64,000 bases of DNA from assembly GCA_000681355.2 (NCBI GenBank), contig JJNX02000001.1, positions 1-64,000 on the forward strand. The letters are read 5' to 3'. The stretch comes from Peptococcaceae bacterium SCADC1_2_3 (GTDB lineage Bacteria > Bacillota > Desulfotomaculia > Desulfotomaculales > Nap2-2B). Position numbers and translations under genes: made by a program. Numbering within the stretch: the stretch's first letter is position 1; each line of letters opens with the position of its first letter. This document shows, one piece after another, positions 1-64,000 of this stretch. The notes beneath the pieces are model-generated. The model was not told where the DNA came from. It made no database searches and worked only from the letters and a program-made list of their open reading frames with translations.

Positions 1-41
1 AGATAACGACGGCCGTTGCTTTTACCCACTTGCAGATTCAT
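1..41 (-). CDS. 5' end of an unidentified CDS, runs off the window
   Basis: A minus-strand ATG at 41 is preceded by a strong AAGGAGGT ribosome binding site at 48-55, eight bases away. The visible product is only MNLQVGKSNGRRYL. The short basic start with a Lys-Ser-Asn-Gly-Arg stretch is reminiscent of the first strand of some IS1634/IS4-like transposases, but 14 residues cannot establish this. The rest of the gene lies outside the window. Confidence 0.45.
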   Translation of the reverse strand, partial: MNLQVGKSNGRRY

Positions 42-262
42 GGCAAAACCTCCTTACACAAGGAATTATACCATAATTATCAACAATAAGCAACCACATA
101 TATCAAAAAACTTGACAAAAAAATTCCTCGCAAGCTACTGCTTGCAAGGCTTTAAACAAATAGACCCTATTGGCTTACTGCAAAACTAGGGAAGGTTCAA
201 TTTATACGCAGGAGATGGCTGTCTTGTATCGTAGAACAATCATATCTAAACTAAAAAAATTC

Positions 263-291
263 TTTACACCCGACTTATTAAGTGTTATAAT
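263..291 (+). promoter_or_regulatory. Sigma-A-type promoter for the zinc-ribbon gene
   Basis: TTTACA at 263-268 and TATAAT at 286-291 are separated by exactly 17 bases, a near-consensus housekeeping promoter. The next gene on this strand starts at 430, which implies a 5' leader of about 130 nt. The leader is A/T rich and holds no obvious riboswitch. No mapped start site is available. Confidence 0.7.
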
Positions 292-429
292 GAGTTAAGC
301 TCAAGTTAATAGGTTTAGTGAGGTACACTTTTTTTATCCCTTCTCATAATTGTCTAAGTGGTCGGGGAAAATAAGAAAGTGAATCCCTTTACCACGTGGG
401 CAATAAATTTTTTTGAGGAGGATCTTTTT

Positions 430-729
430 ATGTTTCAAGACAAAACCTTAACCTGTCGAGACTGCGGGAGTGAGTTTATTTTTTCAGTTAGTGAACAAGA
501 ATTCTTTGCTGAAAAAGGATTCACAAACGAACCAGGCCGTTGTCCCCAGTGTAGAGCGGCTCGTAAGCAACAGAATAGTGGTGGTTACGGCCGTATTAAC
601 CGTCCGCAACGGGAAATGCATGACGCTGTTTGTGCAACTTGTGGAATTGAAACCCAAGTACCTTTCCGTCCCAGTGGCGAGCGTCCTGTTTACTGCCGCG
701 ATTGTTTCAAAAAAAATAGCAGATATTAA
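430..729 (+). CDS. Small zinc-ribbon protein with four CxxC pairs
   Basis: The protein is 99 residues from the ATG at 430, chosen over an upstream in-frame start because GAGGAGG lies just before it. It contains four CxxC pairs: C9/C12, C38/C41, C68/C71 and C89/C92. They form two zinc knuckles of the CxxC-x(n)-CxxC type, separated by a Gly/Arg-rich linker (about residues 44-61). Families with this arrangement are annotated as probable zinc-binding proteins and may bind nucleic acid, but no function is established. It is a single-gene unit with its own promoter at 263-291 and a strong terminator right after the stop. Confidence 0.85.
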   Translation: MFQDKTLTCRDCGSEFIFSVSEQEFFAEKGFTNEPGRCPQCRAARKQQNSGGYGRINRPQREMHDAVCATCGIETQVPFRPSGERPVYCRDCFKKNSRY

Positions 730-740
730 TTTTGGACAAA

Positions 741-778
741 AAAAACTCCCCTACTTTTTAGTAGGGGAGTTTTTTTTT
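741..778 (+). terminator. Rho-independent terminator after the zinc-ribbon gene
   Basis: ACTCCCCTAC (745-754) pairs perfectly with GTAGGGGAGT (761-770) across a six-base loop, followed by a run of eight T. An A-run precedes the stem, so it could act in both directions. It begins 12 bases after the stop codon. Confidence 0.92.
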
Positions 779-905
779 AATTATCAACTCAAAGACTATT
801 CAAATTATATTTATTTGACAAGCAATTCTTCTGACCCGGTGAATTCTAACTTCTGTATTCTTAAGTCACTTTCGTCTGTGGGTTGTGTAAGCCAGTCATA
901 GACAG

Positions 906-1262
906 TTAATAATAAGAAAATCCCAGGTGGCGCAAAACTGCTTCGCGTATCTTTATCTGCAGTTCTTCCTGGCTCACCTCACCACATCGTTCGTTCAATC
1001 TTTGTTTGGCAATAGTCCGGATCTGGTGGGCCATTACAATGGAATCCTTGGGTAAACCGGAGGTTTCCTTGCTTAGAAAAACTTCTGTAGGATAAATCTC
1101 CCTGCCCGGTTTAGCAGAAGTAACGGGTAGCACTGTCACTACAGGTAATACCTGGTTCACCTCTTCTGCTGAGATTATCAAAATGGGACGTTTTCCGGCC
1201 TGCTCGGAACCCATCACAGGGTTTAAGTCAGTCCAGAAAATCTTCCAGCGATAAGCTACCAT
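906..1262 (-). CDS. MazF/PemK-family toxin (endoribonuclease)
   Basis: This 118-residue protein has the MazF/PemK/Kid fold signatures: a start typical of the family (YRWKIFWTDLNPVMGSEQ), the KRPILIIS strand, and a later segment with DSIVMAHQIRTI. Members cut mRNA in a sequence-specific way and are neutralised by a cognate antitoxin. The length is normal for the family and no truncation is visible. It overlaps the preceding antitoxin gene by seven bases, so the two are probably translationally coupled. Target sequence and activity cannot be read from the sequence. Confidence 0.9.
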   Translation of the reverse strand: MVAYRWKIFWTDLNPVMGSEQAGKRPILIISAEEVNQVLPVVTVLPVTSAKPGREIYPTEVFLSKETSGLPKDSIVMAHQIRTIAKQRLNERCGEVSQEELQIKIREAVLRHLGFSYY

Positions 1263-1531
1263 TCGGGAATCATCTCTAAGGATTCGGCGTCAGCATAGCG
1301 AAACGCCGATTCTGTTTCATTCAGATCTCGGATAAATACCGGATCATTGGCCGCTGCTTCCATCGCGCGGCGGAACTCTCTGCGCTCAACATCAACTATA
1401 TATAGCTCAAGAGCTTCACGCACAACAGCGTTAACGGAGGAATTGCGGTTTTTTTGGGCCAGTATGCCTAACTTCTCAAGTACAGGTTCAGGTATAGAGA
1501 AGGTCGCTTTTTTAAGTTTGATTTTTTCCAT
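1256..1531 (-). CDS. Ribbon-helix-helix (CopG-like) antitoxin partner of MazF
   Basis: This is a 91-residue protein. The N-terminal beta strand and two helices (KLKKATFSIPEPVLEKLG, then VNAVVREALELYI) fit an RHH DNA-binding dimer. The acidic C-terminal half would bind and block the toxin. ATG 1531 is preferred over the GTG at 1540 because GAGGGG lies about eight bases upstream of the ATG but directly against the GTG. It is first in a two-gene operon with the overlapping MazF gene and most likely autorepresses it, which is inference from family behaviour. Confidence 0.82.
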   Translation of the reverse strand: MEKIKLKKATFSIPEPVLEKLGILAQKNRNSSVNAVVREALELYIVDVERREFRRAMEAAANDPVFIRDLNETESAFRYADAESLEMIPEW

Positions 1532-1599
1532 CTCGTTCACCCCTCATTGGTATTGTACATTATGCTGGTATAAAATGCAACCATTATTATCTTTTCATT

Positions 1600-1692
1600 C
1601 AGAATCAAGGCTTAGTGGAGCAGGCATCTTGCCTGCATTATAAGAATCAGAATCAAGGCTTAGTGGAGCAGGCATCTTGCCTGCATTATAAG
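1600..1692. repeat. 45-nt direct repeat, two full copies plus a partial third
   Basis: Copies lie at 1600-1644 and 1648-1692 (period 48) and appear identical; a partial third start follows at about 1697. Each contains the palindrome GCAGGCA-TCT-TGCCTGC. The following sequence (about 1703-1730) carries a related palindromic segment around CAGACACACAGGTCTG. There is no coding potential. It resembles a REP-type intergenic element rather than CRISPR, because the spacing between copies is three bases. Confidence 0.85.
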
Positions 1693-1745
1693 TAATCAGA
1701 ATCAAGGCAGACACACAGGTCTGCCCCTACAGCCTACAGCCTGGT

Positions 1746-1849
1746 TCCTTTCAGTCCCCTTGTCATCGGGTCAATTGGTGCAACTGACCGTGAAAGGTCT
1801 TAAAAAAACCAGTTGTATTGCGGTCCTTTCAGTCCTATTGTCATTGAGT
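1746..1849. repeat. Possible degenerate CRISPR repeat pair
   Basis: Two segments, 1746-1771 and 1824-1849, match at about 22 of 26 positions (TCCTTTCAGTCC, then TTGTCAT) with a period of 78. Read on the minus strand, the first ends GGGGACTGAAAG, the sort of 3' end found in many clostridial CRISPR repeats. A repeat near 35 nt plus one spacer near 43 nt would give this period. A truncated cas6 lies at 3024-3374. With only two diverged units this remains a hypothesis. Confidence 0.4.
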
Positions 1850-1982
1850 AAAGGGTTATTTTTCCGAAAATAAATCTATTTTGAAATTCTAGACAACATT
1901 GATCTCTGGTGGCCTCTTGCTTATATAAATTATGCATGTTATAATTTTACAAAACAAAAAGGAAAGGAAAAGAGATGTAATT

Positions 1983-2180
1983 ATGCAGAACATACAGGAT
2001 ATCTTTCACGGAATCATTAAGGACTTACCAGAGCTGACACCGAATCAACTAGATATTCTTATTACAGAAGCAAGCCGAATTAAAAATGAGAAGCTAAAAA
2101 GGAAACATAACCCACTACTTGATATAATCGGGATAGCTGAAAAATGTCCTGAGGATGGAGCCAAGAATCGTCCAGATTAG
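1983..2180 (+). CDS. Small antitoxin-like protein, probably a remnant
   Basis: From ATG 1983 (purine-rich GGAAAGGAAAAGAG just upstream) it encodes 65 residues. The helical middle (LTPNQLDILITEASRIKNEK) and a C-terminal stretch around PLLDIIGIAEKCPED resemble the tail of small antitoxins that pair with PIN-domain toxins, where a similar G-x-A-E-G-P-x-D segment precedes the end. The last residues deviate and no toxin gene follows, so it is likely a broken or orphan antitoxin. The assignment is weak. Confidence 0.45.
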   Translation: MQNIQDIFHGIIKDLPELTPNQLDILITEASRIKNEKLKRKHNPLLDIIGIAEKCPEDGAKNRPD

Positions 2181-2332
2181 GCAAGATTGAAACGCAAACC
2201 TTCGGCCCGGCGCAGGAGGGTGGTGATATCAGTTGTGTATTTGGCTTTATCCCAATTGCCACCCCGGCGTTCTAGTTCAGCAAAATCAACCACCCATTCG
2301 CTGGGGAGTGAAGTGCGGAAAGTATTGAGGTC
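2177..2332 (-). pseudogene. C-terminal fragment of an unidentified protein
   Basis: A 51-codon open stretch follows a stop at 2333-2335 on the minus strand and has protein-like composition (for example SEWVVDFAELERRGGNWDK) but no start codon with a ribosome binding site. It lies just downstream of the LuxR-like gene, in another frame. It looks like the tail of a gene whose front is gone. The family was not recognised. Confidence 0.35.
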
Positions 2333-2343
2333 TCAATAAACTG

Positions 2344-2913
2344 TCAACCATTTATAGCTGAAATTACCCTGGCGTGCTTTGCGTACGTAGTTTGGTAATG
2401 GATTTGTTCCGCTACGTCGGAGCGAAAGCGCCGCCATTCCCGAAATTTGTCGTAAATACTGGTGAACTGGTTAGTAACGGTCTTTACACTTTTGTTTAGC
2501 CGGCGGGCAATGGCGGTGCTGTCTAAACCCTCACAAGCCAGGCGCACCACTTCCCGCTCTGCCGGTGTAAGCTTGTATTCGATAAACTCCCGTTTGCGCT
2601 GCCATTCTTCCCTTTGCCGCATCATTTTCTGGAATTGGATAGCCTCCCAGGGGTTTTCCCGCAGGGCCAGTCCGGTTAGGGCCGGCGACACCGCACTCCA
2701 ATACAAAACGGGCACCGGAACCAGCCAAGTGCGGTCCCCGGGTGAAAGATGCATTACCCGCTCACTCCCCGGCCGCCATCCTTCGGAAAGCAGGTGCCAG
2801 AGGCGGTCATCTTCATCAAATAAAAGCTGGGCTGTCACCATTCCGTATACGGCCATGGGCTTGCGTCCCCCGGCAATGCAAAGATGAATCAGGTTTTCAA
2901 GCACCCTATTCAA
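2344..2913 (-). CDS. LuxR-type helix-turn-helix protein, probably 5'-truncated
   Basis: This 189-residue frame carries a C-terminal LuxR-type HTH (about residues 115-160: LTPAEREVVRLACEGL, then TAIARRLNKSVKTVTN). The region before it matches no sensor domain I can name. The frame opens with a TTG at 2913, an in-frame TGA lies two codons upstream, and no ribosome binding site is visible, so the true start may have been lost. The neighbours, a truncated cas6 upstream and a tail fragment downstream, suggest that this whole stretch is decaying. Confidence 0.55.
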   Translation of the reverse strand: MNRVLENLIHLCIAGGRKPMAVYGMVTAQLLFDEDDRLWHLLSEGWRPGSERVMHLSPGDRTWLVPVPVLYWSAVSPALTGLALRENPWEAIQFQKMMRQREEWQRKREFIEYKLTPAEREVVRLACEGLDSTAIARRLNKSVKTVTNQFTSIYDKFREWRRFRSDVAEQIHYQTTYAKHARVISAING

Positions 2914-3023
2914 ACGTCATACAAGAATGAATCCAAAAAACTAAGATAGGAGAAACGTCTGTAATTAAGACAAGTATTCTTTAAAATTTCAAGGTATAAT
3001 AAACCATATATATCTATTTCTTG

Positions 3024-3374
3024 CTAAACGATATAATTCCTTCCGTAAAGGGTTTCTCCGGGCAGATAATCCGTTTTTTGCTCCTGTGGCGGTTCCAGCA
3101 CAAAAGGGCGGGGGATGTCGGAATAATTGCGCAGTGCTTCTGCCTTGGGAGGAGGGGAGGTTTCAAAAACAAAGTGGTAAGGACAATTTTCTTTAAGCAG
3201 GCAGTCCCCGCAGGTTTCCTTTTTTTTTACGCAAACCAGTTGTTTAAAAACCCGGGCAAAACCCCCTCTTAAGGTGGAACCCTTGTAGGGAGGTAAAACC
3301 AGCCCCTGTGGGCCGGCCGCCAGGACAATTTCGTATCCGGTGCAGGAAAAATCTTTCGGGCAGTTAATGAGCAT
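3024..3374 (-). pseudogene. cas6: Truncated cas6 (CRISPR pre-crRNA endoribonuclease, N-terminal part)
   Basis: The 116-residue product matches the front of RAMP-superfamily Cas6: the substrate-loop segment PPYKGSTLRGGFARVF, a four-cysteine patch (CVKKKETCGDCLLKENC), and PRPFVLEPP followed by PGETL. Complete Cas6 proteins of this type run to roughly 250-300 residues; here the frame ends eight residues after PGETL, and no continuation is seen before the next gene. The C-terminal ferredoxin-like domain is missing, so processing activity is unlikely. No other cas gene is in the window. It fits with the diverged repeat pair at 1746-1849. Confidence 0.75.
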
Positions 3375-3797
3375 GAGAAGACCTCCCGTTAAATTTTAGA
3401 CCCCAATACGCTCCTTGGCTAAAATATGATTACAAATATCAACACGAGCTTCAATTACAACTATAAGATAATATTTAATGCTTCCTTTTGTTGAAGCAAA
3501 CTTTATTGATTAATTATAGCATGGTAGGCTAAATAAGGAAACAACCATACCTGACAAAAATAACTTAATTTTCCAGAGAGCAAAAAACTGCTGCCAAAGT
3601 CCTATTGACAAGGATTATCTGCTGGCCTTATAAATTTTAAAGAAATACAGCATACCTGTATATCTATTAATTGTAACGTTTGATCCAAATTGTCCTGCCA
3701 GCAACTTGCGGGTATGACGAATCCATTTTGGCTTTCACTTTCCTGAAAAACCTTTCTTCTTTTTTACTTTTTATCTAAGGATCCTGCAATTATTACT
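3375..3797. other. Non-coding stretch upstream of the HEPN/MNT pair
   Basis: About 420 A/T-rich bases hold no credible gene on either strand. A second promoter-like pair, TTGACA at 3605-3610 with TATAAA at 3629-3634 (18-base spacing), points towards the MNT gene but is farther away than the better promoter at 3798-3826. No riboswitch or repeat was recognised. Confidence 0.5.
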
Positions 3798-3826
3798 TTG
3801 ACAGCAAGTTATTCTGTTGCTACAAT
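3798..3826 (+). promoter_or_regulatory. Sigma-A-type promoter of the MNT-HEPN operon
   Basis: TTGACA at 3798-3803 and TACAAT at 3821-3826 are 17 bases apart. Transcription would start near 3833, about 35 bases before the ATG at 3868, which supports that ATG as the start of the MNT gene. Confidence 0.7.
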
Positions 3827-3867
3827 AAAAAGGAAATTTTAATGTTATTTTGCCAAAGGTGAGCTAT

Positions 3868-4326
3868 ATGCACCGCTCTCGGATAATTGAACATGACTTT
3901 CGCAGATATATTTCCCTACTTATTGAAAAACTTGAGAAAGATCAAGCTATAACAGCTATTTTTCTCTTTGGCTCTTATGCTCAGGGAAAACAGACCAGGT
4001 TAAGCGATATTGACCTGGCAATCCTGCTTGAACCAGATTACCCCCAGGAGGACTTTTTTAAAAAAAAGCTGGAATTACTGCCGGTGATAACTTCTATACT
4101 AAGAACAGATGAAGTTGATCTGATCATCCTTAACTGTGCTCCTTACTCCCTGGCATACCGGGTTTTAGGCCAGGGGAAACTTCTTTATGAAAAAGAGGAA
4201 AGAAGAAGCCACCGGGTAAATTTTCAGGCTCAAGTTTATGTTGGCTACTTCGACTTTCAACCGGTAGAGAAAGTAATTCACCAAGGATTGCGCCAAAGGA
4301 TTAAGGAGGGCAGATTTGGTGGCTGA
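3868..4326 (+). CDS. MNT-type nucleotidyltransferase antitoxin
   Basis: From ATG 3868 it encodes 152 residues; an in-frame TTG at 3850 is possible, but AAGGTGA precedes the ATG. The minimal nucleotidyltransferase signature is intact: FLFGSYAQG (about 33-40) followed by LSDIDLAI with Asp47 and Asp49 as metal ligands. In studied HEPN/MNT pairs the MNT protein inactivates the HEPN RNase by adding AMP to its catalytic tyrosine. The following HEPN gene overlaps the end of this one, confirming a two-gene module. The C-terminal tail (RRSHRVNFQAQVYVGYF) is longer than in the shortest members. Confidence 0.85.
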   Translation: MHRSRIIEHDFRRYISLLIEKLEKDQAITAIFLFGSYAQGKQTRLSDIDLAILLEPDYPQEDFFKKKLELLPVITSILRTDEVDLIILNCAPYSLAYRVLGQGKLLYEKEERRSHRVNFQAQVYVGYFDFQPVEKVIHQGLRQRIKEGRFGG

Positions 4327-4729
4327 CAAAGATGTTCTTGAAAAACGCCTCCTCAAGCTTGAACATGTTTTACGCAAATTAAAAGTTCTTTCCGAAATTC
4401 CCCTGGAAAAATATCTGAAAGATGAAGGTATTCAAGACCGCGCCGAAAGAAATCTGCAGATTGCAGCTCAGGTTTGTATTGATATCGGTAGTCATGTTAT
4501 TGCCGAAAAGGGATACCGGCCTCCTTACAGTTATGCAGACATTTTTAAAGTTTTAGAAGAGGAAGGTTGTTTACCCGAAGAACTGGCAAATACCATGCAG
4601 CAAATTGCCGGTTTTCGAAACATTCTCGTCCATGAATATCTGGAAGTAGATAACAAAATAGTGTACGAGTGCCTTCAAAAAATAGAAGACTTCAAAAGGT
4701 TCGCTGCACATGTACTAACGTGGATATGA
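4316..4729 (+). CDS. HEPN-domain RNase toxin (HepT-like, DUF86)
   Basis: This all-helical protein of 137 residues carries the HEPN catalytic motif Rx4HxY at R101, H106 and Y108 (RNILVHEY). The start is TTG 4316 or GTG 4319; AAGGAGGG lies just upstream and the frame overlaps the MNT stop codon, implying translational coupling. Members cleave tRNA or other RNA and are silenced by the partner nucleotidyltransferase, which AMPylates the motif tyrosine. All three active-site residues are present, so the toxin is probably functional. Whether it serves phage defence or plasmid-like maintenance cannot be told. Confidence 0.87.
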   Translation: MVADKDVLEKRLLKLEHVLRKLKVLSEIPLEKYLKDEGIQDRAERNLQIAAQVCIDIGSHVIAEKGYRPPYSYADIFKVLEEEGCLPEELANTMQQIAGFRNILVHEYLEVDNKIVYECLQKIEDFKRFAAHVLTWI

Positions 4730-5030
4730 TTGAGCAAGCACCGCTTTAAATAATTTCATGGTCGCAGGGTCAGGGTAACCACTTGGGGTTCCACCCCCAT
4801 CACAGAATAATCACAAATTTTCAAAACTATTTGTTGTTATAATTGCATATTTATGTTAGAATAATTGAAACTTATAAGTTGTGTTTTTGTATTTTGCAAT
4901 TAGTCCTTATGTCAGGGGGTACGGCTAAGGAGTTTAAGGTGGCTAATTTTTATTAAAATTGGGGGTACAAGCAGGCTTCTCCTAAATTTTTAAAGAGTAA
5001 ATTACAAAAAAATAAAAAGGAGGTTCAAAA
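4730..5030. other. Intergenic region before the GYD gene
   Basis: About 300 A/T-rich bases lack a credible gene. A short GC-rich patch near 4762-4800 (GGGTAACCACTTGGGGTTCC) could fold but matches no RNA family I know. AAGGAGG at about 5020 serves the gene at 5031. Confidence 0.4.
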
Positions 5031-5318
5031 ATGGCTTACTATATAATGTTGACAACCCTTACAGACGAGGGAAGGAAAACTATTAAAGAGAATCCGGACA
5101 GGGTCGGAGAAGTCAATTATGAAGTCGAGGCCTTGGGGGCAAAAATAATTGCTCAGTATGTGGTTTTAGGCCAATACGACTTTGTAAACATTTTGGATGC
5201 TCCTGATAACAAGGTTGTGGCTAAAGTGGCGATGGAATTGGGTTCCAGAGGCACACTTAAGACTATAACCATGGCCGCCATGACTACCGAGGATTTTATT
5301 AATAGCATTAAAAAGTAG
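5031..5318 (+). CDS. GYD-domain protein
   Basis: This is a 95-residue protein with AAAAAGGAGG about eight bases before the ATG. The sequence fits the GYD family (PF08734): MAYYIMLTTLTDEG at the start, then VLGQYDFVNILDAPD containing the name-giving G-x-Y-D segment, and a C-terminal ATMTTEDF-like stretch (TMAAMTTEDF). The family has a ferredoxin-like alpha/beta fold and is common in anaerobes and archaea; its biochemical role is unknown. It precedes the thioredoxin-reductase-like gene by about 100 bases and may be co-transcribed, though its own leader argues for an independent unit. Confidence 0.88.
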   Translation: MAYYIMLTTLTDEGRKTIKENPDRVGEVNYEVEALGAKIIAQYVVLGQYDFVNILDAPDNKVVAKVAMELGSRGTLKTITMAAMTTEDFINSIKK

Positions 5319-5424
5319 CATTTTATTAAGTATTGAATATAGTGGCTCTTCCAGATTTTAAAAGTAACGACCCTCTGGCAGCTTGCTTGGGCCTTATTTT
5401 TGTCTCATCAGAAGGGGGATTTTA

Positions 5425-6345
5425 ATGTACGAGCTAATTATCATAGGCGGCGGGCCGGCGGGCATGACCGCCACGGTATACGCCGCCCGGAAAAAAATAA
5501 ACACCCTTTTAATCAGCAAGGACATAGGGGGACAGCCCTTAGTTACCGCTAACATTGAAAATTATATGGGCTACCAGTTTATAGAAGGACCGGAGCTAAT
5601 GCAAAAATTTGAAGCTCAGATCCGGCAGTTTCCGGTAGAAATAAAAAACGGAGTTGAGGTAAAGAATCTGGCTCAAATAAAAAACGGTTTTACGGTAAAG
5701 ACGGCAGAAGAAGAAGAATTCCAGGCCAAAACAGTGATTATTGCCACCGGTAAAAAGCCCCGGCCGTTAAACGTACCTGGTGAAGAAAAACTAAGGGGCA
5801 GAGGAGTAACATATTGTGCTATTTGCGATGGTCCTCTTTTTGCCGGGGAAAATGTGGCGGTAATTGGCGGCGGCAATTCTGCCCTGGAAGCTACAGACGA
5901 CTTAATTAAAATAGCCTCCCATGTTTATCTTATTTCCAGAAGCTCTCTAACGGGTGATGCCGTAATTATTGAGCGGGTTAAAGGCGCTCCCAACCTGACC
6001 ATACTTTTGAACTACCAGCCAACTGCCGTAGGGGGAACTGCTAGGGTAGAAAATATAACCGTCAAAAATTTAAAAACCAGGGAGCAACAGGATTTAACGG
6101 TAAGCGGTATTTTTGTAGAGATTGGGCTTATTCCTAATTCTGATTTAGTCCGTGAAATTGTCCCCCTTAACGAACTAGGGGAAATTAAAGTAAATTGCGC
6201 TAACGGAACAGAGGTGCCGGGTTTATTTGCCGCCGGTGATGTGACTGATGTTCCGGAAAAGCAGATTATTGTATCCGCGGGGGAAGGAGCAAAGGCTGCG
6301 CTGCAGGCCCATCGCTATCTGCAGCGGTTGAACGAGGCAAGTTAA
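5425..6345 (+). CDS. Thioredoxin-reductase-like FAD/NAD(P) oxidoreductase
   Basis: ATG 5425 follows AAGGGGG, giving 306 residues, normal for low-molecular-weight thioredoxin reductases. It has an FAD-binding IIIGGGPAG at 6-13, the redox-active pair C131-A-I-C134 followed by DGP, the NAD(P)-binding VIGGGNSALEA near 147, and the closing FAD motif AAGDVTD near 275. It should move electrons from NAD(P)H to a thioredoxin-like or other disulfide partner. No thioredoxin gene is adjacent, so the partner is unknown; ferredoxin-dependent variants exist in Clostridia. The gene is intact. Confidence 0.88.
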   Translation: MYELIIIGGGPAGMTATVYAARKKINTLLISKDIGGQPLVTANIENYMGYQFIEGPELMQKFEAQIRQFPVEIKNGVEVKNLAQIKNGFTVKTAEEEEFQAKTVIIATGKKPRPLNVPGEEKLRGRGVTYCAICDGPLFAGENVAVIGGGNSALEATDDLIKIASHVYLISRSSLTGDAVIIERVKGAPNLTILLNYQPTAVGGTARVENITVKNLKTREQQDLTVSGIFVEIGLIPNSDLVREIVPLNELGEIKVNCANGTEVPGLFAAGDVTDVPEKQIIVSAGEGAKAALQAHRYLQRLNEAS

Positions 6346-6348
6346 CTG

Positions 6349-6375
6349 CCTGCATCTGCATTTTCCCATTTTAGG
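6349..6375. repeat. 27-nt repeat, copy 1 of 2
   Basis: This segment (CCTGCATCTGCATTTTCCCA, then a TTTAGG end) recurs at 10311-10337 with a single difference. It directly abuts the first 29-nt REP unit of the RAYT gene. Its meaning is unknown. Confidence 0.7.
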
Positions 6376-6402
6376 AAGCAGGGGGACGTTCTTTTTGCTT
6401 CC
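6374..6402 (-). repeat. REP unit flanking the RAYT gene, inverted copy
   Basis: This 29-nt palindromic unit is bounded by GGAAGCA and TGCTTCC with GGGGACGTTC inside. Its reverse complement matches the two units at 7226-7254 and 7259-7287 (GGAAGCAA, then GAACGTCCCC, then GCTTCC), so the RAYT gene lies between oppositely oriented units. Confidence 0.85.
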
Positions 6403-6406
6403 TTGT

Positions 6407-7177
6407 CTAGGCCTTAAAGACCATATTTTGACTTAATCCAGTTACCCGGGCAATCTGCCGCTGTGTTGCCCCTTCAATAACCTTGACTCGCCTAAGTATC
6501 TCATCTCGCTTTTGTTTCTCAATGGTTCGCAAAATTGTTACTGGCGCCCCATTTAACATAGCTTCAATCTCTGCTTTTAATTCACCATCGGGTTTCCTTT
6601 GTTTGATTCCATCACCAAGGCATGTATCCTGAATTTCCATTTTCATATACTCGTGAAATCTGTGTATCGCCTCAGTCCGCTCTTCGGCGAAAATCCCTAA
6701 AACGAAACCATCATCGGTCAGTCCAATTGGATTTTCAGGCCGGCCATAATATGCCTGGATGCTGCTCCAGCAATATTCTTCCGGTTTGCTTACCATCCCC
6801 GCTTTTACCGGATTGTTATGAATGTATCTGATAACGGTCAACAAATATCCATCATCTTTAACACATTCACTTCTATAGCGACCCTGGAATACATGGCCGT
6901 TTCTTTGATATTTCCGGTTATACCACCAGGCATAACTGGTTCCTATGCGTTTCATGATTTGGTGGATCTCTTCATTTTTTTCATGAATAAGCAAATGGAT
7001 ATGATTACTCATCAGGCAATATCCATACACTTCAAACTTGTCAGTCTTCACCCGGCCAAGAGTTCCCAGAAAACGCTGATAGTCATCTTGGTCGCAGAAT
7101 ATGTCCTGCCGGTTGATTCCTCTTGTCACGATGTGGTAAACTCCGCTCTCACACCGCTCCCTTGCTTGTCTTGCCAT
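6407..7177 (-). CDS. REP-associated tyrosine transposase (RAYT, Y1_Tnp family)
   Basis: This protein of 256 residues has the HUH-endonuclease motif NHIHLL (H59, H61), the following YNRKY segment that normally holds the nucleophilic tyrosine, and GHVFQGRYRS, the hallmark of RAYT proteins related to IS200/IS605 TnpA. The C-terminal part (about 190-256) adds a basic helix-turn-helix-like tail ending in ATQRQIARVTGLSQ. RAYTs bind and cut single-stranded palindromic REP hairpins. Three 29-nt REP units flank this gene (one downstream, two upstream), which fits the classical arrangement. All signature residues are intact. Confidence 0.9.
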   Translation of the reverse strand: MARQARERCESGVYHIVTRGINRQDIFCDQDDYQRFLGTLGRVKTDKFEVYGYCLMSNHIHLLIHEKNEEIHQIMKRIGTSYAWWYNRKYQRNGHVFQGRYRSECVKDDGYLLTVIRYIHNNPVKAGMVSKPEEYCWSSIQAYYGRPENPIGLTDDGFVLGIFAEERTEAIHRFHEYMKMEIQDTCLGDGIKQRKPDGELKAEIEAMLNGAPVTILRTIEKQKRDEILRRVKVIEGATQRQIARVTGLSQNMVFKA

Positions 7178-7225
7178 CTATCATCACGCTTTCAGATTTT
7201 CTTTATTATATCGAACAATTGCTAA

Positions 7226-7254
7226 GGAAGCAAGAAGAACGTCCCCACGCTTCC
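7226..7254 (+). repeat. REP unit upstream of RAYT, copy 2
   Basis: This is a 29-nt imperfect palindrome with GGAAGC at the start, GAACGTCCCC in the middle and GCTTCC at the end. It is the same orientation as the next unit and opposite to the unit at 6374-6402. Confidence 0.85.
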
Positions 7255-7258
7255 ACAA

Positions 7259-7287
7259 GGAAGCAAAATGAACGTCCCCTTGCTTCC
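7259..7287 (+). repeat. REP unit upstream of RAYT, copy 3
   Basis: This second 29-nt unit starts four bases after the previous one. It differs from its neighbour at only a few central positions; GGAAGCAA, GAACGTCCCC and GCTTCC are kept. Confidence 0.85.
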
Positions 7288-7454
7288 ACCTTTGCTTCCA
7301 ACGGAATGGCGGGTGCAAAGGGCGTCCCGACCGAATTGCTCGAAGGAAGCCCCTTCCGCAAACAACAGGGAAAAACCCCCAAAGTAGCAGTGGTAGTTCT
7401 GATGAAACCGTGTTATAATTCAAGTAGGATTTTCCTACAAGGAGGTAATTCCAA

Positions 7455-7778
7455 ATGGCCAATCAGATAGCCGTGCGGATAGACAATAAGGGCCGGGTTA
7501 CCCTGCCCAAAAACATACGGCAGGCTTTAGGGGTGGATACGGGCGACACCGTATTCCTCAAGTATGAGCCTGAAGGAAACTTGGTACGGATGAGCCGAGC
7601 CGTAGAAGACCCTATTGCAGTTTTATGGGAGCATGCTGAAAAGGAATACCAGGCGGGGAAAACGAAGGACTTGAGGGATTACGCCCGGGAGCAAGGATTA
7701 ACCGATGTCTTAGAGGTTTTCGGTTCAGAACAAGGGCCATGCCCTAAAAGGGTTGCTACGGGACCTTCGGTCGCTTGA
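7455..7778 (+). CDS. AbrB/MazE/SpoVT-domain antitoxin-like protein
   Basis: This is a 107-residue protein with AAGGAGGTAATT just before the ATG. Residues 1-50 form a swapped-hairpin AbrB domain (IAVRIDNKGRVTLPKNIRQ, then LGVDTGDTVFLKYE). The middle (VEDPIAVLWEHAEKEYQAGKTKDL) is typical of antitoxins that pair with HigB/RelE-type toxins. The last 20 or so residues (from about QGPCPKR) look out of frame: they overlap the remnant of a toxin read in the next frame, so a deletion probably fused the antitoxin to toxin sequence and changed its tail. Confidence 0.8.
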   Translation: MANQIAVRIDNKGRVTLPKNIRQALGVDTGDTVFLKYEPEGNLVRMSRAVEDPIAVLWEHAEKEYQAGKTKDLRDYAREQGLTDVLEVFGSEQGPCPKRVATGPSVA

Positions 7779-7899
7779 GTTTTTCCTGCCAGGAGGAGCC
7801 TGCCGGGCCGTTTATGCAGTTAAGACTGGGGAGCAGGTTTGTCTAGTGATTATTGTTGGCATCACGAAGGCCTTTACGAAAGAGCTGAGCGCATGGTAA
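7741..7899 (+). pseudogene. C-terminal remnant of a RelE/HigB-type toxin
   Basis: In the frame one base off from the AbrB gene there is an open stretch reading ALKGLLRDLRSLEFFLPGG and on through CRAVYAVKTGE to VGITKAFTKELSAW. The pattern of an L-x-E-x-R/L-type strand, R-x-x-Y and a hydrophobic strand ending GxxKxxxK is that of Gp49/HigB-like mRNA interferases. The N-terminal half is missing and there is no start codon with a ribosome binding site. The antitoxin has thus lost a functional partner here. Confidence 0.55.
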
Positions 7900-8114
7900 G
7901 GGCGATTAGGCGACAGGGACTGCTGAAGTGGAAGTGCGCTAAATGTTTCGCCAGGTCAGGAGAAGGAAAACAGGCCAAAGCCACCAGGAAAATGTGGTTG
8001 ATTGAAACCAAGGGCTGGGAAAAAGAAGATACTCTTTTAAAAGACGCCAGAGCAAACAAATGGTGTAAAGATGCCTCAGCTTATTTCAAGTCTTGGTCAT
8101 TGAACACCTGGTAA
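7893..8114 (+). pseudogene. C-terminal remnant of a type III restriction/helicase-like protein
   Basis: The open frame holds KMWLIETKGWEKEDTLLKD and ARANKWCKDASAYF. A stretch of this form (I-E-T-K-G-x-E-D, then K-x-x-R-A-x-x-W-C-x-D-A) is found near the C terminus of type III restriction Res subunits and related helicases. The rest of such a protein, several hundred residues, is absent. I treat it as a fossil; a small functional gene is unlikely because no ribosome binding site precedes the ATG at 7893. Confidence 0.5.
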
Positions 8115-8261
8115 CAGGCTAAAGCATTAGAAATAATAATTTTAATTTTTTGGTTAGAAGTTAGGAAAAAAACTTATTTTGCATGGTTTTTAGGTGCTAA
8201 TTTTTACGCCTGGATACAGTTTTTAGAGACATTTCAGTGATAAAAAGGGGGTGCAAAATCA

Positions 8262-8711
8262 ATGAAAACAAATTCCAAAGGTTATGTTATCACTGCGGAT
8301 GTTTCATCTATTAGGGATATTATTTGTGATGAAGTTTGGCAGATTACCAGGTCCAGTAAGCATATTTCGGGTACTGTATGGGTTCCAGAGCTCGCCCCAA
8401 GTTCTCAATTATTCGAAAAATATCTTAAGGAGTGGAAGGATAATCCGGTAGAAGAGTGGTGGTACCTTTACAAAGATGCATTTAATAAAGAATTAAAATC
8501 AGCTAAAAAACTCGGCGCATTGAAAAAGCTGGGGAGATTAGTGGAATCGGGAAGAATTATTGCCTTGATTTGCTTTTGCAGAGACAGTGATCATTGCCAC
8601 AGGGCTTTAGTAGGAGAACTTCTTAAGCAATGTGGGGTAGAGGTGGAAGAATACGTTAAAAAAAAGAAAACCGAAACTCATACTTACGTTGAACAGTTGA
8701 CTTTGTTTTAA
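8262..8711 (+). CDS. DUF488 family protein (YeaO-like)
   Basis: This 149-residue protein is the first gene of a three-gene cluster; GGGGGTG precedes the ATG. The segment WVPELAPSSQLFEKYLKEW matches the YeaO-like branch of DUF488, in which a similar L-x-E-L-A-P-S segment is followed by an aromatic-rich helix (EEWWYLYKDAFNKEL). The C-terminal part, ICFCRDSDHCHRALVGELL, is the conserved Cys/His patch of DUF488. The biochemical role of the family is not established. The next gene is another, divergent DUF488 member 19 bases downstream. Confidence 0.82.
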   Translation: MKTNSKGYVITADVSSIRDIICDEVWQITRSSKHISGTVWVPELAPSSQLFEKYLKEWKDNPVEEWWYLYKDAFNKELKSAKKLGALKKLGRLVESGRIIALICFCRDSDHCHRALVGELLKQCGVEVEEYVKKKKTETHTYVEQLTLF

Positions 8712-8730
8712 GTAAAGGAGGAAATTTAGT

Positions 8731-9177
8731 TTGACAATTTATACTATCGGTTTCTCTAAAAAAAATTTAAGAGAATTTATTGCCAAATTACAAAACGCAG
8801 GGGTTAAAAAAGTAATAGATGTGCGTCTTAATAATACTTCGCAACTAGCAGGATATGCCAAGAAGGAAGACCTGGAATACATTCTTGATTTGGTGGGTAT
8901 TGGCTACGAACATCACCCAGAACTAGCACCAACAGAAGAATTGTTGAAAGGTTATAAACAGAAAAAGATTCCATGGGATCAATATGAGAGCGAATTCAAC
9001 AAAATATTGCCAAAAAGGCAACCCCTCAAGAGTATTGATTTTGAAAATCAAAATGGCTCTATTTGTTTACTTTGTTCTGAAGATAAACCTGACCGGTGTC
9101 ACAGAAGACTTTTAGCAGAGTATTATAGCAGAAATTTACCAGGGGCAGGAGCAAGGGTAGAAATTAAACATTTGTAA
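8731..9177 (+). CDS. DUF488 family protein (YTIGxS type)
   Basis: The start is TTG 8731 with AAAGGAGG nine bases upstream. The 148-residue product opens with the family signature IYTIGFSKKNLREF and carries LLCSEDKPDRCHRRLLAEYY near the end, where Cys, Glu, Arg, Cys and His are the conserved residues of DUF488. It is a distinct subfamily from its upstream neighbour, so the pair is unlikely to be a recent duplication. The two may form a heteromer; this is inference. The genes on both sides are close enough (19 and 7 bases) for one operon. Confidence 0.85.
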   Translation: MTIYTIGFSKKNLREFIAKLQNAGVKKVIDVRLNNTSQLAGYAKKEDLEYILDLVGIGYEHHPELAPTEELLKGYKQKKIPWDQYESEFNKILPKRQPLKSIDFENQNGSICLLCSEDKPDRCHRRLLAEYYSRNLPGAGARVEIKHL

Positions 9178-9184
9178 AAAGAGA

Positions 9185-9898
9185 ATGGCGGATAAAACAG
9201 ATACTTATTGTTTAATGGATCAATTTCTTTGGGGAGAGGAAGTTAATTTGGAAACAATTAGAATAGTTTGCCTGGCTAATTCGAGGAAATTGGGGGAGCG
9301 TTGTATAGCAGGAGTCGATTTGGAGACAGGAAAGTGGGTGAGACCAGTCAATGAAGGTGGAGCCGAATTGTCCTTAAAAGACATAAATTACGAGGATGGG
9401 TCAACGCCGCAGGTACTAGACATAATAAATATGCCGGTTATAAAACGACAACCGCTTTATTATCAGCCAGAAAATTGGGTTATAAATAGAAAAAATTTTT
9501 GGTCAAAGGTTGGAAGGCTTCCGGTAAGTAAGTTGCAACAATATTGTGAGAATTTACCCTTTATTTTTTATAACTCTAGTGATCGTTTGCCTCAAGATTT
9601 TATTTTGTCAAAAGGAATCGAACAATCTTTAATTTTGGTGGAAGTCGAAGGAATATGTATCGAAAAAAAATTACCCCCATGGAGAGCCAACTCTCAGGTG
9701 CGGGCAAAGTTCAAATATAATGGTATTTTCTACGACTTGGCAGTAACCGATATACAGTGGGAACAGAAATTTTCGGGCCAACAAATAGAGATTGGGGAGT
9801 ATCCTTGTAAAGGACGATTCTTGTTGACTATTGGCCTCGGAAAAGAGTTTAAAGGGGAACATTATAAACTGATAGTTAGTATTATAAAACTTGATTAG
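9185..9898 (+). CDS. Dual OB-fold (DuOB) domain protein
   Basis: This is a 237-residue protein seven bases downstream of the second DUF488 gene. Around residues 24-60 it reads IRIVCLANSRKLGERCIAG and then DLETGKWVRPV, the pattern of the dual OB-containing domain. The C-terminal half (about 150-237) is beta-rich with ILVEVEGICIEKK and FYDLAVTDIQWE, consistent with the second OB fold. An alternative start is the ATG at 9215. OB folds usually bind nucleic acids or nucleotides. Together with the two DUF488 genes it forms a compact operon of unknown role. Confidence 0.7.
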   Translation: MADKTDTYCLMDQFLWGEEVNLETIRIVCLANSRKLGERCIAGVDLETGKWVRPVNEGGAELSLKDINYEDGSTPQVLDIINMPVIKRQPLYYQPENWVINRKNFWSKVGRLPVSKLQQYCENLPFIFYNSSDRLPQDFILSKGIEQSLILVEVEGICIEKKLPPWRANSQVRAKFKYNGIFYDLAVTDIQWEQKFSGQQIEIGEYPCKGRFLLTIGLGKEFKGEHYKLIVSIIKLD

Positions 9899-9911
9899 AG
9901 TAGACTAAAAT

Positions 9912-9952
9912 GTTGGGTCAATGATAAATAAAAAAGGTGTTTTTGACCCAAC
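9912..9952. repeat. Inverted repeat after the DUF488-DuOB operon
   Basis: GTTGGGTCAA (9912-9921) and TTGACCCAAC (9943-9952) are perfect 10-bp arms around a 21-base loop. There is no T-run after it, so it is a weak terminator candidate or an operator. It lies 14 bases after the operon's last stop codon. Confidence 0.6.
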
Positions 9953-10068
9953 TATGGAAATACGCTAATATAGAAAAAGTTATAAAATTACCTAAGTTAG
10001 AGATGGTTTTACGATGGAAAAAGCAATTAATCCTATGAATTAGCAAAGTTAAAGGAGATGTTAACTTC

Positions 10069-10374
10069 ATGGCACGTAAAAAGAAAAGTGCAATTAACCA
10101 AACCAGAGGTATCCTGTACGGACTGGGTAAATTTTTAGGCGATGTTTTATCAGTACAAAAGGGTACGGTAGGCAAGCGTGTAGCCAGAAGAGCAGCAGGT
10201 AAGGTGTCAGGCAGGTTATTGGGGAAGTTGTTTAAGTTAAGGATAGAAAAAATGTCAGAGCGATTTAAACCAACTGCACACTCCATTTTTACTTTCCATA
10301 AAATTACCCCCCTGCATCTGCATTTTCCCATCTTAGGTGGGCGAGGCAGGTGTTTAACTTTCTTCTTTCTTTAA
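10069..10374 (+). CDS. Small basic protein with an abnormal C-terminal extension
   Basis: AAAGGAGATG lies 12 bases before the ATG. The first 56 or so residues are strongly basic (start MARKKKSAINQTRG; later VGKRVARRAAGKVSGRLLG) and resemble short conserved hypothetical proteins of Firmicutes that end near GKLFK. Here the frame runs on for another 45 residues of low-quality sequence, through a 27-nt repeat (10311-10337), and overlaps the 3' end of the convergent cimA gene by 21 bases. I infer that the original stop was lost. Nucleic-acid binding is plausible from charge alone. Confidence 0.6.
   Translation: MARKKKSAINQTRGILYGLGKFLGDVLSVQKGTVGKRVARRAAGKVSGRLLGKLFKLRIEKMSERFKPTAHSIFTFHKITPLHLHFPILGGRGRCLTFFFL
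10311..10337. repeat. 27-nt repeat, copy 2 of 2
   Basis: It matches 6349-6375 at 26 of 27 positions. Here it lies inside the extended 3' part of the small basic gene, which supports the view that this part is not native coding sequence. Confidence 0.7.
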
Positions 10375-11925
10375 TAATCCGTATGCAATGCTGTCTACCA
10401 GGGCTTGCCAACTAGCTTCAATAATGTTAGGCGAAACTCCCACTGTTCCCCAGGAACGTTGACCGTCGCCGGTTTCAATAAGCACCCTTACCATCGCGCC
10501 GGTTCCGTCTTTTTCATCCAGCACCCGTACTTTGTAATCAGTAAGGTGCATTTTTTTAATTTCCGGGTAAGCTTCTTCTATAGCTTTACGCAGGGCATTA
10601 TCTAAAGCGTTTACCGGCCCGTTTCCTTCGGCCGCGGTGTGAACGGTGTGGTTATTAATAGTAATTTTAATGGTAGCCTCAGAATAAACGGTCCCATTTT
10701 CTCTTTTTTCAATTATGACGCGTAAATTTTCTAACTTAAACCGTTCCTTATGGCCCTGGTAAATTTTGCGTAAACGTAATTCCAGGGAGCCTTCTGCTCC
10801 TTCAAACTGGTAACCCTGGTGCTCTAATTCTTTAATCTCTTTTAAAATTGTGCGGTTTTCTTCTCCTGTTACGGGAGGAATAAAATTAAATTCTTTATAT
10901 TTATATAAAAGATTTGAAGTTCCGCTAAGTTCTGAAACCAAAATCCGCCGCTGGTTGCCTACTATTGCCGGGTCAATATGTTCGTAAGTACTTGCCTCTT
11001 TTAAGATGGCGCTGGCGTGAACACCTCCTTTGTGGGCAAAGGCGCTTGACCCCACGTAAGGCTGGGAGGACAGCGGATGCATGTTGGCCAGTTCACTAAC
11101 GTAACGGGCCAGTTCGGTCAGCCGGACCAGGTTGTTAAAAGGAATGGTAATAACCTTGCATTTTAAAGTTAAATTAGGAATAACAGAACAAAGGTTGGTA
11201 TTGCCGCAGCGTTCCCCGTAGCCATTAATTGTGCCCTGAACCTGACTTGCGCCGGCCTGGACAGCGGCTACGGTATTGGCTACCGCTAATTCCCCGTCGT
11301 TATGGCAGTGAATACCCAGAGGAAGGTTTATCTCTTTCTTCACCTGGTCAATTATAGGCCCCATTTCATGAGGCAAACTCCCGCCGTTAGTATCACATAG
11401 CACAATCACTTTTGCGCCTCCCTCCCGGGCTGCTTTTAAAGTAGCCAGGGCGTATTCGGGATTTGCTTTAAAGCCATCAAAGAAATGCTCGGCGTCGTAA
11501 AAAACAGCTAACCCATTTTGACTTAAATAAGCAACAGATTGCTTAACCATGTTTAAATTTTCGGACAAAGAGGTAGCCAGGGCCCGGGTAACGTGAAAAT
11601 CCCACGATTTTCCCACTATGGCAGCGGTAGACACTTTTGCCTCCAGAATACTCCGGATGTTTTTGTCTTCCGCGGCCTCCATACCAGGTTTTCGGGTACG
11701 CCCAAAAGCTACAATTTTTGTATTTACCAGGCGGTGCTCCTGTATGCGCTTAAAGTAAGTAATGTCTTTGGGATTAGAGCCTGGCCAGCCGCCCTCGACA
11801 TAATGAAAACCTAATTTATCCAGTTTTAAAGTTATTTTTATTTTATCTTCAACCGAGAAGGAGATGCCTTCTCCTTGCGTCCCATCGCGTAACGTGGTGT
11901 CGTAAATTTCTACCGTAGTCAACAT
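10354..11925 (-). CDS. cimA: (R)-citramalate synthase
   Basis: This 523-residue protein of the isopropylmalate/homocitrate/citramalate synthase family condenses acetyl-CoA and pyruvate to citramalate, the first step of the threonine-independent isoleucine route. The start MLTTVEIYDTTLRDGTQ holds the catalytic R and D, GIHCHNDGELAVAN the metal-binding histidines, and VQGTINGYGERCGN the second signature. The C-terminal 130 residues form a LeuA-type allosteric domain (RVLIETGDGQRSWGTVGVS), so feedback by isoleucine is likely. The length matches CimA (about 520) rather than LeuA. It is a single gene here; other branched-chain genes are not in the window. Confidence 0.92.
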   Translation of the reverse strand: MLTTVEIYDTTLRDGTQGEGISFSVEDKIKITLKLDKLGFHYVEGGWPGSNPKDITYFKRIQEHRLVNTKIVAFGRTRKPGMEAAEDKNIRSILEAKVSTAAIVGKSWDFHVTRALATSLSENLNMVKQSVAYLSQNGLAVFYDAEHFFDGFKANPEYALATLKAAREGGAKVIVLCDTNGGSLPHEMGPIIDQVKKEINLPLGIHCHNDGELAVANTVAAVQAGASQVQGTINGYGERCGNTNLCSVIPNLTLKCKVITIPFNNLVRLTELARYVSELANMHPLSSQPYVGSSAFAHKGGVHASAILKEASTYEHIDPAIVGNQRRILVSELSGTSNLLYKYKEFNFIPPVTGEENRTILKEIKELEHQGYQFEGAEGSLELRLRKIYQGHKERFKLENLRVIIEKRENGTVYSEATIKITINNHTVHTAAEGNGPVNALDNALRKAIEEAYPEIKKMHLTDYKVRVLDEKDGTGAMVRVLIETGDGQRSWGTVGVSPNIIEASWQALVDSIAYGLLKKEES

Positions 11926-12005
11926 TTTCGCTCCCTCAAATGCTTCATAAAGTCTAATTTAATCTAAGATAGTTTAACTTCTTAATCCTCTTACTACGTT
12001 ATTTT

Positions 12006-12575
12006 TTATTCTTTTGATATTTGAACTTCTAACTCATGTTTTAAAGGATTTAATTTTTCCTCGTACGACTGCTTTAAAAAAGCCAGGTCTTGTTGCCATT
12101 CATCTTTTGCCGCGGGATTAATTTCTATAATTGCCTCTCCGGAAATTTTAAGGGCTGTTAACCTTTTTCTTCCTTCTATTGCTAACTCCTCTTTTTTCTT
12201 TTGGTTTATTTGGTCGTACTGTTCAAAAAGGGCCTTTATTTTTTCAATTATTTCTTTAAAGGCTGTCTGTTCCTCAAAGATTACGGAAAGGGCTTGCTTG
12301 ACAGCCGTTAATCTTTTTTGGTTACCTGTTTCAATGGCCTGGATAAGTTTTATGGCCATGGCCTGTTTAACTACTTCTTTTTCCTTACCAAAGTATCTTT
12401 TTAGTTCATGTTCTAATTGACGCGGGTCAGCTTGCTCTAAATATCTAACCGCTAAATTACTTCCAATCATTGAGCATTTTTCAACGTTATATTTGTCTAT
12501 CTGGTCTTTAGGTAATTCCTTAATATTTTGGGCTTTTTCCATGGCTATTTCCCAGGCTTTTTTTATTTCGTCCAT
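12006..12575 (-). CDS. Conserved hypothetical helical protein
   Basis: This 189-residue protein is predicted to be almost entirely helical, with heptad-like stretches at about 85-125 (AVKQALSVIFEEQTAFKEII) and 150-185. It has no signal peptide, membrane segment or cysteine cluster; a single Cys lies near residue 34. GGAGAAAAA precedes the ATG. The sequence resembles hypothetical proteins of thermophilic Clostridia, and I cannot assign a function. It is flanked by cimA and a divergent beta-lactamase-fold gene. Confidence 0.6.
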   Translation of the reverse strand: MDEIKKAWEIAMEKAQNIKELPKDQIDKYNVEKCSMIGSNLAVRYLEQADPRQLEHELKRYFGKEKEVVKQAMAIKLIQAIETGNQKRLTAVKQALSVIFEEQTAFKEIIEKIKALFEQYDQINQKKKEELAIEGRKRLTALKISGEAIIEINPAAKDEWQQDLAFLKQSYEEKLNPLKHELEVQISKE

Positions 12576-12683
12576 ATTTTTTCTCCTTAACGCTATACTT
12601 TTTGTTTACTTCCTTATATAATAACTTATAATTTTTCTAAAAAAAATGTTTTTTAAAGAAATTTTTTAAGAGGAGGACTTATT

Positions 12684-13415
12684 ATGTTTCATGAAAATGC
12701 TGATTACCAATCGGTAAAAGTACTTGAAAATCTATACGGCTACCTTTGGCAAGGTATAGGCAATAACTGCAATACTTATCTTTTTGCCCATCTTCTTGAA
12801 GGAAAATGTCCCCACGTGCTCATTGATCCAGGACATATTTCCAATGAATTTGGTAGTCCGTGTTTTGACCAGCTTTTGGTCGCCTTGCAAAAAGACGGGT
12901 TTGATGCTGCCTCCATTGGTTTAATTATAAACACCCATGCTCACCCGGATCACTGTGAAGCAAACCAGGCCTTAAAACAAAAAAATGGGGAAGTGCTTAT
13001 CGCCCTTTCCCAAATAGAAGATGAGTTTCGTAAAACAGTGGGTGAAAAATTATATGCTCTGCTAGGAATGACCGCTCCAGTCTTTGAGCCACTTTTGCTT
13101 TTAAGGGAAGGCCAGTTAAATTTGGGCGAAATTTCTTTACGTTTAATTCACACCCCCGGCCACTCACCAGGTTCTATATCTATGTATTGGGAGGAGAAGA
13201 AAGTCCTGATTACCGGCGATGTTCTATTTGTAGGCAGTATTGGCCGTACAGACTTTCCCAGCGGGGACATATCTCTTTTAGAGCAAAGCATCAACAAACT
13301 GGCCTCCTTAGAAATTGATTACTTGCTTACCGGCCACGCCACAGAATACGGGAGCATTTTAACTGATCAGGATAAAATTAAACGTAATTTTCAAATGGTC
13401 CGGTTATTTTTTTAA
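12684..13415 (+). CDS. Metallo-beta-lactamase-fold hydrolase
   Basis: AAGAGGAGGAC precedes the ATG. The 243-residue protein has the core motif NTHAHPDHCEANQ (HxHxDH, around residues 92-97), a later IHTPGHSPGSIS with the next metal ligand, and TGDVLFVGSIGRTDFP with the bridging aspartate. The GSIGRTDFP segment is typical of the glyoxalase-II/persulfide-dioxygenase-like branch, which hydrolyses thioesters. The exact substrate cannot be set. It points towards the convergent hypothetical gene at 13424-14059. Confidence 0.87.
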   Translation: MFHENADYQSVKVLENLYGYLWQGIGNNCNTYLFAHLLEGKCPHVLIDPGHISNEFGSPCFDQLLVALQKDGFDAASIGLIINTHAHPDHCEANQALKQKNGEVLIALSQIEDEFRKTVGEKLYALLGMTAPVFEPLLLLREGQLNLGEISLRLIHTPGHSPGSISMYWEEKKVLITGDVLFVGSIGRTDFPSGDISLLEQSINKLASLEIDYLLTGHATEYGSILTDQDKIKRNFQMVRLFF

Positions 13416-13423
13416 AGTTATTT

Positions 13424-14059
13424 TCATTTTGGCGCGGTTTCCTTGGCCATTCTTTCCTGCAATTTTTCTCTTTGCCAGCGGTGAATATCGTCTAAAGCAG
13501 GTGGGGCAACGTAAAATACCTGAATTGAAGCAGGAAATTGCACGGCGTGTTCTTCACGGATAAACAAAGCCCCTACCTCGCTTTCTTTTAAAGTTGCGTC
13601 AATTTGTTGGGCCATAAAGTTATATCTTTTTTGACCGGCCTCCTGATAAAATTCGGTAACTTTTTGAAACACTTTTTCCGTCATAATTACCTGCAAACAA
13701 TTGCCCCAATCAACAAATTCATAAAATAAATTAACATCCTCGGTGGTCTGGATTTCTGCCCCCTTATCATACTTGCTTTTGATAAGCTGGTAGCCTTTTT
13801 CATTTAACTCTTTGATTATATTTAAGCCTTCTTCGCCATTATGTAAATTGGTTTCACAATAAATCTTATTTATTATCCCAATTTTTAGCTCTAGTTTATT
13901 TATCTGTTCTGCTACTTGTTGCCAGTAATGCTCAATTAATTTTAAATAATCCTGGGGGAAATTATCCCTGGCGTAAAATAAAGGCACCAAAAATAATTTC
14001 CTCCCTTTTTTAAATTCTTCTACGTTGGGTTTTTCAATTTTGCCCAGTATTTCCGACAT
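13424..14059 (-). CDS. Conserved hypothetical protein
   Basis: This 211-residue protein, four bases downstream of the cupin gene on the same strand, is probably translated from the same mRNA. It is mostly alpha-helical with strong amphipathic stretches, no cysteine cluster and no membrane segment. The N-terminal KGRKLFLVPLFYARDNFPQD is the most distinctive region. Similar proteins occur as unannotated genes in anaerobic Firmicutes; I do not recognise a domain. The context gives no firm clue. Confidence 0.55.
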   Translation of the reverse strand: MSEILGKIEKPNVEEFKKGRKLFLVPLFYARDNFPQDYLKLIEHYWQQVAEQINKLELKIGIINKIYCETNLHNGEEGLNIIKELNEKGYQLIKSKYDKGAEIQTTEDVNLFYEFVDWGNCLQVIMTEKVFQKVTEFYQEAGQKRYNFMAQQIDATLKESEVGALFIREEHAVQFPASIQVFYVAPPALDDIHRWQREKLQERMAKETAPK

Positions 14060-14062
14060 ATT

Positions 14063-14452
14063 TTATTCCTCACTAATCCCTTCGTAAAAACCAATAAGCT
14101 TTCCTTCTTCAGTGTAAGGAGTCATTGTTGTCGGTGGTGTATTAACGGTAAGGTAAACGGCATTTCCCTCTCCAATATTTTCTATGGCGTGAGGGGTGGT
14201 GGATTTATGCCACAGAATATCCCCTTCTTCTAGTTCATATTCTTTATCACCAACGCTGCATTTAACTTTGCCTTTTAACATAATACGCAATTCTTCCCCT
14301 TCATGAGCGTAAAATCCCGTCCCATTTCCAGGTTCAAATTCTACTTCTACTCCAATTAATTTATTAGACCTTGCCACCACCCGATATGTTTTACCTTCAA
14401 TCTTTCTTTCTTCCTGGTACTTGCCTTTTTTTCTTAAAATTGCCTCCTCCAT
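14063..14452 (-). CDS. Single-domain cupin protein
   Basis: This 129-residue protein has a typical small beta-barrel cupin. The first motif reads GTGFYAHEGEELRIMLKGK, and the second GDILWHKSTTPHAIENIG carries the later His. The first cupin motif keeps a His and two Glu, so metal binding is likely. Such proteins act as small dioxygenases, isomerases or ligand-binding sensors; the substrate is unknown. It is followed by the hypothetical gene at 13424-14059 with a gap of three bases, so the two form an operon. Confidence 0.85.
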   Translation of the reverse strand: MEEAILRKKGKYQEERKIEGKTYRVVARSNKLIGVEVEFEPGNGTGFYAHEGEELRIMLKGKVKCSVGDKEYELEEGDILWHKSTTPHAIENIGEGNAVYLTVNTPPTTMTPYTEEGKLIGFYEGISEE

Positions 14453-14553
14453 TATTGTTATCTCCCTTTCTTATTTTTTACTGCAATATTAATTTAGTTT
14501 ACTTTACCATAAAAGTCAATCATAAATCAGGATATATTTAATATGGAGGTTTC

Positions 14554-15603
<1,050 letters not shown>

Positions 15604-15731
15604 TCACTCTCCTTTAAGTAAAATTAAATAAAATCTTTATAAACAGTATATTTGGCCTATGAAATAATGTTATAATTAAGGTATCCATTTTTTTATTGAA
15701 TATTAGTTATAGAAAAGAGGAACGCAGGGCT

Positions 15732-16259
15732 ATGAATGCTTTAATGGTTATTGACCTGCTTAAAGATTTTCTTGAACCCCAAGGTGCCTTATACTGCGGG
15801 GAGGCAGCCCGTCAAATTATTCCTTTTGTCACCGCAAAAGTAACGGAATTCAGACAAAAGGAGCAGCCCGTTATTTTTATTATGGACGCGCACCAGAAGG
15901 ATGACCTGGAATTTAACCGTTTTCCGGTCCACTGTCTTGCGGGTAGTTGGGGGGCGGAGCTAATTGATGATCTGGCTGACCAGGCCGAAGAATACGCCCT
16001 GGCTAAAAAAATTTTTAAGCAACGCTACAGTGGTTTTTACGGCACTCCCCTGGCGGAAAATTTAAGAGAACTTGCTCCTGAAGAAGTGCAGGTGGTGGGT
16101 GTTTGCACAAATATTTGTGTTCTTTATACCGTAGAAGAATTGTGCAACCGTGATTATAAAGTTGTCGTTTACCGGCAGGGGGTGGCCAGTTTTGACCTCC
16201 AAGCGCATAATTGGGCTCTGGCCCAAATGGAATCTGTTTTAGGAACAAATGTCTTGTAA
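15732..16259 (+). CDS. Isochorismatase-family cysteine hydrolase
   Basis: ATG 15732 is preferred over the in-frame ATG at 15696 because GAGGA lies just upstream. The 175-residue product has the family start ALMVIDLLKDFLEP with the catalytic Asp, a Lys in IFKQRYSGFYGT, and VVGVCTNICVLYTVEE with the nucleophilic cysteine. The length and the GFYGTPL segment fit nicotinamidase-like or related amidohydrolases. Which amide or ester is used is not determined. The following PHP gene overlaps its stop codon. Confidence 0.86.
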   Translation: MNALMVIDLLKDFLEPQGALYCGEAARQIIPFVTAKVTEFRQKEQPVIFIMDAHQKDDLEFNRFPVHCLAGSWGAELIDDLADQAEEYALAKKIFKQRYSGFYGTPLAENLRELAPEEVQVVGVCTNICVLYTVEELCNRDYKVVVYRQGVASFDLQAHNWALAQMESVLGTNVL

Positions 16260-17109
16260 CATGTACTATGTAGACTATCATATTCACCCGGGTTATTCGG
16301 TGGACGCGGAAGACGTTAGTCTTTTTGCTTACTGTCACCGGGCGCTGCAACTAGGTTTAAAAGAAATTTGCTTTACCCCCCATCTTGAAGTAGATCCCGC
16401 AAGGCGGCATCTGGATTGGTTTGTAAGGGTTGATGGCTGTCGTTATCCTATGGAGCATAGTTACTGGTTAGATAAATATTTTCTTGAACTGGATCAGGTT
16501 AAGCAACAGTTTAAAACCGCCCAATTAAAGATTAAAGCAGGTATAGAAGTTGGCTTTGAAAAAGGATACGAAAAGGAAATTGAAAAAAAACTGGTTAATT
16601 ATCCCTTTGATTTTGTTTTGGGGGCGGTTCACTGTCTGGAACACAAAGCCATATCTTCAGCGAGTGAATGTGAGGAATATTTTGCTTCGCGTAGCTTAAC
16701 CCACGTGATTAAAGAGTATTTTACCACACTTGAATTAGCTGTCAAGACCGGCCTTTTTGATTGTATGGCCCATTTTGACCTTTACCGGCGTTTCGGCGAA
16801 AAATATTTTGGCCCCCAAATTTTAGAGGCCCACCATGGCTTAATAGAGTCTGTCCTGACTGAAATGGCAAAAAAACGAATAGGATTGGAACTTAACACCT
16901 CCGGTATTCGCCGGGGTCTGACGGAATTTCACCCTGGCGGGGATATCCTTTTATTAGCCAGGGAAAACGGAATAAATATTTTTACCATTGGTTCTGACGC
17001 TCACCAGTTAAAAGATTTAGGAGACCACGTGCCCCGGGCAGTAGCTCTTTTATATAAATTAAAACTGCCGGTGCATATTTTTACCGCACGCCATCCGTTT
17101 GAGATTTAA
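16249..17109 (+). CDS. PHP-domain phosphoesterase (histidinol-phosphatase-like)
   Basis: ATG 16249 overlaps the upstream stop by 11 bases and is preceded by AGGA; an ATG at 16261 is an alternative. The 286-residue protein has PHP metal motifs: DYHIHPGYSVDAED near the start, FTPHLEVDP, LGAVHCLEH in the middle, and TIGSDAHQLKDLGD near the end. The HisK-type histidinol phosphatase family has this layout, but no his gene lies nearby, so the true substrate could be another phosphate ester. Coupling with the isochorismatase-like gene suggests a shared small-molecule pathway. Confidence 0.82.
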   Translation: MSCNMYYVDYHIHPGYSVDAEDVSLFAYCHRALQLGLKEICFTPHLEVDPARRHLDWFVRVDGCRYPMEHSYWLDKYFLELDQVKQQFKTAQLKIKAGIEVGFEKGYEKEIEKKLVNYPFDFVLGAVHCLEHKAISSASECEEYFASRSLTHVIKEYFTTLELAVKTGLFDCMAHFDLYRRFGEKYFGPQILEAHHGLIESVLTEMAKKRIGLELNTSGIRRGLTEFHPGGDILLLARENGINIFTIGSDAHQLKDLGDHVPRAVALLYKLKLPVHIFTARHPFEI

Positions 17110-17190
17110 GAAGAAATTTGTTTCTGATTACTTAAAAATTTACCCTAAACAGTTTTTTCGCGCCTGGACAAACCTCCCCGGGTTACATTA

Positions 17191-17280
17191 CAGTAGGGGC
17201 TAGGATGTAGGGGAAACGAAAACGTAGGGGCTAGCTAAATCCTAAATCCTAAATCCTAAATCCTAAATCCTAAATCCTAA
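17191..17280. repeat. Dispersed repeat with a TAAATCC tandem tail, copy 1
   Basis: The segment 17191-17235 (CAGTAGGGGCTAGGATGTAG, then GGGAAACGAAAACG and TAGGGGCTAGC) is followed by six exact copies of TAAATCC at 17236-17277. Its reverse complement recurs at 23152-23212 with only two heptamers. It lies between the PHP gene and dnaD, just upstream of the dnaD ribosome binding site. Confidence 0.9.
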
Positions 17281-17294
17281 GTGGAGGGCAGCAC

Positions 17295-18095
17295 ATGACC
17301 TTAAAGGTTGGAAAAACGGTTAAAAGATACGATAAAGGTAACATTACGGCTGCTTTTGGCGCTGACTTATTTATCCGGGGAGTTACCAGCATCCCAAATT
17401 TACTGCTACGTTATTACCCCATCATTGGTCTTAGTGATGCAGAAATGATGCTTTTAATTCAATTACTTCGTTTACGAACCGAAGAAAAAGAATATTATCC
17501 TTCTCCAGAGGTATTAGCCGAATGCCTAACCCGGGATTACCGTCAAATAGAACATGATTTAGCCAGCCTTTTAGAAAAAGAAATGCTTTCTACCACCCAA
17601 TATTATAATGAAGAACGAAAGGAAGTTTTTCTCGGGTATGATTTTGAACCTTTATATGAAAAAATATCAGAAATATGGGCCTGTACTAAAGTAAAAGAAA
17701 TTGAAAAAATTCGTCAAGTCTCGGATGGTCCTAGCTTGACAGACGAAAGTAAGTTAGTCGTTTTGGTTAAAACCTTTGAAAATGAATTTGGCCGCCCTTT
17801 ATCGCCTATTGAAATAGAACAAATTGAAAAATGGGCCTTGGAAGCAGACCAGGGAATAATTTTAGAGGCTTTGCGACGGGCCGTCTTAATGGGAAAGCAT
17901 AACTTTAAATATATTGACCGCATTCTTTTGCGCTGGCAAAAAAATAATTTACGGAACCTAGAGGCTATTACGGCGTACGACCAGCAATTTTTAACCCAAA
18001 AGGACAAAAAAAACACAACCCCTCCCCGCAATGAGGGTAAAAAGAACACAAACACCAAGAAAAAGGAGTTAATCAAGAATCTTTATTTGAGCTAA
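17295..18095 (+). CDS. DnaD-domain replication protein
   Basis: GGAGGG eight bases upstream sets the ATG at 17295. The 266-residue protein has an N-terminal winged-helix part (about 40-110: LRYYPIIGLSDAEMMLLIQL, then a HTH) and a C-terminal DnaD domain (about 155-215) ending in the conserved YIDRILLRWQKNNL. The tail is Lys/Asn/Thr rich. DnaD proteins help primosome assembly and helicase loading. The DnaC-like ATPase gene follows 92 bases downstream, with a palindromic repeat between, a layout known from Firmicutes replication restart modules. Confidence 0.88.
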   Translation: MTLKVGKTVKRYDKGNITAAFGADLFIRGVTSIPNLLLRYYPIIGLSDAEMMLLIQLLRLRTEEKEYYPSPEVLAECLTRDYRQIEHDLASLLEKEMLSTTQYYNEERKEVFLGYDFEPLYEKISEIWACTKVKEIEKIRQVSDGPSLTDESKLVVLVKTFENEFGRPLSPIEIEQIEKWALEADQGIILEALRRAVLMGKHNFKYIDRILLRWQKNNLRNLEAITAYDQQFLTQKDKKNTTPPRNEGKKNTNTKKKELIKNLYLS

Positions 18096-18127
18096 ATAAA
18101 AAAAGTAAAAAACTTAACCATCAGTAG

Positions 18128-18153
18128 TAGGGGCGTTAAATTTAACGCCCCTA
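18128..18153. repeat. Palindromic repeat (GTAGGGGCGTTAAA family), copy 1
   Basis: A perfect palindrome: TAGGGGCGTTAAA followed by its reverse complement. It lies between dnaD and the dnaC-like gene. Four related copies occur at 29023, 30854, 50498 and 50948. No T-run follows, so it is not a standard terminator. Confidence 0.9.
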
Positions 18154-18187
18154 GCTGAAAAATATTTTCTTAAAAAGGAGTAATTAA

Positions 18188-18919
18188 ATGGCTTTCTGCA
18201 GTAAATGCAACGACCGGGGGGTAATTGTCCAAAATGAGCTGGCGGTAATATGCAGTTGCCGGCAGCAAAGAACATTAGTTAACCGGCTTAAAGAATCGGG
18301 ATTGCCCTTACGAATGCAAGCCTATACTTTTGCTGATTTTAATTTTAAGTATTACTCTCGTAAAAATATTGACCCGGCAAAAGGAACAACCTTTTACGAA
18401 CTGGCTAAAATTACTTTTAAGGCGGCAAAAGATTTTGTGGCCCATTTTAAACAAAACAACTACCTTGACGGATTATTTCTTACCGGTCCGGTAGGGAGCG
18501 GAAAAACTTTTTTAGCCTGTAGTATAGCCAATGCCCTCATAAAAGAAGGATACCAGGTTTTATTTATTGTGGTCCCTGATTTATTGGACCAACTGCGCGC
18601 CACTTACGAACCAGGACGTTTACCCGGTGAGGATACGGAAGCCGACATTTTAGCCAAAGCCCAGAAAACCCCGTTATTAATTTTAGATGACCTCGGCGCC
18701 CACAATTACACCGAATGGACGCGCAATAAGCTTTATTCTATTTTTAACTACCGGCTTAATCACTGTTTACCATTAGTTATCACCAGCAATATAAAATTAG
18801 AAGATTTAGAGGATTATTTAGGTGAACGTACCACCTCACGACTCTATCAAATGTGCCGGCCATACAGGTTACTGATCGAGGTAGATATTAGAATGGTTCA
18901 GCGGGGAGAAAAAATTTAA
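18188..18919 (+). CDS. DnaC/DnaI-like helicase-loader ATPase
   Basis: AAAAAGGAG precedes the ATG. The 243-residue protein starts with a zinc-binding patch (C4SKC7, C22SC24) and has an AAA+ core: Walker A GPVGSGKT at 100-107, Walker B LLILDDLGAH near 160-168, then VITSNIKLEDLEDYLG and an arginine-finger region ERTTSRLYQM. This architecture matches Bacillus DnaI and phage-type DnaC loaders that place the replicative helicase on DNA. It forms a likely unit with the DnaD gene upstream. Confidence 0.88.
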   Translation: MAFCSKCNDRGVIVQNELAVICSCRQQRTLVNRLKESGLPLRMQAYTFADFNFKYYSRKNIDPAKGTTFYELAKITFKAAKDFVAHFKQNNYLDGLFLTGPVGSGKTFLACSIANALIKEGYQVLFIVVPDLLDQLRATYEPGRLPGEDTEADILAKAQKTPLLILDDLGAHNYTEWTRNKLYSIFNYRLNHCLPLVITSNIKLEDLEDYLGERTTSRLYQMCRPYRLLIEVDIRMVQRGEKI

Positions 18920-18956
18920 GTGGACCGTTAATGGCTGACAACTGTCCGCCAAATAG

Positions 18957-20369
18957 CTATAAATATTTTTTTACTACCTTTGTTCCGCTGCAAATAAAAA
19001 GAACGTTTCTTTTATCAACAACTGTTTCTAAATTTACCGGCTTACCCCATATAAGATAAACATAGGGGAGGGTATTTTCTAAATAAAAAACATCCAGCTC
19101 AGACCCTTCAAAATGGTGTTTTAAATACAACTCTCCTTGGTTATTATAATCTCCGTTTTCTAAGGTAAGGTAAGGGTATCCGCCATTGGTTAAATTAACT
19201 ACTATGTTATCCCGTACCATTTCCCAGTTTTTATCTGTAATTCGCCATTCCTGACCCTTTTTTTCGTAAACGTAAAGATCACATTCTTTAATCAATTCTT
19301 TAGTTAAATAATTTCGCAAAAAAGAAATGTCATTTTCCGTTGCCCGCACTTCAAATATTTTTTCCCGGCCTTCTCCTCCAGGGCGGCGGAATTTTTCCTT
19401 TTCTTTATCGGTGGGGTTATTCCACCGCTTTTCAATGTCTTCAAATATTTTTAAACCCAAATAGTAAGGATTTATATGCCAGGGAGAAGATTGGGTTACC
19501 TCGGCATGCATTTTAGCAAAATCTATTACCTCTTTTTCCGCAAGCTCTATTTCGCGTAAAATACGAAGGTGCCAGTAAGTGGCCCATCCTTCATTCATAA
19601 TTTTGGTTTCCAGTTGGGGCCAAAAATACAGCATATCCTGACGAACAATAGAAATAACATCACGTTGCCAGTCCTCAATACCTTTGGCGTGTTCCATTAA
19701 AAAAAGAAGTAAATCCTTTTGTGGTTTAACAGGAAAAGTTTTAGGCTTACTATCTTTATCTTTGTCTTTTGCTTTTAGGTCAAGTTTCCATAAATCATCA
19801 TAAGGAGTTTCTTTTTCTTTTTCCTTTTCCATAACGTTCATAGAGCCAGGTTTCTTTTTTTCAAGGTAATAATAAGGGTCAATATGCTCCTGAATGGAGA
19901 GAACAGCATCTAAAAATTTTTCTACTTTATCCTTACCGTATCGAAATTCGTAAGCGCGTAGCCTCTGGGCAGCGCTGGCCATAGAATCTAAAATATACTC
20001 CGAAGGTGTTTGCTTAAAATGAACATTGTTTTTAAAAAAGTCGCTATGGGCCAGGACATGAGCAATGACTAATTTATTTTGAATTAAAGAATTTCCTTCC
20101 AAAAGAAAGGCGTAACAAGGGTTAGAATTTATTACCATTTCGTATATCCGGCTAAGATTATAATCATACTGAGTTTTCATTTTATGGTATGCCTTGCCAT
20201 AAGTCCAGTGGGTATATCTGGTAGGCATTCCGTAAGCGCCAAAAGTATAAATTATTTCCACCGGACAAATTTCAAAGTGCATGGCGTAAAAGTCCAAACC
20301 AAACTCACTGGCTTTAGCCGTAATATTTTCTACTGCTTTTTCCAGTAAGAACAATTCGTCTGACTTCAA
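18957..20369 (-). CDS. SpoVR family protein
   Basis: This 470-residue protein matches SpoVR in length and sequence: FEICPVEIIYTFGAYGMPTR near the start, HVLAHSDFFKNNVHF, and MNEGWATYWHLRI in the middle. In Bacillus, spoVR mutants have altered spore cortex; the biochemical role is unknown. A low-complexity charged insert (about 180-210, Lys/Asp rich) is unusual. A spore-forming host is implied, but SpoVR relatives also occur in non-sporeformers. The yeaH and prkA neighbours often seen elsewhere are absent. Confidence 0.92.
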   Translation of the reverse strand: MKSDELFLLEKAVENITAKASEFGLDFYAMHFEICPVEIIYTFGAYGMPTRYTHWTYGKAYHKMKTQYDYNLSRIYEMVINSNPCYAFLLEGNSLIQNKLVIAHVLAHSDFFKNNVHFKQTPSEYILDSMASAAQRLRAYEFRYGKDKVEKFLDAVLSIQEHIDPYYYLEKKKPGSMNVMEKEKEKETPYDDLWKLDLKAKDKDKDSKPKTFPVKPQKDLLLFLMEHAKGIEDWQRDVISIVRQDMLYFWPQLETKIMNEGWATYWHLRILREIELAEKEVIDFAKMHAEVTQSSPWHINPYYLGLKIFEDIEKRWNNPTDKEKEKFRRPGGEGREKIFEVRATENDISFLRNYLTKELIKECDLYVYEKKGQEWRITDKNWEMVRDNIVVNLTNGGYPYLTLENGDYNNQGELYLKHHFEGSELDVFYLENTLPYVYLIWGKPVNLETVVDKRNVLFICSGTKVVKKYL

Positions 20370-20571
20370 CTTCTCTCACCTCTATTTAACGGTTTAAAAT
20401 ATCTGCGGTAGGCATATTCTAAAATATTCTAATAATATATATTTATGTATAGGATGAATAAAAGATTTATGGAAATTTAAAACTCGGGCACCGTGAAAAG
20501 GTTTAAGTTTAAATCATGGTGCTCTTTGTTTAAGAGCCAAGAGCTAAAATTTAAAAGGAGGTCAGCATAAA

Positions 20572-21687
20572 ATGCCTAAGGGTAAACTAAAAAAAGTTTT
20601 TCCAGGAGGCAACACGGCTAGGGGATTTTATTCTTTTTATGATTACATCATTGAACCTGATGCAGCCCGGATTTTTGTCATAAAAGGAGGGCCTGGGGTC
20701 GGTAAGTCAACCTTCATGCGCAAAATTGGCGAAGAAATGCTCAGCCGGGGATACGACACAGAATTTCACTTATGTTCCTCCGATAATGCATCTTTAGACG
20801 GCGTGGTATTCCCATCCTTGCGGGTGGCCATAATTGATGGTACGGCCCCCCACATTGTAGACCCCAAAAATCCAGGAGCGGTAGATAAAATCATTCATCT
20901 GGGGGACTATTGGAACGAGCAAGGTTTAAAAGCCCATAAAAAAGAAATTTTAAATTTAAACCAGGAAATAGCCAGATTATTTCGGCGGGCTTATAGTTAT
21001 TTATTTGCGGCAAATCTGTTTTTAGAAGAAGTCAGGTCATATTATAAGGAAACCGGGGCCTTAAGCGTAGGTGGTTTTGACCGGGTAGTGTTGGCCCTGG
21101 TGCATGAAGTATTTACCGGCAAGCCCCGGCAAACTGATTCTCCCAAAATACGCCATCTTTTTGGCACGGCAAATACGCCTGATGGGACAATAAGCTACCT
21201 GGACACCATTGTCAATCATTTAAAGAAACGGTATATTATTAATGGTGATGATGGTACCGGTAAAACAACGTTGGTCAGAAGAATCATGGAAGCTGCCCAA
21301 ATGCGAGGTTTTGACGTAGAGGCTTATCACTGTGCTTTAAATCCGGACCGGATTGAACATTTGGTTATTCCGCGTTTGGATATAGCTGTGGTCAATTCGG
21401 TGGAGCCTCACTACTACAAACCCCAAAATGGCGATACGGTGGTTGATACCATGGCCTGGGTAATAGAACTGGCTAACGAAACTATTGCCACCGAAAGAAA
21501 TATGGCGCGGCAAATGTACCGGCGTTGCATGGAAGAAGCAACTGAATTTCTTAGCCGGGCTAAAAAGACCCATGACGAAATAGAAGCTTATTATGTACTC
21601 AATATGGACTTTACCGCGATTGAAGCCAGGCGCCAACAAGTACTAAGGGAGATACTAAAACTTACGGGCAAAATTGACGAAAAGTAA
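20572..21687 (+). CDS. Double P-loop ATPase (PRK06851-like)
   Basis: AAAAGGAGGTC precedes the ATG. The 371-residue protein contains two separate Walker A motifs, GPGVGKST at 40-47 and GDDGTGKT at 225-232, each followed by similar sequence (RGYDTEFHLCSSDN and RGFDVEAYHCALNPDRIEHL), so it is an internal duplication. Firmicutes genes of this type are annotated only as NTPases. It is divergent from spoVR and 29 bases upstream of a phosphoglycerate mutase, with which it is probably co-transcribed. Confidence 0.82.
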   Translation: MPKGKLKKVFPGGNTARGFYSFYDYIIEPDAARIFVIKGGPGVGKSTFMRKIGEEMLSRGYDTEFHLCSSDNASLDGVVFPSLRVAIIDGTAPHIVDPKNPGAVDKIIHLGDYWNEQGLKAHKKEILNLNQEIARLFRRAYSYLFAANLFLEEVRSYYKETGALSVGGFDRVVLALVHEVFTGKPRQTDSPKIRHLFGTANTPDGTISYLDTIVNHLKKRYIINGDDGTGKTTLVRRIMEAAQMRGFDVEAYHCALNPDRIEHLVIPRLDIAVVNSVEPHYYKPQNGDTVVDTMAWVIELANETIATERNMARQMYRRCMEEATEFLSRAKKTHDEIEAYYVLNMDFTAIEARRQQVLREILKLTGKIDEK

Positions 21688-21716
21688 AATTTTACTTTAA
21701 GAAAGGATGAAGATTA

Positions 21717-22949
21717 ATGCAATCATTGTCAGAACTTCTCCAAGATTTAACCCGGGCCAACAAAACAAAAATACTGTTGGTGGTGTTAGACGGTCTGGGA
21801 GGTATACCCTTACCTGAACTTAACGGTCAAACCGAATTAGAAGCAGCCCGCACCCCTAACCTTGACGGCCTGGCCCGACGTTCATCTTTGGGTTTAACCC
21901 ACCCGGTACTTCCCGGTATTACCCCGGGAAGCAGCGCCGGACACCTGGCTCTTTTTGGCTATGAACCTTTAGAGTGGATAATTGGACGCGGCGTTTTAGA
22001 AGCTTTAGGTATTGGCTTCTCTTTGCAGTCTCAAGATGTAGCTGTGCGGGGTAATTTTGCTACGGTAGCTTACCAAAACGGAAGTCCGGTAATAATTGAC
22101 CGGCGGGCCGGCCGCCCCGCCACAGCGGAAACAGAAAATATTTGTACTTGCTTGCAGCTTGCCATCCGTCAGATTAACGGAGTGGAAATTATTATCCGCC
22201 CGGTAAAAGAACATCGCTTTGCAGTCATTTTCCGGGGAGCAAATTTGGATGCCCGGCTGTCCGATACGGATCCCCAAAAAGAGGGGGTTGCCCCTTTATC
22301 TGTGCGTTCTTTGGCCCAAGCAGCAGAATCTACGGCTGAAATAGCGGCTGAATTTATCCGGCAAGCAGCCACCGTTTTAATAGGAGAAAAAAAAATTAAC
22401 TATCCTTTGCTGCGCGGGTTTTCCCAACTGCCAAACCTGCCCTCTTTTGCCAACCTTTATGGCTTAAAGGCCGCGGCCATTGCTGTGTACCCCATGTATC
22501 GTGGTCTGGCCTCTCTGGTAGGAATGAAGGTATTGGACTGTCCGGGTGAGACAATTGAAGCTGAATTAACTATTTTAAAGAACCACTGGTCTGATTTTGA
22601 TTATTTTTTCCTTCATATTAAAGGCACTGATTCAAAAGGTGAAGATGGCGATTACCAGGGTAAAATGGCGGTGCTGGAGGATTTTGACCGGCAGCTTCCG
22701 CATATTTTATCTCTTAAACCTGATGTTTTGGTAATTACCGGGGATCATTCTACCCCGGCCCGGTTAAAGAACCATAGTTGGCACCCGGTGCCTTTTTTAC
22801 TTCATTCACCTTTTGTTCGCTGTGACCATGACGTCACCGGATTTCACGAGCTTGCCTGCCGCCAGGGAAGCTTGGGGCACTTTAGGGCAGTACATACGAT
22901 GAGCTTAATGTTGGCTCACGCCGGAAGACTAAATAAGTTCAGTGCGTAA
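21717..22949 (+). CDS. apgM: 2,3-bisphosphoglycerate-independent phosphoglycerate mutase, archaeal type
   Basis: This 410-residue protein of the alkaline phosphatase superfamily interconverts 3- and 2-phosphoglycerate. It has a metal/phosphate-binding start (LLVVLDGLGGIPLPEL), GSSAGHLALFGYEP with the nucleophilic Ser, FLHIKGTDSKGEDGD in the middle, and VLVITGDHSTP near the end. The length fits the aPGAM family (about 400) rather than GpmI (about 510). AAAGGATGAAG precedes the ATG. It is probably in one transcript with the ATPase upstream. Confidence 0.9.
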   Translation: MQSLSELLQDLTRANKTKILLVVLDGLGGIPLPELNGQTELEAARTPNLDGLARRSSLGLTHPVLPGITPGSSAGHLALFGYEPLEWIIGRGVLEALGIGFSLQSQDVAVRGNFATVAYQNGSPVIIDRRAGRPATAETENICTCLQLAIRQINGVEIIIRPVKEHRFAVIFRGANLDARLSDTDPQKEGVAPLSVRSLAQAAESTAEIAAEFIRQAATVLIGEKKINYPLLRGFSQLPNLPSFANLYGLKAAAIAVYPMYRGLASLVGMKVLDCPGETIEAELTILKNHWSDFDYFFLHIKGTDSKGEDGDYQGKMAVLEDFDRQLPHILSLKPDVLVITGDHSTPARLKNHSWHPVPFLLHSPFVRCDHDVTGFHELACRQGSLGHFRAVHTMSLMLAHAGRLNKFSA

Positions 22950-23468
22950 AAGTAATCTTAAGAGGGCATTCAACACGGAAAAAAACTTTTTAATTTAAAG
23001 AACCTTGTCTTCTTGTGCCGAGTTTCCCCTTGGGTCAATAGCAGGAAAAGAAAAGTTTTTAGAGAAATAAATAAAATAAAGTAACTACTCAGGTTCAAAG
23101 GGGCAAAGGCACAGAGGCACAAAGTTTTTTTGCCAGACTTGCAGATCTCTTTAGGATTTAGGATTTAGCTAGCCCCTACGTTTTCGTTTCCCCTACATCC
23201 TAATCCCTACTGTTTGGACCTCTATACCTACTTGAATAGTTAAAAAGCTTGATTTTGCTTATCTGGACGAATTAAGGGGAGCCTGAATGACAGATATTGG
23301 TATTGACCTTAAGGCCCTACAAACAGAAACATTTATGCGTATTACCGGCCTAGAGGAAAAATAAAAGCCGAAAAATTCAAGGAAACAGCCCGGAAGACGG
23401 TAAATTATCTGGTTAATACTTATGAGGGTACAAACTAAAAATGGTATTATTGGTCCGTGAGGTAAGTA
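22950..23468. other. Intergenic region with an inverted repeat copy and gene debris
   Basis: At 23152-23212 lies the reverse complement of the 17191-17280 repeat, here with two GGATTTA heptamers. Between about 23287 and 23440 two short open stretches in different frames (MTDIGIDLKALQTETF, then AEKFKETARKTVNYLVN) look like one small gene split by a frameshift and stop; I do not recognise the family. Short imperfect repeats (GGCAAAGGCACAGAGGCAC) lie near 23102. Confidence 0.55.
23152..23212. repeat. Dispersed repeat, inverted copy 2
   Basis: This is the near-exact reverse complement of 17191-17250. It ends with CCCTACTG where the other copy starts CAGTAGGGG, with two base differences near that end. 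It carries two rather than six heptamers. The two copies bracket the 17.2-23.2 kb segment in inverted orientation. Confidence 0.88.
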
Positions 23469-24401
23469 ATGGCAGTAGTAGTAACCGCGGAAAATCTTAC
23501 TAAGGAATATAACGGTTTGCGGGCGGTAGATAATATAAGCTTTCAAGTGCTGGAAAAAGAGTGTTTTGGTTTTTTAGGACCAAACGGAGCCGGTAAAAGC
23601 TCAACAGTGAAAATGATTTATTGTCTGTCCCCGGTTACAGCAGGAAAGCTAATTGTCCTAGGAATGGATGTAAAACAAAAAGCACGCGAAATTAAGCAAA
23701 AAATTGGCGTAGTCCCGCAGGAAAATAACCTGGACCCCGACCTAAAGGTAAGTACAAATTTAATTGTTTACGCCGGTTTTTTTGGCCTTCCAAGGAAAGA
23801 GGCAGTATGGCAGGCCCAATCTTTATTAGAATTTTTTGGCTTAGAAGATAAAGCCAACGAAAGAATAGAGAACTTATCCGGGGGAATGAAACGACGTTTG
23901 GTGATTGCCCGGGCTTTAATGAACAACCCAGACCTGCTTATTTTGGATGAACCAACAACCGGTTTAGACCCCCAGGCACGCCATCTTGTCTGGCAGCGTT
24001 TACGCCGGCTTAAAATGCAGGGAGTAACTTTAATCTTAACCACCCACTATATGGATGAAGCCTACCAGCTTTGCGACCGCCTGGTAATTATGGACCAAGG
24101 AAAAATTATTGAAGAAGGTAAACCTCTTGAATTAATAGCTAAACACATTGGCCGGGAAGTTCTAGAGTTGGGCTGTGCTAAAGATTGCCACCAGGAAGTT
24201 TTAACTTGGGTTAGCTTCCTGATTGGCGGTCACCAGGTGGTTGGAGATAATCTTTTTCTTTACCCCTACGAGGGACAAAAATTATTGGCCGTTATTCAAA
24301 AAATGCCCTTTGAATTCTCTCCTTTACTTTTACGCCCCGCAAATCTGGAAGATGTCTACCTTAAACTAACCGGCCGCGGCTTAACTTTTAGCCCGGGTTA
24401 A
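23469..24401 (+). CDS. ABC transporter ATP-binding protein (NodI/DrrA type), orphan
   Basis: This 310-residue ATPase has Walker A GPNGAGKSS at 37-45, signature LSGGMKRRL, Walker B LLILDEPTTGLDP and H-loop TTHYMDEAYQL. The C-terminal extension beyond residue 230 is the DrrA/NodI-type domain ending in LEDVYLKLTGRGL. Such ATPases drive drug or lipo-oligosaccharide exporters and are usually followed by a six-helix permease gene. Here an IS66 element begins nine bases after the stop codon and no permease is found beyond it, so the partner is either elsewhere or was lost. Confidence 0.9.
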   Translation: MAVVVTAENLTKEYNGLRAVDNISFQVLEKECFGFLGPNGAGKSSTVKMIYCLSPVTAGKLIVLGMDVKQKAREIKQKIGVVPQENNLDPDLKVSTNLIVYAGFFGLPRKEAVWQAQSLLEFFGLEDKANERIENLSGGMKRRLVIARALMNNPDLLILDEPTTGLDPQARHLVWQRLRRLKMQGVTLILTTHYMDEAYQLCDRLVIMDQGKIIEEGKPLELIAKHIGREVLELGCAKDCHQEVLTWVSFLIGGHQVVGDNLFLYPYEGQKLLAVIQKMPFEFSPLLLRPANLEDVYLKLTGRGLTFSPG

Positions 24402-24434
24402 GAAAAATTCGTAAGTATTCACTAAACCAGCATT

Positions 24435-24977
24435 TTATAGTATGGTGATGATCCCGTCTTTATGTTTCAGTTCCCGATACTCTTCGTTAAATCCCCTCCG
24501 TGCACCGCTGCCAAAAGTAACATTGTAGGTATACAACAAGCTGTCATAAATGATCTTCCCTTCAAAAGGAAGAAGTGTCACCCTCGAATATTGAGGCAGA
24601 TCAAATGAAGGAAACACATCCTCAATGGGGCTGGCAAGACCGGCCACACCGTAAAGGGCGCCGTTGCCCATGAAAACAGTATATTTTTTCAGGTGTTTGT
24701 AGATCAAGAATATTCCAGTTATCCTTCTTTTCCAACTCGCTACAAGCGACAGTTCACGTTCGGCAAAGCAAAACGGGTTATCGCTGACTATGCAGTTGAT
24801 GACATCATCGCTTTCCCAGAGCTTATCACGAACCGGTGTGATCGCGATTGGATTGACATCCTCGGCGCCTGACGCTTTTTCAAGCCCGGGTACCACTTGG
24901 TATCTATCATTGGTGTAATCGATCAATTTAAAGAATATGTCATAGAAAAGTGCTACATCATCCTGTGACAGTTTCAT
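24435..24977 (-). CDS. Third gene of the IS66 element, function unknown
   Basis: This 180-residue protein is encoded inside the element, about 105 bases after the DruA-like gene and 24 bases from the left terminus. GGAGA lies about ten bases before the ATG. It has an N-terminal acidic helical part (DDVALFYDIFFKLIDYTNDR) and a beta-rich C-terminal part (SRVTLLPFEGKIIYDSLL). I do not recognise a domain; it has no transposase signature, no HTH and no TnpB features. It could be a passenger gene or an accessory transposition factor. Confidence 0.6.
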   Translation of the reverse strand: MKLSQDDVALFYDIFFKLIDYTNDRYQVVPGLEKASGAEDVNPIAITPVRDKLWESDDVINCIVSDNPFCFAERELSLVASWKRRITGIFLIYKHLKKYTVFMGNGALYGVAGLASPIEDVFPSFDLPQYSRVTLLPFEGKIIYDSLLYTYNVTFGSGARRGFNEEYRELKHKDGIITIL

Positions 24978-25082
24978 CGTCTAAGCATCTCCAATCCAGG
25001 AAATTTCAAGTGAATTGCCGCCTCGATCACTATAACAAAAAAAGGCGTCCCCTGGAAATAGGTGCCGGCAAAAGAGGCAAGA

Positions 25083-25952
25083 TTAAACCAGAAACATACG
25101 GAAGTCTTTGTCGAGAGGATATAGATAGATGTCCTTAACCGGCAGCTTGTATTTTTTAAACCGATCCAGCTTACCCCGGCCCTGGGTGGAACCTACGAAG
25201 GCCCAGTTGGCAGCCTTGTAACAAGTTCCGGCAAAGCGATCCTTCTCGACAAAAGTTTCCATAAGCACCGGCTTGTAGCCATAAACTTTCAGCCAGTCAT
25301 TGGGCAATTGTTTTAAACAGAGAGACAAGATCTTGGAGGCAAGGTGTTTGCAACTGACCCAGGGCAGGATCAAAAAGCGGGAGTTATTGACCACCAGGTG
25401 AAGATTTTGCACCCTGCGCTCTGCGTTCCAGCCGATAAAGACATCCCTGGGCGCCACCTTCCAGGCTGCGGCCGAGAAACCGATAGCGCAAAGATAGCCT
25501 GCCGCGGAGTTGATCAGATACCGGATCTGGGCGCCCGGAAGGGGAGTATAGCCGAGATAGTGATAACGGTCGACAAATTCGTTCCAGAGATAGGAATCCT
25601 TCTTGGAGGTGACGCGTATTAGCTCCAGAGGAAGCAATGACTTCAACGGTCCGGAGATTTCCTTCCCCGCTTCGCCATGCTTTGTCCGTCGGGAAAACTT
25701 CCGGCCATTGGCGTTAGATCTCCTGGGCTCCGGCAATGTGATCATACCACAGCGATGCAACCTGAGGAGCAATACCTTGCAGCTCATGTTTTTGAGGCCT
25801 CCGTCCGGCTTGAACCAGGACCAGGCCTGACAGACCTCGCGGGAAATCCATTCCCGGGTGGCTTTAGGATCGGAGGCGATAATCCGGCGGATCATCTCAA
25901 CGTCGTCAATTATGAGAGACCGGCCGCAGATGATGAGCGGAAAATCAGCCAG
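25083..25952 (-). CDS. DUF4338 / DruA-like protein within the IS66 element
   Basis: The C-terminal half carries the DUF4338 pattern: FVDRYHYLGYTPLPGAQIRY, CAIGFSAAAWKVAPRD, FIGWNAERR, NNSRFLILPW and the later VETFVEKDRFAGTCYKAAN-like stretch (ETFVEKDRFAGTCYKAANW). DruA of the Druantia anti-phage system has this domain, and close relatives occur beside IS66-type transposases. The best ribosome binding site, AGGAGGG at 25959-25965, is followed six bases later by CTG 25952, not ATG. The next in-frame ATG is 25895, with a poor site. I chose CTG; it overlaps the tnpC end by eight bases. The role in the element is not known. Confidence 0.75.
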   Translation of the reverse strand: MADFPLIICGRSLIIDDVEMIRRIIASDPKATREWISREVCQAWSWFKPDGGLKNMSCKVLLLRLHRCGMITLPEPRRSNANGRKFSRRTKHGEAGKEISGPLKSLLPLELIRVTSKKDSYLWNEFVDRYHYLGYTPLPGAQIRYLINSAAGYLCAIGFSAAAWKVAPRDVFIGWNAERRVQNLHLVVNNSRFLILPWVSCKHLASKILSLCLKQLPNDWLKVYGYKPVLMETFVEKDRFAGTCYKAANWAFVGSTQGRGKLDRFKKYKLPVKDIYLYPLDKDFRMFLV

Positions 25953-27549
25953 GATGCTCCCTCCTAATATTGTACTTACGGATGATTTCGTCCGGAATCT
26001 TCCAGGGCAGGAACCGTTCCAGATCCTGCGGGGGACCGCCTTCCTTGGCGCAGGCATCAAGGTAATACCGAAGGTACGCCTCTACATTCAGGTTGTGTTT
26101 GGCTGCGGTCTGCAGGATGGACATGGAGGTTGCCAGCAGATTGCCGCTCCACTCGGAATGAGTACCGTAGTAGCTCTTGCGCCCCAAAGCGCCCGGCCTC
26201 AAGCACCGCTCGGCCAGATTATTGTCCATGGGCACGAACGGATTTTTGACAAAGACAGTCAACCCGTCCCAGTGCTTCAGGGCGCTGGAAAGCACCTTTT
26301 TCTTCTGCCAGTGCAGGCCGGGATCTGAAAGTTCTAAACGGATCGACCGCAGCATTGCCTCCAGTGCGCTCTCCAGTGCTTCTTGGGCAACCTTGAAGAG
26401 TTCTGCCTGATCCGGCACGGCCAGTCTCTCCTCATTCAGGCGGTAGATCTCAGCGATCCTATTCACCCAGAGATCCGCCCAGTCCTTCAGGCAGTTAAGA
26501 GATTTGCCGGCATTGAGAAAATCACGGCGATAATGTGCCCAGCAGAGAGCTCTCACTAACCCCTCGATCAGGGCCATCAGTTTGCCATAGGCGGAGAAAC
26601 GGTCGCAATTCATGATGCCCCTGGCGTCTTTCCCGAAATGTTTCAGGGGAACATTGCTGGAGCGGGAAGGATCCAGCACGAACACCACTGTCAGTGGTGA
26701 AACGAAGACCCACAGCCACCAGTGCCAACCCTGCTTATCAGGTACCTGGACAAAGTGCATCCAGCCGGTCTCGTCTACATGCCAGTGGTTCTCGCTGCGA
26801 TTTACTTCTGTCAGCAAAAGATAGAGGGGAAGAAGGAGCGGCGCCAGCTTCTTTAACATTCCCGTGAGGGCGCCCTCGTTGACAGCCAGTCCCTGCATTC
26901 GCATGATCATGGCCATCCGATGCAGGGGGATCTGGAAAAAGAATTTCATGACCAGGATATGGGCAAGAAAAGCGTTGGAGAACATTCCCTTGGGTATGAC
27001 CTGAGGCTGCTTAGGAGCAGTGACAGATCTCGGACCGGGGCAATTGCAGGTATTGAAGGTCTTCTTGCGAATATGCTTTTTGCGCACGAATCTTATTTCA
27101 TAATCGATCTCATAAGAGACTTCTGCGAAGCCGGAGAGCGACCGGAGTTTACCACAGTTGGGGCAATACATTTCGTCATTCGGTATATCATGAATCACTG
27201 TGATTTCGGGAAGGTCGGGGATTTTGCGTCCGTAACCCTGATGGCCGAACCTGGCGCCCCGCTTCCCGCCTTGAGCCGGGGCACAATCACCGGCACTTTC
27301 GGGAACCTCTGTTTGTTGAACAGCTTGAGGTTCCAGTTGCTTTTCAGAAGAGCGGCCAAAAATGGAGCTGTTACGTTTATTGATTAATGCCCTAAGGCGC
27401 TCATTTTCCTCCGTCAATTTTTGTTTCTCTTGATTGGCTTGCTCGAGTTCAAAATCCTTCTGTCTGACTATCGGGCAATCAGGAAAAGAACAAGCGGCGC
27501 TTAAAGACCATATTGGATTTTCTTCAAGGGCGGTTGATAGAGTACTCAT
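25945..27549 (-). CDS. tnpC: IS66-family transposase TnpC
   Basis: This 534-residue protein matches TnpC. It has an N-terminal coiled coil (EKQKLTEENERLRALI), a zinc-ribbon-like region (CPNCGKLR), and a DDE core with WHVDETGWMHF, GIMNCDRFSAYGK and NNLAERCLRP supplying Asp, Asp and Glu. The terminal segment ends the gene at the overlap with the DruA-like frame. It is intact and would catalyse transposition of the element. TnpA and TnpB, found in many IS66 members, are absent, as in the ISBst12 subgroup. Confidence 0.95.
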   Translation of the reverse strand: MSTLSTALEENPIWSLSAACSFPDCPIVRQKDFELEQANQEKQKLTEENERLRALINKRNSSIFGRSSEKQLEPQAVQQTEVPESAGDCAPAQGGKRGARFGHQGYGRKIPDLPEITVIHDIPNDEMYCPNCGKLRSLSGFAEVSYEIDYEIRFVRKKHIRKKTFNTCNCPGPRSVTAPKQPQVIPKGMFSNAFLAHILVMKFFFQIPLHRMAMIMRMQGLAVNEGALTGMLKKLAPLLLPLYLLLTEVNRSENHWHVDETGWMHFVQVPDKQGWHWWLWVFVSPLTVVFVLDPSRSSNVPLKHFGKDARGIMNCDRFSAYGKLMALIEGLVRALCWAHYRRDFLNAGKSLNCLKDWADLWVNRIAEIYRLNEERLAVPDQAELFKVAQEALESALEAMLRSIRLELSDPGLHWQKKKVLSSALKHWDGLTVFVKNPFVPMDNNLAERCLRPGALGRKSYYGTHSEWSGNLLATSMSILQTAAKHNLNVEAYLRYYLDACAKEGGPPQDLERFLPWKIPDEIIRKYNIRREHPG

Positions 27550-27805
27550 GTATTAATTATGCAATAAAAAATACTACGTGTCCAGTCCCATTAATCAAAT
27601 TTTTAAGTCAAACTACAAATTATTAGGAAAACGTAGGAAGCAGCAGGGTTATGGGGTTAAAGCGGGTTCACTGAATACTTACAAAAATTCTAACCATACC
27701 CTTGACTAAAATAAAAGCTTTTCTTTCTGAAGGGTATAACTTTGTTTTTGCGTTACATACTAGAAAGAAAAAACAAAGGTTATAAAAAAGGAGAGAAAAA
27801 TAAAA

Positions 27806-28981
27806 ATGTTAAAATACCTTCGAAGAATAAGGTCCTTATTTCTGGTAAGCATAATTTATGTTTTAATTTTAAATTTTTCTATCCCGGCTACTTCTTCCGG
27901 TGCTTTTTCTGCTTCTTCCTTAGAAACTACGTCTGAATCAGCCGTGCTTATGGAAGCTTGTTCCGGTCAGGTCTTGTTGGCCAAGGAAAAAGATAAGGAG
28001 CTACCTATGGCCAGCGTTACTAAGTTAATGAGCTTGCTGGTGGCCCTAAAAGCAATTGAGGAGGGTCGCTTAAAGCTAAATGATATTGTTATAGCCAGTG
28101 AAAATGCTTGGGAAATGGGGGGCTCGCAAATTTATCTGGAGCCAGGTGAAGAATTTACCCTGGAAGAAATACTTATTGCCGTGGCTGTGGGCTCCGCCAA
28201 TGACGCGTGCGTAGCCTTGGCTGAACAAATTGCCGGAAGCGAAGAAGTTTTTGTCCAGGTGATGAACCAAGAGGCGAAAGAATTGGGACTTAAACATACT
28301 CATTTCGTAAACAGCACCGGTCTGCCTGTAAAAGGACATTATGCTTCTGCTTACGATATGGCTTTAATTTTAAGAGAATGTTTAAAGTACCCCCTTTTTA
28401 TAAAATATTCTTCCATTTACGAATATGATTTGCGGGGAGGTCAATTTAAACTTTGGAATACAAATAAACTCCTTAAGTGGTATCCAGGTACAGATGCCGG
28501 TAAAACAGGCTGGACAGAAGAAGCAAAATATTGTTTGGCTTCTTCGGTAAAGAAGGATGGATTATGCTTAATTGCCGTAGTCTTGGGAACACCTGAACCA
28601 CGCAGTCATTTCCGGGAGTCAATTAAATTATACCAATACGGCTTTGCCCGTTACAAAGCAGTATATTTAGCCCAGCAAGGAGAAAAAGTAAAAAGACTAC
28701 CGGTTAGTAAGGGCAACCTGGATTACGTGGAAATTATAATCAAAGAGCCGGTTTGTTTGGTGGTCCTAAAAGGCGAGGATAAAGGCTTTAAGACACGCCT
28801 AGATTTACCTTTACGGGTGGTGGCGCCCGTTAAAAAAGGACAGATAATCGGGACTTATTATGTGGATAAGGAAGGACAGAAGGTTTTACAGGTACCTTTG
28901 ATAGCCCAAAATCAAGTGGAAAAAGCCAGCGTGTTTCGTCAGATAAATAAAATATTTACTCATTTATACAATTTCTATTAA
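27806..28981 (+). CDS. dacF: D-alanyl-D-alanine carboxypeptidase (DacF type)
   Basis: This 391-residue penicillin-binding protein starts with a signal peptide (charged MLKYLRRIR, hydrophobic core to about 25, then PATSSGAFS). It has the active site S70-V-T-K73 in PMASVTKLMS, the SxN triad GSANDAC, and KTG in AGKTGWTEEA. A C-terminal beta domain (about 290-370) follows. It trims the terminal D-Ala from muropeptides and controls crosslinking in the wall or spore cortex. AAAGGAGAG precedes the ATG. The last residues (VFRQINKIFTHLYNFY) could be an amphipathic membrane anchor. Confidence 0.92.
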   Translation: MLKYLRRIRSLFLVSIIYVLILNFSIPATSSGAFSASSLETTSESAVLMEACSGQVLLAKEKDKELPMASVTKLMSLLVALKAIEEGRLKLNDIVIASENAWEMGGSQIYLEPGEEFTLEEILIAVAVGSANDACVALAEQIAGSEEVFVQVMNQEAKELGLKHTHFVNSTGLPVKGHYASAYDMALILRECLKYPLFIKYSSIYEYDLRGGQFKLWNTNKLLKWYPGTDAGKTGWTEEAKYCLASSVKKDGLCLIAVVLGTPEPRSHFRESIKLYQYGFARYKAVYLAQQGEKVKRLPVSKGNLDYVEIIIKEPVCLVVLKGEDKGFKTRLDLPLRVVAPVKKGQIIGTYYVDKEGQKVLQVPLIAQNQVEKASVFRQINKIFTHLYNFY

Positions 28982-29022
28982 CCTTAAAATTTAAAGTAAT
29001 TCTATAATGAATGGTCAGCTAT

Positions 29023-29054
29023 TAGTAGGAGCGTTAAAATTAACGCCCTTACTA
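29023..29054. repeat. Palindromic repeat (GTAGGGGCGTTAAA family), copy 2
   Basis: TAGTAGGAGCGTTAAA and its near-reverse-complement, with a few mismatches, lie 42 bases after the dacF stop. This is the most degenerate intergenic copy. Confidence 0.75.
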
Positions 29055-29125
29055 AAAAAGCGAAAGTAATACAAAAGGCTGAATGTTAAAGAGTAAATGC
29101 TTGAAAGTAAAGATTTTACATTACC

Positions 29126-29767
29126 TTAAGGTATCTGATCAATAGTGTTATTTACCAGTTTAAAAACCTGCTCCTTTAGTTCCGGCGGAGCTAAAACAAT
29201 TAAAATATCTGTAGCCTGAATAACCGTACTGGCCTGGGGAGAGAGGATTTCTTCTCCATCACGGTAAATTGACAACACCGTGGCCCCCATTTTTCGCCGA
29301 AATTCCACTTCGGCCAACGTTTTTCCTACTAACAAAGAAGAGGGCAACACTTTAATTTCTTCAATTCGCTGTAAGCTTCCGGCCATCTTAAAAGTATAAT
29401 CCAGTAATTCATTCATTAATTTTTCTATCTCCGCGTTTATTTTATCTCTTTTTCTTAAAAGAAAGTGTAGCCTTTCCTGCATTTCCCTTAAAACCTTGCG
29501 TTGTCCATATTCAGCTAAAAATACCTCGGCGGCTTTTTGCGACTTAACAATTACTCCCACCCCAGGGACTACTTGAACGATATCAGTATCTTGAAGTATA
29601 GTTAGGGCGCGTCTTATTGTTTCTGGGGAAACGTTATATTTCCCGGCTAAAGTGGAGCGGCCAAAGAATTTTTGTCCTTCTCTATATTCTCCCCGCACAA
29701 TACGAGTAGCAATATCCACGGCAATAGTCAGATACCTGGCCGGTAAATAGGTATTTTGTTCCTCCAT
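29126..29767 (-). CDS. GntR-type regulator with a C-terminal RCK_C (TrkA-C) domain
   Basis: This 213-residue protein has a winged-helix GntR domain at 1-75 (STLAGKYNVSPETIRRALTIL), a coiled linker (about 85-130, LLRKRDKINAEIEKLMNE) and a TrkA-C/RCK_C domain at 140-213 (LVGKTLAEVEFRRKMGATVL, then DILIVLAPP). RCK_C domains bind ligands, including c-di-AMP in several proteins, and this architecture regulates ion transport genes in Firmicutes. It has no adjacent transporter; it is convergent with dacF and divergent from hbd. Its ligand and target are unknown. Confidence 0.85.
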   Translation of the reverse strand: MEEQNTYLPARYLTIAVDIATRIVRGEYREGQKFFGRSTLAGKYNVSPETIRRALTILQDTDIVQVVPGVGVIVKSQKAAEVFLAEYGQRKVLREMQERLHFLLRKRDKINAEIEKLMNELLDYTFKMAGSLQRIEEIKVLPSSLLVGKTLAEVEFRRKMGATVLSIYRDGEEILSPQASTVIQATDILIVLAPPELKEQVFKLVNNTIDQIP

Positions 29768-29940
29768 TTTTATCGTCTCCTCTTAGGTTGATAAAATAGT
29801 TACATATTTATAATACCCTTTTATAATACCCTAAACTTATTAATAATTAAAATAAATTTTAAGCAGGATTTTTATGTTCAAATCTAGAAAAGTAATATAA
29901 ATTAAAAATTTATAAAAAAACAGGAGGGAGATTTTTAAGC

Positions 29941-30789
29941 GTGACTATAAAGACAATTGGGGTTATAGGGGCAGGAACAATGGGGGCCGGTATTGCTCAG
30001 GTCTGTGCCCAGGCAGGCTTTAAGGTAGTTATGCGGGATATTGCGGAAAAATTTGTTAACAATGGCTTGAACATGATTAGTAAAAATCTTGATCGGGAAG
30101 TGAAAAAGAACCGTTTATCCCAAGAAGATGCTAATGCTATAACAGGACGTATCCTAGGCACGGTTAATTTAGCTGGTCTAGCTGAATGTGATTTTATTAT
30201 TGAAGCGGTAATTGAACAGATGAGCTTAAAAAAGGAATTATACCAGGAATTAGATAAAATTTGCCCGGCAAGAACTATTTTTGCTTCCAATACTTCTGGG
30301 TTAAGCATTACTGGAATGGCTTCTTTTACCGGTAGAGCAAATAAATTTGTAGGTATGCATTTCTTTAATCCTGCTCCCGTGATGAAACTGGTTGAAGTAG
30401 TTAAGGGAGCAGTGACTGATGAAGAAACATATCAAATCACGATTGAACTGGCTAAAAAACTAGGAAAGGACCCAATTACGGTCAATGAAGCTCCTTTATT
30501 TGTCGTTAACCGTATTCTTATCCCCATGATCAATGAAGCCATTTATACTCTTATGGAAGGAGTAGCTAGTGCGGAGGATATAGATAAAGGAATGCGGTTA
30601 GGGGCTAACCATCCCATTGGCCCTTTGGCCTTAGCTGATTTAATTGGCTTAGATGTTACCCTTCTTGTTCAGGAAACTTTGTATCAGGAAACCGGTGACT
30701 CGAAATATCGTCCCTGTCCTTTACTTCGTAAAATGGTGCGTGCCGGCCACCTGGGCCGGAAAACCGGGCGGGGATTTTTTAACTACTAG
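29941..30789 (+). CDS. hbd: 3-hydroxybutyryl-CoA dehydrogenase
   Basis: GTG 29941 is preceded by CAGGAGGGAG. The 282-residue length is typical of clostridial Hbd. It has the NAD(P)-binding [26 protein letters not shown] with the catalytic Ser/Asn region, [16 protein letters not shown] with catalytic His and Glu, and the C-terminal [11 protein letters not shown]. It interconverts acetoacetyl-CoA and 3-hydroxybutyryl-CoA. It stands alone on the plus strand, convergent with the crotonase-thiolase-EMO-Etf-acyl-CoA dehydrogenase operon whose reactions it joins. Confidence 0.94.
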
Positions 30790-30853
30790 GGAGAAAGTAA
30801 ATAACCGCTAAAAGATAAATATTTTTTATAAGAATAAGAAGATTACTAAAATT

Positions 30854-30881
30854 GTAGGGGCGTTAAATTTAACGCCCCTAC
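30854..30881. repeat. Palindromic repeat (GTAGGGGCGTTAAA family), copy 3
   Basis: This is a perfect 28-bp palindrome made of GTAGGGGCGTTAAA and its reverse complement. It lies between the convergent hbd and crotonase genes and could help terminate both, though it has no T-run. Confidence 0.9.
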
Positions 30882-30919
30882 TTGAGTCTAAATTTATTAG
30901 TAGGTAAAAATACTGAAAA

Positions 30920-31705
30920 TTACTGATTTTTAAATTCCGGCTTGCGTTTATTTATAAACGCTTCCATTCCCTCCTGGTGGTCAGAAGTGGTAAATACCAG
31001 GCCAAACAAGTCAGCTTCGTGGATTAAAGCTTTTTCCACATCCATTTCCAGGCCTTCATTAATTGCTTCTTTGGATAGTTTCACCGCTACCGGGCCACGT
31101 GCCGCAATCCGCTTGGCCATATCTTTGCAATAGCTCAATAATTCATCTGCCGGTACAATGTGGTTAACTAACCCAATTTGTTGCGCAAACTGGACATCGT
31201 ACGTATCGGCGGTAAATATTATTTCTTTAGCCAAACCGGGGTTGACCAACCGGGTTAACCTTTGGGTCCCCCCAAAACCAGGAAGAAGACCCAGGTTTAC
31301 TTCTGGTTGACCAAATTTAGCTTTATCAGAAGCAATGCGTATATCACAAGCGCAAGCCAGTTCGCAACCGCCGCCCAAAGCAAAACCATTAATGGCGGCG
31401 ATTACGGGAATAGGTAAATTCTCAATTTTACTGAATACTACCTGACCTAAGCGAGAAAAGTCCTTTGCTTCTAAAGGGGAAAGTTTGCTCATGTATACAA
31501 TGTCCGCACCGGCAATAAAAGCCCTGTCTCCTGCCCCGGTAATAATGAGGGCTCTAATTTGGGAATCTCTTTTCATCTCCTCTAAAGCCGCGTCTATTTC
31601 CGCAAGGGTTTCTGCGTTAAGGGAGTTTAAAACCTTTGGCCGGTTAATAGTTAATACGGCAATTTTATCTTCCTTTTCTACGGTAATATTACTCCAATGA
31701 TGCAC
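30920..31705 (-). CDS. crt: Enoyl-CoA hydratase / crotonase
   Basis: This protein of 261 residues has a typical crotonase fold: ALIITGAGDRAFIAGADI at the CoA site, AINGFALGGGCELACACD forming the oxyanion hole with the first catalytic Glu nearby, and FGQPEVNLGLLPGFGGTQRL with the second catalytic Glu. It hydrates crotonyl-CoA to 3-hydroxybutyryl-CoA. It is the last gene of the bcd-etfB-etfA-EMO-thiolase-crt operon, 21 bases after the thiolase. Confidence 0.93.
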   Translation of the reverse strand: MHHWSNITVEKEDKIAVLTINRPKVLNSLNAETLAEIDAALEEMKRDSQIRALIITGAGDRAFIAGADIVYMSKLSPLEAKDFSRLGQVVFSKIENLPIPVIAAINGFALGGGCELACACDIRIASDKAKFGQPEVNLGLLPGFGGTQRLTRLVNPGLAKEIIFTADTYDVQFAQQIGLVNHIVPADELLSYCKDMAKRIAARGPVAVKLSKEAINEGLEMDVEKALIHEADLFGLVFTTSDHQEGMEAFINKRKPEFKNQ

Positions 31706-31726
31706 TTATTTTCACCCCCGGTATTT

Positions 31727-33013
31727 TTAACTTCCTTGACTCAAGACCATGGCAATACCCTGTCCGCCCCCAATGCACATAGACGCAAGGCCAAGATTAA
31801 CATTTCTTCGCTTCATCCCGTAAAGTAAACTTACTACCAGGCGTGCTCCCGTACAACCTATGGGATGCCCTAAAGAAATACCGCTGCCATTTACATTGGT
31901 TTTGGCTAGATCAAAATTTAATTCCCTCATACAAGCAATCGCTTGTGAGGCAAAGGCTTCGTTTAATTCAATAAGCTCAAAATCAGTTAGGGCAACGCCG
32001 GCTTTTTGCGCGGCTTTCTTTACGGCCGGAATGGGACCTAATCCCATAAAAGCCGGGTCTACCCCTCCCGATGCATAAGACTTTATAGTTCCTAGCGGAG
32101 TAAGGCCTAACTCGGCTGCTTTTTCCTTAGCCATTACCACTACCGCCGCCGCAGCATCATTTATTCCCGAAGCGTTTCCGGCGGTAACCGTTCCTCCTTT
32201 TTTAAAAGCCGGGGCTAGTTTACCCATTTTTTCCAGGCTTGTGTCCATAGGACGCTCATCCGTATCAAATACTAACGGTTCCCCTTTTTTTTGAGGGATA
32301 ATTACCGGCACAATTTCTTCTTTAAAAAGACCATTTTTGATCGCAGCCCGAGCCCTTTGGTGGCTTAAAAGCCCTAGTTCATCTTGTTCCTGGCGGGTGA
32401 CGTTAAATTTCTCGGCTATATTTTCCGCGGTAATGCCCATGTGGTAACCGTAAAAAATTTCCCATAATCCATCATGAACCATTAAATCTACCATTTCCGC
32501 GTTAAACATCCGGGCGCCCCACCTGGCTTTAGGCATAAAATAAGGGGCCATACTCATATTTTCCATCCCGCCCGCAATAATAACGTCGGCTTCACCAGTC
32601 ATAATCGCCTGGGCCGCCAAAGCAATAGCCTTTGCCCCTGAACCGCAAATTTTATTTATCGTAAAGGCGTTTGTTTCTTTGGGTATACCCGCGTATATTG
32701 CTGCTTGCCGGACCGTATTTTGACCTTGCCCTCCTTGAAGGACATTACCCATGATAACTTCATCTACGTAAACTTCTTTTAAAGAACTGTCCCAATCCGC
32801 CTGTTTTTTTTCCAGTTCTACTAAACCAACATCTCTAAAAGCCTCCGGACTGCACGCCCGAACATCCTCTCTAACCACCGGCCTTAAACCGGCTTTTTTC
32901 ATCGCTTCTTTAATAACCAATGCCCCCAACTTTACCACAGAAACATCTTTCAATGCACCGCCAAAGCCCCCAATGGCAGTCCTTACTCCACTTACGATTA
33001 CCGCTTCTCGCAT
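31727..33013 (-). CDS. Acetyl-CoA acetyltransferase (thiolase) with an N-terminal insertion
   Basis: This 428-residue enzyme is about 35 longer than common thiolases (about 393). The extra residues form a charged insertion at about 45-85 ([20 protein letters not shown]). Active-site residues are intact: nucleophilic Cys in [10 protein letters not shown], His in [13 protein letters not shown] and Cys in [11 protein letters not shown]. It condenses two acetyl-CoA or cleaves acetoacetyl-CoA. It sits between the membrane FeS oxidoreductase and crotonase genes in one operon. Confidence 0.92.
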
Positions 33014-33044
33014 TCTTGCCGGATACCCTCCTTTTTGTTTTTTA

Positions 33045-35114
33045 TCATATTGTCCTGGCTAATAATTCAGCCACATCGTAGGTCTTAATGGTTTCGCTTA
33101 CTTCCTTATCCTTTAAACCGTCTTCAAACATGGTTAAACAAAACGGACAATTAACCGCAATAGCTTGAGGATTAACGGCTAAAGCTTGCTCTGTCCGGGC
33201 GGTGTTAATACGTTTACCGTGCTCTTCCAGCCACATCCGCCCTCCCCCGGCTCCACAGCAAAAACTTTTATTAAGGTTTCTTTTCATTTCTATAATTTGT
33301 AAACCTGGGATAGCCCGGAGAATCTGACGCGGGGCAGTATACTCATCATTGTAACGACCCAGGTAACAAGAATCGTGGTAAGTAATTTTTAAGCTTTCTT
33401 CACCTGAACCAATTTTTACCTTACCTTCTTTAATTAAGCGGATGATTAACTGGGTATGATGAATAACTTCAAAATTACCTCCAAACTGCGGGTATTCATT
33501 TTTCAGGGTGTTAAAGCAGTGCGGGCAAGCCGTAATAATTTTCTTGACCCCATAATTTTTCATGTTATCAATATTTTCCTGAACCAGGCTTTGGAATAAG
33601 TATTCGTTCCCTAGCCTGCGGGCAGAATCACCACAACATTTTTCCTCTGCTCCTAAAATGCCGAAACTAATCCCTGCCGCCCGGAGAATCTTTACCAGCG
33701 AGATAGATACTTTTTTAATCCGCTCGTCAAACGAACCGGCACAACCTACATAATATAAATACTCCACGTTGCTATCTTCACTTAATTCCTTTACCCCTAA
33801 ACCGGCTGCCCAATCGCCGCGTGTTTGCCACCCGATCCCCCAGGGGTTAGAATTACGTTCCATATTGGTAAAGGCTAACTGAGCCTCCCCGGGAAAATCA
33901 CTTTCGTCTAAAACTAAAGCCCGTCTCAAACCAACCACTTTCACAATGTGCTCGTTAAAAACAGGACATTCTTCCTGGCAAGCCCGGCAAGTAGTACAGG
34001 CCCAAATTTCATCCGTACTGATTCTTTCACCAACTAATTTTTTTACTTCCTCTTCTTCACTACCTTCCCCTTCGGCTGCCTCAGCCTTTTTGGTAACCGC
34101 AAAGCTAATGTGTCCGCCCGCTGTACTTACGGCTACTTTAGGGGCCACAGTTTCTTCTATTTGTTCTTTTATTTCGGCTAAAATCTTCTTAGGTGAAAGA
34201 GGCTTTTCGGTTAAGTATGCCGGGCAGTTATCCTGGCAGCGGCCACATTCAGCACAGGCATAGGAGTCCATTAAGTCTTTCCAGGTAAAATCAGCAATTT
34301 TATTAACCCCGAAAGTTTCTCTTTCTTCATCTTCAAAGTTAATGGATTCAATATTTGCTCCCTTTGGCCCCAGGTGCCTCATGAAAATATTTAAGGGGGC
34401 AATCGCGGGATGAATTACCGGTGAATAACGGAAGGAAACCAAGAGTCCAAAAGCAAAAATCATTTGAATCCACCAAAATGCAAACTCCCAAAAACGGGCG
34501 GAAACGGGGTTAAGACCAGCAAACCAACCGGCAACCCAACTACTGATAAAAGCCAGGGTATAACGTTCCGGTTCTCCGGGAATGGAAGCAGTAGCCACTA
34601 TTTTACAGCCGTAGGAAAGGAAATAAAACACAACCATAAAGGTAATCATTGATATAAGCAAAACAATAAGCCGTTCTTCTTTCCAGCCGCCGGTATCTAA
34701 ACGGGGTACTTTTTGGACGTACCGGCGAAAACCTGAATAAATAATTCCCACTAAAGCAAAAAGCCCGACAATATCGGCAATTAAATACCAAACAGGGCTC
34801 CTGAAGAGAACGGCGCCAAACAACCGCTCGCACATTAAGTGAACAATAGCTAAGGCAAAAATGGCAATGCCCCAAAAATGAAGAAAATGCATTACCCCGC
34901 CCTCAGCCTGACGGAGAATTTTTGGCTGACCTACCGCGTGGGTGATTGTTCCCCACAAGCGTTTATCTAACCGGTCATTACGGCTGGTGGATTGACCTAA
35001 AGTAACTTTAGTAAATAATTCCAACGCTCCCATGGCAAAAAAGTATAACGCTATGGCGCCAACAATTGCGAAAATTACAATTCCCAAGGTGCTGAGCATT
35101 GATGGGTTAATCAT
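33045..35114 (-). CDS. Membrane EtfAB:menaquinone oxidoreductase (EMO type, DUF224 FeS protein)
   Basis: This 689-residue protein has five or six N-terminal membrane helices (about 1-235) related to NarI-type heme b subunits, two ferredoxin motifs ([12 protein letters not shown] and [12 protein letters not shown]), then two CCG domains ([13 protein letters not shown] and [11 protein letters not shown]) that bind noncubane clusters. Proteins of this type carry electrons from reduced EtfAB to (methyl)menaquinone, linking acyl-CoA oxidation to the membrane. The gene lies directly after etfA in the bcd-etf operon, which strongly supports this role; the quinone and reaction direction are inferred. 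Confidence 0.88.
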
Positions 35115-35141
35115 ATCACCTACCCCTTCCTAATTAAACTC

Positions 35142-35173
35142 GGGGACACTCAACTATGGGGTTGAGTGTCCCC
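35142..35173. repeat. Inverted repeat between etfA and the EMO gene
   Basis: GGGGACACTCAAC (35142-35154) and GTTGAGTGTCCCC (35161-35173) are perfect 13-bp arms with a six-base loop. The hairpin lies in the 70-base gap between etfA and the EMO gene. No proper T-run follows on the minus strand, so it may be an mRNA processing or stabilising element or a REP-like unit. Confidence 0.8.
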
Positions 35174-35184
35174 TTGTTTAAAGT

Positions 35185-36165
35185 TTAAGCCTTTAGCTTT
35201 TTAATTTCTTGAGTTAACACTGGTAAAACCTCAAATAGATCACCAACAACCCCATAATCAGAGCTCTTGAAGATATTGGCTTCAGTATCTTTGTTTACAG
35301 CTACAATAACTTTAGAGGAACTCATCCCTGCCAAGTGCTGAATAGCTCCAGAGATACCGGCCGCAATATAAAGATTAGGGGAAACAGTTTTACCTGTTTG
35401 TCCTACCTGCATGCTTAATGGTACCCAACCAGCATCAACGGCCGCGCGGGATGCACCTACGGCTGCTCCTAAAACATCGGCTAAATCTTCCAAAAGCTTG
35501 TAATTCTCCGGTCCCTTCATTCCCCGTCCACCAGAAACAATAACGTCAGCCTCCGTAAGTTCGGGACGGGCACTTACCTGCCGGATAACATCTTTCACTG
35601 TTATACGGATGCTACCCACATTAGCCGGGACATTAATTACCTCAGCACTTTTTCCGGCTTGCGGTTCGTCTACCGGTAAAACATTAGGCCGGATAGTAGC
35701 CATAACCGGTCGTGCTTCAGGAATCGTTGCGGTAATCACTGCTTTGCCGGCGTATATAGGCCTGGTAAATACTATCTGGCCATTTTCTACCGCCACATTT
35801 ATACAATCAGTTAATAAGCCGGTGCCTAGTCTTTGCGCTACCTGAGCCGCCAGATCCCGGCCGGTAATAGAACAACCCAGTAAAAAAGCCGTTGGTTCGT
35901 TTTGTTTAACCAGATCAGCAACCACATTTGTATAGGCGTCGATAGTATAATTTTCCAAGGCGTCATTTTCAATCACGTATACTTTATCTGCCCCGTATTC
36001 ACCTAAAATACCGGCTAGCGAGCTTACGCCTTTACCTACCAGGACAGCACTCACCTCTTCGCCTAATTGACTGGCAATTTTTTTCCCTGCGCTTAACAAT
36101 TCGTAAGTTACTTTTTTAATTTTTCCATCCCGTTGTTCCGCAAAAACTAATATTCCTTTGGCCAT
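35185..36165 (-). CDS. etfA: Electron transfer flavoprotein alpha subunit
   Basis: This 326-residue protein matches EtfA. The C-terminal FAD-binding domain has [35 protein letters not shown] and [12 protein letters not shown]. It pairs with EtfB, encoded 12 bases upstream, to accept electrons from acyl-CoA dehydrogenase. Nothing in the N terminus indicates an added ferredoxin domain, so it is the plain form. Whether the pair bifurcates electrons cannot be told from these motifs alone. Confidence 0.95.
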
Positions 36166-36177
36166 AATTTTCCCTCC

Positions 36178-36951
36178 TTAGATGATTTTTGCTTCTTCAC
36201 GTAATGCCTTGGCTAAAGCTGCCGCGGCTTCAGCCGGTTCGCCAGGAATAATCTTTCCGGCCGCGCGTGCCGGAGGTAAAGAGTAATTTAATACTTTTAC
36301 TTTTGCCGCTACCTGACTTGCATCCAGACCCAAGTCACCAAGCCCTATCTTTTTTAAAGGTTTTTTCTTAGCCTGCATTATCCCTTTCATTGAAGGATAG
36401 CGCGGCTCATTTAAACCTTTTTGGGCTGTAATTACAACCGGCAAAGGCACTTCCATTACGGCACTGCCACCTTCAATGTCAGACGTAGCTACCGCCTTAC
36501 CCCCGTCTACCTCTAACTTGGTTACCATATTTACCACCGGAAGATTAAGAATTTCCGCTACCCGTCCGGCTACCTGGGCTGAACCATCATCAATAGCCCG
36601 AAAGCCGCCTATAATAAGATCATATTCCAGGCCGCTAACTGCTTTAGCTAAAATTGTGGCGGTGGTATATTCGTCAATATCTTCTGTCCCAGGGTTAACT
36701 AAAATGCTCTGATCAGCGCCCATGGCTAGAGCTTGCCGTACGGCTTCTGTTGCTTCATCGGGTCCCACCGTAACCACGGTAACCTCTCCGCCATGTTTTT
36801 CTTTAAGCTTAAGAGCTTCTTCTACGGCGTATTCATCATAAGGGTTCATAATCAAACTAATTCCCTGCCGGCTAATCTTACCCCCCCCTAGGACAACTTT
36901 TGCCTCCGAGTCAAAGGTTTGTTTTACTAAGGCGACAATTTTCATGCTCAT
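36178..36951 (-). CDS. etfB: Electron transfer flavoprotein beta subunit
   Basis: This 257-residue protein has the EtfB start MKIVALVKQTFDSEAKV, NPYDEYAVEEALKLK and the AMP/FAD-binding VVTVGPDEATEAVRQALAMG. The second signature region includes VVITAQKGLNEPRYPSMKGI. It forms the heterodimer with EtfA and lies 28 bases after the acyl-CoA dehydrogenase gene in the same operon. GAGGATGAG precedes the start; the initiating codon may be either of two close ATGs. Confidence 0.95.
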   Translation of the reverse strand: MSMKIVALVKQTFDSEAKVVLGGGKISRQGISLIMNPYDEYAVEEALKLKEKHGGEVTVVTVGPDEATEAVRQALAMGADQSILVNPGTEDIDEYTTATILAKAVSGLEYDLIIGGFRAIDDGSAQVAGRVAEILNLPVVNMVTKLEVDGGKAVATSDIEGGSAVMEVPLPVVITAQKGLNEPRYPSMKGIMQAKKKPLKKIGLGDLGLDASQVAAKVKVLNYSLPPARAAGKIIPGEPAEAAAALAKALREEAKII

Positions 36952-36979
36952 CCTCCTTGTATTATTAATTAATTATTAA

Positions 36980-38119
36980 TTACCTTAGAATACTATTGGC
37001 AATAACAATCCGCTGTACTTCACTGGTACCTTCGTAAATCTCCGTAATTTTAGCGTCTCTCATCATTCGTTCTACCGGATACTCCCGGCTATATCCGTAA
37101 CCGCCAAATATTTGCACCGCCTTGACGGTAACCCACATTGAACACTCGGCCGCGTAAAGCTTGGCCATAGCCGATTCCTCTGTATGAGGTTGCCCTGCAT
37201 CCCTTAAATAAGCAGAATGAAGGGTTAGCAGGCGGGCAGCTTCAATGCGGGTATGCATATCAGCCAACATCCATTGGATCCCCTGGTTGGCCGAAATTGG
37301 CCGGCCAAATTGCTCCCGTATCTTACTGTATGCCAGTGCCTGTTCATAAGCTCCCTGCGCAATGCCAACTGCTTGGGCCGCAATACTAATTCTGCCTCCA
37401 TCTAGAATAGCCATAGCAATTTTAAAACCTTCACCATCTGAACCCAGCATATTTTCTTTAGGGACACGACAATTTTCAAAAACAAGCTCATATGTATAAG
37501 AAGCACGAATACCCAATTTGTGCTCTTTTTTTCCAAAAGTAAAACCAGGGGTATCTTTTTCTACTACAAAAGCAGCTGTGCCGCGGTGTTTTTTTGCTTT
37601 ATCCGTACTAACTATGATCACATAAATATCGCCTTTACCGCCATTAGTAATAAAAGCCTTGGTACCATTTAAAATATAGTCGTTACCATCGGGTACCGCT
37701 GATAATTTAACAGCGCCTGCATCTGAACCGGCAGAAGGCTCGGTTAGACCTAAAGCCCCAAGCTTTTTTCCTTCGGCCAGGGGCACCAAAAACCTTTGTT
37801 TTTGTTCTTCATTTCCAAAGGCATAAATGGGCCAACTGCAAAGGGAAGTATGGGCAGCAATTACTACGCTGGAAGAAGCGTCAACCCGGGCTAATTCCTC
37901 GGTAGCAAGGGCATAGCTTATGTAATCCATTTCCGCCCCGCCATATTTTTCAGGGAAAACAATCCCCGTTAGCCCCATTTCCGCCATCTTGTCCCATAAT
38001 GACCAATCATAATCTTCTTTTTCATCCATTTCCGCTGCTTTGGGGCCTATTTCATTTTCAGCAAAGTCCCGGACTGTTTTACGGAGTAATTCTTGCTCCT
38101 CGGTGAGCTTAAAATTCAC
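36980..38119 (-). CDS. Short-chain acyl-CoA (butyryl-CoA) dehydrogenase
   Basis: This 379-residue enzyme has the family motifs GALGLTEPSAGSDAG, ITNGGKGDIYVI, the FAD-binding YSKIREQFGRPIS and the C-terminal QIFGGYGYSREYPVERMMRD with EIYEGTSEVQR, where the Glu is the catalytic base. It inserts or reduces the 2,3-double bond of butyryl-CoA or similar acyl-CoA. It heads the operon with etfB and etfA, a classical clostridial arrangement. Chain-length preference cannot be decided from sequence. Confidence 0.92.
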   Translation of the reverse strand: MNFKLTEEQELLRKTVRDFAENEIGPKAAEMDEKEDYDWSLWDKMAEMGLTGIVFPEKYGGAEMDYISYALATEELARVDASSSVVIAAHTSLCSWPIYAFGNEEQKQRFLVPLAEGKKLGALGLTEPSAGSDAGAVKLSAVPDGNDYILNGTKAFITNGGKGDIYVIIVSTDKAKKHRGTAAFVVEKDTPGFTFGKKEHKLGIRASYTYELVFENCRVPKENMLGSDGEGFKIAMAILDGGRISIAAQAVGIAQGAYEQALAYSKIREQFGRPISANQGIQWMLADMHTRIEAARLLTLHSAYLRDAGQPHTEESAMAKLYAAECSMWVTVKAVQIFGGYGYSREYPVERMMRDAKITEIYEGTSEVQRIVIANSILR

Positions 38120-38362
38120 TAATTCATCCTCCTTGTTTTTAATTTTTTACTTCTAGTAAAGTAACCCAAATTAGTAGCTTAGACTTATCACCTTCTTTAA
38201 ATTATTTTAATAAAGACTACCTCTATCTAAGGTTAAAAAAAAGGTAAATTATTTAACTTAAATTTTGTTAGTTATATTCGACATAGAAGATAAAAAACCC
38301 TGCTATGTTTAAAAAGATTATTAAAAACTTTTTAAAAAAATTATAAGACTCCCTTAGTTATT

Positions 38363-39856
38363 TTAAATGGTTTCGGCGAGCTTTTTATTCCTTGATAGGG
38401 CATCCTGATACAATTGAAGATATTCAACTGCGGAACGCGCCCAGGAAAAATCTAACTCCAGGGCTGTCTTAGATAATTTTTGCCATTGAGCATAATTTTC
38501 CCGGTACATTTTTAAAGCCCGCTCAATTACAAAATAAAAGGCTTTTGAGTTATACTCGGTAAATGTAAAACCATTTCCTGAACCGGTAAGAGGATTATAG
38601 TTATTAACCGTATCAGTCAGACCACCGGTAGCCCGGACTACAGGTATAGTTCCGTAACGCATGGCAATCAATTGGCCTAAACCGCAGGGTTCATATTTAG
38701 AAGGCATTAAAAATATATCGGCTCCCGCATAAATACGTTGGGCTAATATAGCGTTAAAGCCAATATAAACCCCTAATTTTTCCGGAAAACGATTTTTTAA
38801 TTCTTTAAATAAATCCTCGTAGTAACGTTCCCCGCTCCCTAAAATTAATAATTGAACCTCTAATTCCATTAGTTTTTCTATAACCCCGGCAATTAAATCC
38901 AACCCTTTCTGGTCCACCAGTCGTGAAATTATACTCAGTATGGGTACGTCTTTTACCGGCAAATTAAATTCCTTTTGAAGGTAATACTTATTTTCTTTTT
39001 TATTTTCAAAATTATTTTGGTCGTAATTCCGGTAAATACGAGGGTCCGTTTTAGGATTAAATTCATGATAATTAATGCCGTTAACAATACCGTATAAATC
39101 ACGAGAGCGCTTACGCAAAAGACCATCCAGCCGTTCCCCTGTTTCGGGCTGCTGAATTTCTGCCGCGTAAGTTTTACTTACCGTATTTATTACGTCTGCA
39201 AAAAGAATTCCGGCCTTAATATAGCTGACGGTACCGTAAAACTCAAGTAAATCCGGGGTAAAATAACTATCGTTAGCTCCCAATAAAGATAAAGTTTCTT
39301 TAGGAAAATTACCTTGGTATTGCAAGTTATGAATAGTAAATAAGGTAACTATTTTACGGTAAAAAGGGTGATGGAAAAGGTACGTTTTTAAAAAAAGAGG
39401 GATGGGGCCGGTTTGCCAGTCGTTGCAATGAATAATATCCGGTTGCCAGTTTAACTTGGGTAACATTTCTAGTGCAGCGCGACAGAAAAAAGCAAAACGG
39501 GCGGCCTCATCAGCAAACATATACATTCCGTCACGGTAAAAATAATAATGGTTGTCTACCAGGTACACTGGGATAAAACGGTGCTCACCATTATACTTTG
39601 CCTCAATGGCAGCTTCCCGTACAATTGCTGATTCTGTCCGGGTAATCATGTTTACCGGAAAGTCAATTAAATACTTGGCCCCTTCGATACCTTTATAATG
39701 GGGTAAGGTTATCCTTACGTCATTACCCGAATGATTATTACTTACGGTAGCCAAAGCCTTAGGAAGAGAACCGGCTACATCGGCCAGTCCTCCTGTTTTG
39801 GCAAAAGGCACTGCTTCAGAAGCCACAAATAAAATTTTTAAAGGCCGGTCAAACAT
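38363..39856 (-). CDS. glgA: Glycogen (starch) synthase, GT5
   Basis: This 497-residue glycosyltransferase has the ADP-glucose-binding FAKTGGLADVAGSLPKAL, HCNDWQTGPIPLFLK, VNGINYHEFNPKTD, SRLVDQKGLDLIAGV and PSKYEPCGLGQLIAMRYG with the conserved Glu and Cys, followed by ATGGLTDTV. It elongates alpha-1,4-glucan from ADP-glucose. The usual glgC, glgD and glgB genes are not adjacent, so it is isolated here. Length and motifs are standard. Confidence 0.93.
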   Translation of the reverse strand: MFDRPLKILFVASEAVPFAKTGGLADVAGSLPKALATVSNNHSGNDVRITLPHYKGIEGAKYLIDFPVNMITRTESAIVREAAIEAKYNGEHRFIPVYLVDNHYYFYRDGMYMFADEAARFAFFCRAALEMLPKLNWQPDIIHCNDWQTGPIPLFLKTYLFHHPFYRKIVTLFTIHNLQYQGNFPKETLSLLGANDSYFTPDLLEFYGTVSYIKAGILFADVINTVSKTYAAEIQQPETGERLDGLLRKRSRDLYGIVNGINYHEFNPKTDPRIYRNYDQNNFENKKENKYYLQKEFNLPVKDVPILSIISRLVDQKGLDLIAGVIEKLMELEVQLLILGSGERYYEDLFKELKNRFPEKLGVYIGFNAILAQRIYAGADIFLMPSKYEPCGLGQLIAMRYGTIPVVRATGGLTDTVNNYNPLTGSGNGFTFTEYNSKAFYFVIERALKMYRENYAQWQKLSKTALELDFSWARSAVEYLQLYQDALSRNKKLAETI

Positions 39857-40030
39857 ATTCTTATCCCCCTTTTATATTTTTAATCAAGCTAAAGCCCTTA
39901 AGGTAAAGTTACCGCAAAATAATCTTTTTTATGCAAATCTGACTAATTTCAAGATAATATTTTTAATCTAAGCAGGAAAATGTCAACGAAGGGCGAAAAT
40001 TGATACAAAAGGGGAGAAGGAAGTTAATTT

Positions 40031-40708
40031 ATGTTAACTAAAGAAATAGTTAGTATTAAGGGTACTCGCGAGGGATTGGTTATAGTTTTTGATCCCAACT
40101 ATGAATTTGAGGAAATAAAAAAAAGCTTACGAAATAAAATGGAAGCAGCCAACAATTTTTTTAAGGGGGCAAAATTTACCTTTGGGCGGGCAGTTCAAGC
40201 TATTTCCAGTCAGCAGCGTTTAGAAATTGAAAATATTTGCCAACAGTACGGTTTGGTTCCCTTCCCTAAAGCCTCTTCCTTGGCCTTTGAAGGAAAAAAT
40301 ATTAAACTTTTTTTAAAAGATCCGGTATTAAACAATGGTCTATCAGAGCAAGCCTGGCTGGTGCCGTGCCCGTTGCGTTCAGGACAAGAGATAAACTGCC
40401 CTGGTCACTTAGTTGTAATCGGTGATGTTCACTCTGGGGCAAAAGTTGCGGCGGCAGGAAATGTAGTGGTTATGGGCACCTGTGCCGGTACTGTCTGCGC
40501 CGGGGAAAAAAATAATTACCAGGCCGTTATTATAGCCCTGAGTATTGATAAAAAAAGTTGTCTTGTTATTGCCGGGGTAAATGCCGAGCCTGGGGTTAAT
40601 TCCAATAGTCTAAAAAAACAAGCCCAAATCGCCTTTTTAGAAGGTCAAAAAATAGCTATTGAACCTTATCCTAAAAATAAGTTAATATTTGTCGAAACCA
40701 CAGAATAG
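40031..40708 (+). CDS. minC: Septum site-determining protein MinC
   Basis: This 225-residue protein has a MinC-type N-terminal domain and a C-terminal beta-helix: the segment HLVVIGDVHSGAKVAAAGNV followed by VVMGTCAGTVCAG is the MinC_C repeat. MinC blocks FtsZ at the poles, partnered by MinD. Neither minD nor minE is adjacent, unlike the usual minCD order. AGGGGAGAAGGAAG precedes the ATG. A terminator overlaps the stop, so it is monocistronic. Confidence 0.87.
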   Translation: MLTKEIVSIKGTREGLVIVFDPNYEFEEIKKSLRNKMEAANNFFKGAKFTFGRAVQAISSQQRLEIENICQQYGLVPFPKASSLAFEGKNIKLFLKDPVLNNGLSEQAWLVPCPLRSGQEINCPGHLVVIGDVHSGAKVAAAGNVVVMGTCAGTVCAGEKNNYQAVIIALSIDKKSCLVIAGVNAEPGVNSNSLKKQAQIAFLEGQKIAIEPYPKNKLIFVETTE

Positions 40709-40718
40709 TGGTTTTTTT
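40695..40718 (+). terminator. Rho-independent terminator of minC
   Basis: AACCAC (40696-40701) pairs with GTGGTT (40708-40713), followed by a T-run. The minC stop codon lies in the loop and stem. The stem is short (six pairs), so efficiency may be moderate. Confidence 0.65.
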
Positions 40719-40788
40719 AATTGATTTTTTAAGTATAAAATAATATAATTTTCTATAAATATGAAATTCATTAAAGGGGTGATTTTAA

Positions 40789-42486
40789 GTGAGCGGCTTG
40801 AAAGTGGAGGATTTGATTCTGGCCGGCGACGAAAAGCTTGCCGAAATTAAAGCAAACCAGGAAAAATGGTTAGAAGAGCGCCAAAAAATAAAAGACCGGC
40901 CGGATAAATTTGAAACAGTTTCCGGTATGTCTGTTAATGATCTTTATACTCCTTTAGATCTTAAAGATTTTGATTACCAAAAAGATTTAGGTTTTCCAGG
41001 TCAATATCCTTATACCCGGGGAGTACAACCCAATATGTACCGGGGACGTTTATGGACTATGCGTCAGTTTGCCGGTTTTGGAACAGCCAAAGATTCGAAT
41101 CAACGTTATAAATATCTTTTAGCCAAAGGGCAAACGGGGCTCAGTGTTGCTTTCGACATGCCTACAATTATGGGTTATGATAGCGACCACCCGCGTTCCC
41201 TGGGAGAAGTTGGACGGGTAGGGGTGGCCATTGATTCTCTCCAGGACATGGAGACTCTTTTTAGCGGTATTCCTTTGGATAAAATCAGCACTTCCATGAC
41301 TATTAATGCCCCGGCGGCTATTTTATGGGCCATGTACATTGCCACCGGAGAAAAACAAGGGGTTCGTTCGGAGCAACTTACCGGAACCATTCAAAATGAT
41401 CTTTTAAAAGAATACATCGCCCAAAAATCTTGGATTTTTCCTCCCGAACCTTCTTTACGAATTATTACTAACATTTTTGAATATGCCTGCCGGCATGTTC
41501 CCCTCTGGAACACCATTAGTATTAGTGGCTACCACATTCGGGAAGCAGGCTCCACCGCAGTGCAGGAATTGGCCTTTACTTTAGCTGATGGTTTTGCTTA
41601 TGTCGAAGCTGGTATTAAAGCAGGTTTGAACGTTGACGACTTTGCCCCCCGTTTATCCTTTTTCTTTAACGCCCACATGGATTTTTTTGAGGAGATAGCT
41701 AAATATAGAGCCGCCCGCCGGATTTGGGCCCGCCATATGAAAGAAAAACACGGAACCAAGAACCCGCGTTCCTTGATGCTGCGTTTTCACACCCAAACCG
41801 CCGGCTGCAGTCTTACCGCCCAACAACCCGAAAACAATATTATCCGTACGGCTTTCGAAGGCTTAAGTGCCGTCATGGGCGGAACGCAATCACTGCACAC
41901 TAACTCCATGGATGAAGTATTAGCCCTGCCTTCGGAAAAAGCCGTGGAAATTGCTTTACGCACCCAACAAATTATTGCTCATGAAACAGGAATAGCTAAC
42001 GTTATTGATCCTTTGGCCGGCTCCTATTTCGTGGAAGCTTTAACTAATAAAATGGAGGAAGAAGCGGAAAAATATTTTGCGGAAATTGAGCGGCGGGGCG
42101 GTGTTTTAGCCTGCATTGAACAGAATTTTTTCCAACAAGAAATTGCCGATGCTGCTTACAGTTACCAAAGAAATATTGACGCTAAGGACCGTATTATGGT
42201 AGGGGTTAATGAATTTGTTAATCCTGACGAAAAAATAGAAATGGACCTTTTAAAAATTGATCCCCAGGTGGAAAAAGAACAGGTAGCGCAGATCCAAAAA
42301 TTACGACGCGAAAGGGATAATCTTAAGGTTAACGAAACATTGGATGCCTTGCGCCGGGCTTTTCAGGACAGTGAGAACGTTATTCCTTACATTTTGGATT
42401 GCGTAAGAGCTTATGCTACGGAAGGCGAAATAATTCAGGTAGGACGGGAAGTTTTTGGTGAATACAGAGAAAAACCTGTTTTTTAA
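40789..42486 (+). CDS. Methylmalonyl-CoA mutase, large (catalytic) subunit
   Basis: The start is GTG 40789 with AAAGGGGTGA upstream. At 565 residues it is the TIM-barrel catalytic part without the B12 domain. It shows [15 protein letters not shown], where the Tyr and Arg contact substrate as in methylmalonyl-CoA mutase, [13 protein letters not shown], and [18 protein letters not shown]. These favour methylmalonyl-CoA over isobutyryl- or 2-hydroxyisobutyryl-CoA mutase. It interconverts methylmalonyl-CoA and succinyl-CoA and needs the separate cobalamin subunit encoded just downstream. No epimerase or meaB gene is adjacent. Confidence 0.9.
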
Positions 42487-42515
42487 GTACAGAAGAAGAA
42501 AGGAAAGATATTTTA

Positions 42516-42920
42516 ATGGCTAAGGTTCGGGTATTAATGGCTAAGCCGGGCTTGGACGGTCACGACCGGGGCGTAAAAGTAGTGGCCCGTGCTTTAAGAG
42601 ATGCCGGGATGGAAGTAGTTTATACGGGCCTGCACCAAACCCCGGAAGAAATTGTTGAAGCGGCAATCCAGGAAGACGTAGATGTAGTTGGACTAAGTAT
42701 TCTTTCCGGAGCTCATATGACTATAATCCCGCGGGTTAACGAACTCCTTAAGGAAAATGGGGCCGCTGATATTGCAGTCATAGGAGGAGGGACCATACCG
42801 GAAGAAGATGTTTTGGCTTTAAAAGAAGGTGGTTGGGCAAAAGAAATATTTACCCCCGGTACACCTTTAGAAACTATTGTAGAATGGATTAATTCTCATT
42901 TAAAGACCGAAAATAATTAA
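42516..42920 (+). CDS. Methylmalonyl-CoA mutase, cobalamin-binding subunit
   Basis: This 134-residue protein has the B12-binding motif [11 protein letters not shown] (DxHxxG), followed by [10 protein letters not shown] and [11 protein letters not shown], the standard flavodoxin-like fold of the mutase C terminus. It lies 29 bases downstream of the catalytic subunit, AAAGGAAAG preceding the ATG, so the two are one split enzyme. The His of DxHxxG would replace dimethylbenzimidazole as cobalt ligand. Confidence 0.93.
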
Positions 42921-44326
42921 GCGGTTTGTTTTAAATGCCGCTGGAAAAAGGAAAATATCATTAGAATAAGTTTAACTAAAGGATTTTTAAGCAGGGCTTT
43001 GTGTTTTTGATTTTCTTTTTTAAAAAAAGTTAATTCTTTTTGGATTAAAAGAAGGGAACGTTGCTGTTCCTGTTCTTTTTCTAAAACCTCCTTTAGCGAG
43101 TTATTTAAAAAATCAATTTCAGACTGGTACTGACGCTCTTGTTGAATTGTTTTTTCTTGAGATCGCTCCAGTTTTTGACGCAACTCAACAATTTCATTTT
43201 GCAATTCCGCAATACGGGTAGTATAATGCTCCTTTAAACTAGTCATTTCTATTTTATTCCTGCGCTCATTATCTTCCTTATCTTGAATTTTAGTAGCTAA
43301 TAAGGCTATATTACCTAAGCTATCCTTTAAGGCTTTCCGTAACTCTGTTCTTTCGTTTTCACCGGTACGGGTTCGTTCTACCCAAAGCCTGCACTGGCAA
43401 AGAATGCTGTTGGCTTTAGCTTCCAGTTTATTAATGTGCTCCCGGTAGCGAAATATTTCCTTTTTGCGCAAAGATAAAAGTAAATCTTTCTCAGCCATTT
43501 GAGTAACCAGGTATTCTTGCCGGTAATTATCTTCCGTCTTTTGGGCCAAAGCAGCAGCCACTTCCTGGTGGGATATATTTACCTCGTGAAGTTGTTTTTT
43601 CAGTAAAATTAATCTGTTTCGCCAGTACTCTCTTTCTTTATTACGGCGATCCCTTTGTTTTTTTAAAGCCCAAAGATAACGGTCAATCAGCCTTTCGTAA
43701 GCCACCCGGATGGCAGATTCATACACCCAAAGTTCTTGTTCTCTAAGTTCAAAGTAAGGGTACTTTTGCAATACCTCCTTTACGGCAGGTAAGTTTACCT
43801 TTCGCCAGGAATATATAAATTCAAAAATTTGGGGTAAGCTTAGACCCGCCGGATGCTTTTTTAAAGCATTAATTACTAGATGTTTTACCGAATAATTTGC
43901 GGCTTTCACAACCCATTGGGTAAGACCCCAATAATCATTATCCAACTGAATAAAACGACCATCAGAAATTAAACTTGCCTCTTCAGCCACTAAACGGCGT
44001 ATTTTTTTATTTTTATTTTTTCCGTTAAACTTATTGTTAAATATTTCTTTAATGTTTAAAGGTTGCCCGTGTTTTAAAAATAACGTATAAAAATCATCGT
44101 TGCAACGTAATCCCTCGGTATTAAGGTGCCACATATTTTCCGAAACCAGATAAAAACAAGGGTGCTGTTGCAAACAAAGGCCAATTCTTTCTTTAACCTG
44201 CGCTAAACTATAATCTTTTAACATTTTCTGATGAATATAGGGTGTTAATTCCGCTACCGTCATGCTCTCAAAAAAATATAAATTTTTTTTAAGTTCATCG
44301 GTTAAGGAAAACAGTTCTCCGTTCAC
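42917..44326 (-). CDS. Winged-helix plus coiled-coil protein, function unknown
   Basis: The 469-residue protein overlaps the 3' end of the mutase small-subunit gene by four bases, convergent. The first 215 or so residues appear to contain three repeated winged-helix units (for example [14 protein letters not shown] with [14 protein letters not shown], and [14 protein letters not shown] with [14 protein letters not shown]), similar in pattern to HARE-HTH domains. Residues 220-430 are a long charged coiled coil, and the tail [15 protein letters not shown] is hydrophobic, possibly a membrane anchor. I do not recognise a named family. A DNA- or membrane-linked scaffold is a guess. Confidence 0.55.
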
Positions 44327-44516
44327 TTTAAGTCTACCTTCCTTTTTATGGATTATATATTTAATTATTCACTGGAAATAACTGTTTTCCTTCTTGTATA
44401 GGTAAGAAAATTCCACAATATTCCTACACGCATCACCAATATTATGGCTAATATTACTGTATATAATTTTGGGCGACCAAATATACCAGAATATGTCAAT
44501 AAATTCTCCCGAAGAC

Positions 44517-44585
44517 AAGGGGTCGGTTCAAGCGTCCCCGAAACGGAGCGAAGGGCCGAAGGGAAGACGATGGAACCGTCCCCTT
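44517..44585. repeat. Imperfect hairpin upstream of guaB's 3' end
   Basis: AAGGGGTCGGTTC (44517-44529) and GAACCGTCCCCTT (44573-44585) pair with one mismatch across a GC-rich loop containing GAAACGGAGCGAAGGG. The hairpin lies in a 294-base gap between the coiled-coil gene and guaB that otherwise holds nothing recognisable; a plus-strand frame through it (44444-44686) is not credible. Confidence 0.6.
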
Positions 44586-44620
44586 GGCATAAAGGAGGTG
44601 AATTTACCTTCCTACGAAGG

Positions 44621-46111
<1,491 letters not shown>

Positions 46112-47128
46112 TTAACAAATGCGAGGTAAAGGGGCGCCGGTTAGCATATTTATTTTTCTGGTGCCGCCAAAGGCGGTTTTTAAATATACATTACCCCGGG
46201 TGTTTTTTGCCGCCACTTCACCAACTATATTGGCTTGACTTCCCAATTCATCTTTTTTTAAAAGCTGAACGACTTTTTCTGCTTCTTCAGGGGCAACCAC
46301 AACTAAAAATTTCCCCTCATTAGCCAGATACAAAGGGTCTAAACCTAGAAAATCAGCTATAGTACGCACTGTTTCGTTTACCGGTATGTTTTCTTCTGCC
46401 AGCCAAAAATCAACCCGGGCTGCCTGGGCAACTTCTTTTAACACGGTGGCCAGACCGCCCCGGGTTAAGTCCCGCATAAATTTAATCCCGGTTGTTTCAT
46501 TTAAAAGCTTACCTATAAGCTGGTGGAGAAAAGCACAATCGCTTATTATTTGATTATTTAAACCCAGCCCTTCTCTTTGGGTTAGAATAGCTAAACCATG
46601 ATCGCCTAAACTCCCGTTAACAATTAATTTATCTTTTTCTTCTATGCGGTGGTAGCCTAAATCTACTCCTGCCGGAAGATAACCAATACCGGTGGTATTA
46701 ATAAATATTTTGTCGGCCTGATTACGGGGGACTACTTTGGTATCGCCGGCAATAATTTTTACGCCGGCCTCCTCACAGGTATGAGCCATTGAAGCAACTA
46801 TCTTTTCCAAATCCGCCATTAAAAGACCCTCTTCAATAATAAAGGCGGCCGTCAGGTAAAGTGGAATGGCGCCGCTTACGGCTAAATCGTTAATTGTACC
46901 GCAAATGGCGAGCTTACCAATATTCCCTCCCGCAAAAAAAATTGGGTCAACCACAAAAGAATCGGTGGTTAGCGCTAAGTTTTCCGACGCGCCGGGAAAA
47001 ATAGCCGCGTCAGAAAAAGTACCTAAAATTTCATTGTAAAAATAACGGGAAAAAAGCCCTTCAATAAGTTCATGGGTTAAAAGACCACCATCTCCGTGGG
47101 CCAACAAAATACTTTGGTTGTTTTGCAC
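46112..47128 (-). CDS. hypE: Hydrogenase maturation protein HypE
   Basis: This 338-residue protein of the AIR-synthase/PurM superfamily has GDGGLLTHELIEGLF at the start and ends in PRIC, the C-terminal cysteine that is carbamoylated by HypF and then dehydrated to a thiocyanate for [NiFe] active-site assembly. ATP-binding TGIGYLPAG and GDTKVVP are intact. HypE normally serves [NiFe] hydrogenases, yet here it follows the [FeFe] maturation genes and no hypF, hypC or hypD is in the window. It may serve a [NiFe] enzyme elsewhere. Confidence 0.9.
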   Translation of the reverse strand: MQNNQSILLAHGDGGLLTHELIEGLFSRYFYNEILGTFSDAAIFPGASENLALTTDSFVVDPIFFAGGNIGKLAICGTINDLAVSGAIPLYLTAAFIIEEGLLMADLEKIVASMAHTCEEAGVKIIAGDTKVVPRNQADKIFINTTGIGYLPAGVDLGYHRIEEKDKLIVNGSLGDHGLAILTQREGLGLNNQIISDCAFLHQLIGKLLNETTGIKFMRDLTRGGLATVLKEVAQAARVDFWLAEENIPVNETVRTIADFLGLDPLYLANEGKFLVVVAPEEAEKVVQLLKKDELGSQANIVGEVAAKNTRGNVYLKTAFGGTRKINMLTGAPLPRIC

Positions 47129-47207
47129 TGCTTGCTCCTTTTCCTAAAGGTAAATTTTTTTTATTTTATCACGGAAAAACTTTAAAGAAAAGACCAGGCA
47201 ATAGACA

Positions 47208-48617
47208 TTAAAAATATAAATCACGTTCCCCTTGCTCCAGCCGCTTTAATCTTTTTTCCGTTTCCCGGCGTACCGCCGGATTAGGAATTTCTTTTAGGTG
47301 TTCGGCAATTGTTTTCTCCCCTAATTCCTTTGTTTCTGGCGAGGCATAATCAAGCAAAAATTCTTTAAAAGTTAGAATAGCGTTAGGTTGACAAACATTT
47401 TGAATCTGACCACTCTTAGCTAAAGGCATAAACCGGTCCCCCGTGCGCCCTTTACGGTAACAGGCCGTACAAAAACTAGGAATGTAGCCTGCCAGGCAAA
47501 TACTCCGCAGTACTTCATCTGGGCTGCGTTGATCCTCGATCTGGAATTGACCTGTTAACGGTCCTTCTATTTCTTTATGATACCCTCCTACCCCCGTACA
47601 GGAACCGGCACTTAACTGGGAAATACCCAAAGATATTATTTCATCCCTAAATTCTGCCCGCTCCCTGGTGGATAAAATCATCCCCGTATAAGGAACCGCC
47701 AGACGAATAACCGCAACTAGCTTTTTAAAATCCTTATCGCTTACTAAAAAAGGAAAATATGCCAGGTCTACTCCAGCCGCCGGACGAAGTCTGGGAACAG
47801 ATATGGTATGGCACCCAACCCCGAAACGTTCCTCTAAATGTAAGGCGTGAAAAAGAAGCCCTAAGACCTCAAATTTATAATCATACAAGCCAAACAACAC
47901 CCCAAAACCTACGTCATCTATACCGCCCTCCATAGCCCGGTCCATAGCCGTAAGATGCCAGTCATAATCTTTTTTTGGCCCGGAAGGATGCACCATCTGG
48001 TAAGTAGGGCGGTGGTAAGTTTCTTGAAATAAAATATAGGTGCCAATGCCTGCTTCTTTTAATTTACGGTAGTTCTCTACCGTAGTAGCGGCAATATTTA
48101 CGTTAACCCGGCGAATGCTCCCCCTTTTTTCTTTGACGGCATAAATGATTTTTATTACCTCTAATATATAGTCAAGAGGACAATTTTTCGGGTCCTCCCC
48201 TACTTCTAAGGCCAGACGTTTATGGCCCATGGCTTCCAAGGCAATTACTTCTTTTTCCAACTCATCTAAATCAAGCCGGCAACGCTTTATTTCTTTATTA
48301 TCTTTCCTGTATCCGCAGTAAACACAGTTGTTAATACAATAATTGCTAATGTACAAAGGGGCAAAAAAGACCATCCTTTTACCGTATATACTCTTCTTTA
48401 CTTCATAGGCAGCCTCATAAATTAACCGTAAGGTATCTTCGTCCTCATTTTGGAGCAGTACGGCAGCCTCAAAAGGAGTAAGTCCTTTAGCATCTTTACC
48501 TTTGGCAATAATTTCCCGGACTAGGGCCACCGGTGCTTCTTTAGCTTTATCAAGTAAATCATAAATCACCTGCTCGTTAATAAAATCGGTTGTTTGGCTT
48601 AGTTCTTTAACTTTCAT
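47208..48617 (-). CDS. hydG: [FeFe]-hydrogenase maturase HydG (radical SAM tyrosine lyase)
   Basis: This 469-residue protein has the radical-SAM motif C94INNC98VYC101 and the C-terminal second cluster ligands CTACYRKGRTGDRF with a further Cys in NVCQPN. HydG splits tyrosine to CO and cyanide and delivers an Fe(CO)2CN synthon for the H-cluster. The gene starts two bases after the hydE stop. All cysteine ligands are present, so activity is expected. Confidence 0.95.
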   Translation of the reverse strand: MKVKELSQTTDFINEQVIYDLLDKAKEAPVALVREIIAKGKDAKGLTPFEAAVLLQNEDEDTLRLIYEAAYEVKKSIYGKRMVFFAPLYISNYCINNCVYCGYRKDNKEIKRCRLDLDELEKEVIALEAMGHKRLALEVGEDPKNCPLDYILEVIKIIYAVKEKRGSIRRVNVNIAATTVENYRKLKEAGIGTYILFQETYHRPTYQMVHPSGPKKDYDWHLTAMDRAMEGGIDDVGFGVLFGLYDYKFEVLGLLFHALHLEERFGVGCHTISVPRLRPAAGVDLAYFPFLVSDKDFKKLVAVIRLAVPYTGMILSTRERAEFRDEIISLGISQLSAGSCTGVGGYHKEIEGPLTGQFQIEDQRSPDEVLRSICLAGYIPSFCTACYRKGRTGDRFMPLAKSGQIQNVCQPNAILTFKEFLLDYASPETKELGEKTIAEHLKEIPNPAVRRETEKRLKRLEQGERDLYF

Positions 48618-48619
48618 TG

Positions 48620-49678
48620 TTACTCACATCCTTCTTTGTATTTTGGGCTGTGACCATAATCTTGCGCCACCCCTCTTCCTAACTGCCGGATAATATTAGA
48701 AATATTTGCCACGGATTCGGTTGTTTCCTCCGTAAGACAAATTTTATTAGGGTATATCTGGTAACGTTCTCTGTATTTAACCGGCGTTACATTGGGCATA
48801 ACTACATTAGCCCCGCATTGTAGGGCCATTTGCCGGCCTTGGGGGTGAATGCTGGCCAGTGCCGTGGTTGCCGGCAAATGCGTTAAAGGTAGAACAAGAC
48901 GCGTAATGGCCAGTACCTTTAAGGTAGTTTTTACTTCACCACCGACGCAATTTTTTAAAGGAGTTTGGTGATGGGGAATGAAAGGACCAATTCCGGCCAT
49001 CTCCACATCCAGTTCCCGCAATAAAAGAATATCGTCAGCCAGCGTCTCACAAGTCTGTCCAGGCAAACCAACCATATTTCCTGCCCCTACCTGAAACCCT
49101 AACTCTTTAAGCCAGTAAAGCCGTTTTATCCTACCGGCAAAAGTTGTACCGGGGCGCAGGCGGGAAAATAAATTGGCGTCAGTTGTTTCGTGTTTTAAAA
49201 GATAACGGTCAGCCCCGGCTTGTTTCATTAAACGGTAATCTTTTTTGGACCGGTCCCCAACAGATACGGTAACGGCTACGCCGGTTTCTGCCTTAAGGCG
49301 GGCTATAATTTGGGCCAGCATTTCTCCGGTATAAAAAGGATCTTCTCCCGACTGCAAAACTATCGTTTTAAGACCCAGCTTTGCCGCCTGATTGCCAGTT
49401 TTTATTATTTCTGACTCACTCAGGCGGTAACGGTCGAGTTTTTGGTTATCCCTTCTCAGGCCGCAATACAAGCAGTTCTTTACGCAATAATTAGAAAATT
49501 CAATGATTCCTCTTAAGTGCACCTCGTCTCCCACGTACTGGTAACGAACCTGATCAGCAAGCTTAAAAAGTAAAGAATCTTCTTCCTTACCAAGACTTAA
49601 AAGAGAGAGAATGTCTTCCCGGAGAAGGTTTTCGCCTCTGGTGGCCTTATTTAAGGTCTCCGGCATAACAACGTTCAT
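48620..49678 (-). CDS. hydE: [FeFe]-hydrogenase maturase HydE (radical SAM)
   Basis: This 352-residue protein has the radical-SAM cluster motif C65VKNC69LYC72. HydE acts on the HydG product to build the diiron precursor and its azadithiolate bridge. AGGAGG precedes ATG 49678, so the first 32 bases overlap the end of hydF; translational coupling is likely. The length is standard for bacterial HydE. Confidence 0.95.
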   Translation of the reverse strand: MNVVMPETLNKATRGENLLREDILSLLSLGKEEDSLLFKLADQVRYQYVGDEVHLRGIIEFSNYCVKNCLYCGLRRDNQKLDRYRLSESEIIKTGNQAAKLGLKTIVLQSGEDPFYTGEMLAQIIARLKAETGVAVTVSVGDRSKKDYRLMKQAGADRYLLKHETTDANLFSRLRPGTTFAGRIKRLYWLKELGFQVGAGNMVGLPGQTCETLADDILLLRELDVEMAGIGPFIPHHQTPLKNCVGGEVKTTLKVLAITRLVLPLTHLPATTALASIHPQGRQMALQCGANVVMPNVTPVKYRERYQIYPNKICLTEETTESVANISNIIRQLGRGVAQDYGHSPKYKEGCE

Positions 49679-50933
49679 CCTTTTCCTCCTCTGCTTCTTC
49701 CAAATTCTGGGCCGCCTCGGGAAATGGTGCCAGTGCCCGTTTTAAGATTCCGTGGACGTAAGCAATAAGCACCCCGTAGTTAACGATAGGCACCCCGGTG
49801 GCTTTAGCTTGCATAAGCCGGTGCAGCATTTCCTTGCGGTTAATCATACAAGCGCCACAATGGATGATTAGCTTATAATCCTTTAGGTTAGCCGGTAGTT
49901 CCAAACCACTCGCCCAGTTGAACTCTAGCGGTCCCCCCACAACTTGTCTTAGCCAGCGGGGAATTTTTACCGTGCCAATATCATCTTCCACCCGGTGGTG
50001 AGTACAGGCTTCGGCAATTAAAACCTTATCTCCCGGTTCTAGCTCTTCAATGGCTTTTGCACCGGCTACCAATGTTGGTAAATCCCCTTTGTAGCGGGCA
50101 AATAATATGGAAAAGGAGGTTAAGAGCACATCCTTGGGTGTGTCCGCGGCTACCTTTAAAAAAGCCTGAGAATCAGTAACCACCAGACGCGGTTTGCTTT
50201 TTATACCGGCCAGAGCTGCTTTTAATTCTCTTTCTTTAACCACTATAGCCAGAGCATCATGGTCTAAAATGTCCCGGATTGTTTGAACCTGAGGTAAAAT
50301 TAACCTTCCCTTAGGGGCAGCCAGGTCAATAGGCACCACCAGGACCACTGTATCTCCCGGTGAAATTAAGTCACCTAAAATGGTGGGAGTTACCCAATCC
50401 TTTGGTGCGGCTTTAATCATAGCTAATTTAAGCGCCTCAATTCCCTGTTTGGTTGAAGCACTGACGGCAACGACAGGCAAAACTAATTGTTTGCTTAGTA
50501 GGGGCGTTAAATTTTGCGCCTCTTGCGGATAAAGGTCTATTTTATTGAGCACCCCTATTACGGGTACGTTATTTTCTTTGGCCCGGGCAATAACCTCTTC
50601 TTCATAAATCCCGGCTTCTAAAGCCGGGTCTATAACCAGCAACATCAAATCTGTTTTTGCCAACACGGCTAAAGCTTTTTCAATGCGCAAAGCACCTAGT
50701 TGGCCCACGTCATCAATCCCGGCCGTATCAATAAGCACTACCGGGCCCAGGGGAAGTATTTCCATTGATTTATAAACCGGATCGGTGGTTGTACCCGGAA
50801 TAGCCGAAACAATTGCTATATTTTGGTTAGTTAAGGCGTTAATTAAACTGGACTTACCCGCATTACGGCGGCCAAAAATAGCAATATGCAAGCGGCTGCC
50901 CCGCGGCGTTTGATTTAAAGTTGTATCTGCCAT
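49647..50933 (-). CDS. hydF: [FeFe]-hydrogenase maturation GTPase HydF
   Basis: This 428-residue protein has a P-loop GTPase domain with GRRNAGKSS at 21-28 and NKIDLYP, and a C-terminal cluster-binding part with EACTHHRVEDD and IHCGACM, which supply the CxH...HCxxC ligands. HydF is the scaffold that carries the diiron precursor to apo-hydrogenase. The stretch EAQNLTPLLSKQ, just after NKIDLYP, is encoded by sequence matching a palindromic repeat found elsewhere in the window, so it is likely an in-frame insertion. The gene starts 58 bases after the aspartase stop, with another repeat copy between. Confidence 0.94.
   Translation of the reverse strand: MADTTLNQTPRGSRLHIAIFGRRNAGKSSLINALTNQNIAIVSAIPGTTTDPVYKSMEILPLGPVVLIDTAGIDDVGQLGALRIEKALAVLAKTDLMLLVIDPALEAGIYEEEVIARAKENNVPVIGVLNKIDLYPQEAQNLTPLLSKQLVLPVVAVSASTKQGIEALKLAMIKAAPKDWVTPTILGDLISPGDTVVLVVPIDLAAPKGRLILPQVQTIRDILDHDALAIVVKERELKAALAGIKSKPRLVVTDSQAFLKVAADTPKDVLLTSFSILFARYKGDLPTLVAGAKAIEELEPGDKVLIAEACTHHRVEDDIGTVKIPRWLRQVVGGPLEFNWASGLELPANLKDYKLIIHCGACMINRKEMLHRLMQAKATGVPIVNYGVLIAYVHGILKRALAPFPEAAQNLEEAEEEKDERCYAGDLK
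50498..50524. repeat. Palindromic repeat (GTAGGGGCGTTAAA family) inside hydF, copy 4
   Basis: The left half (GTAGGGGCGTTAAATTT) is exact and the right half is diverged (TGCGCCTCTT). It lies in the hydF coding frame after the NKID motif and adds about nine residues without breaking the frame. Confidence 0.75.
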
Positions 50934-50947
50934 TTAAAATCCCTCCT

Positions 50948-50975
50948 GTGGGGGCGTTAAATTTAACGCTCCTAC
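50948..50975. repeat. Palindromic repeat (GTAGGGGCGTTAAA family), copy 5
   Basis: GTGGGGGCGTTAAATTT is followed by AACGCTCCTAC, with two mismatches to the perfect palindrome. It lies between aspA and hydF, 15 bases upstream of the hydF ATG and close to its ribosome binding site. Confidence 0.85.
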
Positions 50976-50991
50976 TTGCTCTATAATTTAC

Positions 50992-52428
50992 CTAAACCTC
51001 ATTCTTTCTTTTTAATTTATCCTTAAGCTCACGCGCCCCGGCAATTCCCGGCCGGGTAAGTTCAGCCGGGGAAAATATAGCGGCCAGTTCTTCGGCTTTA
51101 AATAATCCGTTTTCTACCGCTACTTCCTGAATTGTCTTTCCCGTGGCGGCTGCTTGTTTATATAAATTCGCAGCCTTACCATAACCAATATAAGGGGCTA
51201 GAGCCGTAGTCAAACATAAGCTTTCTTCCAGCCAGTGCCGGCAGCGTTCTTCATTTGCCCGGATTCCTTCCACACAATGGGTGCGCAAAATATTGACGGC
51301 ATTAATAAGCAGTCTCAAGGTGGTTAAAATATTAAAAGCAATTAAGGGCAAAAAAGCATTTAATTCTAGTTGTCCGGAGGCAGCAGCCAGGGTAGTTGCC
51401 TGATCAAAGCACATTACTTGAAAAGCCACCTGGGTAACCATTTCCGGAATTACCGGATTAACTTTGCCTGGCATAATGGAAGAACCCGCCTGTCTTTGGG
51501 GTAAGGCAATCTCGGCTAACCCCCCGCGTGGTCCGGCCGAAAGCAACCTTAAATCACCGGTTATTTTTGCCAGGTTTACCGCCGCGGCCTTAACTAATCC
51601 GGACACTTCAACAAAGACATCTGCATTTTGGGTAGCATCCACCATATTCTCCGCCCTGGCTATCCCCAAGCCGGTAATGTTCTGCAATTCTTCAATGGCG
51701 GTGTAAATGTACTCCCGTTGGGCGTTTAAGCCTGTACCTACTGCTGTGCCCCCTAAATTTACCTGCCTTAACCGCTCCTCTACTTTAAATAGTCGCCAGC
51801 GGTCACGGGCAATGGCCTCCGCAAAAGCACCAAATTCCTGACCCAGTGTAATGGGTACCGCATCCTGCATTTCCGTGCGGCCCAGTTTAAGAAGGTGGGC
51901 AAAAGCTGCCTCCTTTTCCTGCAGGGCCCCCTGAAGCTGGGCTATAACTTCGCTTAAAGTTAGAACCAGCCTGATGGCCGCAATTTTTAAGGCCGTCGGG
52001 TAAACATCGTTGGTAGACTGGGATAGATTAACGTGGTCTAAAGGATGCACCAGGTGATAATCGCCCTTCTTTCCCCCTAAAATCTCAATGGCCCGGTTAG
52101 CCAGCACTTCATTCATGTTCATATTGGTGGAAGTGCCGGCTCCCCCTTGAAAGGCATCGGTAATAAACTGGTCCCCCAATTTTCCTTCCGCCACCTCAGC
52201 GGCGGCTTGAACAATGGCCTTAGCTATTTCCGGAGCTAGTAAATTTGCGCGTTCATTAGCCAACGCGCAAGCCTGCTTAACCTGAGCCAGCGCCTGGATC
52301 AACTCTGCGGGTACCTTAAACCCGGAAACCGGAAAATTATGGACGGCCCGCATAGTATGAATACCATAATAGGCTTCGGCAGGAATAGGCAGCTCTCCTA
52401 AAAAATCTTCTTCCAACCGGTAGGACAT
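50992..52428 (-). CDS. aspA: Aspartate ammonia-lyase
   Basis: This 478-residue enzyme of the fumarase/aspartase superfamily has GGAGTSTNMNMNEVLANRA, the loop signature GSSIMPGKVNPVIPEM and HPLDHVNLSQSTNDVYPTA. It splits aspartate into fumarate and ammonia. Fumarase C was considered; the motif pattern and position favour aspartase. AspA genes are found in several [FeFe]-hydrogenase maturation operons, where ammonia for the azadithiolate bridge has been proposed as the link. The order here is TM1266-aspA-hydF-hydE-hydG. Confidence 0.88.
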   Translation of the reverse strand: MSYRLEEDFLGELPIPAEAYYGIHTMRAVHNFPVSGFKVPAELIQALAQVKQACALANERANLLAPEIAKAIVQAAAEVAEGKLGDQFITDAFQGGAGTSTNMNMNEVLANRAIEILGGKKGDYHLVHPLDHVNLSQSTNDVYPTALKIAAIRLVLTLSEVIAQLQGALQEKEAAFAHLLKLGRTEMQDAVPITLGQEFGAFAEAIARDRWRLFKVEERLRQVNLGGTAVGTGLNAQREYIYTAIEELQNITGLGIARAENMVDATQNADVFVEVSGLVKAAAVNLAKITGDLRLLSAGPRGGLAEIALPQRQAGSSIMPGKVNPVIPEMVTQVAFQVMCFDQATTLAAASGQLELNAFLPLIAFNILTTLRLLINAVNILRTHCVEGIRANEERCRHWLEESLCLTTALAPYIGYGKAANLYKQAAATGKTIQEVAVENGLFKAEELAAIFSPAELTRPGIAGARELKDKLKRKNEV

Positions 52429-52452
52429 TTTTACCCTCCTTTAAAATAGATT

Positions 52453-52713
52453 TTACTTGGAAACAAGGGCGGTTTTTACTTGTACGCCTTTTAAACTACC
52501 TAACTTACCCGTCATGGCCCCAATTTCATCTGTGTTTCCTTCAAGGATTAAAGCTATTACTCCCAGGTTTTTTTCCCGGTAAGGAATACCCATCCGTCCA
52601 ATAATAATTTGAGCATATTCACTTAAAATATTATTAACGTTAGCCGCCTGGTTTTTGCGGTCAGTTATCACCACGCCTACTACCCCAATTCGTGTTTGGG
52701 TCAATTTATCCAA
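52453..52713 (-). CDS. TM1266-family iron-only hydrogenase system regulator
   Basis: This 86-residue ferredoxin-like ACT-type protein matches the TM1266 family: RIGVVGVVITDRKNQAANVN at the start, IIIGRMGIPYREKN and LGSLKGVQVKTALVSK at the end. The family is found in [FeFe]-hydrogenase maturation operons and is presumed regulatory, with no proven ligand. It is the first gene of that operon here; a terminator hairpin lies directly upstream, separating it from hydA. Confidence 0.9.
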   Translation of the reverse strand: MDKLTQTRIGVVGVVITDRKNQAANVNNILSEYAQIIIGRMGIPYREKNLGVIALILEGNTDEIGAMTGKLGSLKGVQVKTALVSK

Positions 52714-52738
52714 TTCCTCCCCTTGTCTGCCCCTAAAT

Positions 52739-52779
52739 CAAAAAGGTCTACTTTTCACTACGAGAAAAGTAGACCTTAA
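52739..52779 (-). terminator. Rho-independent terminator after hydA, ahead of the maturation operon
   Basis: On the minus strand a perfect 14-bp stem (AAGGTCTACTTTTC at 52743-52756 in plus-strand terms, paired with GAAAAGTAGACCTT at 52764-52777) is followed by a T-run. It lies between the hydA stop (52884) and the TM1266 gene (52713). The preceding 70 bases are also structured (GCCCTGCGAGAAGGG, then GGCC and CCAAGGGG), so this could be either simple termination or an attenuator. Confidence 0.88.
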
Positions 52780-52883
52780 ACAAAAATAACCTTTCTTTTT
52801 CCCTAACCCCTTGGTATCAGGCCATCCCTTCTCGCAGGGCTTACTTTGATTTAAATTAATTATAAAACAAATCTTTTACTTTT

Positions 52884-54653
52884 TCAAGTACTTAAGACCT
52901 GTTCCTTATGCGGCAACTCCAAACCTCTTTTGGTATAATGGGTATGGAGAAGCTTATGAGATTTGTGCCCTAGCGGTTCCTTCAGAAATTTATCATAGGC
53001 TTCTTTAATAGCGGGATTTTCATGAGATTGACGGAATTCCCGTACTTCAGCGTCATCTAAATAAAGAGCCTCCGCACGAAGTATCCGGATTTCATTATTT
53101 GTAGGGATGGGTTCTCCACCGCCGGCTACACATCCTCCCGGGCAAGCCATAATCTCAACAAAATGATAACCGCTCTTTCCTTCCCGAATTTGGTCCATGA
53201 TTTTGCGGGCGTTCCCCAAACTATGGGCTACAGCCACCTTAACATTCCCTAGTTCTCCCACGGGAACTGTAGCTTCCTTCACTCCCTCCAGCCCACGTAC
53301 GGGCTTTATGTTAAGATCTTTCAGGTTTTCCCCTGTGACCACGGCATAAACGGTGCGCAGGGCTGCCTCCATAACACCACCTGTGGCACCGAAGATTGTG
53401 GCCGCACCCGTATATTGACCCATAGGAGCATCGTAAGCTTCATTAGGAAGATTGATAAAATCAATCCCCGCTTCTTTAATCATCCGGGCCAGTTCCCTAG
53501 TGGTTAACACGTAATCTACATCGCGGTACCCGCTATCGCACATCTCGGGTCTTTGAGCCTCAAATTTTTTTGCGGTACAGGGCATAATGGAAACCACCAC
53601 CATGTCTTTTGGATCAATGCCGGCATATTCGGCGTAATAAGTTTTCGCCATAGCTCCAAACATTTGCTGCGGAGATTTGCAGGTTGATAAGTGCTCCAAA
53701 AGGTCGGGATAAAAGTGCTCACAAAACTTTATCCATCCAGGACTACAGGAAGTAATCATAGGAAGTACTCCCCCTGTTTTGACTCTTTTCAGAAGCTCGT
53801 TTCCTTCCTCTATAATGGTGAGGTCGGCAGCAAAGTTTGTATCGAAAACCTTATCAAACCCGAGCCTGCGAAGGGCGGCAATCATCTTCCCTGTAACCAA
53901 AGAGCCGGGAGGCATCCCAAATTCCTCTCCCAAGGCAGCGCGTATAGCCGGGGCCTCTTGCACTACCACGTGCTTTGAGGGATCCTGAAGTACCTTACAA
54001 ACCTCGTCCACATCGTCTTTCTCGTAAAGGGCACCGACGGGACAGACCATAACGCATTGACCACAGTTAGTACAATTTGTCTCGTTAAGAGGAAGATTAA
54101 AGGCTGGCACCACTCTTACATCACTTCCTCTCCAGGCAGCAGTCAGGACATCAACTGTCTGAATAGATTCACAGACGGTAATGCAACGATGACAGTTAAT
54201 ACATTTTCTGCTATCCCGAACAATAGAAAGGCTAGACCGGTCAATCATTTCTTCGACGTTGAAAACAGGATATTCGAACCTCACTGTTTTTACGCCAACC
54301 TGCTCCGCCACCTTTTGAAGCTCACAATTACCGCCTCTGATGCAAAAATTGCACTCTGGTGGATGGTTTGCCAAAAGAAGCTCCACAGTCATTCTTCTTG
54401 CCTTGCGGACCCGCTCCGTGTTTGTCCGGACAACCATACCCTCATTAACAGGGTATACACAAGACGCAACCAGGTTAGGCATTTTTTCAACCTCTACAAC
54501 ACAAACCCGGCAAGCGCCAGGGGTGTGTTCAATCTCAGGATAGGCACACAAGGTTGGTATTTTAATGCCTGCTTTTTTTGCCGCTTCTAACACGGTGCTG
54601 TCCGGTTCCGCTTCTACTTTGATATTATCTATAGTTATGTTTACTGATGACAT
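52884..54653 (-). CDS. hydA: [FeFe]-hydrogenase catalytic subunit HydA (HydABC type)
   Basis: ATG 54653 follows GGAGAGGAGAA and gives 589 residues; the longer frame from 54740 lacks a good site. It has an N-terminal [2Fe-2S] ferredoxin domain (C36, C48, C51, C65), a His/Cys cluster region HPPECNFC, two [4Fe-4S] motifs (CINCHRCITVC, CTNCGQCVMVC), and H-cluster motifs: TSCSPGW at 301-307, MPCTAKKFE near 358 and ACPGGCVAGGG. The domain set matches catalytic subunits of NAD- and ferredoxin-dependent bifurcating hydrogenases. It lies 19 bases downstream of the fused flavin subunit gene. Confidence 0.95.
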   Translation of the reverse strand: MSSVNITIDNIKVEAEPDSTVLEAAKKAGIKIPTLCAYPEIEHTPGACRVCVVEVEKMPNLVASCVYPVNEGMVVRTNTERVRKARRMTVELLLANHPPECNFCIRGGNCELQKVAEQVGVKTVRFEYPVFNVEEMIDRSSLSIVRDSRKCINCHRCITVCESIQTVDVLTAAWRGSDVRVVPAFNLPLNETNCTNCGQCVMVCPVGALYEKDDVDEVCKVLQDPSKHVVVQEAPAIRAALGEEFGMPPGSLVTGKMIAALRRLGFDKVFDTNFAADLTIIEEGNELLKRVKTGGVLPMITSCSPGWIKFCEHFYPDLLEHLSTCKSPQQMFGAMAKTYYAEYAGIDPKDMVVVSIMPCTAKKFEAQRPEMCDSGYRDVDYVLTTRELARMIKEAGIDFINLPNEAYDAPMGQYTGAATIFGATGGVMEAALRTVYAVVTGENLKDLNIKPVRGLEGVKEATVPVGELGNVKVAVAHSLGNARKIMDQIREGKSGYHFVEIMACPGGCVAGGGEPIPTNNEIRILRAEALYLDDAEVREFRQSHENPAIKEAYDKFLKEPLGHKSHKLLHTHYTKRGLELPHKEQVLST

Positions 54654-54672
54654 CAATATTTTCTCCTCTCCA

Positions 54673-57600
54673 TTAAATTTCTGCATCACATCGCAGGCAG
54701 CGACACGCTTCCCGGATGGCCTCTTCCCGGATGAAACCAAGTTCTACTTCATCGAAACTATTTCGCCTGGCAGCACCTTTTATTTCCGGCATTTTTGTTT
54801 GAGGACATTCCTTTACCTCTTCATCGATGATAAGCGGGATGTCAATCTCCTTTTCCGAAGGTGCTTCATATAATGGTTCTCCATTGCTTATCCTGATAGT
54901 GTTATCAATATCTTTTGCCGCCCTATGTCCCGCGGCAATCGCCCCAATCACCGTATCCGGCCCTGTAACGGCATCTCCGCCCGCAAAGAATTTAGGATTT
55001 GTTGTTTGGGATTTACTCCCGCTTGCCAACTCAAAACAGTCCCATTTATTAACTTTCACGCCGCTATTATCAGGAACAAAAGTCAGATCTGATACCTGAC
55101 CGATGGCAGCGATGACAGTATCCACACTAAGCGTGAATTCGGAACCTTCAATAGATACAGGTTTTTTTCTTCCGCTTCGGTCAAAATCACCAAGCTTCAT
55201 CCGTTGACAGGTAATCCCACTTACCTTTCCATTGTCTTCGTCAATCTTAACAGGAGCCACTAAGTACTCAATCTTGACCCCCTCTTCTTCCGCCGCTTCA
55301 ATTTCCTCTATTGCCGCAGGCATATCTTGCCTTAGACGACGGTAAAGAATAGTAACTTCAACACCTAAACGAACGGCACAACGGGCGGCATCAATAGCTG
55401 AATTTCCACCACCAATTACGGCCACTCTTGCGCCAAGTGTTTTTTCACCTTTCAACCAGGCGTCTTCATAGGTATTAAAATCCCTTAGAAATTCAACCCC
55501 ACCATAAACGCCCTTGATGTCCTCTCCTTCAGCTCCCATTTTCTGGCTCTTATGCGCGCCAGGAGCTAAGTAAATATAATCGAATTCTTCGTTAACTTTT
55601 TCAAAAGAAATATTTTTTCCCACGCGCGTGTTGCACTTGATCTCCACGCCTAGCGCCCGAATGTTGTCAATCTCTTGACTCAAAATGTTGCGGGGAAGCC
55701 TGTAAGCAGGGATTGCCCAGCGAAGCATCCCCCCGGGTTCTGAAAGTTCTTCAAATACAACCACTTTATAACCCCGCTGCGCCAAGTCTCGCGCTGCTGT
55801 CAAACCGGCAGGGCCCGCGCCAACCACGGCAATCCTTTCTTTTCTGGTTACAGGAACCGGTTCTATTTTAGGTCTTGCCGCATTATCGGTAATAAACCGC
55901 TTTAGATGCTTGATGGCAACCGGCTCGTCCACCTGTCCCCTTCGACACTTTGACTGGCATTTGTGGTCACAAACCCTTCCGCAAACAGAAGGAAAAGGAT
56001 TGGTTTTTAGGAGAATCTTGTAAGCCTCTTCAAAACGTTCTGCCCGCACTAAAGCAATGTAAGACGGGATATCCATTTCAACCGGACAGGTATGCTGACA
56101 GGGCGACTTAAATAAAGCAGCACAAACTGCCGCGGGACAACGCTTATCCCTTATATGGGCCTCATATTCATCCCTGAAATAACGGATGGTACTCAAAACA
56201 GGATTAGGAGCCGTTTGACCAAGTCCGCAAAGGGCGGAATCTTTAATGGTTCTAGCCAGTTCTTCGAGAAGCTCAATATCCCCTTCTTTACCCTTTCCTA
56301 AAGTAATGTCGGTGAGGATCTCAAGCATTCTTTTTGTTCCCTCGCGACAAGGAGTACACTTTCCACAGGATTCCTCCTGACAAAATTCCATAAAGAAACG
56401 GGCCATATCCACGGCGCATTTGTCCTCATTCATGACAATCAAGCCACCAGACCCCATAATGGCTCCCAATTCTACTACGTTTTCATAATCAACCGGTGCA
56501 TTTAAATGCTGAACGGGAATACAACCGCCTGACGGCCCGCCCAATTGAGCGGCTTTAAACTTCTTTCCACCAGGGATACCCCCTCCGATATCATATACGA
56601 TACTTCCCAGGGTGGTTCCCATGGGAACTTCTACCAAACCAATATTATTTACATCGCCTGTCAAGGCAAAAACCTTGGTCCCTTTGCTTTTTTCCGTACC
56701 CACACTGGCATACCAGGCACTACCCCTTAATATGATCTGACCAATATTAGCTAAAGTTTCTACATTGTTTAAAACACTTGGTTTCCCCCACAGTCCTGAA
56801 ACAGCCGGAAAAGGGGGCCTTGGCCTGGGCATTCCTCTATTTCCCTCAATGGAAGTCATTAAAGCCGTTTCTTCCCCACAGACAAAGGCTCCCGCCCCCT
56901 GGTAAATTTCAAGATCAAAATCAAAACCGGTTCCTAAAATATCCTTTCCCAAAAGTCCATATTCTTTTGCTTGAGTGATGGCAATATTCAAACGTTGAAT
57001 AGCCAGTGGATATTCGGCACGACAGTAAATGTAACCTTGATGAGCATCAATAGCTTTAGCGGCAATAACCATACCCTCAATAACAGCATGGGGATCAGCT
57101 TCAAGGACACTTCTGTCCATGAAGGCACCAGGGTCACCCTCATCGGCATTACAAAGGACATATTTTACATCCCCCTTGGACTGGAAGGCAAACTTCCACT
57201 TAAGACCGGTGGGAAAACCTGCTCCGCCTCTTCCTCGTAATCCTGAGTCCAAAACTTCTTTGATAATTTCTTCTGAGGACATGTCAGATAAGGCCTTAGC
57301 CATCCCGGCATAACCATCCCTGGCAATGTACTCATCAATTTTTTCCGGGTCGATAAGACCTCTATTTCTCAATACCCTTAATTCCTGAAGAGCAAAAAAG
57401 GGTATCTCCTGCATGGTGGGAATGACTTCTTCTGTGGTTGGTTCTTTATAAAGGAGCCTCTGTAAAAGCCTTCCTTTAACGAGATGTTCTTCAACTAATT
57501 CCGGAATATCCTCTGGCTTGATCAACGTATAAATGACGCCTTCCGGATAGACCACCATAATAGGACCCAAGGCACAAAATCCATTACAACCAGTTTCGAC

Positions 57601-57729
57601 AATTTTAATTTCTTCTGAAAGATTTTTTTTATCCAGCTCGGCAATCAAAGCCTTCTTTACGGCAAGACTTCCAGAAGCATGGCAACCTGTTCCTCCGCAA
57701 AGCAATAAATGTGCACGAAACACCTTCAA
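54673..57729 (-). CDS. hydB: HydB (NuoF-like) flavin subunit fused to a GltD/NfnB-like module
   Basis: This 1018-residue fusion has these parts in order: a thioredoxin-like [2Fe-2S] domain (about 1-90, LLCGGTGCHASG with GCNGFCALG); a NuoF core with GRGGAGFPTGLKW, NADEGDPGAFMDR and SCGKCTPCREG; then, in place of the usual C-terminal ferredoxin domain, a GltD-type part beginning CQHTCPVEMDIP and CGRVCDHKCQSKC, with FAD motif VVGAGPAGLTAARD, NAD(P) motif VIGGGNSAIDAARC, and the tail ACRCLRCD. The second flavin domain suggests an added NAD(P)H site or electron path. No frameshift or stop divides the halves. It lies between the [2Fe-2S] subunit gene and hydA. Confidence 0.9.
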   Translation of the reverse strand: MKVFRAHLLLCGGTGCHASGSLAVKKALIAELDKKNLSEEIKIVETGCNGFCALGPIMVVYPEGVIYTLIKPEDIPELVEEHLVKGRLLQRLLYKEPTTEEVIPTMQEIPFFALQELRVLRNRGLIDPEKIDEYIARDGYAGMAKALSDMSSEEIIKEVLDSGLRGRGGAGFPTGLKWKFAFQSKGDVKYVLCNADEGDPGAFMDRSVLEADPHAVIEGMVIAAKAIDAHQGYIYCRAEYPLAIQRLNIAITQAKEYGLLGKDILGTGFDFDLEIYQGAGAFVCGEETALMTSIEGNRGMPRPRPPFPAVSGLWGKPSVLNNVETLANIGQIILRGSAWYASVGTEKSKGTKVFALTGDVNNIGLVEVPMGTTLGSIVYDIGGGIPGGKKFKAAQLGGPSGGCIPVQHLNAPVDYENVVELGAIMGSGGLIVMNEDKCAVDMARFFMEFCQEESCGKCTPCREGTKRMLEILTDITLGKGKEGDIELLEELARTIKDSALCGLGQTAPNPVLSTIRYFRDEYEAHIRDKRCPAAVCAALFKSPCQHTCPVEMDIPSYIALVRAERFEEAYKILLKTNPFPSVCGRVCDHKCQSKCRRGQVDEPVAIKHLKRFITDNAARPKIEPVPVTRKERIAVVGAGPAGLTAARDLAQRGYKVVVFEELSEPGGMLRWAIPAYRLPRNILSQEIDNIRALGVEIKCNTRVGKNISFEKVNEEFDYIYLAPGAHKSQKMGAEGEDIKGVYGGVEFLRDFNTYEDAWLKGEKTLGARVAVIGGGNSAIDAARCAVRLGVEVTILYRRLRQDMPAAIEEIEAAEEEGVKIEYLVAPVKIDEDNGKVSGITCQRMKLGDFDRSGRKKPVSIEGSEFTLSVDTVIAAIGQVSDLTFVPDNSGVKVNKWDCFELASGSKSQTTNPKFFAGGDAVTGPDTVIGAIAAGHRAAKDIDNTIRISNGEPLYEAPSEKEIDIPLIIDEEVKECPQTKMPEIKGAARRNSFDEVELGFIREEAIREACRCLRCDAEI

Positions 57730-57826
57730 CTGGGTATCATCCTCCTTATCTCAATTTTTTGGAGTCATTCTCGTATAAAAGTCTGATAAAACTAAGGGCA
57801 TAATGCCGTGATGCATCACATTTTTA

Positions 57827-58210
57827 CTACTTTATAATTTCTGCCCCTTTGGCCAGAACAAATGGGGTTTGAACCTCTCCCTGTAAAATATGTCTTTTGA
57901 AAACCTGTCTCATCTTGTTTGCATTCATATATTCGTACTTAATTGGCTCCTGTTCCATAGCTTCCACAGTAACCAAAGGTTCCCTGCTGCACAACCCCAT
58001 GCACCCAGATGTTGTCACCATAACATCCGTTACGCCTGCCTCCTCAATCTCCTGTATCAGCGCGCTCATAACCTCCCTTGCCCCGGAGACAATACCACAA
58101 GTTCCCATATGAACGGTCACCTTTACTCTCCAGGCACCATCTCTCAAGGAGGTTTCGGCGTGAACTTTTTCCTTGATCTTTCTTAAATCTTCTATCGTTA
58201 GCTTTGCCAT
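57827..58210 (-). CDS. Thioredoxin-like [2Fe-2S] ferredoxin subunit
   Basis: This 127-residue protein has a thioredoxin-like ferredoxin core: VHMGTCGIVSGAREVM followed by TTSGCMGLCSREP, giving four cysteines (one CG pair and C-M-G-L-C). An N-terminal helix of about 30 residues precedes the domain. It sits between hydC and hydB in the operon, a place found in other HydABC-type clusters, and likely conducts electrons between subunits. GGAGGGAAG precedes the ATG. Confidence 0.85.
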   Translation of the reverse strand: MAKLTIEDLRKIKEKVHAETSLRDGAWRVKVTVHMGTCGIVSGAREVMSALIQEIEEAGVTDVMVTTSGCMGLCSREPLVTVEAMEQEPIKYEYMNANKMRQVFKRHILQGEVQTPFVLAKGAEIIK

Positions 58211-58234
58211 AGTTACTTCCCTCCTTTTTGCTTA

Positions 58235-58729
58235 TCAATTATATTGATTTAATATCTCCTTGATTTTTGTTGGTTTTACCCTTCCGTGAACATTGTCATC
58301 CACAAGAACCATCGGTCCTAATCCACAAGCACCAACACATCTAACTGTTTCATAAGTAAACATTCTATCAGCGGTCGTTTCACCTTTTTTCACCCCATAC
58401 TCCTTCTCTATTTTTTCAGCAATAGCTTTACCCCCTCGAACATAACAGGCCGTTCCCAAGCACACGCGTACCAAATGCTTACCCCGGGGAGTCATTGTGA
58501 AAAATGAATAAAAAGTCACTACTCCATAAACACGACTCAACGGAAGATTTAATCCTTCAGCGATTCTTTTCTGGACAGAAATAGGCAAATATTCAAGGGC
58601 TACCTGAACTTCTTCCAAGACCGGAATTAATCCTCCCGGTTTACCTTTGTACTTGTTGATAATTTCATCCATTTTTGCAATATGTTCCGAAGTAAATTCT
58701 TTCAGTAGATCACCGTCGGTTGCTTTCAC
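58235..58729 (-). CDS. hydC: HydC (NuoE-like) [2Fe-2S] subunit
   Basis: This 164-residue NuoE-family protein has the helical N-terminal part (GLIPVLEEVQVALEYLP), then CLGTACYVRGGKAIAEK and CVGACGLGPMVLVDD, whose four cysteines hold the [2Fe-2S] cluster. It is the small electron-transfer subunit of the complex and the first gene of the hydC-[2Fe-2S]-hydB-hydA set. AGGAGGAATAAG lies just upstream of the start. Confidence 0.92.
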   Translation of the reverse strand: MKATDGDLLKEFTSEHIAKMDEIINKYKGKPGGLIPVLEEVQVALEYLPISVQKRIAEGLNLPLSRVYGVVTFYSFFTMTPRGKHLVRVCLGTACYVRGGKAIAEKIEKEYGVKKGETTADRMFTYETVRCVGACGLGPMVLVDDNVHGRVKPTKIKEILNQYN

Positions 58730-58808
58730 GTGCTTATTCCTCCTTTATCCAAAATATAACTCACGTTTCTGCCCCTTTCTTAATTTCTTAATAATAAATT
58801 TATCTAAA

Positions 58809-59339
58809 TTATAAATTTTCGTCAAGATATATACGTAAAAACTTTATTATTTCTGGATGGTTTATGGGTACATCGCCCAACTGGGCCTTTATTTCTTTAG
58901 TATCCAGGATAAATCTATTACCATTTATTGTATAATGAAATTTAAAATCTACCTCTGGATTACTTATAACTGATACCAGGATGGTTTCTTTAATATTTCC
59001 CAATAATGGTAAATCAGGATGGTTCAAAACAAAGGAAGAATAAATTTCTGTACCTTTCCTCACCTTGCTTTTTAAATAAAAATTACCTCCGCAATGTTCT
59101 GCCGTACCCTTTAAAAGAGGAACACCTAGTCCTGTTTTCTTACCAGTTTTAGTTGAAAAAAAAGGGTCAACTACTTTTTTAGCCATCTCTTCTGACATCC
59201 CTTTTCCGTCATCCACTATCTTCATGGAAAGAAAATTTTTCTTGTTATCCCGCGTGATAAAAATACAAATATTTTTTGCTTCTGCCGTTAAAGAATTGGC
59301 TACAATGTCCATAATATGAACACAAATTTCATTTACCAT
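58809..59339 (-). CDS. GHKL ATPase-domain protein (histidine-kinase-like)
   Basis: This 176-residue protein has a stand-alone HATPase_c fold: N-box around DIVANSLTAEAKNI, G1 box KIVDDGKGMSEEMAKKV, and GLGVPLLKGTAEHCGG as the G2-like box, then a beta-rich C-terminal region (about 110-176) not typical of HATPase domains. It has no sensor, no dimerisation helix and no phosphoacceptor His, so it is not a complete kinase. It lies directly upstream of hydC in the same direction and is part of the sensory cluster. A partner domain from the hydrogenase-like protein upstream is plausible. Confidence 0.78.
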   Translation of the reverse strand: MVNEICVHIMDIVANSLTAEAKNICIFITRDNKKNFLSMKIVDDGKGMSEEMAKKVVDPFFSTKTGKKTGLGVPLLKGTAEHCGGNFYLKSKVRKGTEIYSSFVLNHPDLPLLGNIKETILVSVISNPEVDFKFHYTINGNRFILDTKEIKAQLGDVPINHPEIIKFLRIYLDENL

Positions 59340-59375
59340 AATTAATTAATCCTATCTTAAAATAAACACCTTAAG

Positions 59376-60113
59376 TTATTGAAACTCCAGATAACGCCCT
59401 TCTTCAAATTTTAAGGCTCTGGCTATTTCTTTAAAGCTCGGCTCTTTAAGATAAAAAACAGTTCTTCTTTTACCTATATCTATAAGGTAATGAGCATCAG
59501 AAAATGTAACAAAAGGAATACCTTTCGGGTTGACCAACGGTAAAAGTTCCTCTATTTTTTGCTTATTACGTACTTCTAAAGCATCAAAGGAAAGATTATC
59601 CGGTACATAACCCAGTTGACTGATAATACTAAAGGTCTGGCTATCTATATGAGAAGGAATTACCAGCCCCTCTTTTAACTTAACCCTGGAAACAGCATCT
59701 TCAAGTGAAATCTGGACGGAATTTAAAAGCAGCCTTTCTTCAAAGCGAATAATGTTACCATTTTCATCCACTACTACCTGGTCGCCAAAAAAAACCGGGT
59801 TATTTTTAACCGCTGGTAGGAATTCATAAATTTCTCTTTGAAAATCTAGAGCGGTCTTATAATTATCAAATAAAACTAAGAGATGAATTTCTTCCCTGGT
59901 TTGTATTTCCATACCAAATAGCACCACTAAACCAAGTTTTTTCCCTAACTCATGGACATAAATAGTATTTTCTACCATGTTATGATCGGTAATGGCAATA
60001 ATATCCAAGCCCACCTCTTTGGCCTTTTTAATAACATTTTGAGGAGACATTTCCAGGCTGGCACATGGTGAAAGGGTTGAATGGATATGAAAGTCACAAA
60101 AAAAGCCGGTCAC
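59376..60113 (-). CDS. PHP-domain phosphoesterase
   Basis: This 245-residue protein has the PHP motifs DFHIHSTLSPCASLEMSP, IAITDHNMVENT, IPSHIDSQ and FSDAHYLIDIG, with metal-binding His, Asp and Glu. Members hydrolyse phosphoesters, including those of nucleotides and oligonucleotides. It stands between a DRTGG protein (six bases upstream) and a GHKL ATPase (36 bases downstream) in one operon. Removing a nucleotide or phosphate signal is a possible role, inferred from the context. Confidence 0.85.
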   Translation of the reverse strand: MTGFFCDFHIHSTLSPCASLEMSPQNVIKKAKEVGLDIIAITDHNMVENTIYVHELGKKLGLVVLFGMEIQTREEIHLLVLFDNYKTALDFQREIYEFLPAVKNNPVFFGDQVVVDENGNIIRFEERLLLNSVQISLEDAVSRVKLKEGLVIPSHIDSQTFSIISQLGYVPDNLSFDALEVRNKQKIEELLPLVNPKGIPFVTFSDAHYLIDIGKRRTVFYLKEPSFKEIARALKFEEGRYLEFQ

Positions 60114-60119
60114 CTCTTA

Positions 60120-60476
60120 TTAACCTCTTTTTAAAGCATTATAAATAAGACCGCTAATTTCAAAGGCCGGGCGATAATCTCTTAAAATAGCAATATTTTC
60201 ACTTTTAGCTCTTTCAATAACTTCTTGTTCTAATTCAAGCTTACGCGGAATAATGATCGCGAGAATATCTCTGAGTTTGGCCACGCCTAAAACATTTACA
60301 TGTCTTTGGATGGTAATCCAGACGGAACCTTCTTCAATATTGGCGATAACATCAGACAAAAGGTCAGAAACGTATCCCGACTTTATTTCTTTGTCCAAGT
60401 TAACCTCACCGGTTAAAGTTTCAAAACCCAATAAATTAACCAACTCGCCAAGAGTCATTATTTTCCTCCTAAGCAA
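60120..60476 (-). CDS. DRTGG-domain protein, copy 2
   Basis: This 118-residue protein is a single DRTGG-type domain: LVNLLGFETLTGEVNLDKEI, then GYVSDLLSDVIANIEEGSVW, and LAIIIPRKLELEQEVIERA. DRTGG domains occur in HPr kinase-related and CBS-linked proteins as ligand-binding parts; the ligand is unknown. A second DRTGG gene lies at 62365-62724 in the same operon. The start may be the ATG at 60476 or at 60458. Confidence 0.78.
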   Translation of the reverse strand: MLRRKIMTLGELVNLLGFETLTGEVNLDKEIKSGYVSDLLSDVIANIEEGSVWITIQRHVNVLGVAKLRDILAIIIPRKLELEQEVIERAKSENIAILRDYRPAFEISGLIYNALKRG

Positions 60477-60511
60477 TATTTATTTATGACTATTTAGGGG
60501 CCCTCTTTTGT

Positions 60512-61882
60512 TTATTCGTTAACCTTTTCTTTTTTCTTTCCCTTTGCTTTTGATGAGTTACTAACCATTGCCGGAGGCATTTTACGCGCTAAATCAAGTA
60601 CTTCTTCGGCTAAGGTTTGTACTCTTTCCCTTAACTTAAAAATACAATCAGTGTCAACAGCCAAACCCCGGATAACGTCCTCGGCCAAGGCCCGGCAGCT
60701 TGGTGCGCCACAGGCGCCACAGTCCAGACCAGGTAGTTCGTTAGTTATTTTATCTAAACGTTCCATTTTAAGCAGTGCTTTGGATACGTCTTCATCAAGC
60801 ATCATTACTGGTCTGGGCAGGATAGGTTCGGTAGAAAAAAACCTGCCTTGTTGGTAAAAATCCAACATATCTTTTTCCTGGTAATACGGCGTTTTTGCCC
60901 GGTACTTTTCAACAAAATATTTTAACTTTACCCTTCCTACAAATGGATTTTGTATACTTAAGGGACCGCCTACGCACCCCCCGGTACAAGCCCGGAGTTC
61001 AAGAAAATCAACATCTCTTAATTCGCCCCTTTCTATTTCTTCCAATAAACTTACCACATTATGAATACCGCAAACTGCTAAAATTGAACCATAATTCAAC
61101 GCTTTAGCCTCTCCGGTAATGTAACCCCAGGACATTCCAAGGCCAGTTGCTTTTTGTAAATTCTTATTTTTCTCTTTTTTATGATTTTTAGCTAATTGCT
61201 TAAGTATATCTTTGTATACCAAAGACATATTAATAACTCCATCAACGGCGGAATTTTTTATACCCGTAGGCTGTGTCATCTCGGTCACTTTAGCCGGACA
61301 AAGTGAAATAGCAAAAGCACCAATATCTTCATAAGGAATACCCTTTCTTTTTACGGCCTCTTCCTTAGCTATCCTGGCAGCTATTTCTCTAGGAGTCATA
61401 AAAGGAGATACTTGGCTTAAAAGATCGGGAAATTTAATTTGCATTAAACGTAAAACAGCAGGACAGTATGAAGAAATAAGCGGTTTTTTATACTTATTTG
61501 TACTTAAGTAATGACGGGTCATAAAAGATACTACTTCTTCTGCCAAAGCAACCTCAAAAACATCATCAAAACCGATGTTTAAAAAAGCGTCAAGAATGTT
61601 TTCCACGCTTTCCTCTTCTTTAAATTGGGCGTAAAATGTAGGACCTGGAAGAGCAATCTTATACTTAAATTCGGAAAGTTTGTCCAAGGTATCGGTAACC
61701 GCAATTTTAGCGTTATAAGGACAAACCCGGATACAATCGCCGCAATCAATGCATCGTTCTCCTATTATATGGGCTTTACCGTCGTGAACGCGAATAGCTT
61801 CTGTAGGGCACCTTTTAATACAATTTGTACAACCCATACATTTTTCATAATCAAGGGTTATTGAATGAAAGTAACTAGACAT
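60512..61882 (-). CDS. [FeFe]-hydrogenase-like protein lacking the proton-relay cysteine (putative sensory HydS)
   Basis: The 456-residue protein has two [4Fe-4S] motifs (C15, C18, C21, C25 and C44, C47, C50, C54), then a hydrogenase H-domain: SSYCPAVLRL at 137-146, SLCPAKVTEM near 193 and ACTGGCVGGP. All four Cys expected to hold the H-cluster cubane are present, but the first Cys of TSCCP, the proton relay, is Tyr139. A C-terminal CGACGAPSC...C motif supplies another [4Fe-4S] site. This pattern resembles putative sensory (group C/D) [FeFe] hydrogenases. It lies between DRTGG and GHKL genes, upstream of hydABC. Confidence 0.82.
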   Translation of the reverse strand: MSSYFHSITLDYEKCMGCTNCIKRCPTEAIRVHDGKAHIIGERCIDCGDCIRVCPYNAKIAVTDTLDKLSEFKYKIALPGPTFYAQFKEEESVENILDAFLNIGFDDVFEVALAEEVVSFMTRHYLSTNKYKKPLISSYCPAVLRLMQIKFPDLLSQVSPFMTPREIAARIAKEEAVKRKGIPYEDIGAFAISLCPAKVTEMTQPTGIKNSAVDGVINMSLVYKDILKQLAKNHKKEKNKNLQKATGLGMSWGYITGEAKALNYGSILAVCGIHNVVSLLEEIERGELRDVDFLELRACTGGCVGGPLSIQNPFVGRVKLKYFVEKYRAKTPYYQEKDMLDFYQQGRFFSTEPILPRPVMMLDEDVSKALLKMERLDKITNELPGLDCGACGAPSCRALAEDVIRGLAVDTDCIFKLRERVQTLAEEVLDLARKMPPAMVSNSSKAKGKKKEKVNE

Positions 61883-61906
61883 TAAACTACTCCTACCTTA
61901 ACTTAT

Positions 61907-62368
61907 TTAATCTTTGGAAGACAAATAAACTATTGCCTCCAAAACCGTACCTACTCCTACCTGAGACTTAATATTTAATTTATGGGAACATTGTTTAATA
62001 TTAGGTAAACCCATTCCTGCTCCAAAACCCATTTCCCGTACCTCATGGGTCGCAGTTGAGTATCCTTCCTTCATGGCCATTTCTAAATCAGGAATTCCCA
62101 TTCCTGTATCTTCCGTTAAGACAACCACCTTCTCGGGAACAATAATTACTTCAAGCTCTCCGTGGGTAGCGTGAATAATAACATTCATTACGGCTTCATA
62201 AACGATGATGGCTATATTTCTAACTTCCTCCGGCCTTAAACCCAACTGTTGCAGTGTTTTTTTAACCTTTGAAGCTGCCTCTCCGGCTACACTAAAATCT
62301 TTTTCTCCTATCTTAAACTCTAGCTTAAACTGCGGTTTGCTATCTGCTTCTTTGTCCGGGTGGTTCAT
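61907..62368 (-). CDS. GHKL ATPase / anti-sigma-factor-like protein (RsbW/SpoIIAB-type)
   Basis: ATG 62368 shares an ATGA overlap with the DRTGG gene upstream and gives 153 residues. It has an N-box around YEAVMNVIIHATHGE, G1 box VVLTEDTGMGIPDLEMAM, and GFGAGMGLPNIKQCSH. The RsbW/SpoIIAB-like branch of HATPase proteins phosphorylates an antagonist or binds a sigma factor. No STAS antagonist or sigma gene is near, so the partner is unknown. It is the second GHKL protein of the sensory cluster. Confidence 0.82.
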   Translation of the reverse strand: MNHPDKEADSKPQFKLEFKIGEKDFSVAGEAASKVKKTLQQLGLRPEEVRNIAIIVYEAVMNVIIHATHGELEVIIVPEKVVVLTEDTGMGIPDLEMAMKEGYSTATHEVREMGFGAGMGLPNIKQCSHKLNIKSQVGVGTVLEAIVYLSSKD

Positions 62369-62724
62369 TGAGTAGAGTCCCTCATGCATCCCTGAAGTCC
62401 GTTCGTAAAAAGCAAACCGCAACACTTAAACATTAAAAAGGGGGTAGATAAAAGAGGAATATAGCTTGCTTCAGCTTTTTTAATTATTTCTTTTGCCGGT
62501 CGTTTCCCTCCTACAAACACTACTCCCACGGCATCCATTATTTCGGCGGTATGAATTACATGTTCATTAATAAGGGAAGTAATTAAGAGAGTATGAGAAC
62601 CGGCAAAAGCCAACATTTCACTCATCAGGTCACAACCAAATCCGGTCTCTGCTTCCCGCTCCAGTAAGTGCTCGCCACAAAGCACTTCAGCCTTAAGAAT
62701 CTTTTGGATGTCTTTTAAATTCAT
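62365..62724 (-). CDS. DRTGG-domain protein, copy 1
   Basis: This 119-residue DRTGG-type domain has MNLKDIQKILKAEVLCGE, CDLMSEMLAFAGSHTLLIT and VVFVGGKRPAKEIIKKA. The C-terminal stretch MFKCCGLLFTNGLQGC is unusually rich in cysteine (three), perhaps redox-active or metal-binding. It overlaps the following ATPase gene by four bases (ATGA), a strong sign of coupling. Its ligand is unknown. Confidence 0.78.
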   Translation of the reverse strand: MNLKDIQKILKAEVLCGEHLLEREAETGFGCDLMSEMLAFAGSHTLLITSLINEHVIHTAEIMDAVGVVFVGGKRPAKEIIKKAEASYIPLLSTPFLMFKCCGLLFTNGLQGCMRDSTQ

Positions 62725-62787
62725 AATTCTAGCCTTACTTCCCTAATTACTTTATATTTTTATTAATTCTATAAATTTATTATATGC

Positions 62788-64000
<1,213 letters not shown>

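Follow-up and report, generated by a model that had tools for sequence, protein, structure and literature searches.

Organization of the HydS locus

The window is the whole stretch of 64,000 nucleotides from Peptococcaceae bacterium SCADC1_2_3 that was analyzed. Near its end, six open reading frames on the minus strand (58809-62724), here called the HydS cassette, lie directly ahead of hydC in the order DRTGG1, GHKL1, HydS, DRTGG2, PHP and GHKL2. A first-pass annotation made from the letters of the DNA had described such a set; all six frames are indeed present, and Pfam agrees with their assignment, in the case of DRTGG2 via its orthologues. The cassette opens with DRTGG1 (62365..62724, minus strand, as for all genes given here), which has a Pfam DRTGG match of 1.4e-8. 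GHKL1 (61907..62425) is a SpoIIAB/RsbW-type ATPase (Pfam HATPase_c_2), and its true start is probably the ATG at 62368, overlapping the DRTGG1 stop (ATGA). HydS (60512..61882) is a Group D (M2e-type) [FeFe] hydrogenase-like protein, with Pfam matches to two Fer4 domains, Fe_hyd_lg_C and FeS. The second DRTGG protein, DRTGG2 (60120..60476), scores 20.9 bits with the Pfam DRTGG model, below the cut-off of 25.2 bits that its orthologues exceed. A PHP-family phosphoesterase (59376..60113; Pfam PHP) and GHKL2 (58809..59339; Pfam HATPase_c), which has a conserved C-terminal domain, complete the set.

The adjoining hydrogenase genes comprise hydC (58235..58729), encoding a thioredoxin-like [2Fe-2S] subunit (Pfam 2Fe-2S_thioredx), hydX (57827..58210) for a small thioredoxin-like [2Fe-2S] protein at the HydD position (weak Pfam/NCBIfam matches), hydB (54673..57729) with a GltD-like NAD(P)-binding C-terminal extension (NCBIfam nuoF_fam and PRK12771), and hydA (52884..54740), an NADH-dependent group A6 [FeFe] hydrogenase (NF040763 above cut-off). 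The H-cluster maturation genes hydF, hydE (radical SAM) and hydG are found at 47208..50933 (TIGR03918, TIGR03956 and TIGR03955, all above cut-off). Directly upstream of DRTGG1 is a gene for an NfnB/GltA-like subunit (62788..63999; NCBIfam PRK12778/gltA), and an NfnA-like gene comes next, past the end of the window (L033 12207-13052).

A Pfam scan found no DNA-binding domain in any of the six cassette proteins. Promoter and terminator scans of the locus gave matches at chance level, as did a search for Rex-like sites, with five matches at up to three mismatches, one of them upstream of hydC. Several relatives have a LysR gene near their hyd genes.

HydS resembles putative sensory Group D hydrogenases

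HydS contains two N-terminal 4Fe-4S motifs, an H-domain and a C-terminal Cx2Cx4Cx16C cluster (C388, C391, C396 and C413; 180/182 loci, with two gaps), and no PAS domain was detected by Pfam. The first-pass annotation had stated that the cubane cysteines are kept and had made its reading depend on the H-cluster ligands. In the alignment these ligands, C140, C195, C299 and C303 (L1 C, P2 C and P3 C..C), are conserved in at least 181 of the 182 loci. The proton-path glutamates E258 (176/182) and E295 (182/182) are retained as well. The annotation also regarded a tyrosine in place of the proton-relay cysteine as typical of putative sensory [FeFe] hydrogenases. The tyrosine is there (Tyr139, at the CpI C299 position), but among the 182 loci it is confined to the window genus (5 rows), most other Group D proteins having Ala (124) or Ser (46), and we rejected it as a mark of sensory function. 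Window-genus HydS further differs in having Leu-Cys instead of Pro-Cys ahead of the MPC-type ligand.

Thermoanaerobacter mathranii TamHydS, as described in passages of PMC8163306 and PMC10407848, has the same domain order, lacks a PAS domain, and shares the Cx2Cx4Cx16C motif and the two glutamates, E252/E289 corresponding to E258/E295 by motif context. Both proteins are encoded upstream of hydABC and adjoin a histidine-kinase-like ATPase (passages of PMC8163306, PMC10407848 and PMC3608648). TamHydS belongs to the same group and was characterized, in the part of PMC8163306 consulted, as a reversible hydrogenase with slow turnover and proposed to be sensory. Judged by motifs, domain content and the Group D features published in passages of PMC8163306 and PMC10407848, HydS matches the known Group D (M2e) proteins, which are putative sensory [FeFe] hydrogenases. 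Group C proteins (TmHydS, HydS-PAS-histidine kinase) are similar in combining an H-domain with a C-terminal cluster, in missing the proton-relay cysteine and in their proposed H2 sensing. They differ from HydS in carrying a PAS domain and in signalling through a covalent or two-component output, neither of which HydS has; its GHKL and DRTGG partners are separate proteins. Elsewhere, H-domains of [FeFe] hydrogenases occur in fusion with evident output domains (a sigma-54 activator, an MCP or a PAS-histidine kinase). HydS probably works as an H2 or redox sensor coupled to an ATP-binding switch protein.

The partner proteins have intact active sites

The ATP site of GHKL1 is complete, with the N-box residues E77 and N81 (each 91/92 sequences), D106xGxG (D106 in 92/92) and GFGAGMG. 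The nearest PDB match is SpoIIAB (1til/1th8, E 2.5e-12), and NCBIfam likewise places it closest to SpoIIAB/RsbW. It shares the fold and ATP site of these anti-sigma kinases, whose systems use a SpoIIAA/RsbV STAS protein and a SpoIIE/RsbU phosphatase; the cassette contains no PP2C phosphatase or dedicated STAS partner, and DRTGG and PHP proteins fill those positions. The only STAS protein detected in the genome (assembly about 90% complete) is SpoIIAA, encoded in its own operon spoIIAA-spoIIAB-sigF, and no cognate STAS antagonist for GHKL1 was found. GHKL1 was rejected as the SpoIIAB of this genome because of that separate operon. According to Pfam, GHKL1 and GHKL2 each consist of a HATPase domain and lack a HisKA/DHp phospho-acceptor domain, and the cassette contains no receiver domain or response regulator partner.

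Both DRTGG proteins have an invariant D..S..T motif: D32, S35 and T49 in DRTGG1 (83/83 sequences) and D38, S41 and T55 in the alignment of DRTGG2 orthologues. The AF2 model of DRTGG1 (pLDDT 92) gave Foldseek matches to 2ioj, 3l2b and HPr kinase, and the predicted fold resembles AF1212 and the DRTGG domain of CBS-pyrophosphatase. In PHP, all nine metal ligands (H9, H11, D43, H44, E69, H77, H155, D206 and H208) are invariant in 66/66 sequences, as is C17.

Conservation and gene fusions

The cassette is widely conserved in anaerobic bacteria. The exact order DRTGG1-GHKL1-HydS-DRTGG2-PHP occurs in 141 of the 182 non-redundant loci. The genes are conserved together, a point on which the first-pass annotation had made its reading depend. 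In 179/182 loci GHKL1 lies upstream of HydS, both genes sharing one strand; DRTGG2 often directly adjoins HydS, and PHP is present in 152/182, some absences being due to contig ends. Among 300 sampled genomes of the phylum, HydS was found in 118 (39%), and GHKL1 in 117 of these 118 versus 7 of the 182 others; the p-values for this co-occurrence ignore shared ancestry. Judged by these co-occurrence and order counts, the gene set is not a chance arrangement. Fusions join DRTGG1 to GHKL1 (13 loci), HydS to DRTGG2 (2 genera), PHP to GHKL2 (5 genomes) and, once, in a single MAG, GHKL1 to HydS. Coevolution was examined by mean-field DCA of the paired alignments, a test underpowered at Neff 90-128. 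No residue pair between proteins rose clearly over the permuted pairings; one weak pair, DRTGG1 38 - GHKL1 69 (z 7.2 versus a permuted maximum of 6.1), was not used as evidence.

The two GHKL proteins, earlier seen as duplicated partners of one sensor, behave differently. GHKL1 is nearly obligate with HydS, while GHKL2, with invariant catalytic residues and an AF2 model of pLDDT 92, usually lies within hydC-GHKL2-hydX-hydB-hydA, with HydC-GHKL2-HydX in 62/68 loci. In one genome (G124, L363), HydS and PHP survive as fragments and GHKL1 is essentially gone; DRTGG1, DRTGG2, GHKL2 and hydABC are all intact despite the decay of HydS. GHKL2 thus belongs to the hydABC operon at least as much as to the HydS unit, and we rejected equal service of both GHKL proteins to HydS, since GHKL2 travels with hydABC and remains after HydS loss. 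In Acetobacterium woodii, HydE (Awo_c27000) is located between HydC and HydD (PMC10472528). GHKL2 takes the same place relative to hydCEDBA, between HydC and HydX (HydD), and equates with this 'sensory transduction histidine kinase' by position and annotation (PMC10472528).

A CBS pair in place of HydS

Some cassettes without HydS have the form DRTGG1-[CBS-CBS-GHKL1]-DRTGG2-PHP-GHKL2, in which a CBS pair is fused to GHKL1, and one copy, of the form DRTGG1-[CBS-CBS-GHKL1]-HydX-RnfC, heads an rnf operon, so that hydX also accompanies the CBS/Rnf cassette. In the GHKL1 tree, the CBS forms are not separated from the HydS-linked forms. The existence of such cassettes means that the sensor slot is exchangeable. 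Since some relatives carry the same kit with a different, nucleotide-type sensor, the kit appears to be a module that can be reused to control energy-conserving enzymes. The regulatory region of CBS-DRTGG-DHH family II pyrophosphatases is comparable in its DRTGG fold and CBS/DRTGG pairing; unlike that enzyme, the cassette consists of separate proteins, with a GHKL ATPase in the pyrophosphatase's stead.

Conservation, fusions and CBS forms together support a modular signalling cassette in which HydS is an exchangeable sensor. More tentatively, the set may represent an undescribed cassette class (DRTGG, SpoIIAB-like GHKL, exchangeable sensor, DRTGG, PHP and GHKL) for protein-level control of ferredoxin-NAD(P) energy-conserving enzymes, with either a [FeFe] hydrogenase sensing H2/redox or a CBS pair responding to adenylate or another nucleotide in the sensor slot, and copies at hydABC or rnf. 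Passages of PMC3608648 and PMC8163306 had already noted Group D proteins beside hydABC with a histidine-kinase-like ATPase, which amends the first-pass annotation; a mechanism is not given in those passages. The passages of PMC8163306, PMC10407848 and PMC3608648 consulted make no mention of the DRTGG/GHKL/PHP set, of the fusions or of the replacement of HydS by CBS domains.

Proposed mechanism and alternatives

We consider it reasonably probable that the signal passes from HydS via GHKL1 to the DRTGG proteins, is reset by PHP, and acts on the neighboring hydrogenase complex. HydS would respond to H2, the ligand that we infer, and/or to a redox state that equilibrates with H2, and would contact GHKL1 directly, probably via the C-terminal [4Fe-4S] domain, to which we assign this role by assumption. 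In turn, GHKL1 would switch the DRTGG proteins; the likeliest means is their ATP-dependent phosphorylation or their sequestration, centered on the invariant D..S..T motif. The PHP phosphoesterase would reset or end the signal. DRTGG2 and GHKL2 may pass the output to the adjoining complex, the enzyme being a more likely target than DNA. HydABC is not necessarily that target, since some cassettes have no hydABC within about 9 kb.

The first-pass annotation, partly supported as a whole, proposed a relay with an anti-sigma-like output. The relay part stands, as a HydS-type sensor is tied to GHKL and DRTGG proteins genetically and, in fusions, physically. A classical anti-sigma/STAS output is unlikely in view of the single detected STAS protein and the missing DNA-binding domain. 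We therefore regard classical partner switching, with GHKL1 as an anti-sigma factor/kinase that holds a sigma factor until an unphosphorylated antagonist frees it for a transcriptional output, as improbable. The similarity of GHKL1 to SpoIIAB/RsbW in PDB and NCBIfam and the LysR genes of several relatives would fit it, but SpoIIAA sits with spoIIAB and sigF, no sigma factor or DNA-binding gene was present in the cassette of the loci read, and GHKL2 and DRTGG2 stay with the hydABC structural genes once HydS is lost. It is similarly unlikely that PHP makes or destroys a nucleotide (e.g., diadenosine or a phosphonucleotide) bound by CBS or DRTGG, with the GHKL proteins as ATP-gated effectors and no protein phosphorylation. 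The full metal set of PHP, the pairing of DRTGG with CBS in nucleotide-regulated pyrophosphatases and the use of CBS as input instead of HydS agree with such a second messenger; against it are the incomplete occurrence of PHP (152/182, some absences at contig ends), the intact kinase-type ATP site of GHKL1 and the fact that no ligand was seen.

There is little chance that HydS is a catalytic subunit exchanging electrons with HydABC or ferredoxin, to which the other proteins are regulatory extras. Although TamHydS is a reversible, if slow, hydrogenase (in the part of PMC8163306 consulted) and the proton-path glutamates are conserved, a redox-inert CBS pair replaces HydS in related cassettes, stand-alone cassettes occur with hydABC not nearby, and the near-fixed partner is GHKL1 rather than hydABC. 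The least plausible alternative is that the cassette assembles or repairs [FeFe] hydrogenases, the GHKL ATPases acting as chaperones while HydS provides a scaffold from which the H-cluster is delivered. It would explain why hydF, hydE and hydG adjoin in the window and several relatives, but HydB-type complexes occur in 242/300 genomes and the cassette in 118, CBS cassettes without HydS adjoin rnf, and HydEFG suffice for heterologous maturation.

How PAS-less Group D proteins transfer their signal was posed as an open question by those who characterized TamHydS (in the part of PMC8163306 consulted). The cassette names candidate signalling partners for these sensory hydrogenases. The natural fusion proteins can be expressed directly, and the hydrogenase-to-CBS swap offers a way to test the logic. 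Should the output be directed at HydABC or Rnf, the cassette would explain post-translational control of H2/ferredoxin metabolism in many Clostridia.

Gene content of the window locus

The six minus-strand ORFs that the first-pass annotation placed before hydC and read as a putative H2/redox-sensing cluster (58809-62724; DRTGG1, GHKL1, HydS, DRTGG2, PHP, GHKL2) are present there, and each assignment is backed by Pfam, for DRTGG2 through its orthologues, which score above the threshold while the window protein falls below it. A GHKL1 start at 62368 would give an ATGA overlap with DRTGG1; homologues start there or later. Upstream lies an nfnAB-like gene pair, and downstream follow, in order, hydC, hydX (a small thioredoxin-like [2Fe-2S] gene), hydB, hydA (NADH-dependent, group A6), aspA (named by eye), hydF, hydE, hydG and hypE. 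HydB (54673-57729) carries a fused GltD-like NAD(P)-binding domain, giving 1018 aa in total, and this form, of about 1000-1050 aa, occurs in other relatives too. The HypE gene (46112-47128), for [NiFe] hydrogenase maturation, adjoins hydG inside the [FeFe] hydrogenase operon. Among loci of relatives (L-numbers), in several members of the order, a LysR-family regulator lies beside hydA in L041, L042, L043 and L045 and beside HydS in L048 (2771-3688, 2935-3843, 1062-1991, 16994-17908 and 11006-11923, in the same order).

Conservation of the cassette

The gene-order comparison suggested in the first-pass annotation showed that the set is kept together. A genome scan found 80 loci, mostly in Clostridia with a few in Spirochaetes, Armatimonadetes and Coprothermobacter; two whole-genome searches brought the non-redundant total to 182 loci. 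In 179 of these, HydS is preceded by GHKL1 on the same strand, and one of the three exceptions (L089) starts at a contig edge. The exact order DRTGG1-GHKL1-HydS-DRTGG2-PHP was found in 141/182. Among 300 genomes of the phylum, HydS occurred in 118, GHKL1 in 124 and both in 117, a tie that we judge by counts because shared ancestry inflates a formal p-value. GHKL2 was present in 116 of the 118 HydS genomes.

Neighbours are also fused: DRTGG1 to GHKL1 in 13 loci from at least three families, HydS to DRTGG2 in two genera, PHP to GHKL2 in five genomes, GHKL1 to HydS in one MAG, and a DRTGG1-like domain to the HydS C-terminus in L052. Fusions seen once could be assembly errors, which is unlikely for those seen repeatedly.

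HydS as the putative sensor

As the first-pass annotation had noticed for the cubane cysteines, all H-cluster cubane ligands are conserved in HydS, as are two N-terminal 4Fe-4S motifs and a Cx2Cx4Cx16C motif; a Pfam scan found no PAS domain. E258 and E295 match the proton-path glutamates described for Group D in the Thermoanaerobacter mathranii enzyme TamHydS (PMC10407848). HydS shows features by which Land et al. (2020; PMC8163306) define Group D / M2e, and on these features, rather than an all-group phylogeny, we assign it to that group. The same authors call the Group D signalling route unknown and mention a histidine-kinase-like ATPase in the neighbourhood; Verbeke et al. (2013; PMC3608648) report that in all Thermoanaerobacter hydABC is preceded by genes for a group D hydrogenase and a histidine kinase. 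The tyrosine reported at the proton-relay cysteine is indeed present in the window, but does not hold as a trait of sensory hydrogenases: the position of CpI C299 is Ala in 124, Ser in 46 and Tyr in 5 of the 182 loci, and Tyr139 is limited to the window genus and its almost identical relative L052. HydS of L052, whose record is labelled Deltaproteobacteria SURF_34, is 83% identical to that of the window genus; this cassette is probably a misbinned contig or a recent transfer.

The strongest argument that HydS occupies a sensor slot is its exchange for a CBS pair, since such a pair is without redox chemistry. Seven of the 300 genomes have GHKL1 without HydS, and in three of them (G192, G346, G215) GHKL1 has an N-terminal extension; G300 and G364, which have HydS, carry a second cassette with such a GHKL1. 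Pfam identified two CBS domains in all four extensions tested (L244, L245, L248, L255), and those of L246, L247 and L256 are CBS-like by sequence resemblance. The cassette is otherwise complete, DRTGG1-[CBS-CBS-GHKL1]-DRTGG2-PHP-GHKL2. In G192 and G346 an extra copy, DRTGG1-[CBS-CBS-GHKL1]-HydX, heads an rnf-like operon (L244:6160-9725; L246:6628-9891), with RnfC identified by Pfam and the remaining rnf genes by size and order. In the GHKL1 tree the CBS forms fall, with weak support, among HydS-linked sequences, suggesting one or two origins.

Input and enzyme sides

GHKL2 usually lies between hydC and hydX (62/68 loci). In the 14 loci where hydC and the HydS unit run divergently, GHKL2 goes with hydC in nine and is fused to PHP in five. 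L362 and L364 lack HydS and GHKL1, and GHKL2 and DRTGG2 are still with hydCXBA. L363, from a single-contig genome, holds a decayed cassette (4165-5927) in which HydS and PHP are fragmented and hardly anything of GHKL1 is left; the neighbouring DRTGG2, GHKL2 and hydCXBA are intact. By position and retention the cassette thus falls naturally into an input part (DRTGG1, GHKL1, HydS) and an enzyme side (DRTGG2, GHKL2), PHP lying in the middle. In Acetobacterium woodii the place of GHKL2 is taken by HydE, which carries the annotation "sensory transduction histidine kinase" (PMC10472528), a likeness of position only.

Mechanism and output

In GHKL1, which most resembles SpoIIAB, the Bergerat site is complete. 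PHP retains the full set of nine metal ligands. The two DRTGG proteins have an invariant D..S..T motif in common, within a fold known also from CBS-pyrophosphatases and the N-domain of HPr kinase. In the scheme that we infer, including the chemistry and direction of transfer, GHKL1 would act as ATPase/kinase, the DRTGG proteins as substrate or ligand-binding switch, and PHP as phosphoesterase. C17 of PHP (59376-60113) belongs to the metal-site loop HxHxxLSPC; all 66 cassette PHP proteins compared have this cysteine, and it could be redox-sensitive.

The anti-sigma-like output proposed earlier is disfavoured, because SpoIIAA was the only STAS protein found in the genome and Pfam found no DNA-binding domain in any cassette gene. 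Complexes of the HydB type occur in 242 of the 300 genomes, twice as many as have the cassette (118), so the cassette is not required to build them.

Other H-domain proteins of relatives carry the output domain in the same protein, whereas the window system has separate GHKL, DRTGG and PHP partners. In L029 (508-2706) and, by sequence resemblance, L030 (1408-3672) and L368 (5623-7887), Fer4, H-domain and FeS regions are joined to a sigma-54 AAA+ activator with a Fis-type HTH (732-754 aa), possibly a one-component H2-sensing transcription activator; the L368 gene is directly upstream of hydC-hydB-hydA, where GHKL2 and HydX are missing. Possible H2 chemotaxis is suggested by a fusion of an H-domain with an MCP signalling domain beside a GHKL1-HydS pair (L067:10410-12323) and by a CheW gene adjoining another such pair (L085:8065-8532). 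In L257 the H-domain is fused to a PAS-histidine kinase adjoining a sigma-54 response regulator.

HydS and its location were already known. No description of the whole cassette, of its fusions, of the split into input and output parts or of the CBS/rnf version turned up in the accessible, non-subscription literature, so an earlier one is possible. The cassette itself is real, conserved and wider than first described.
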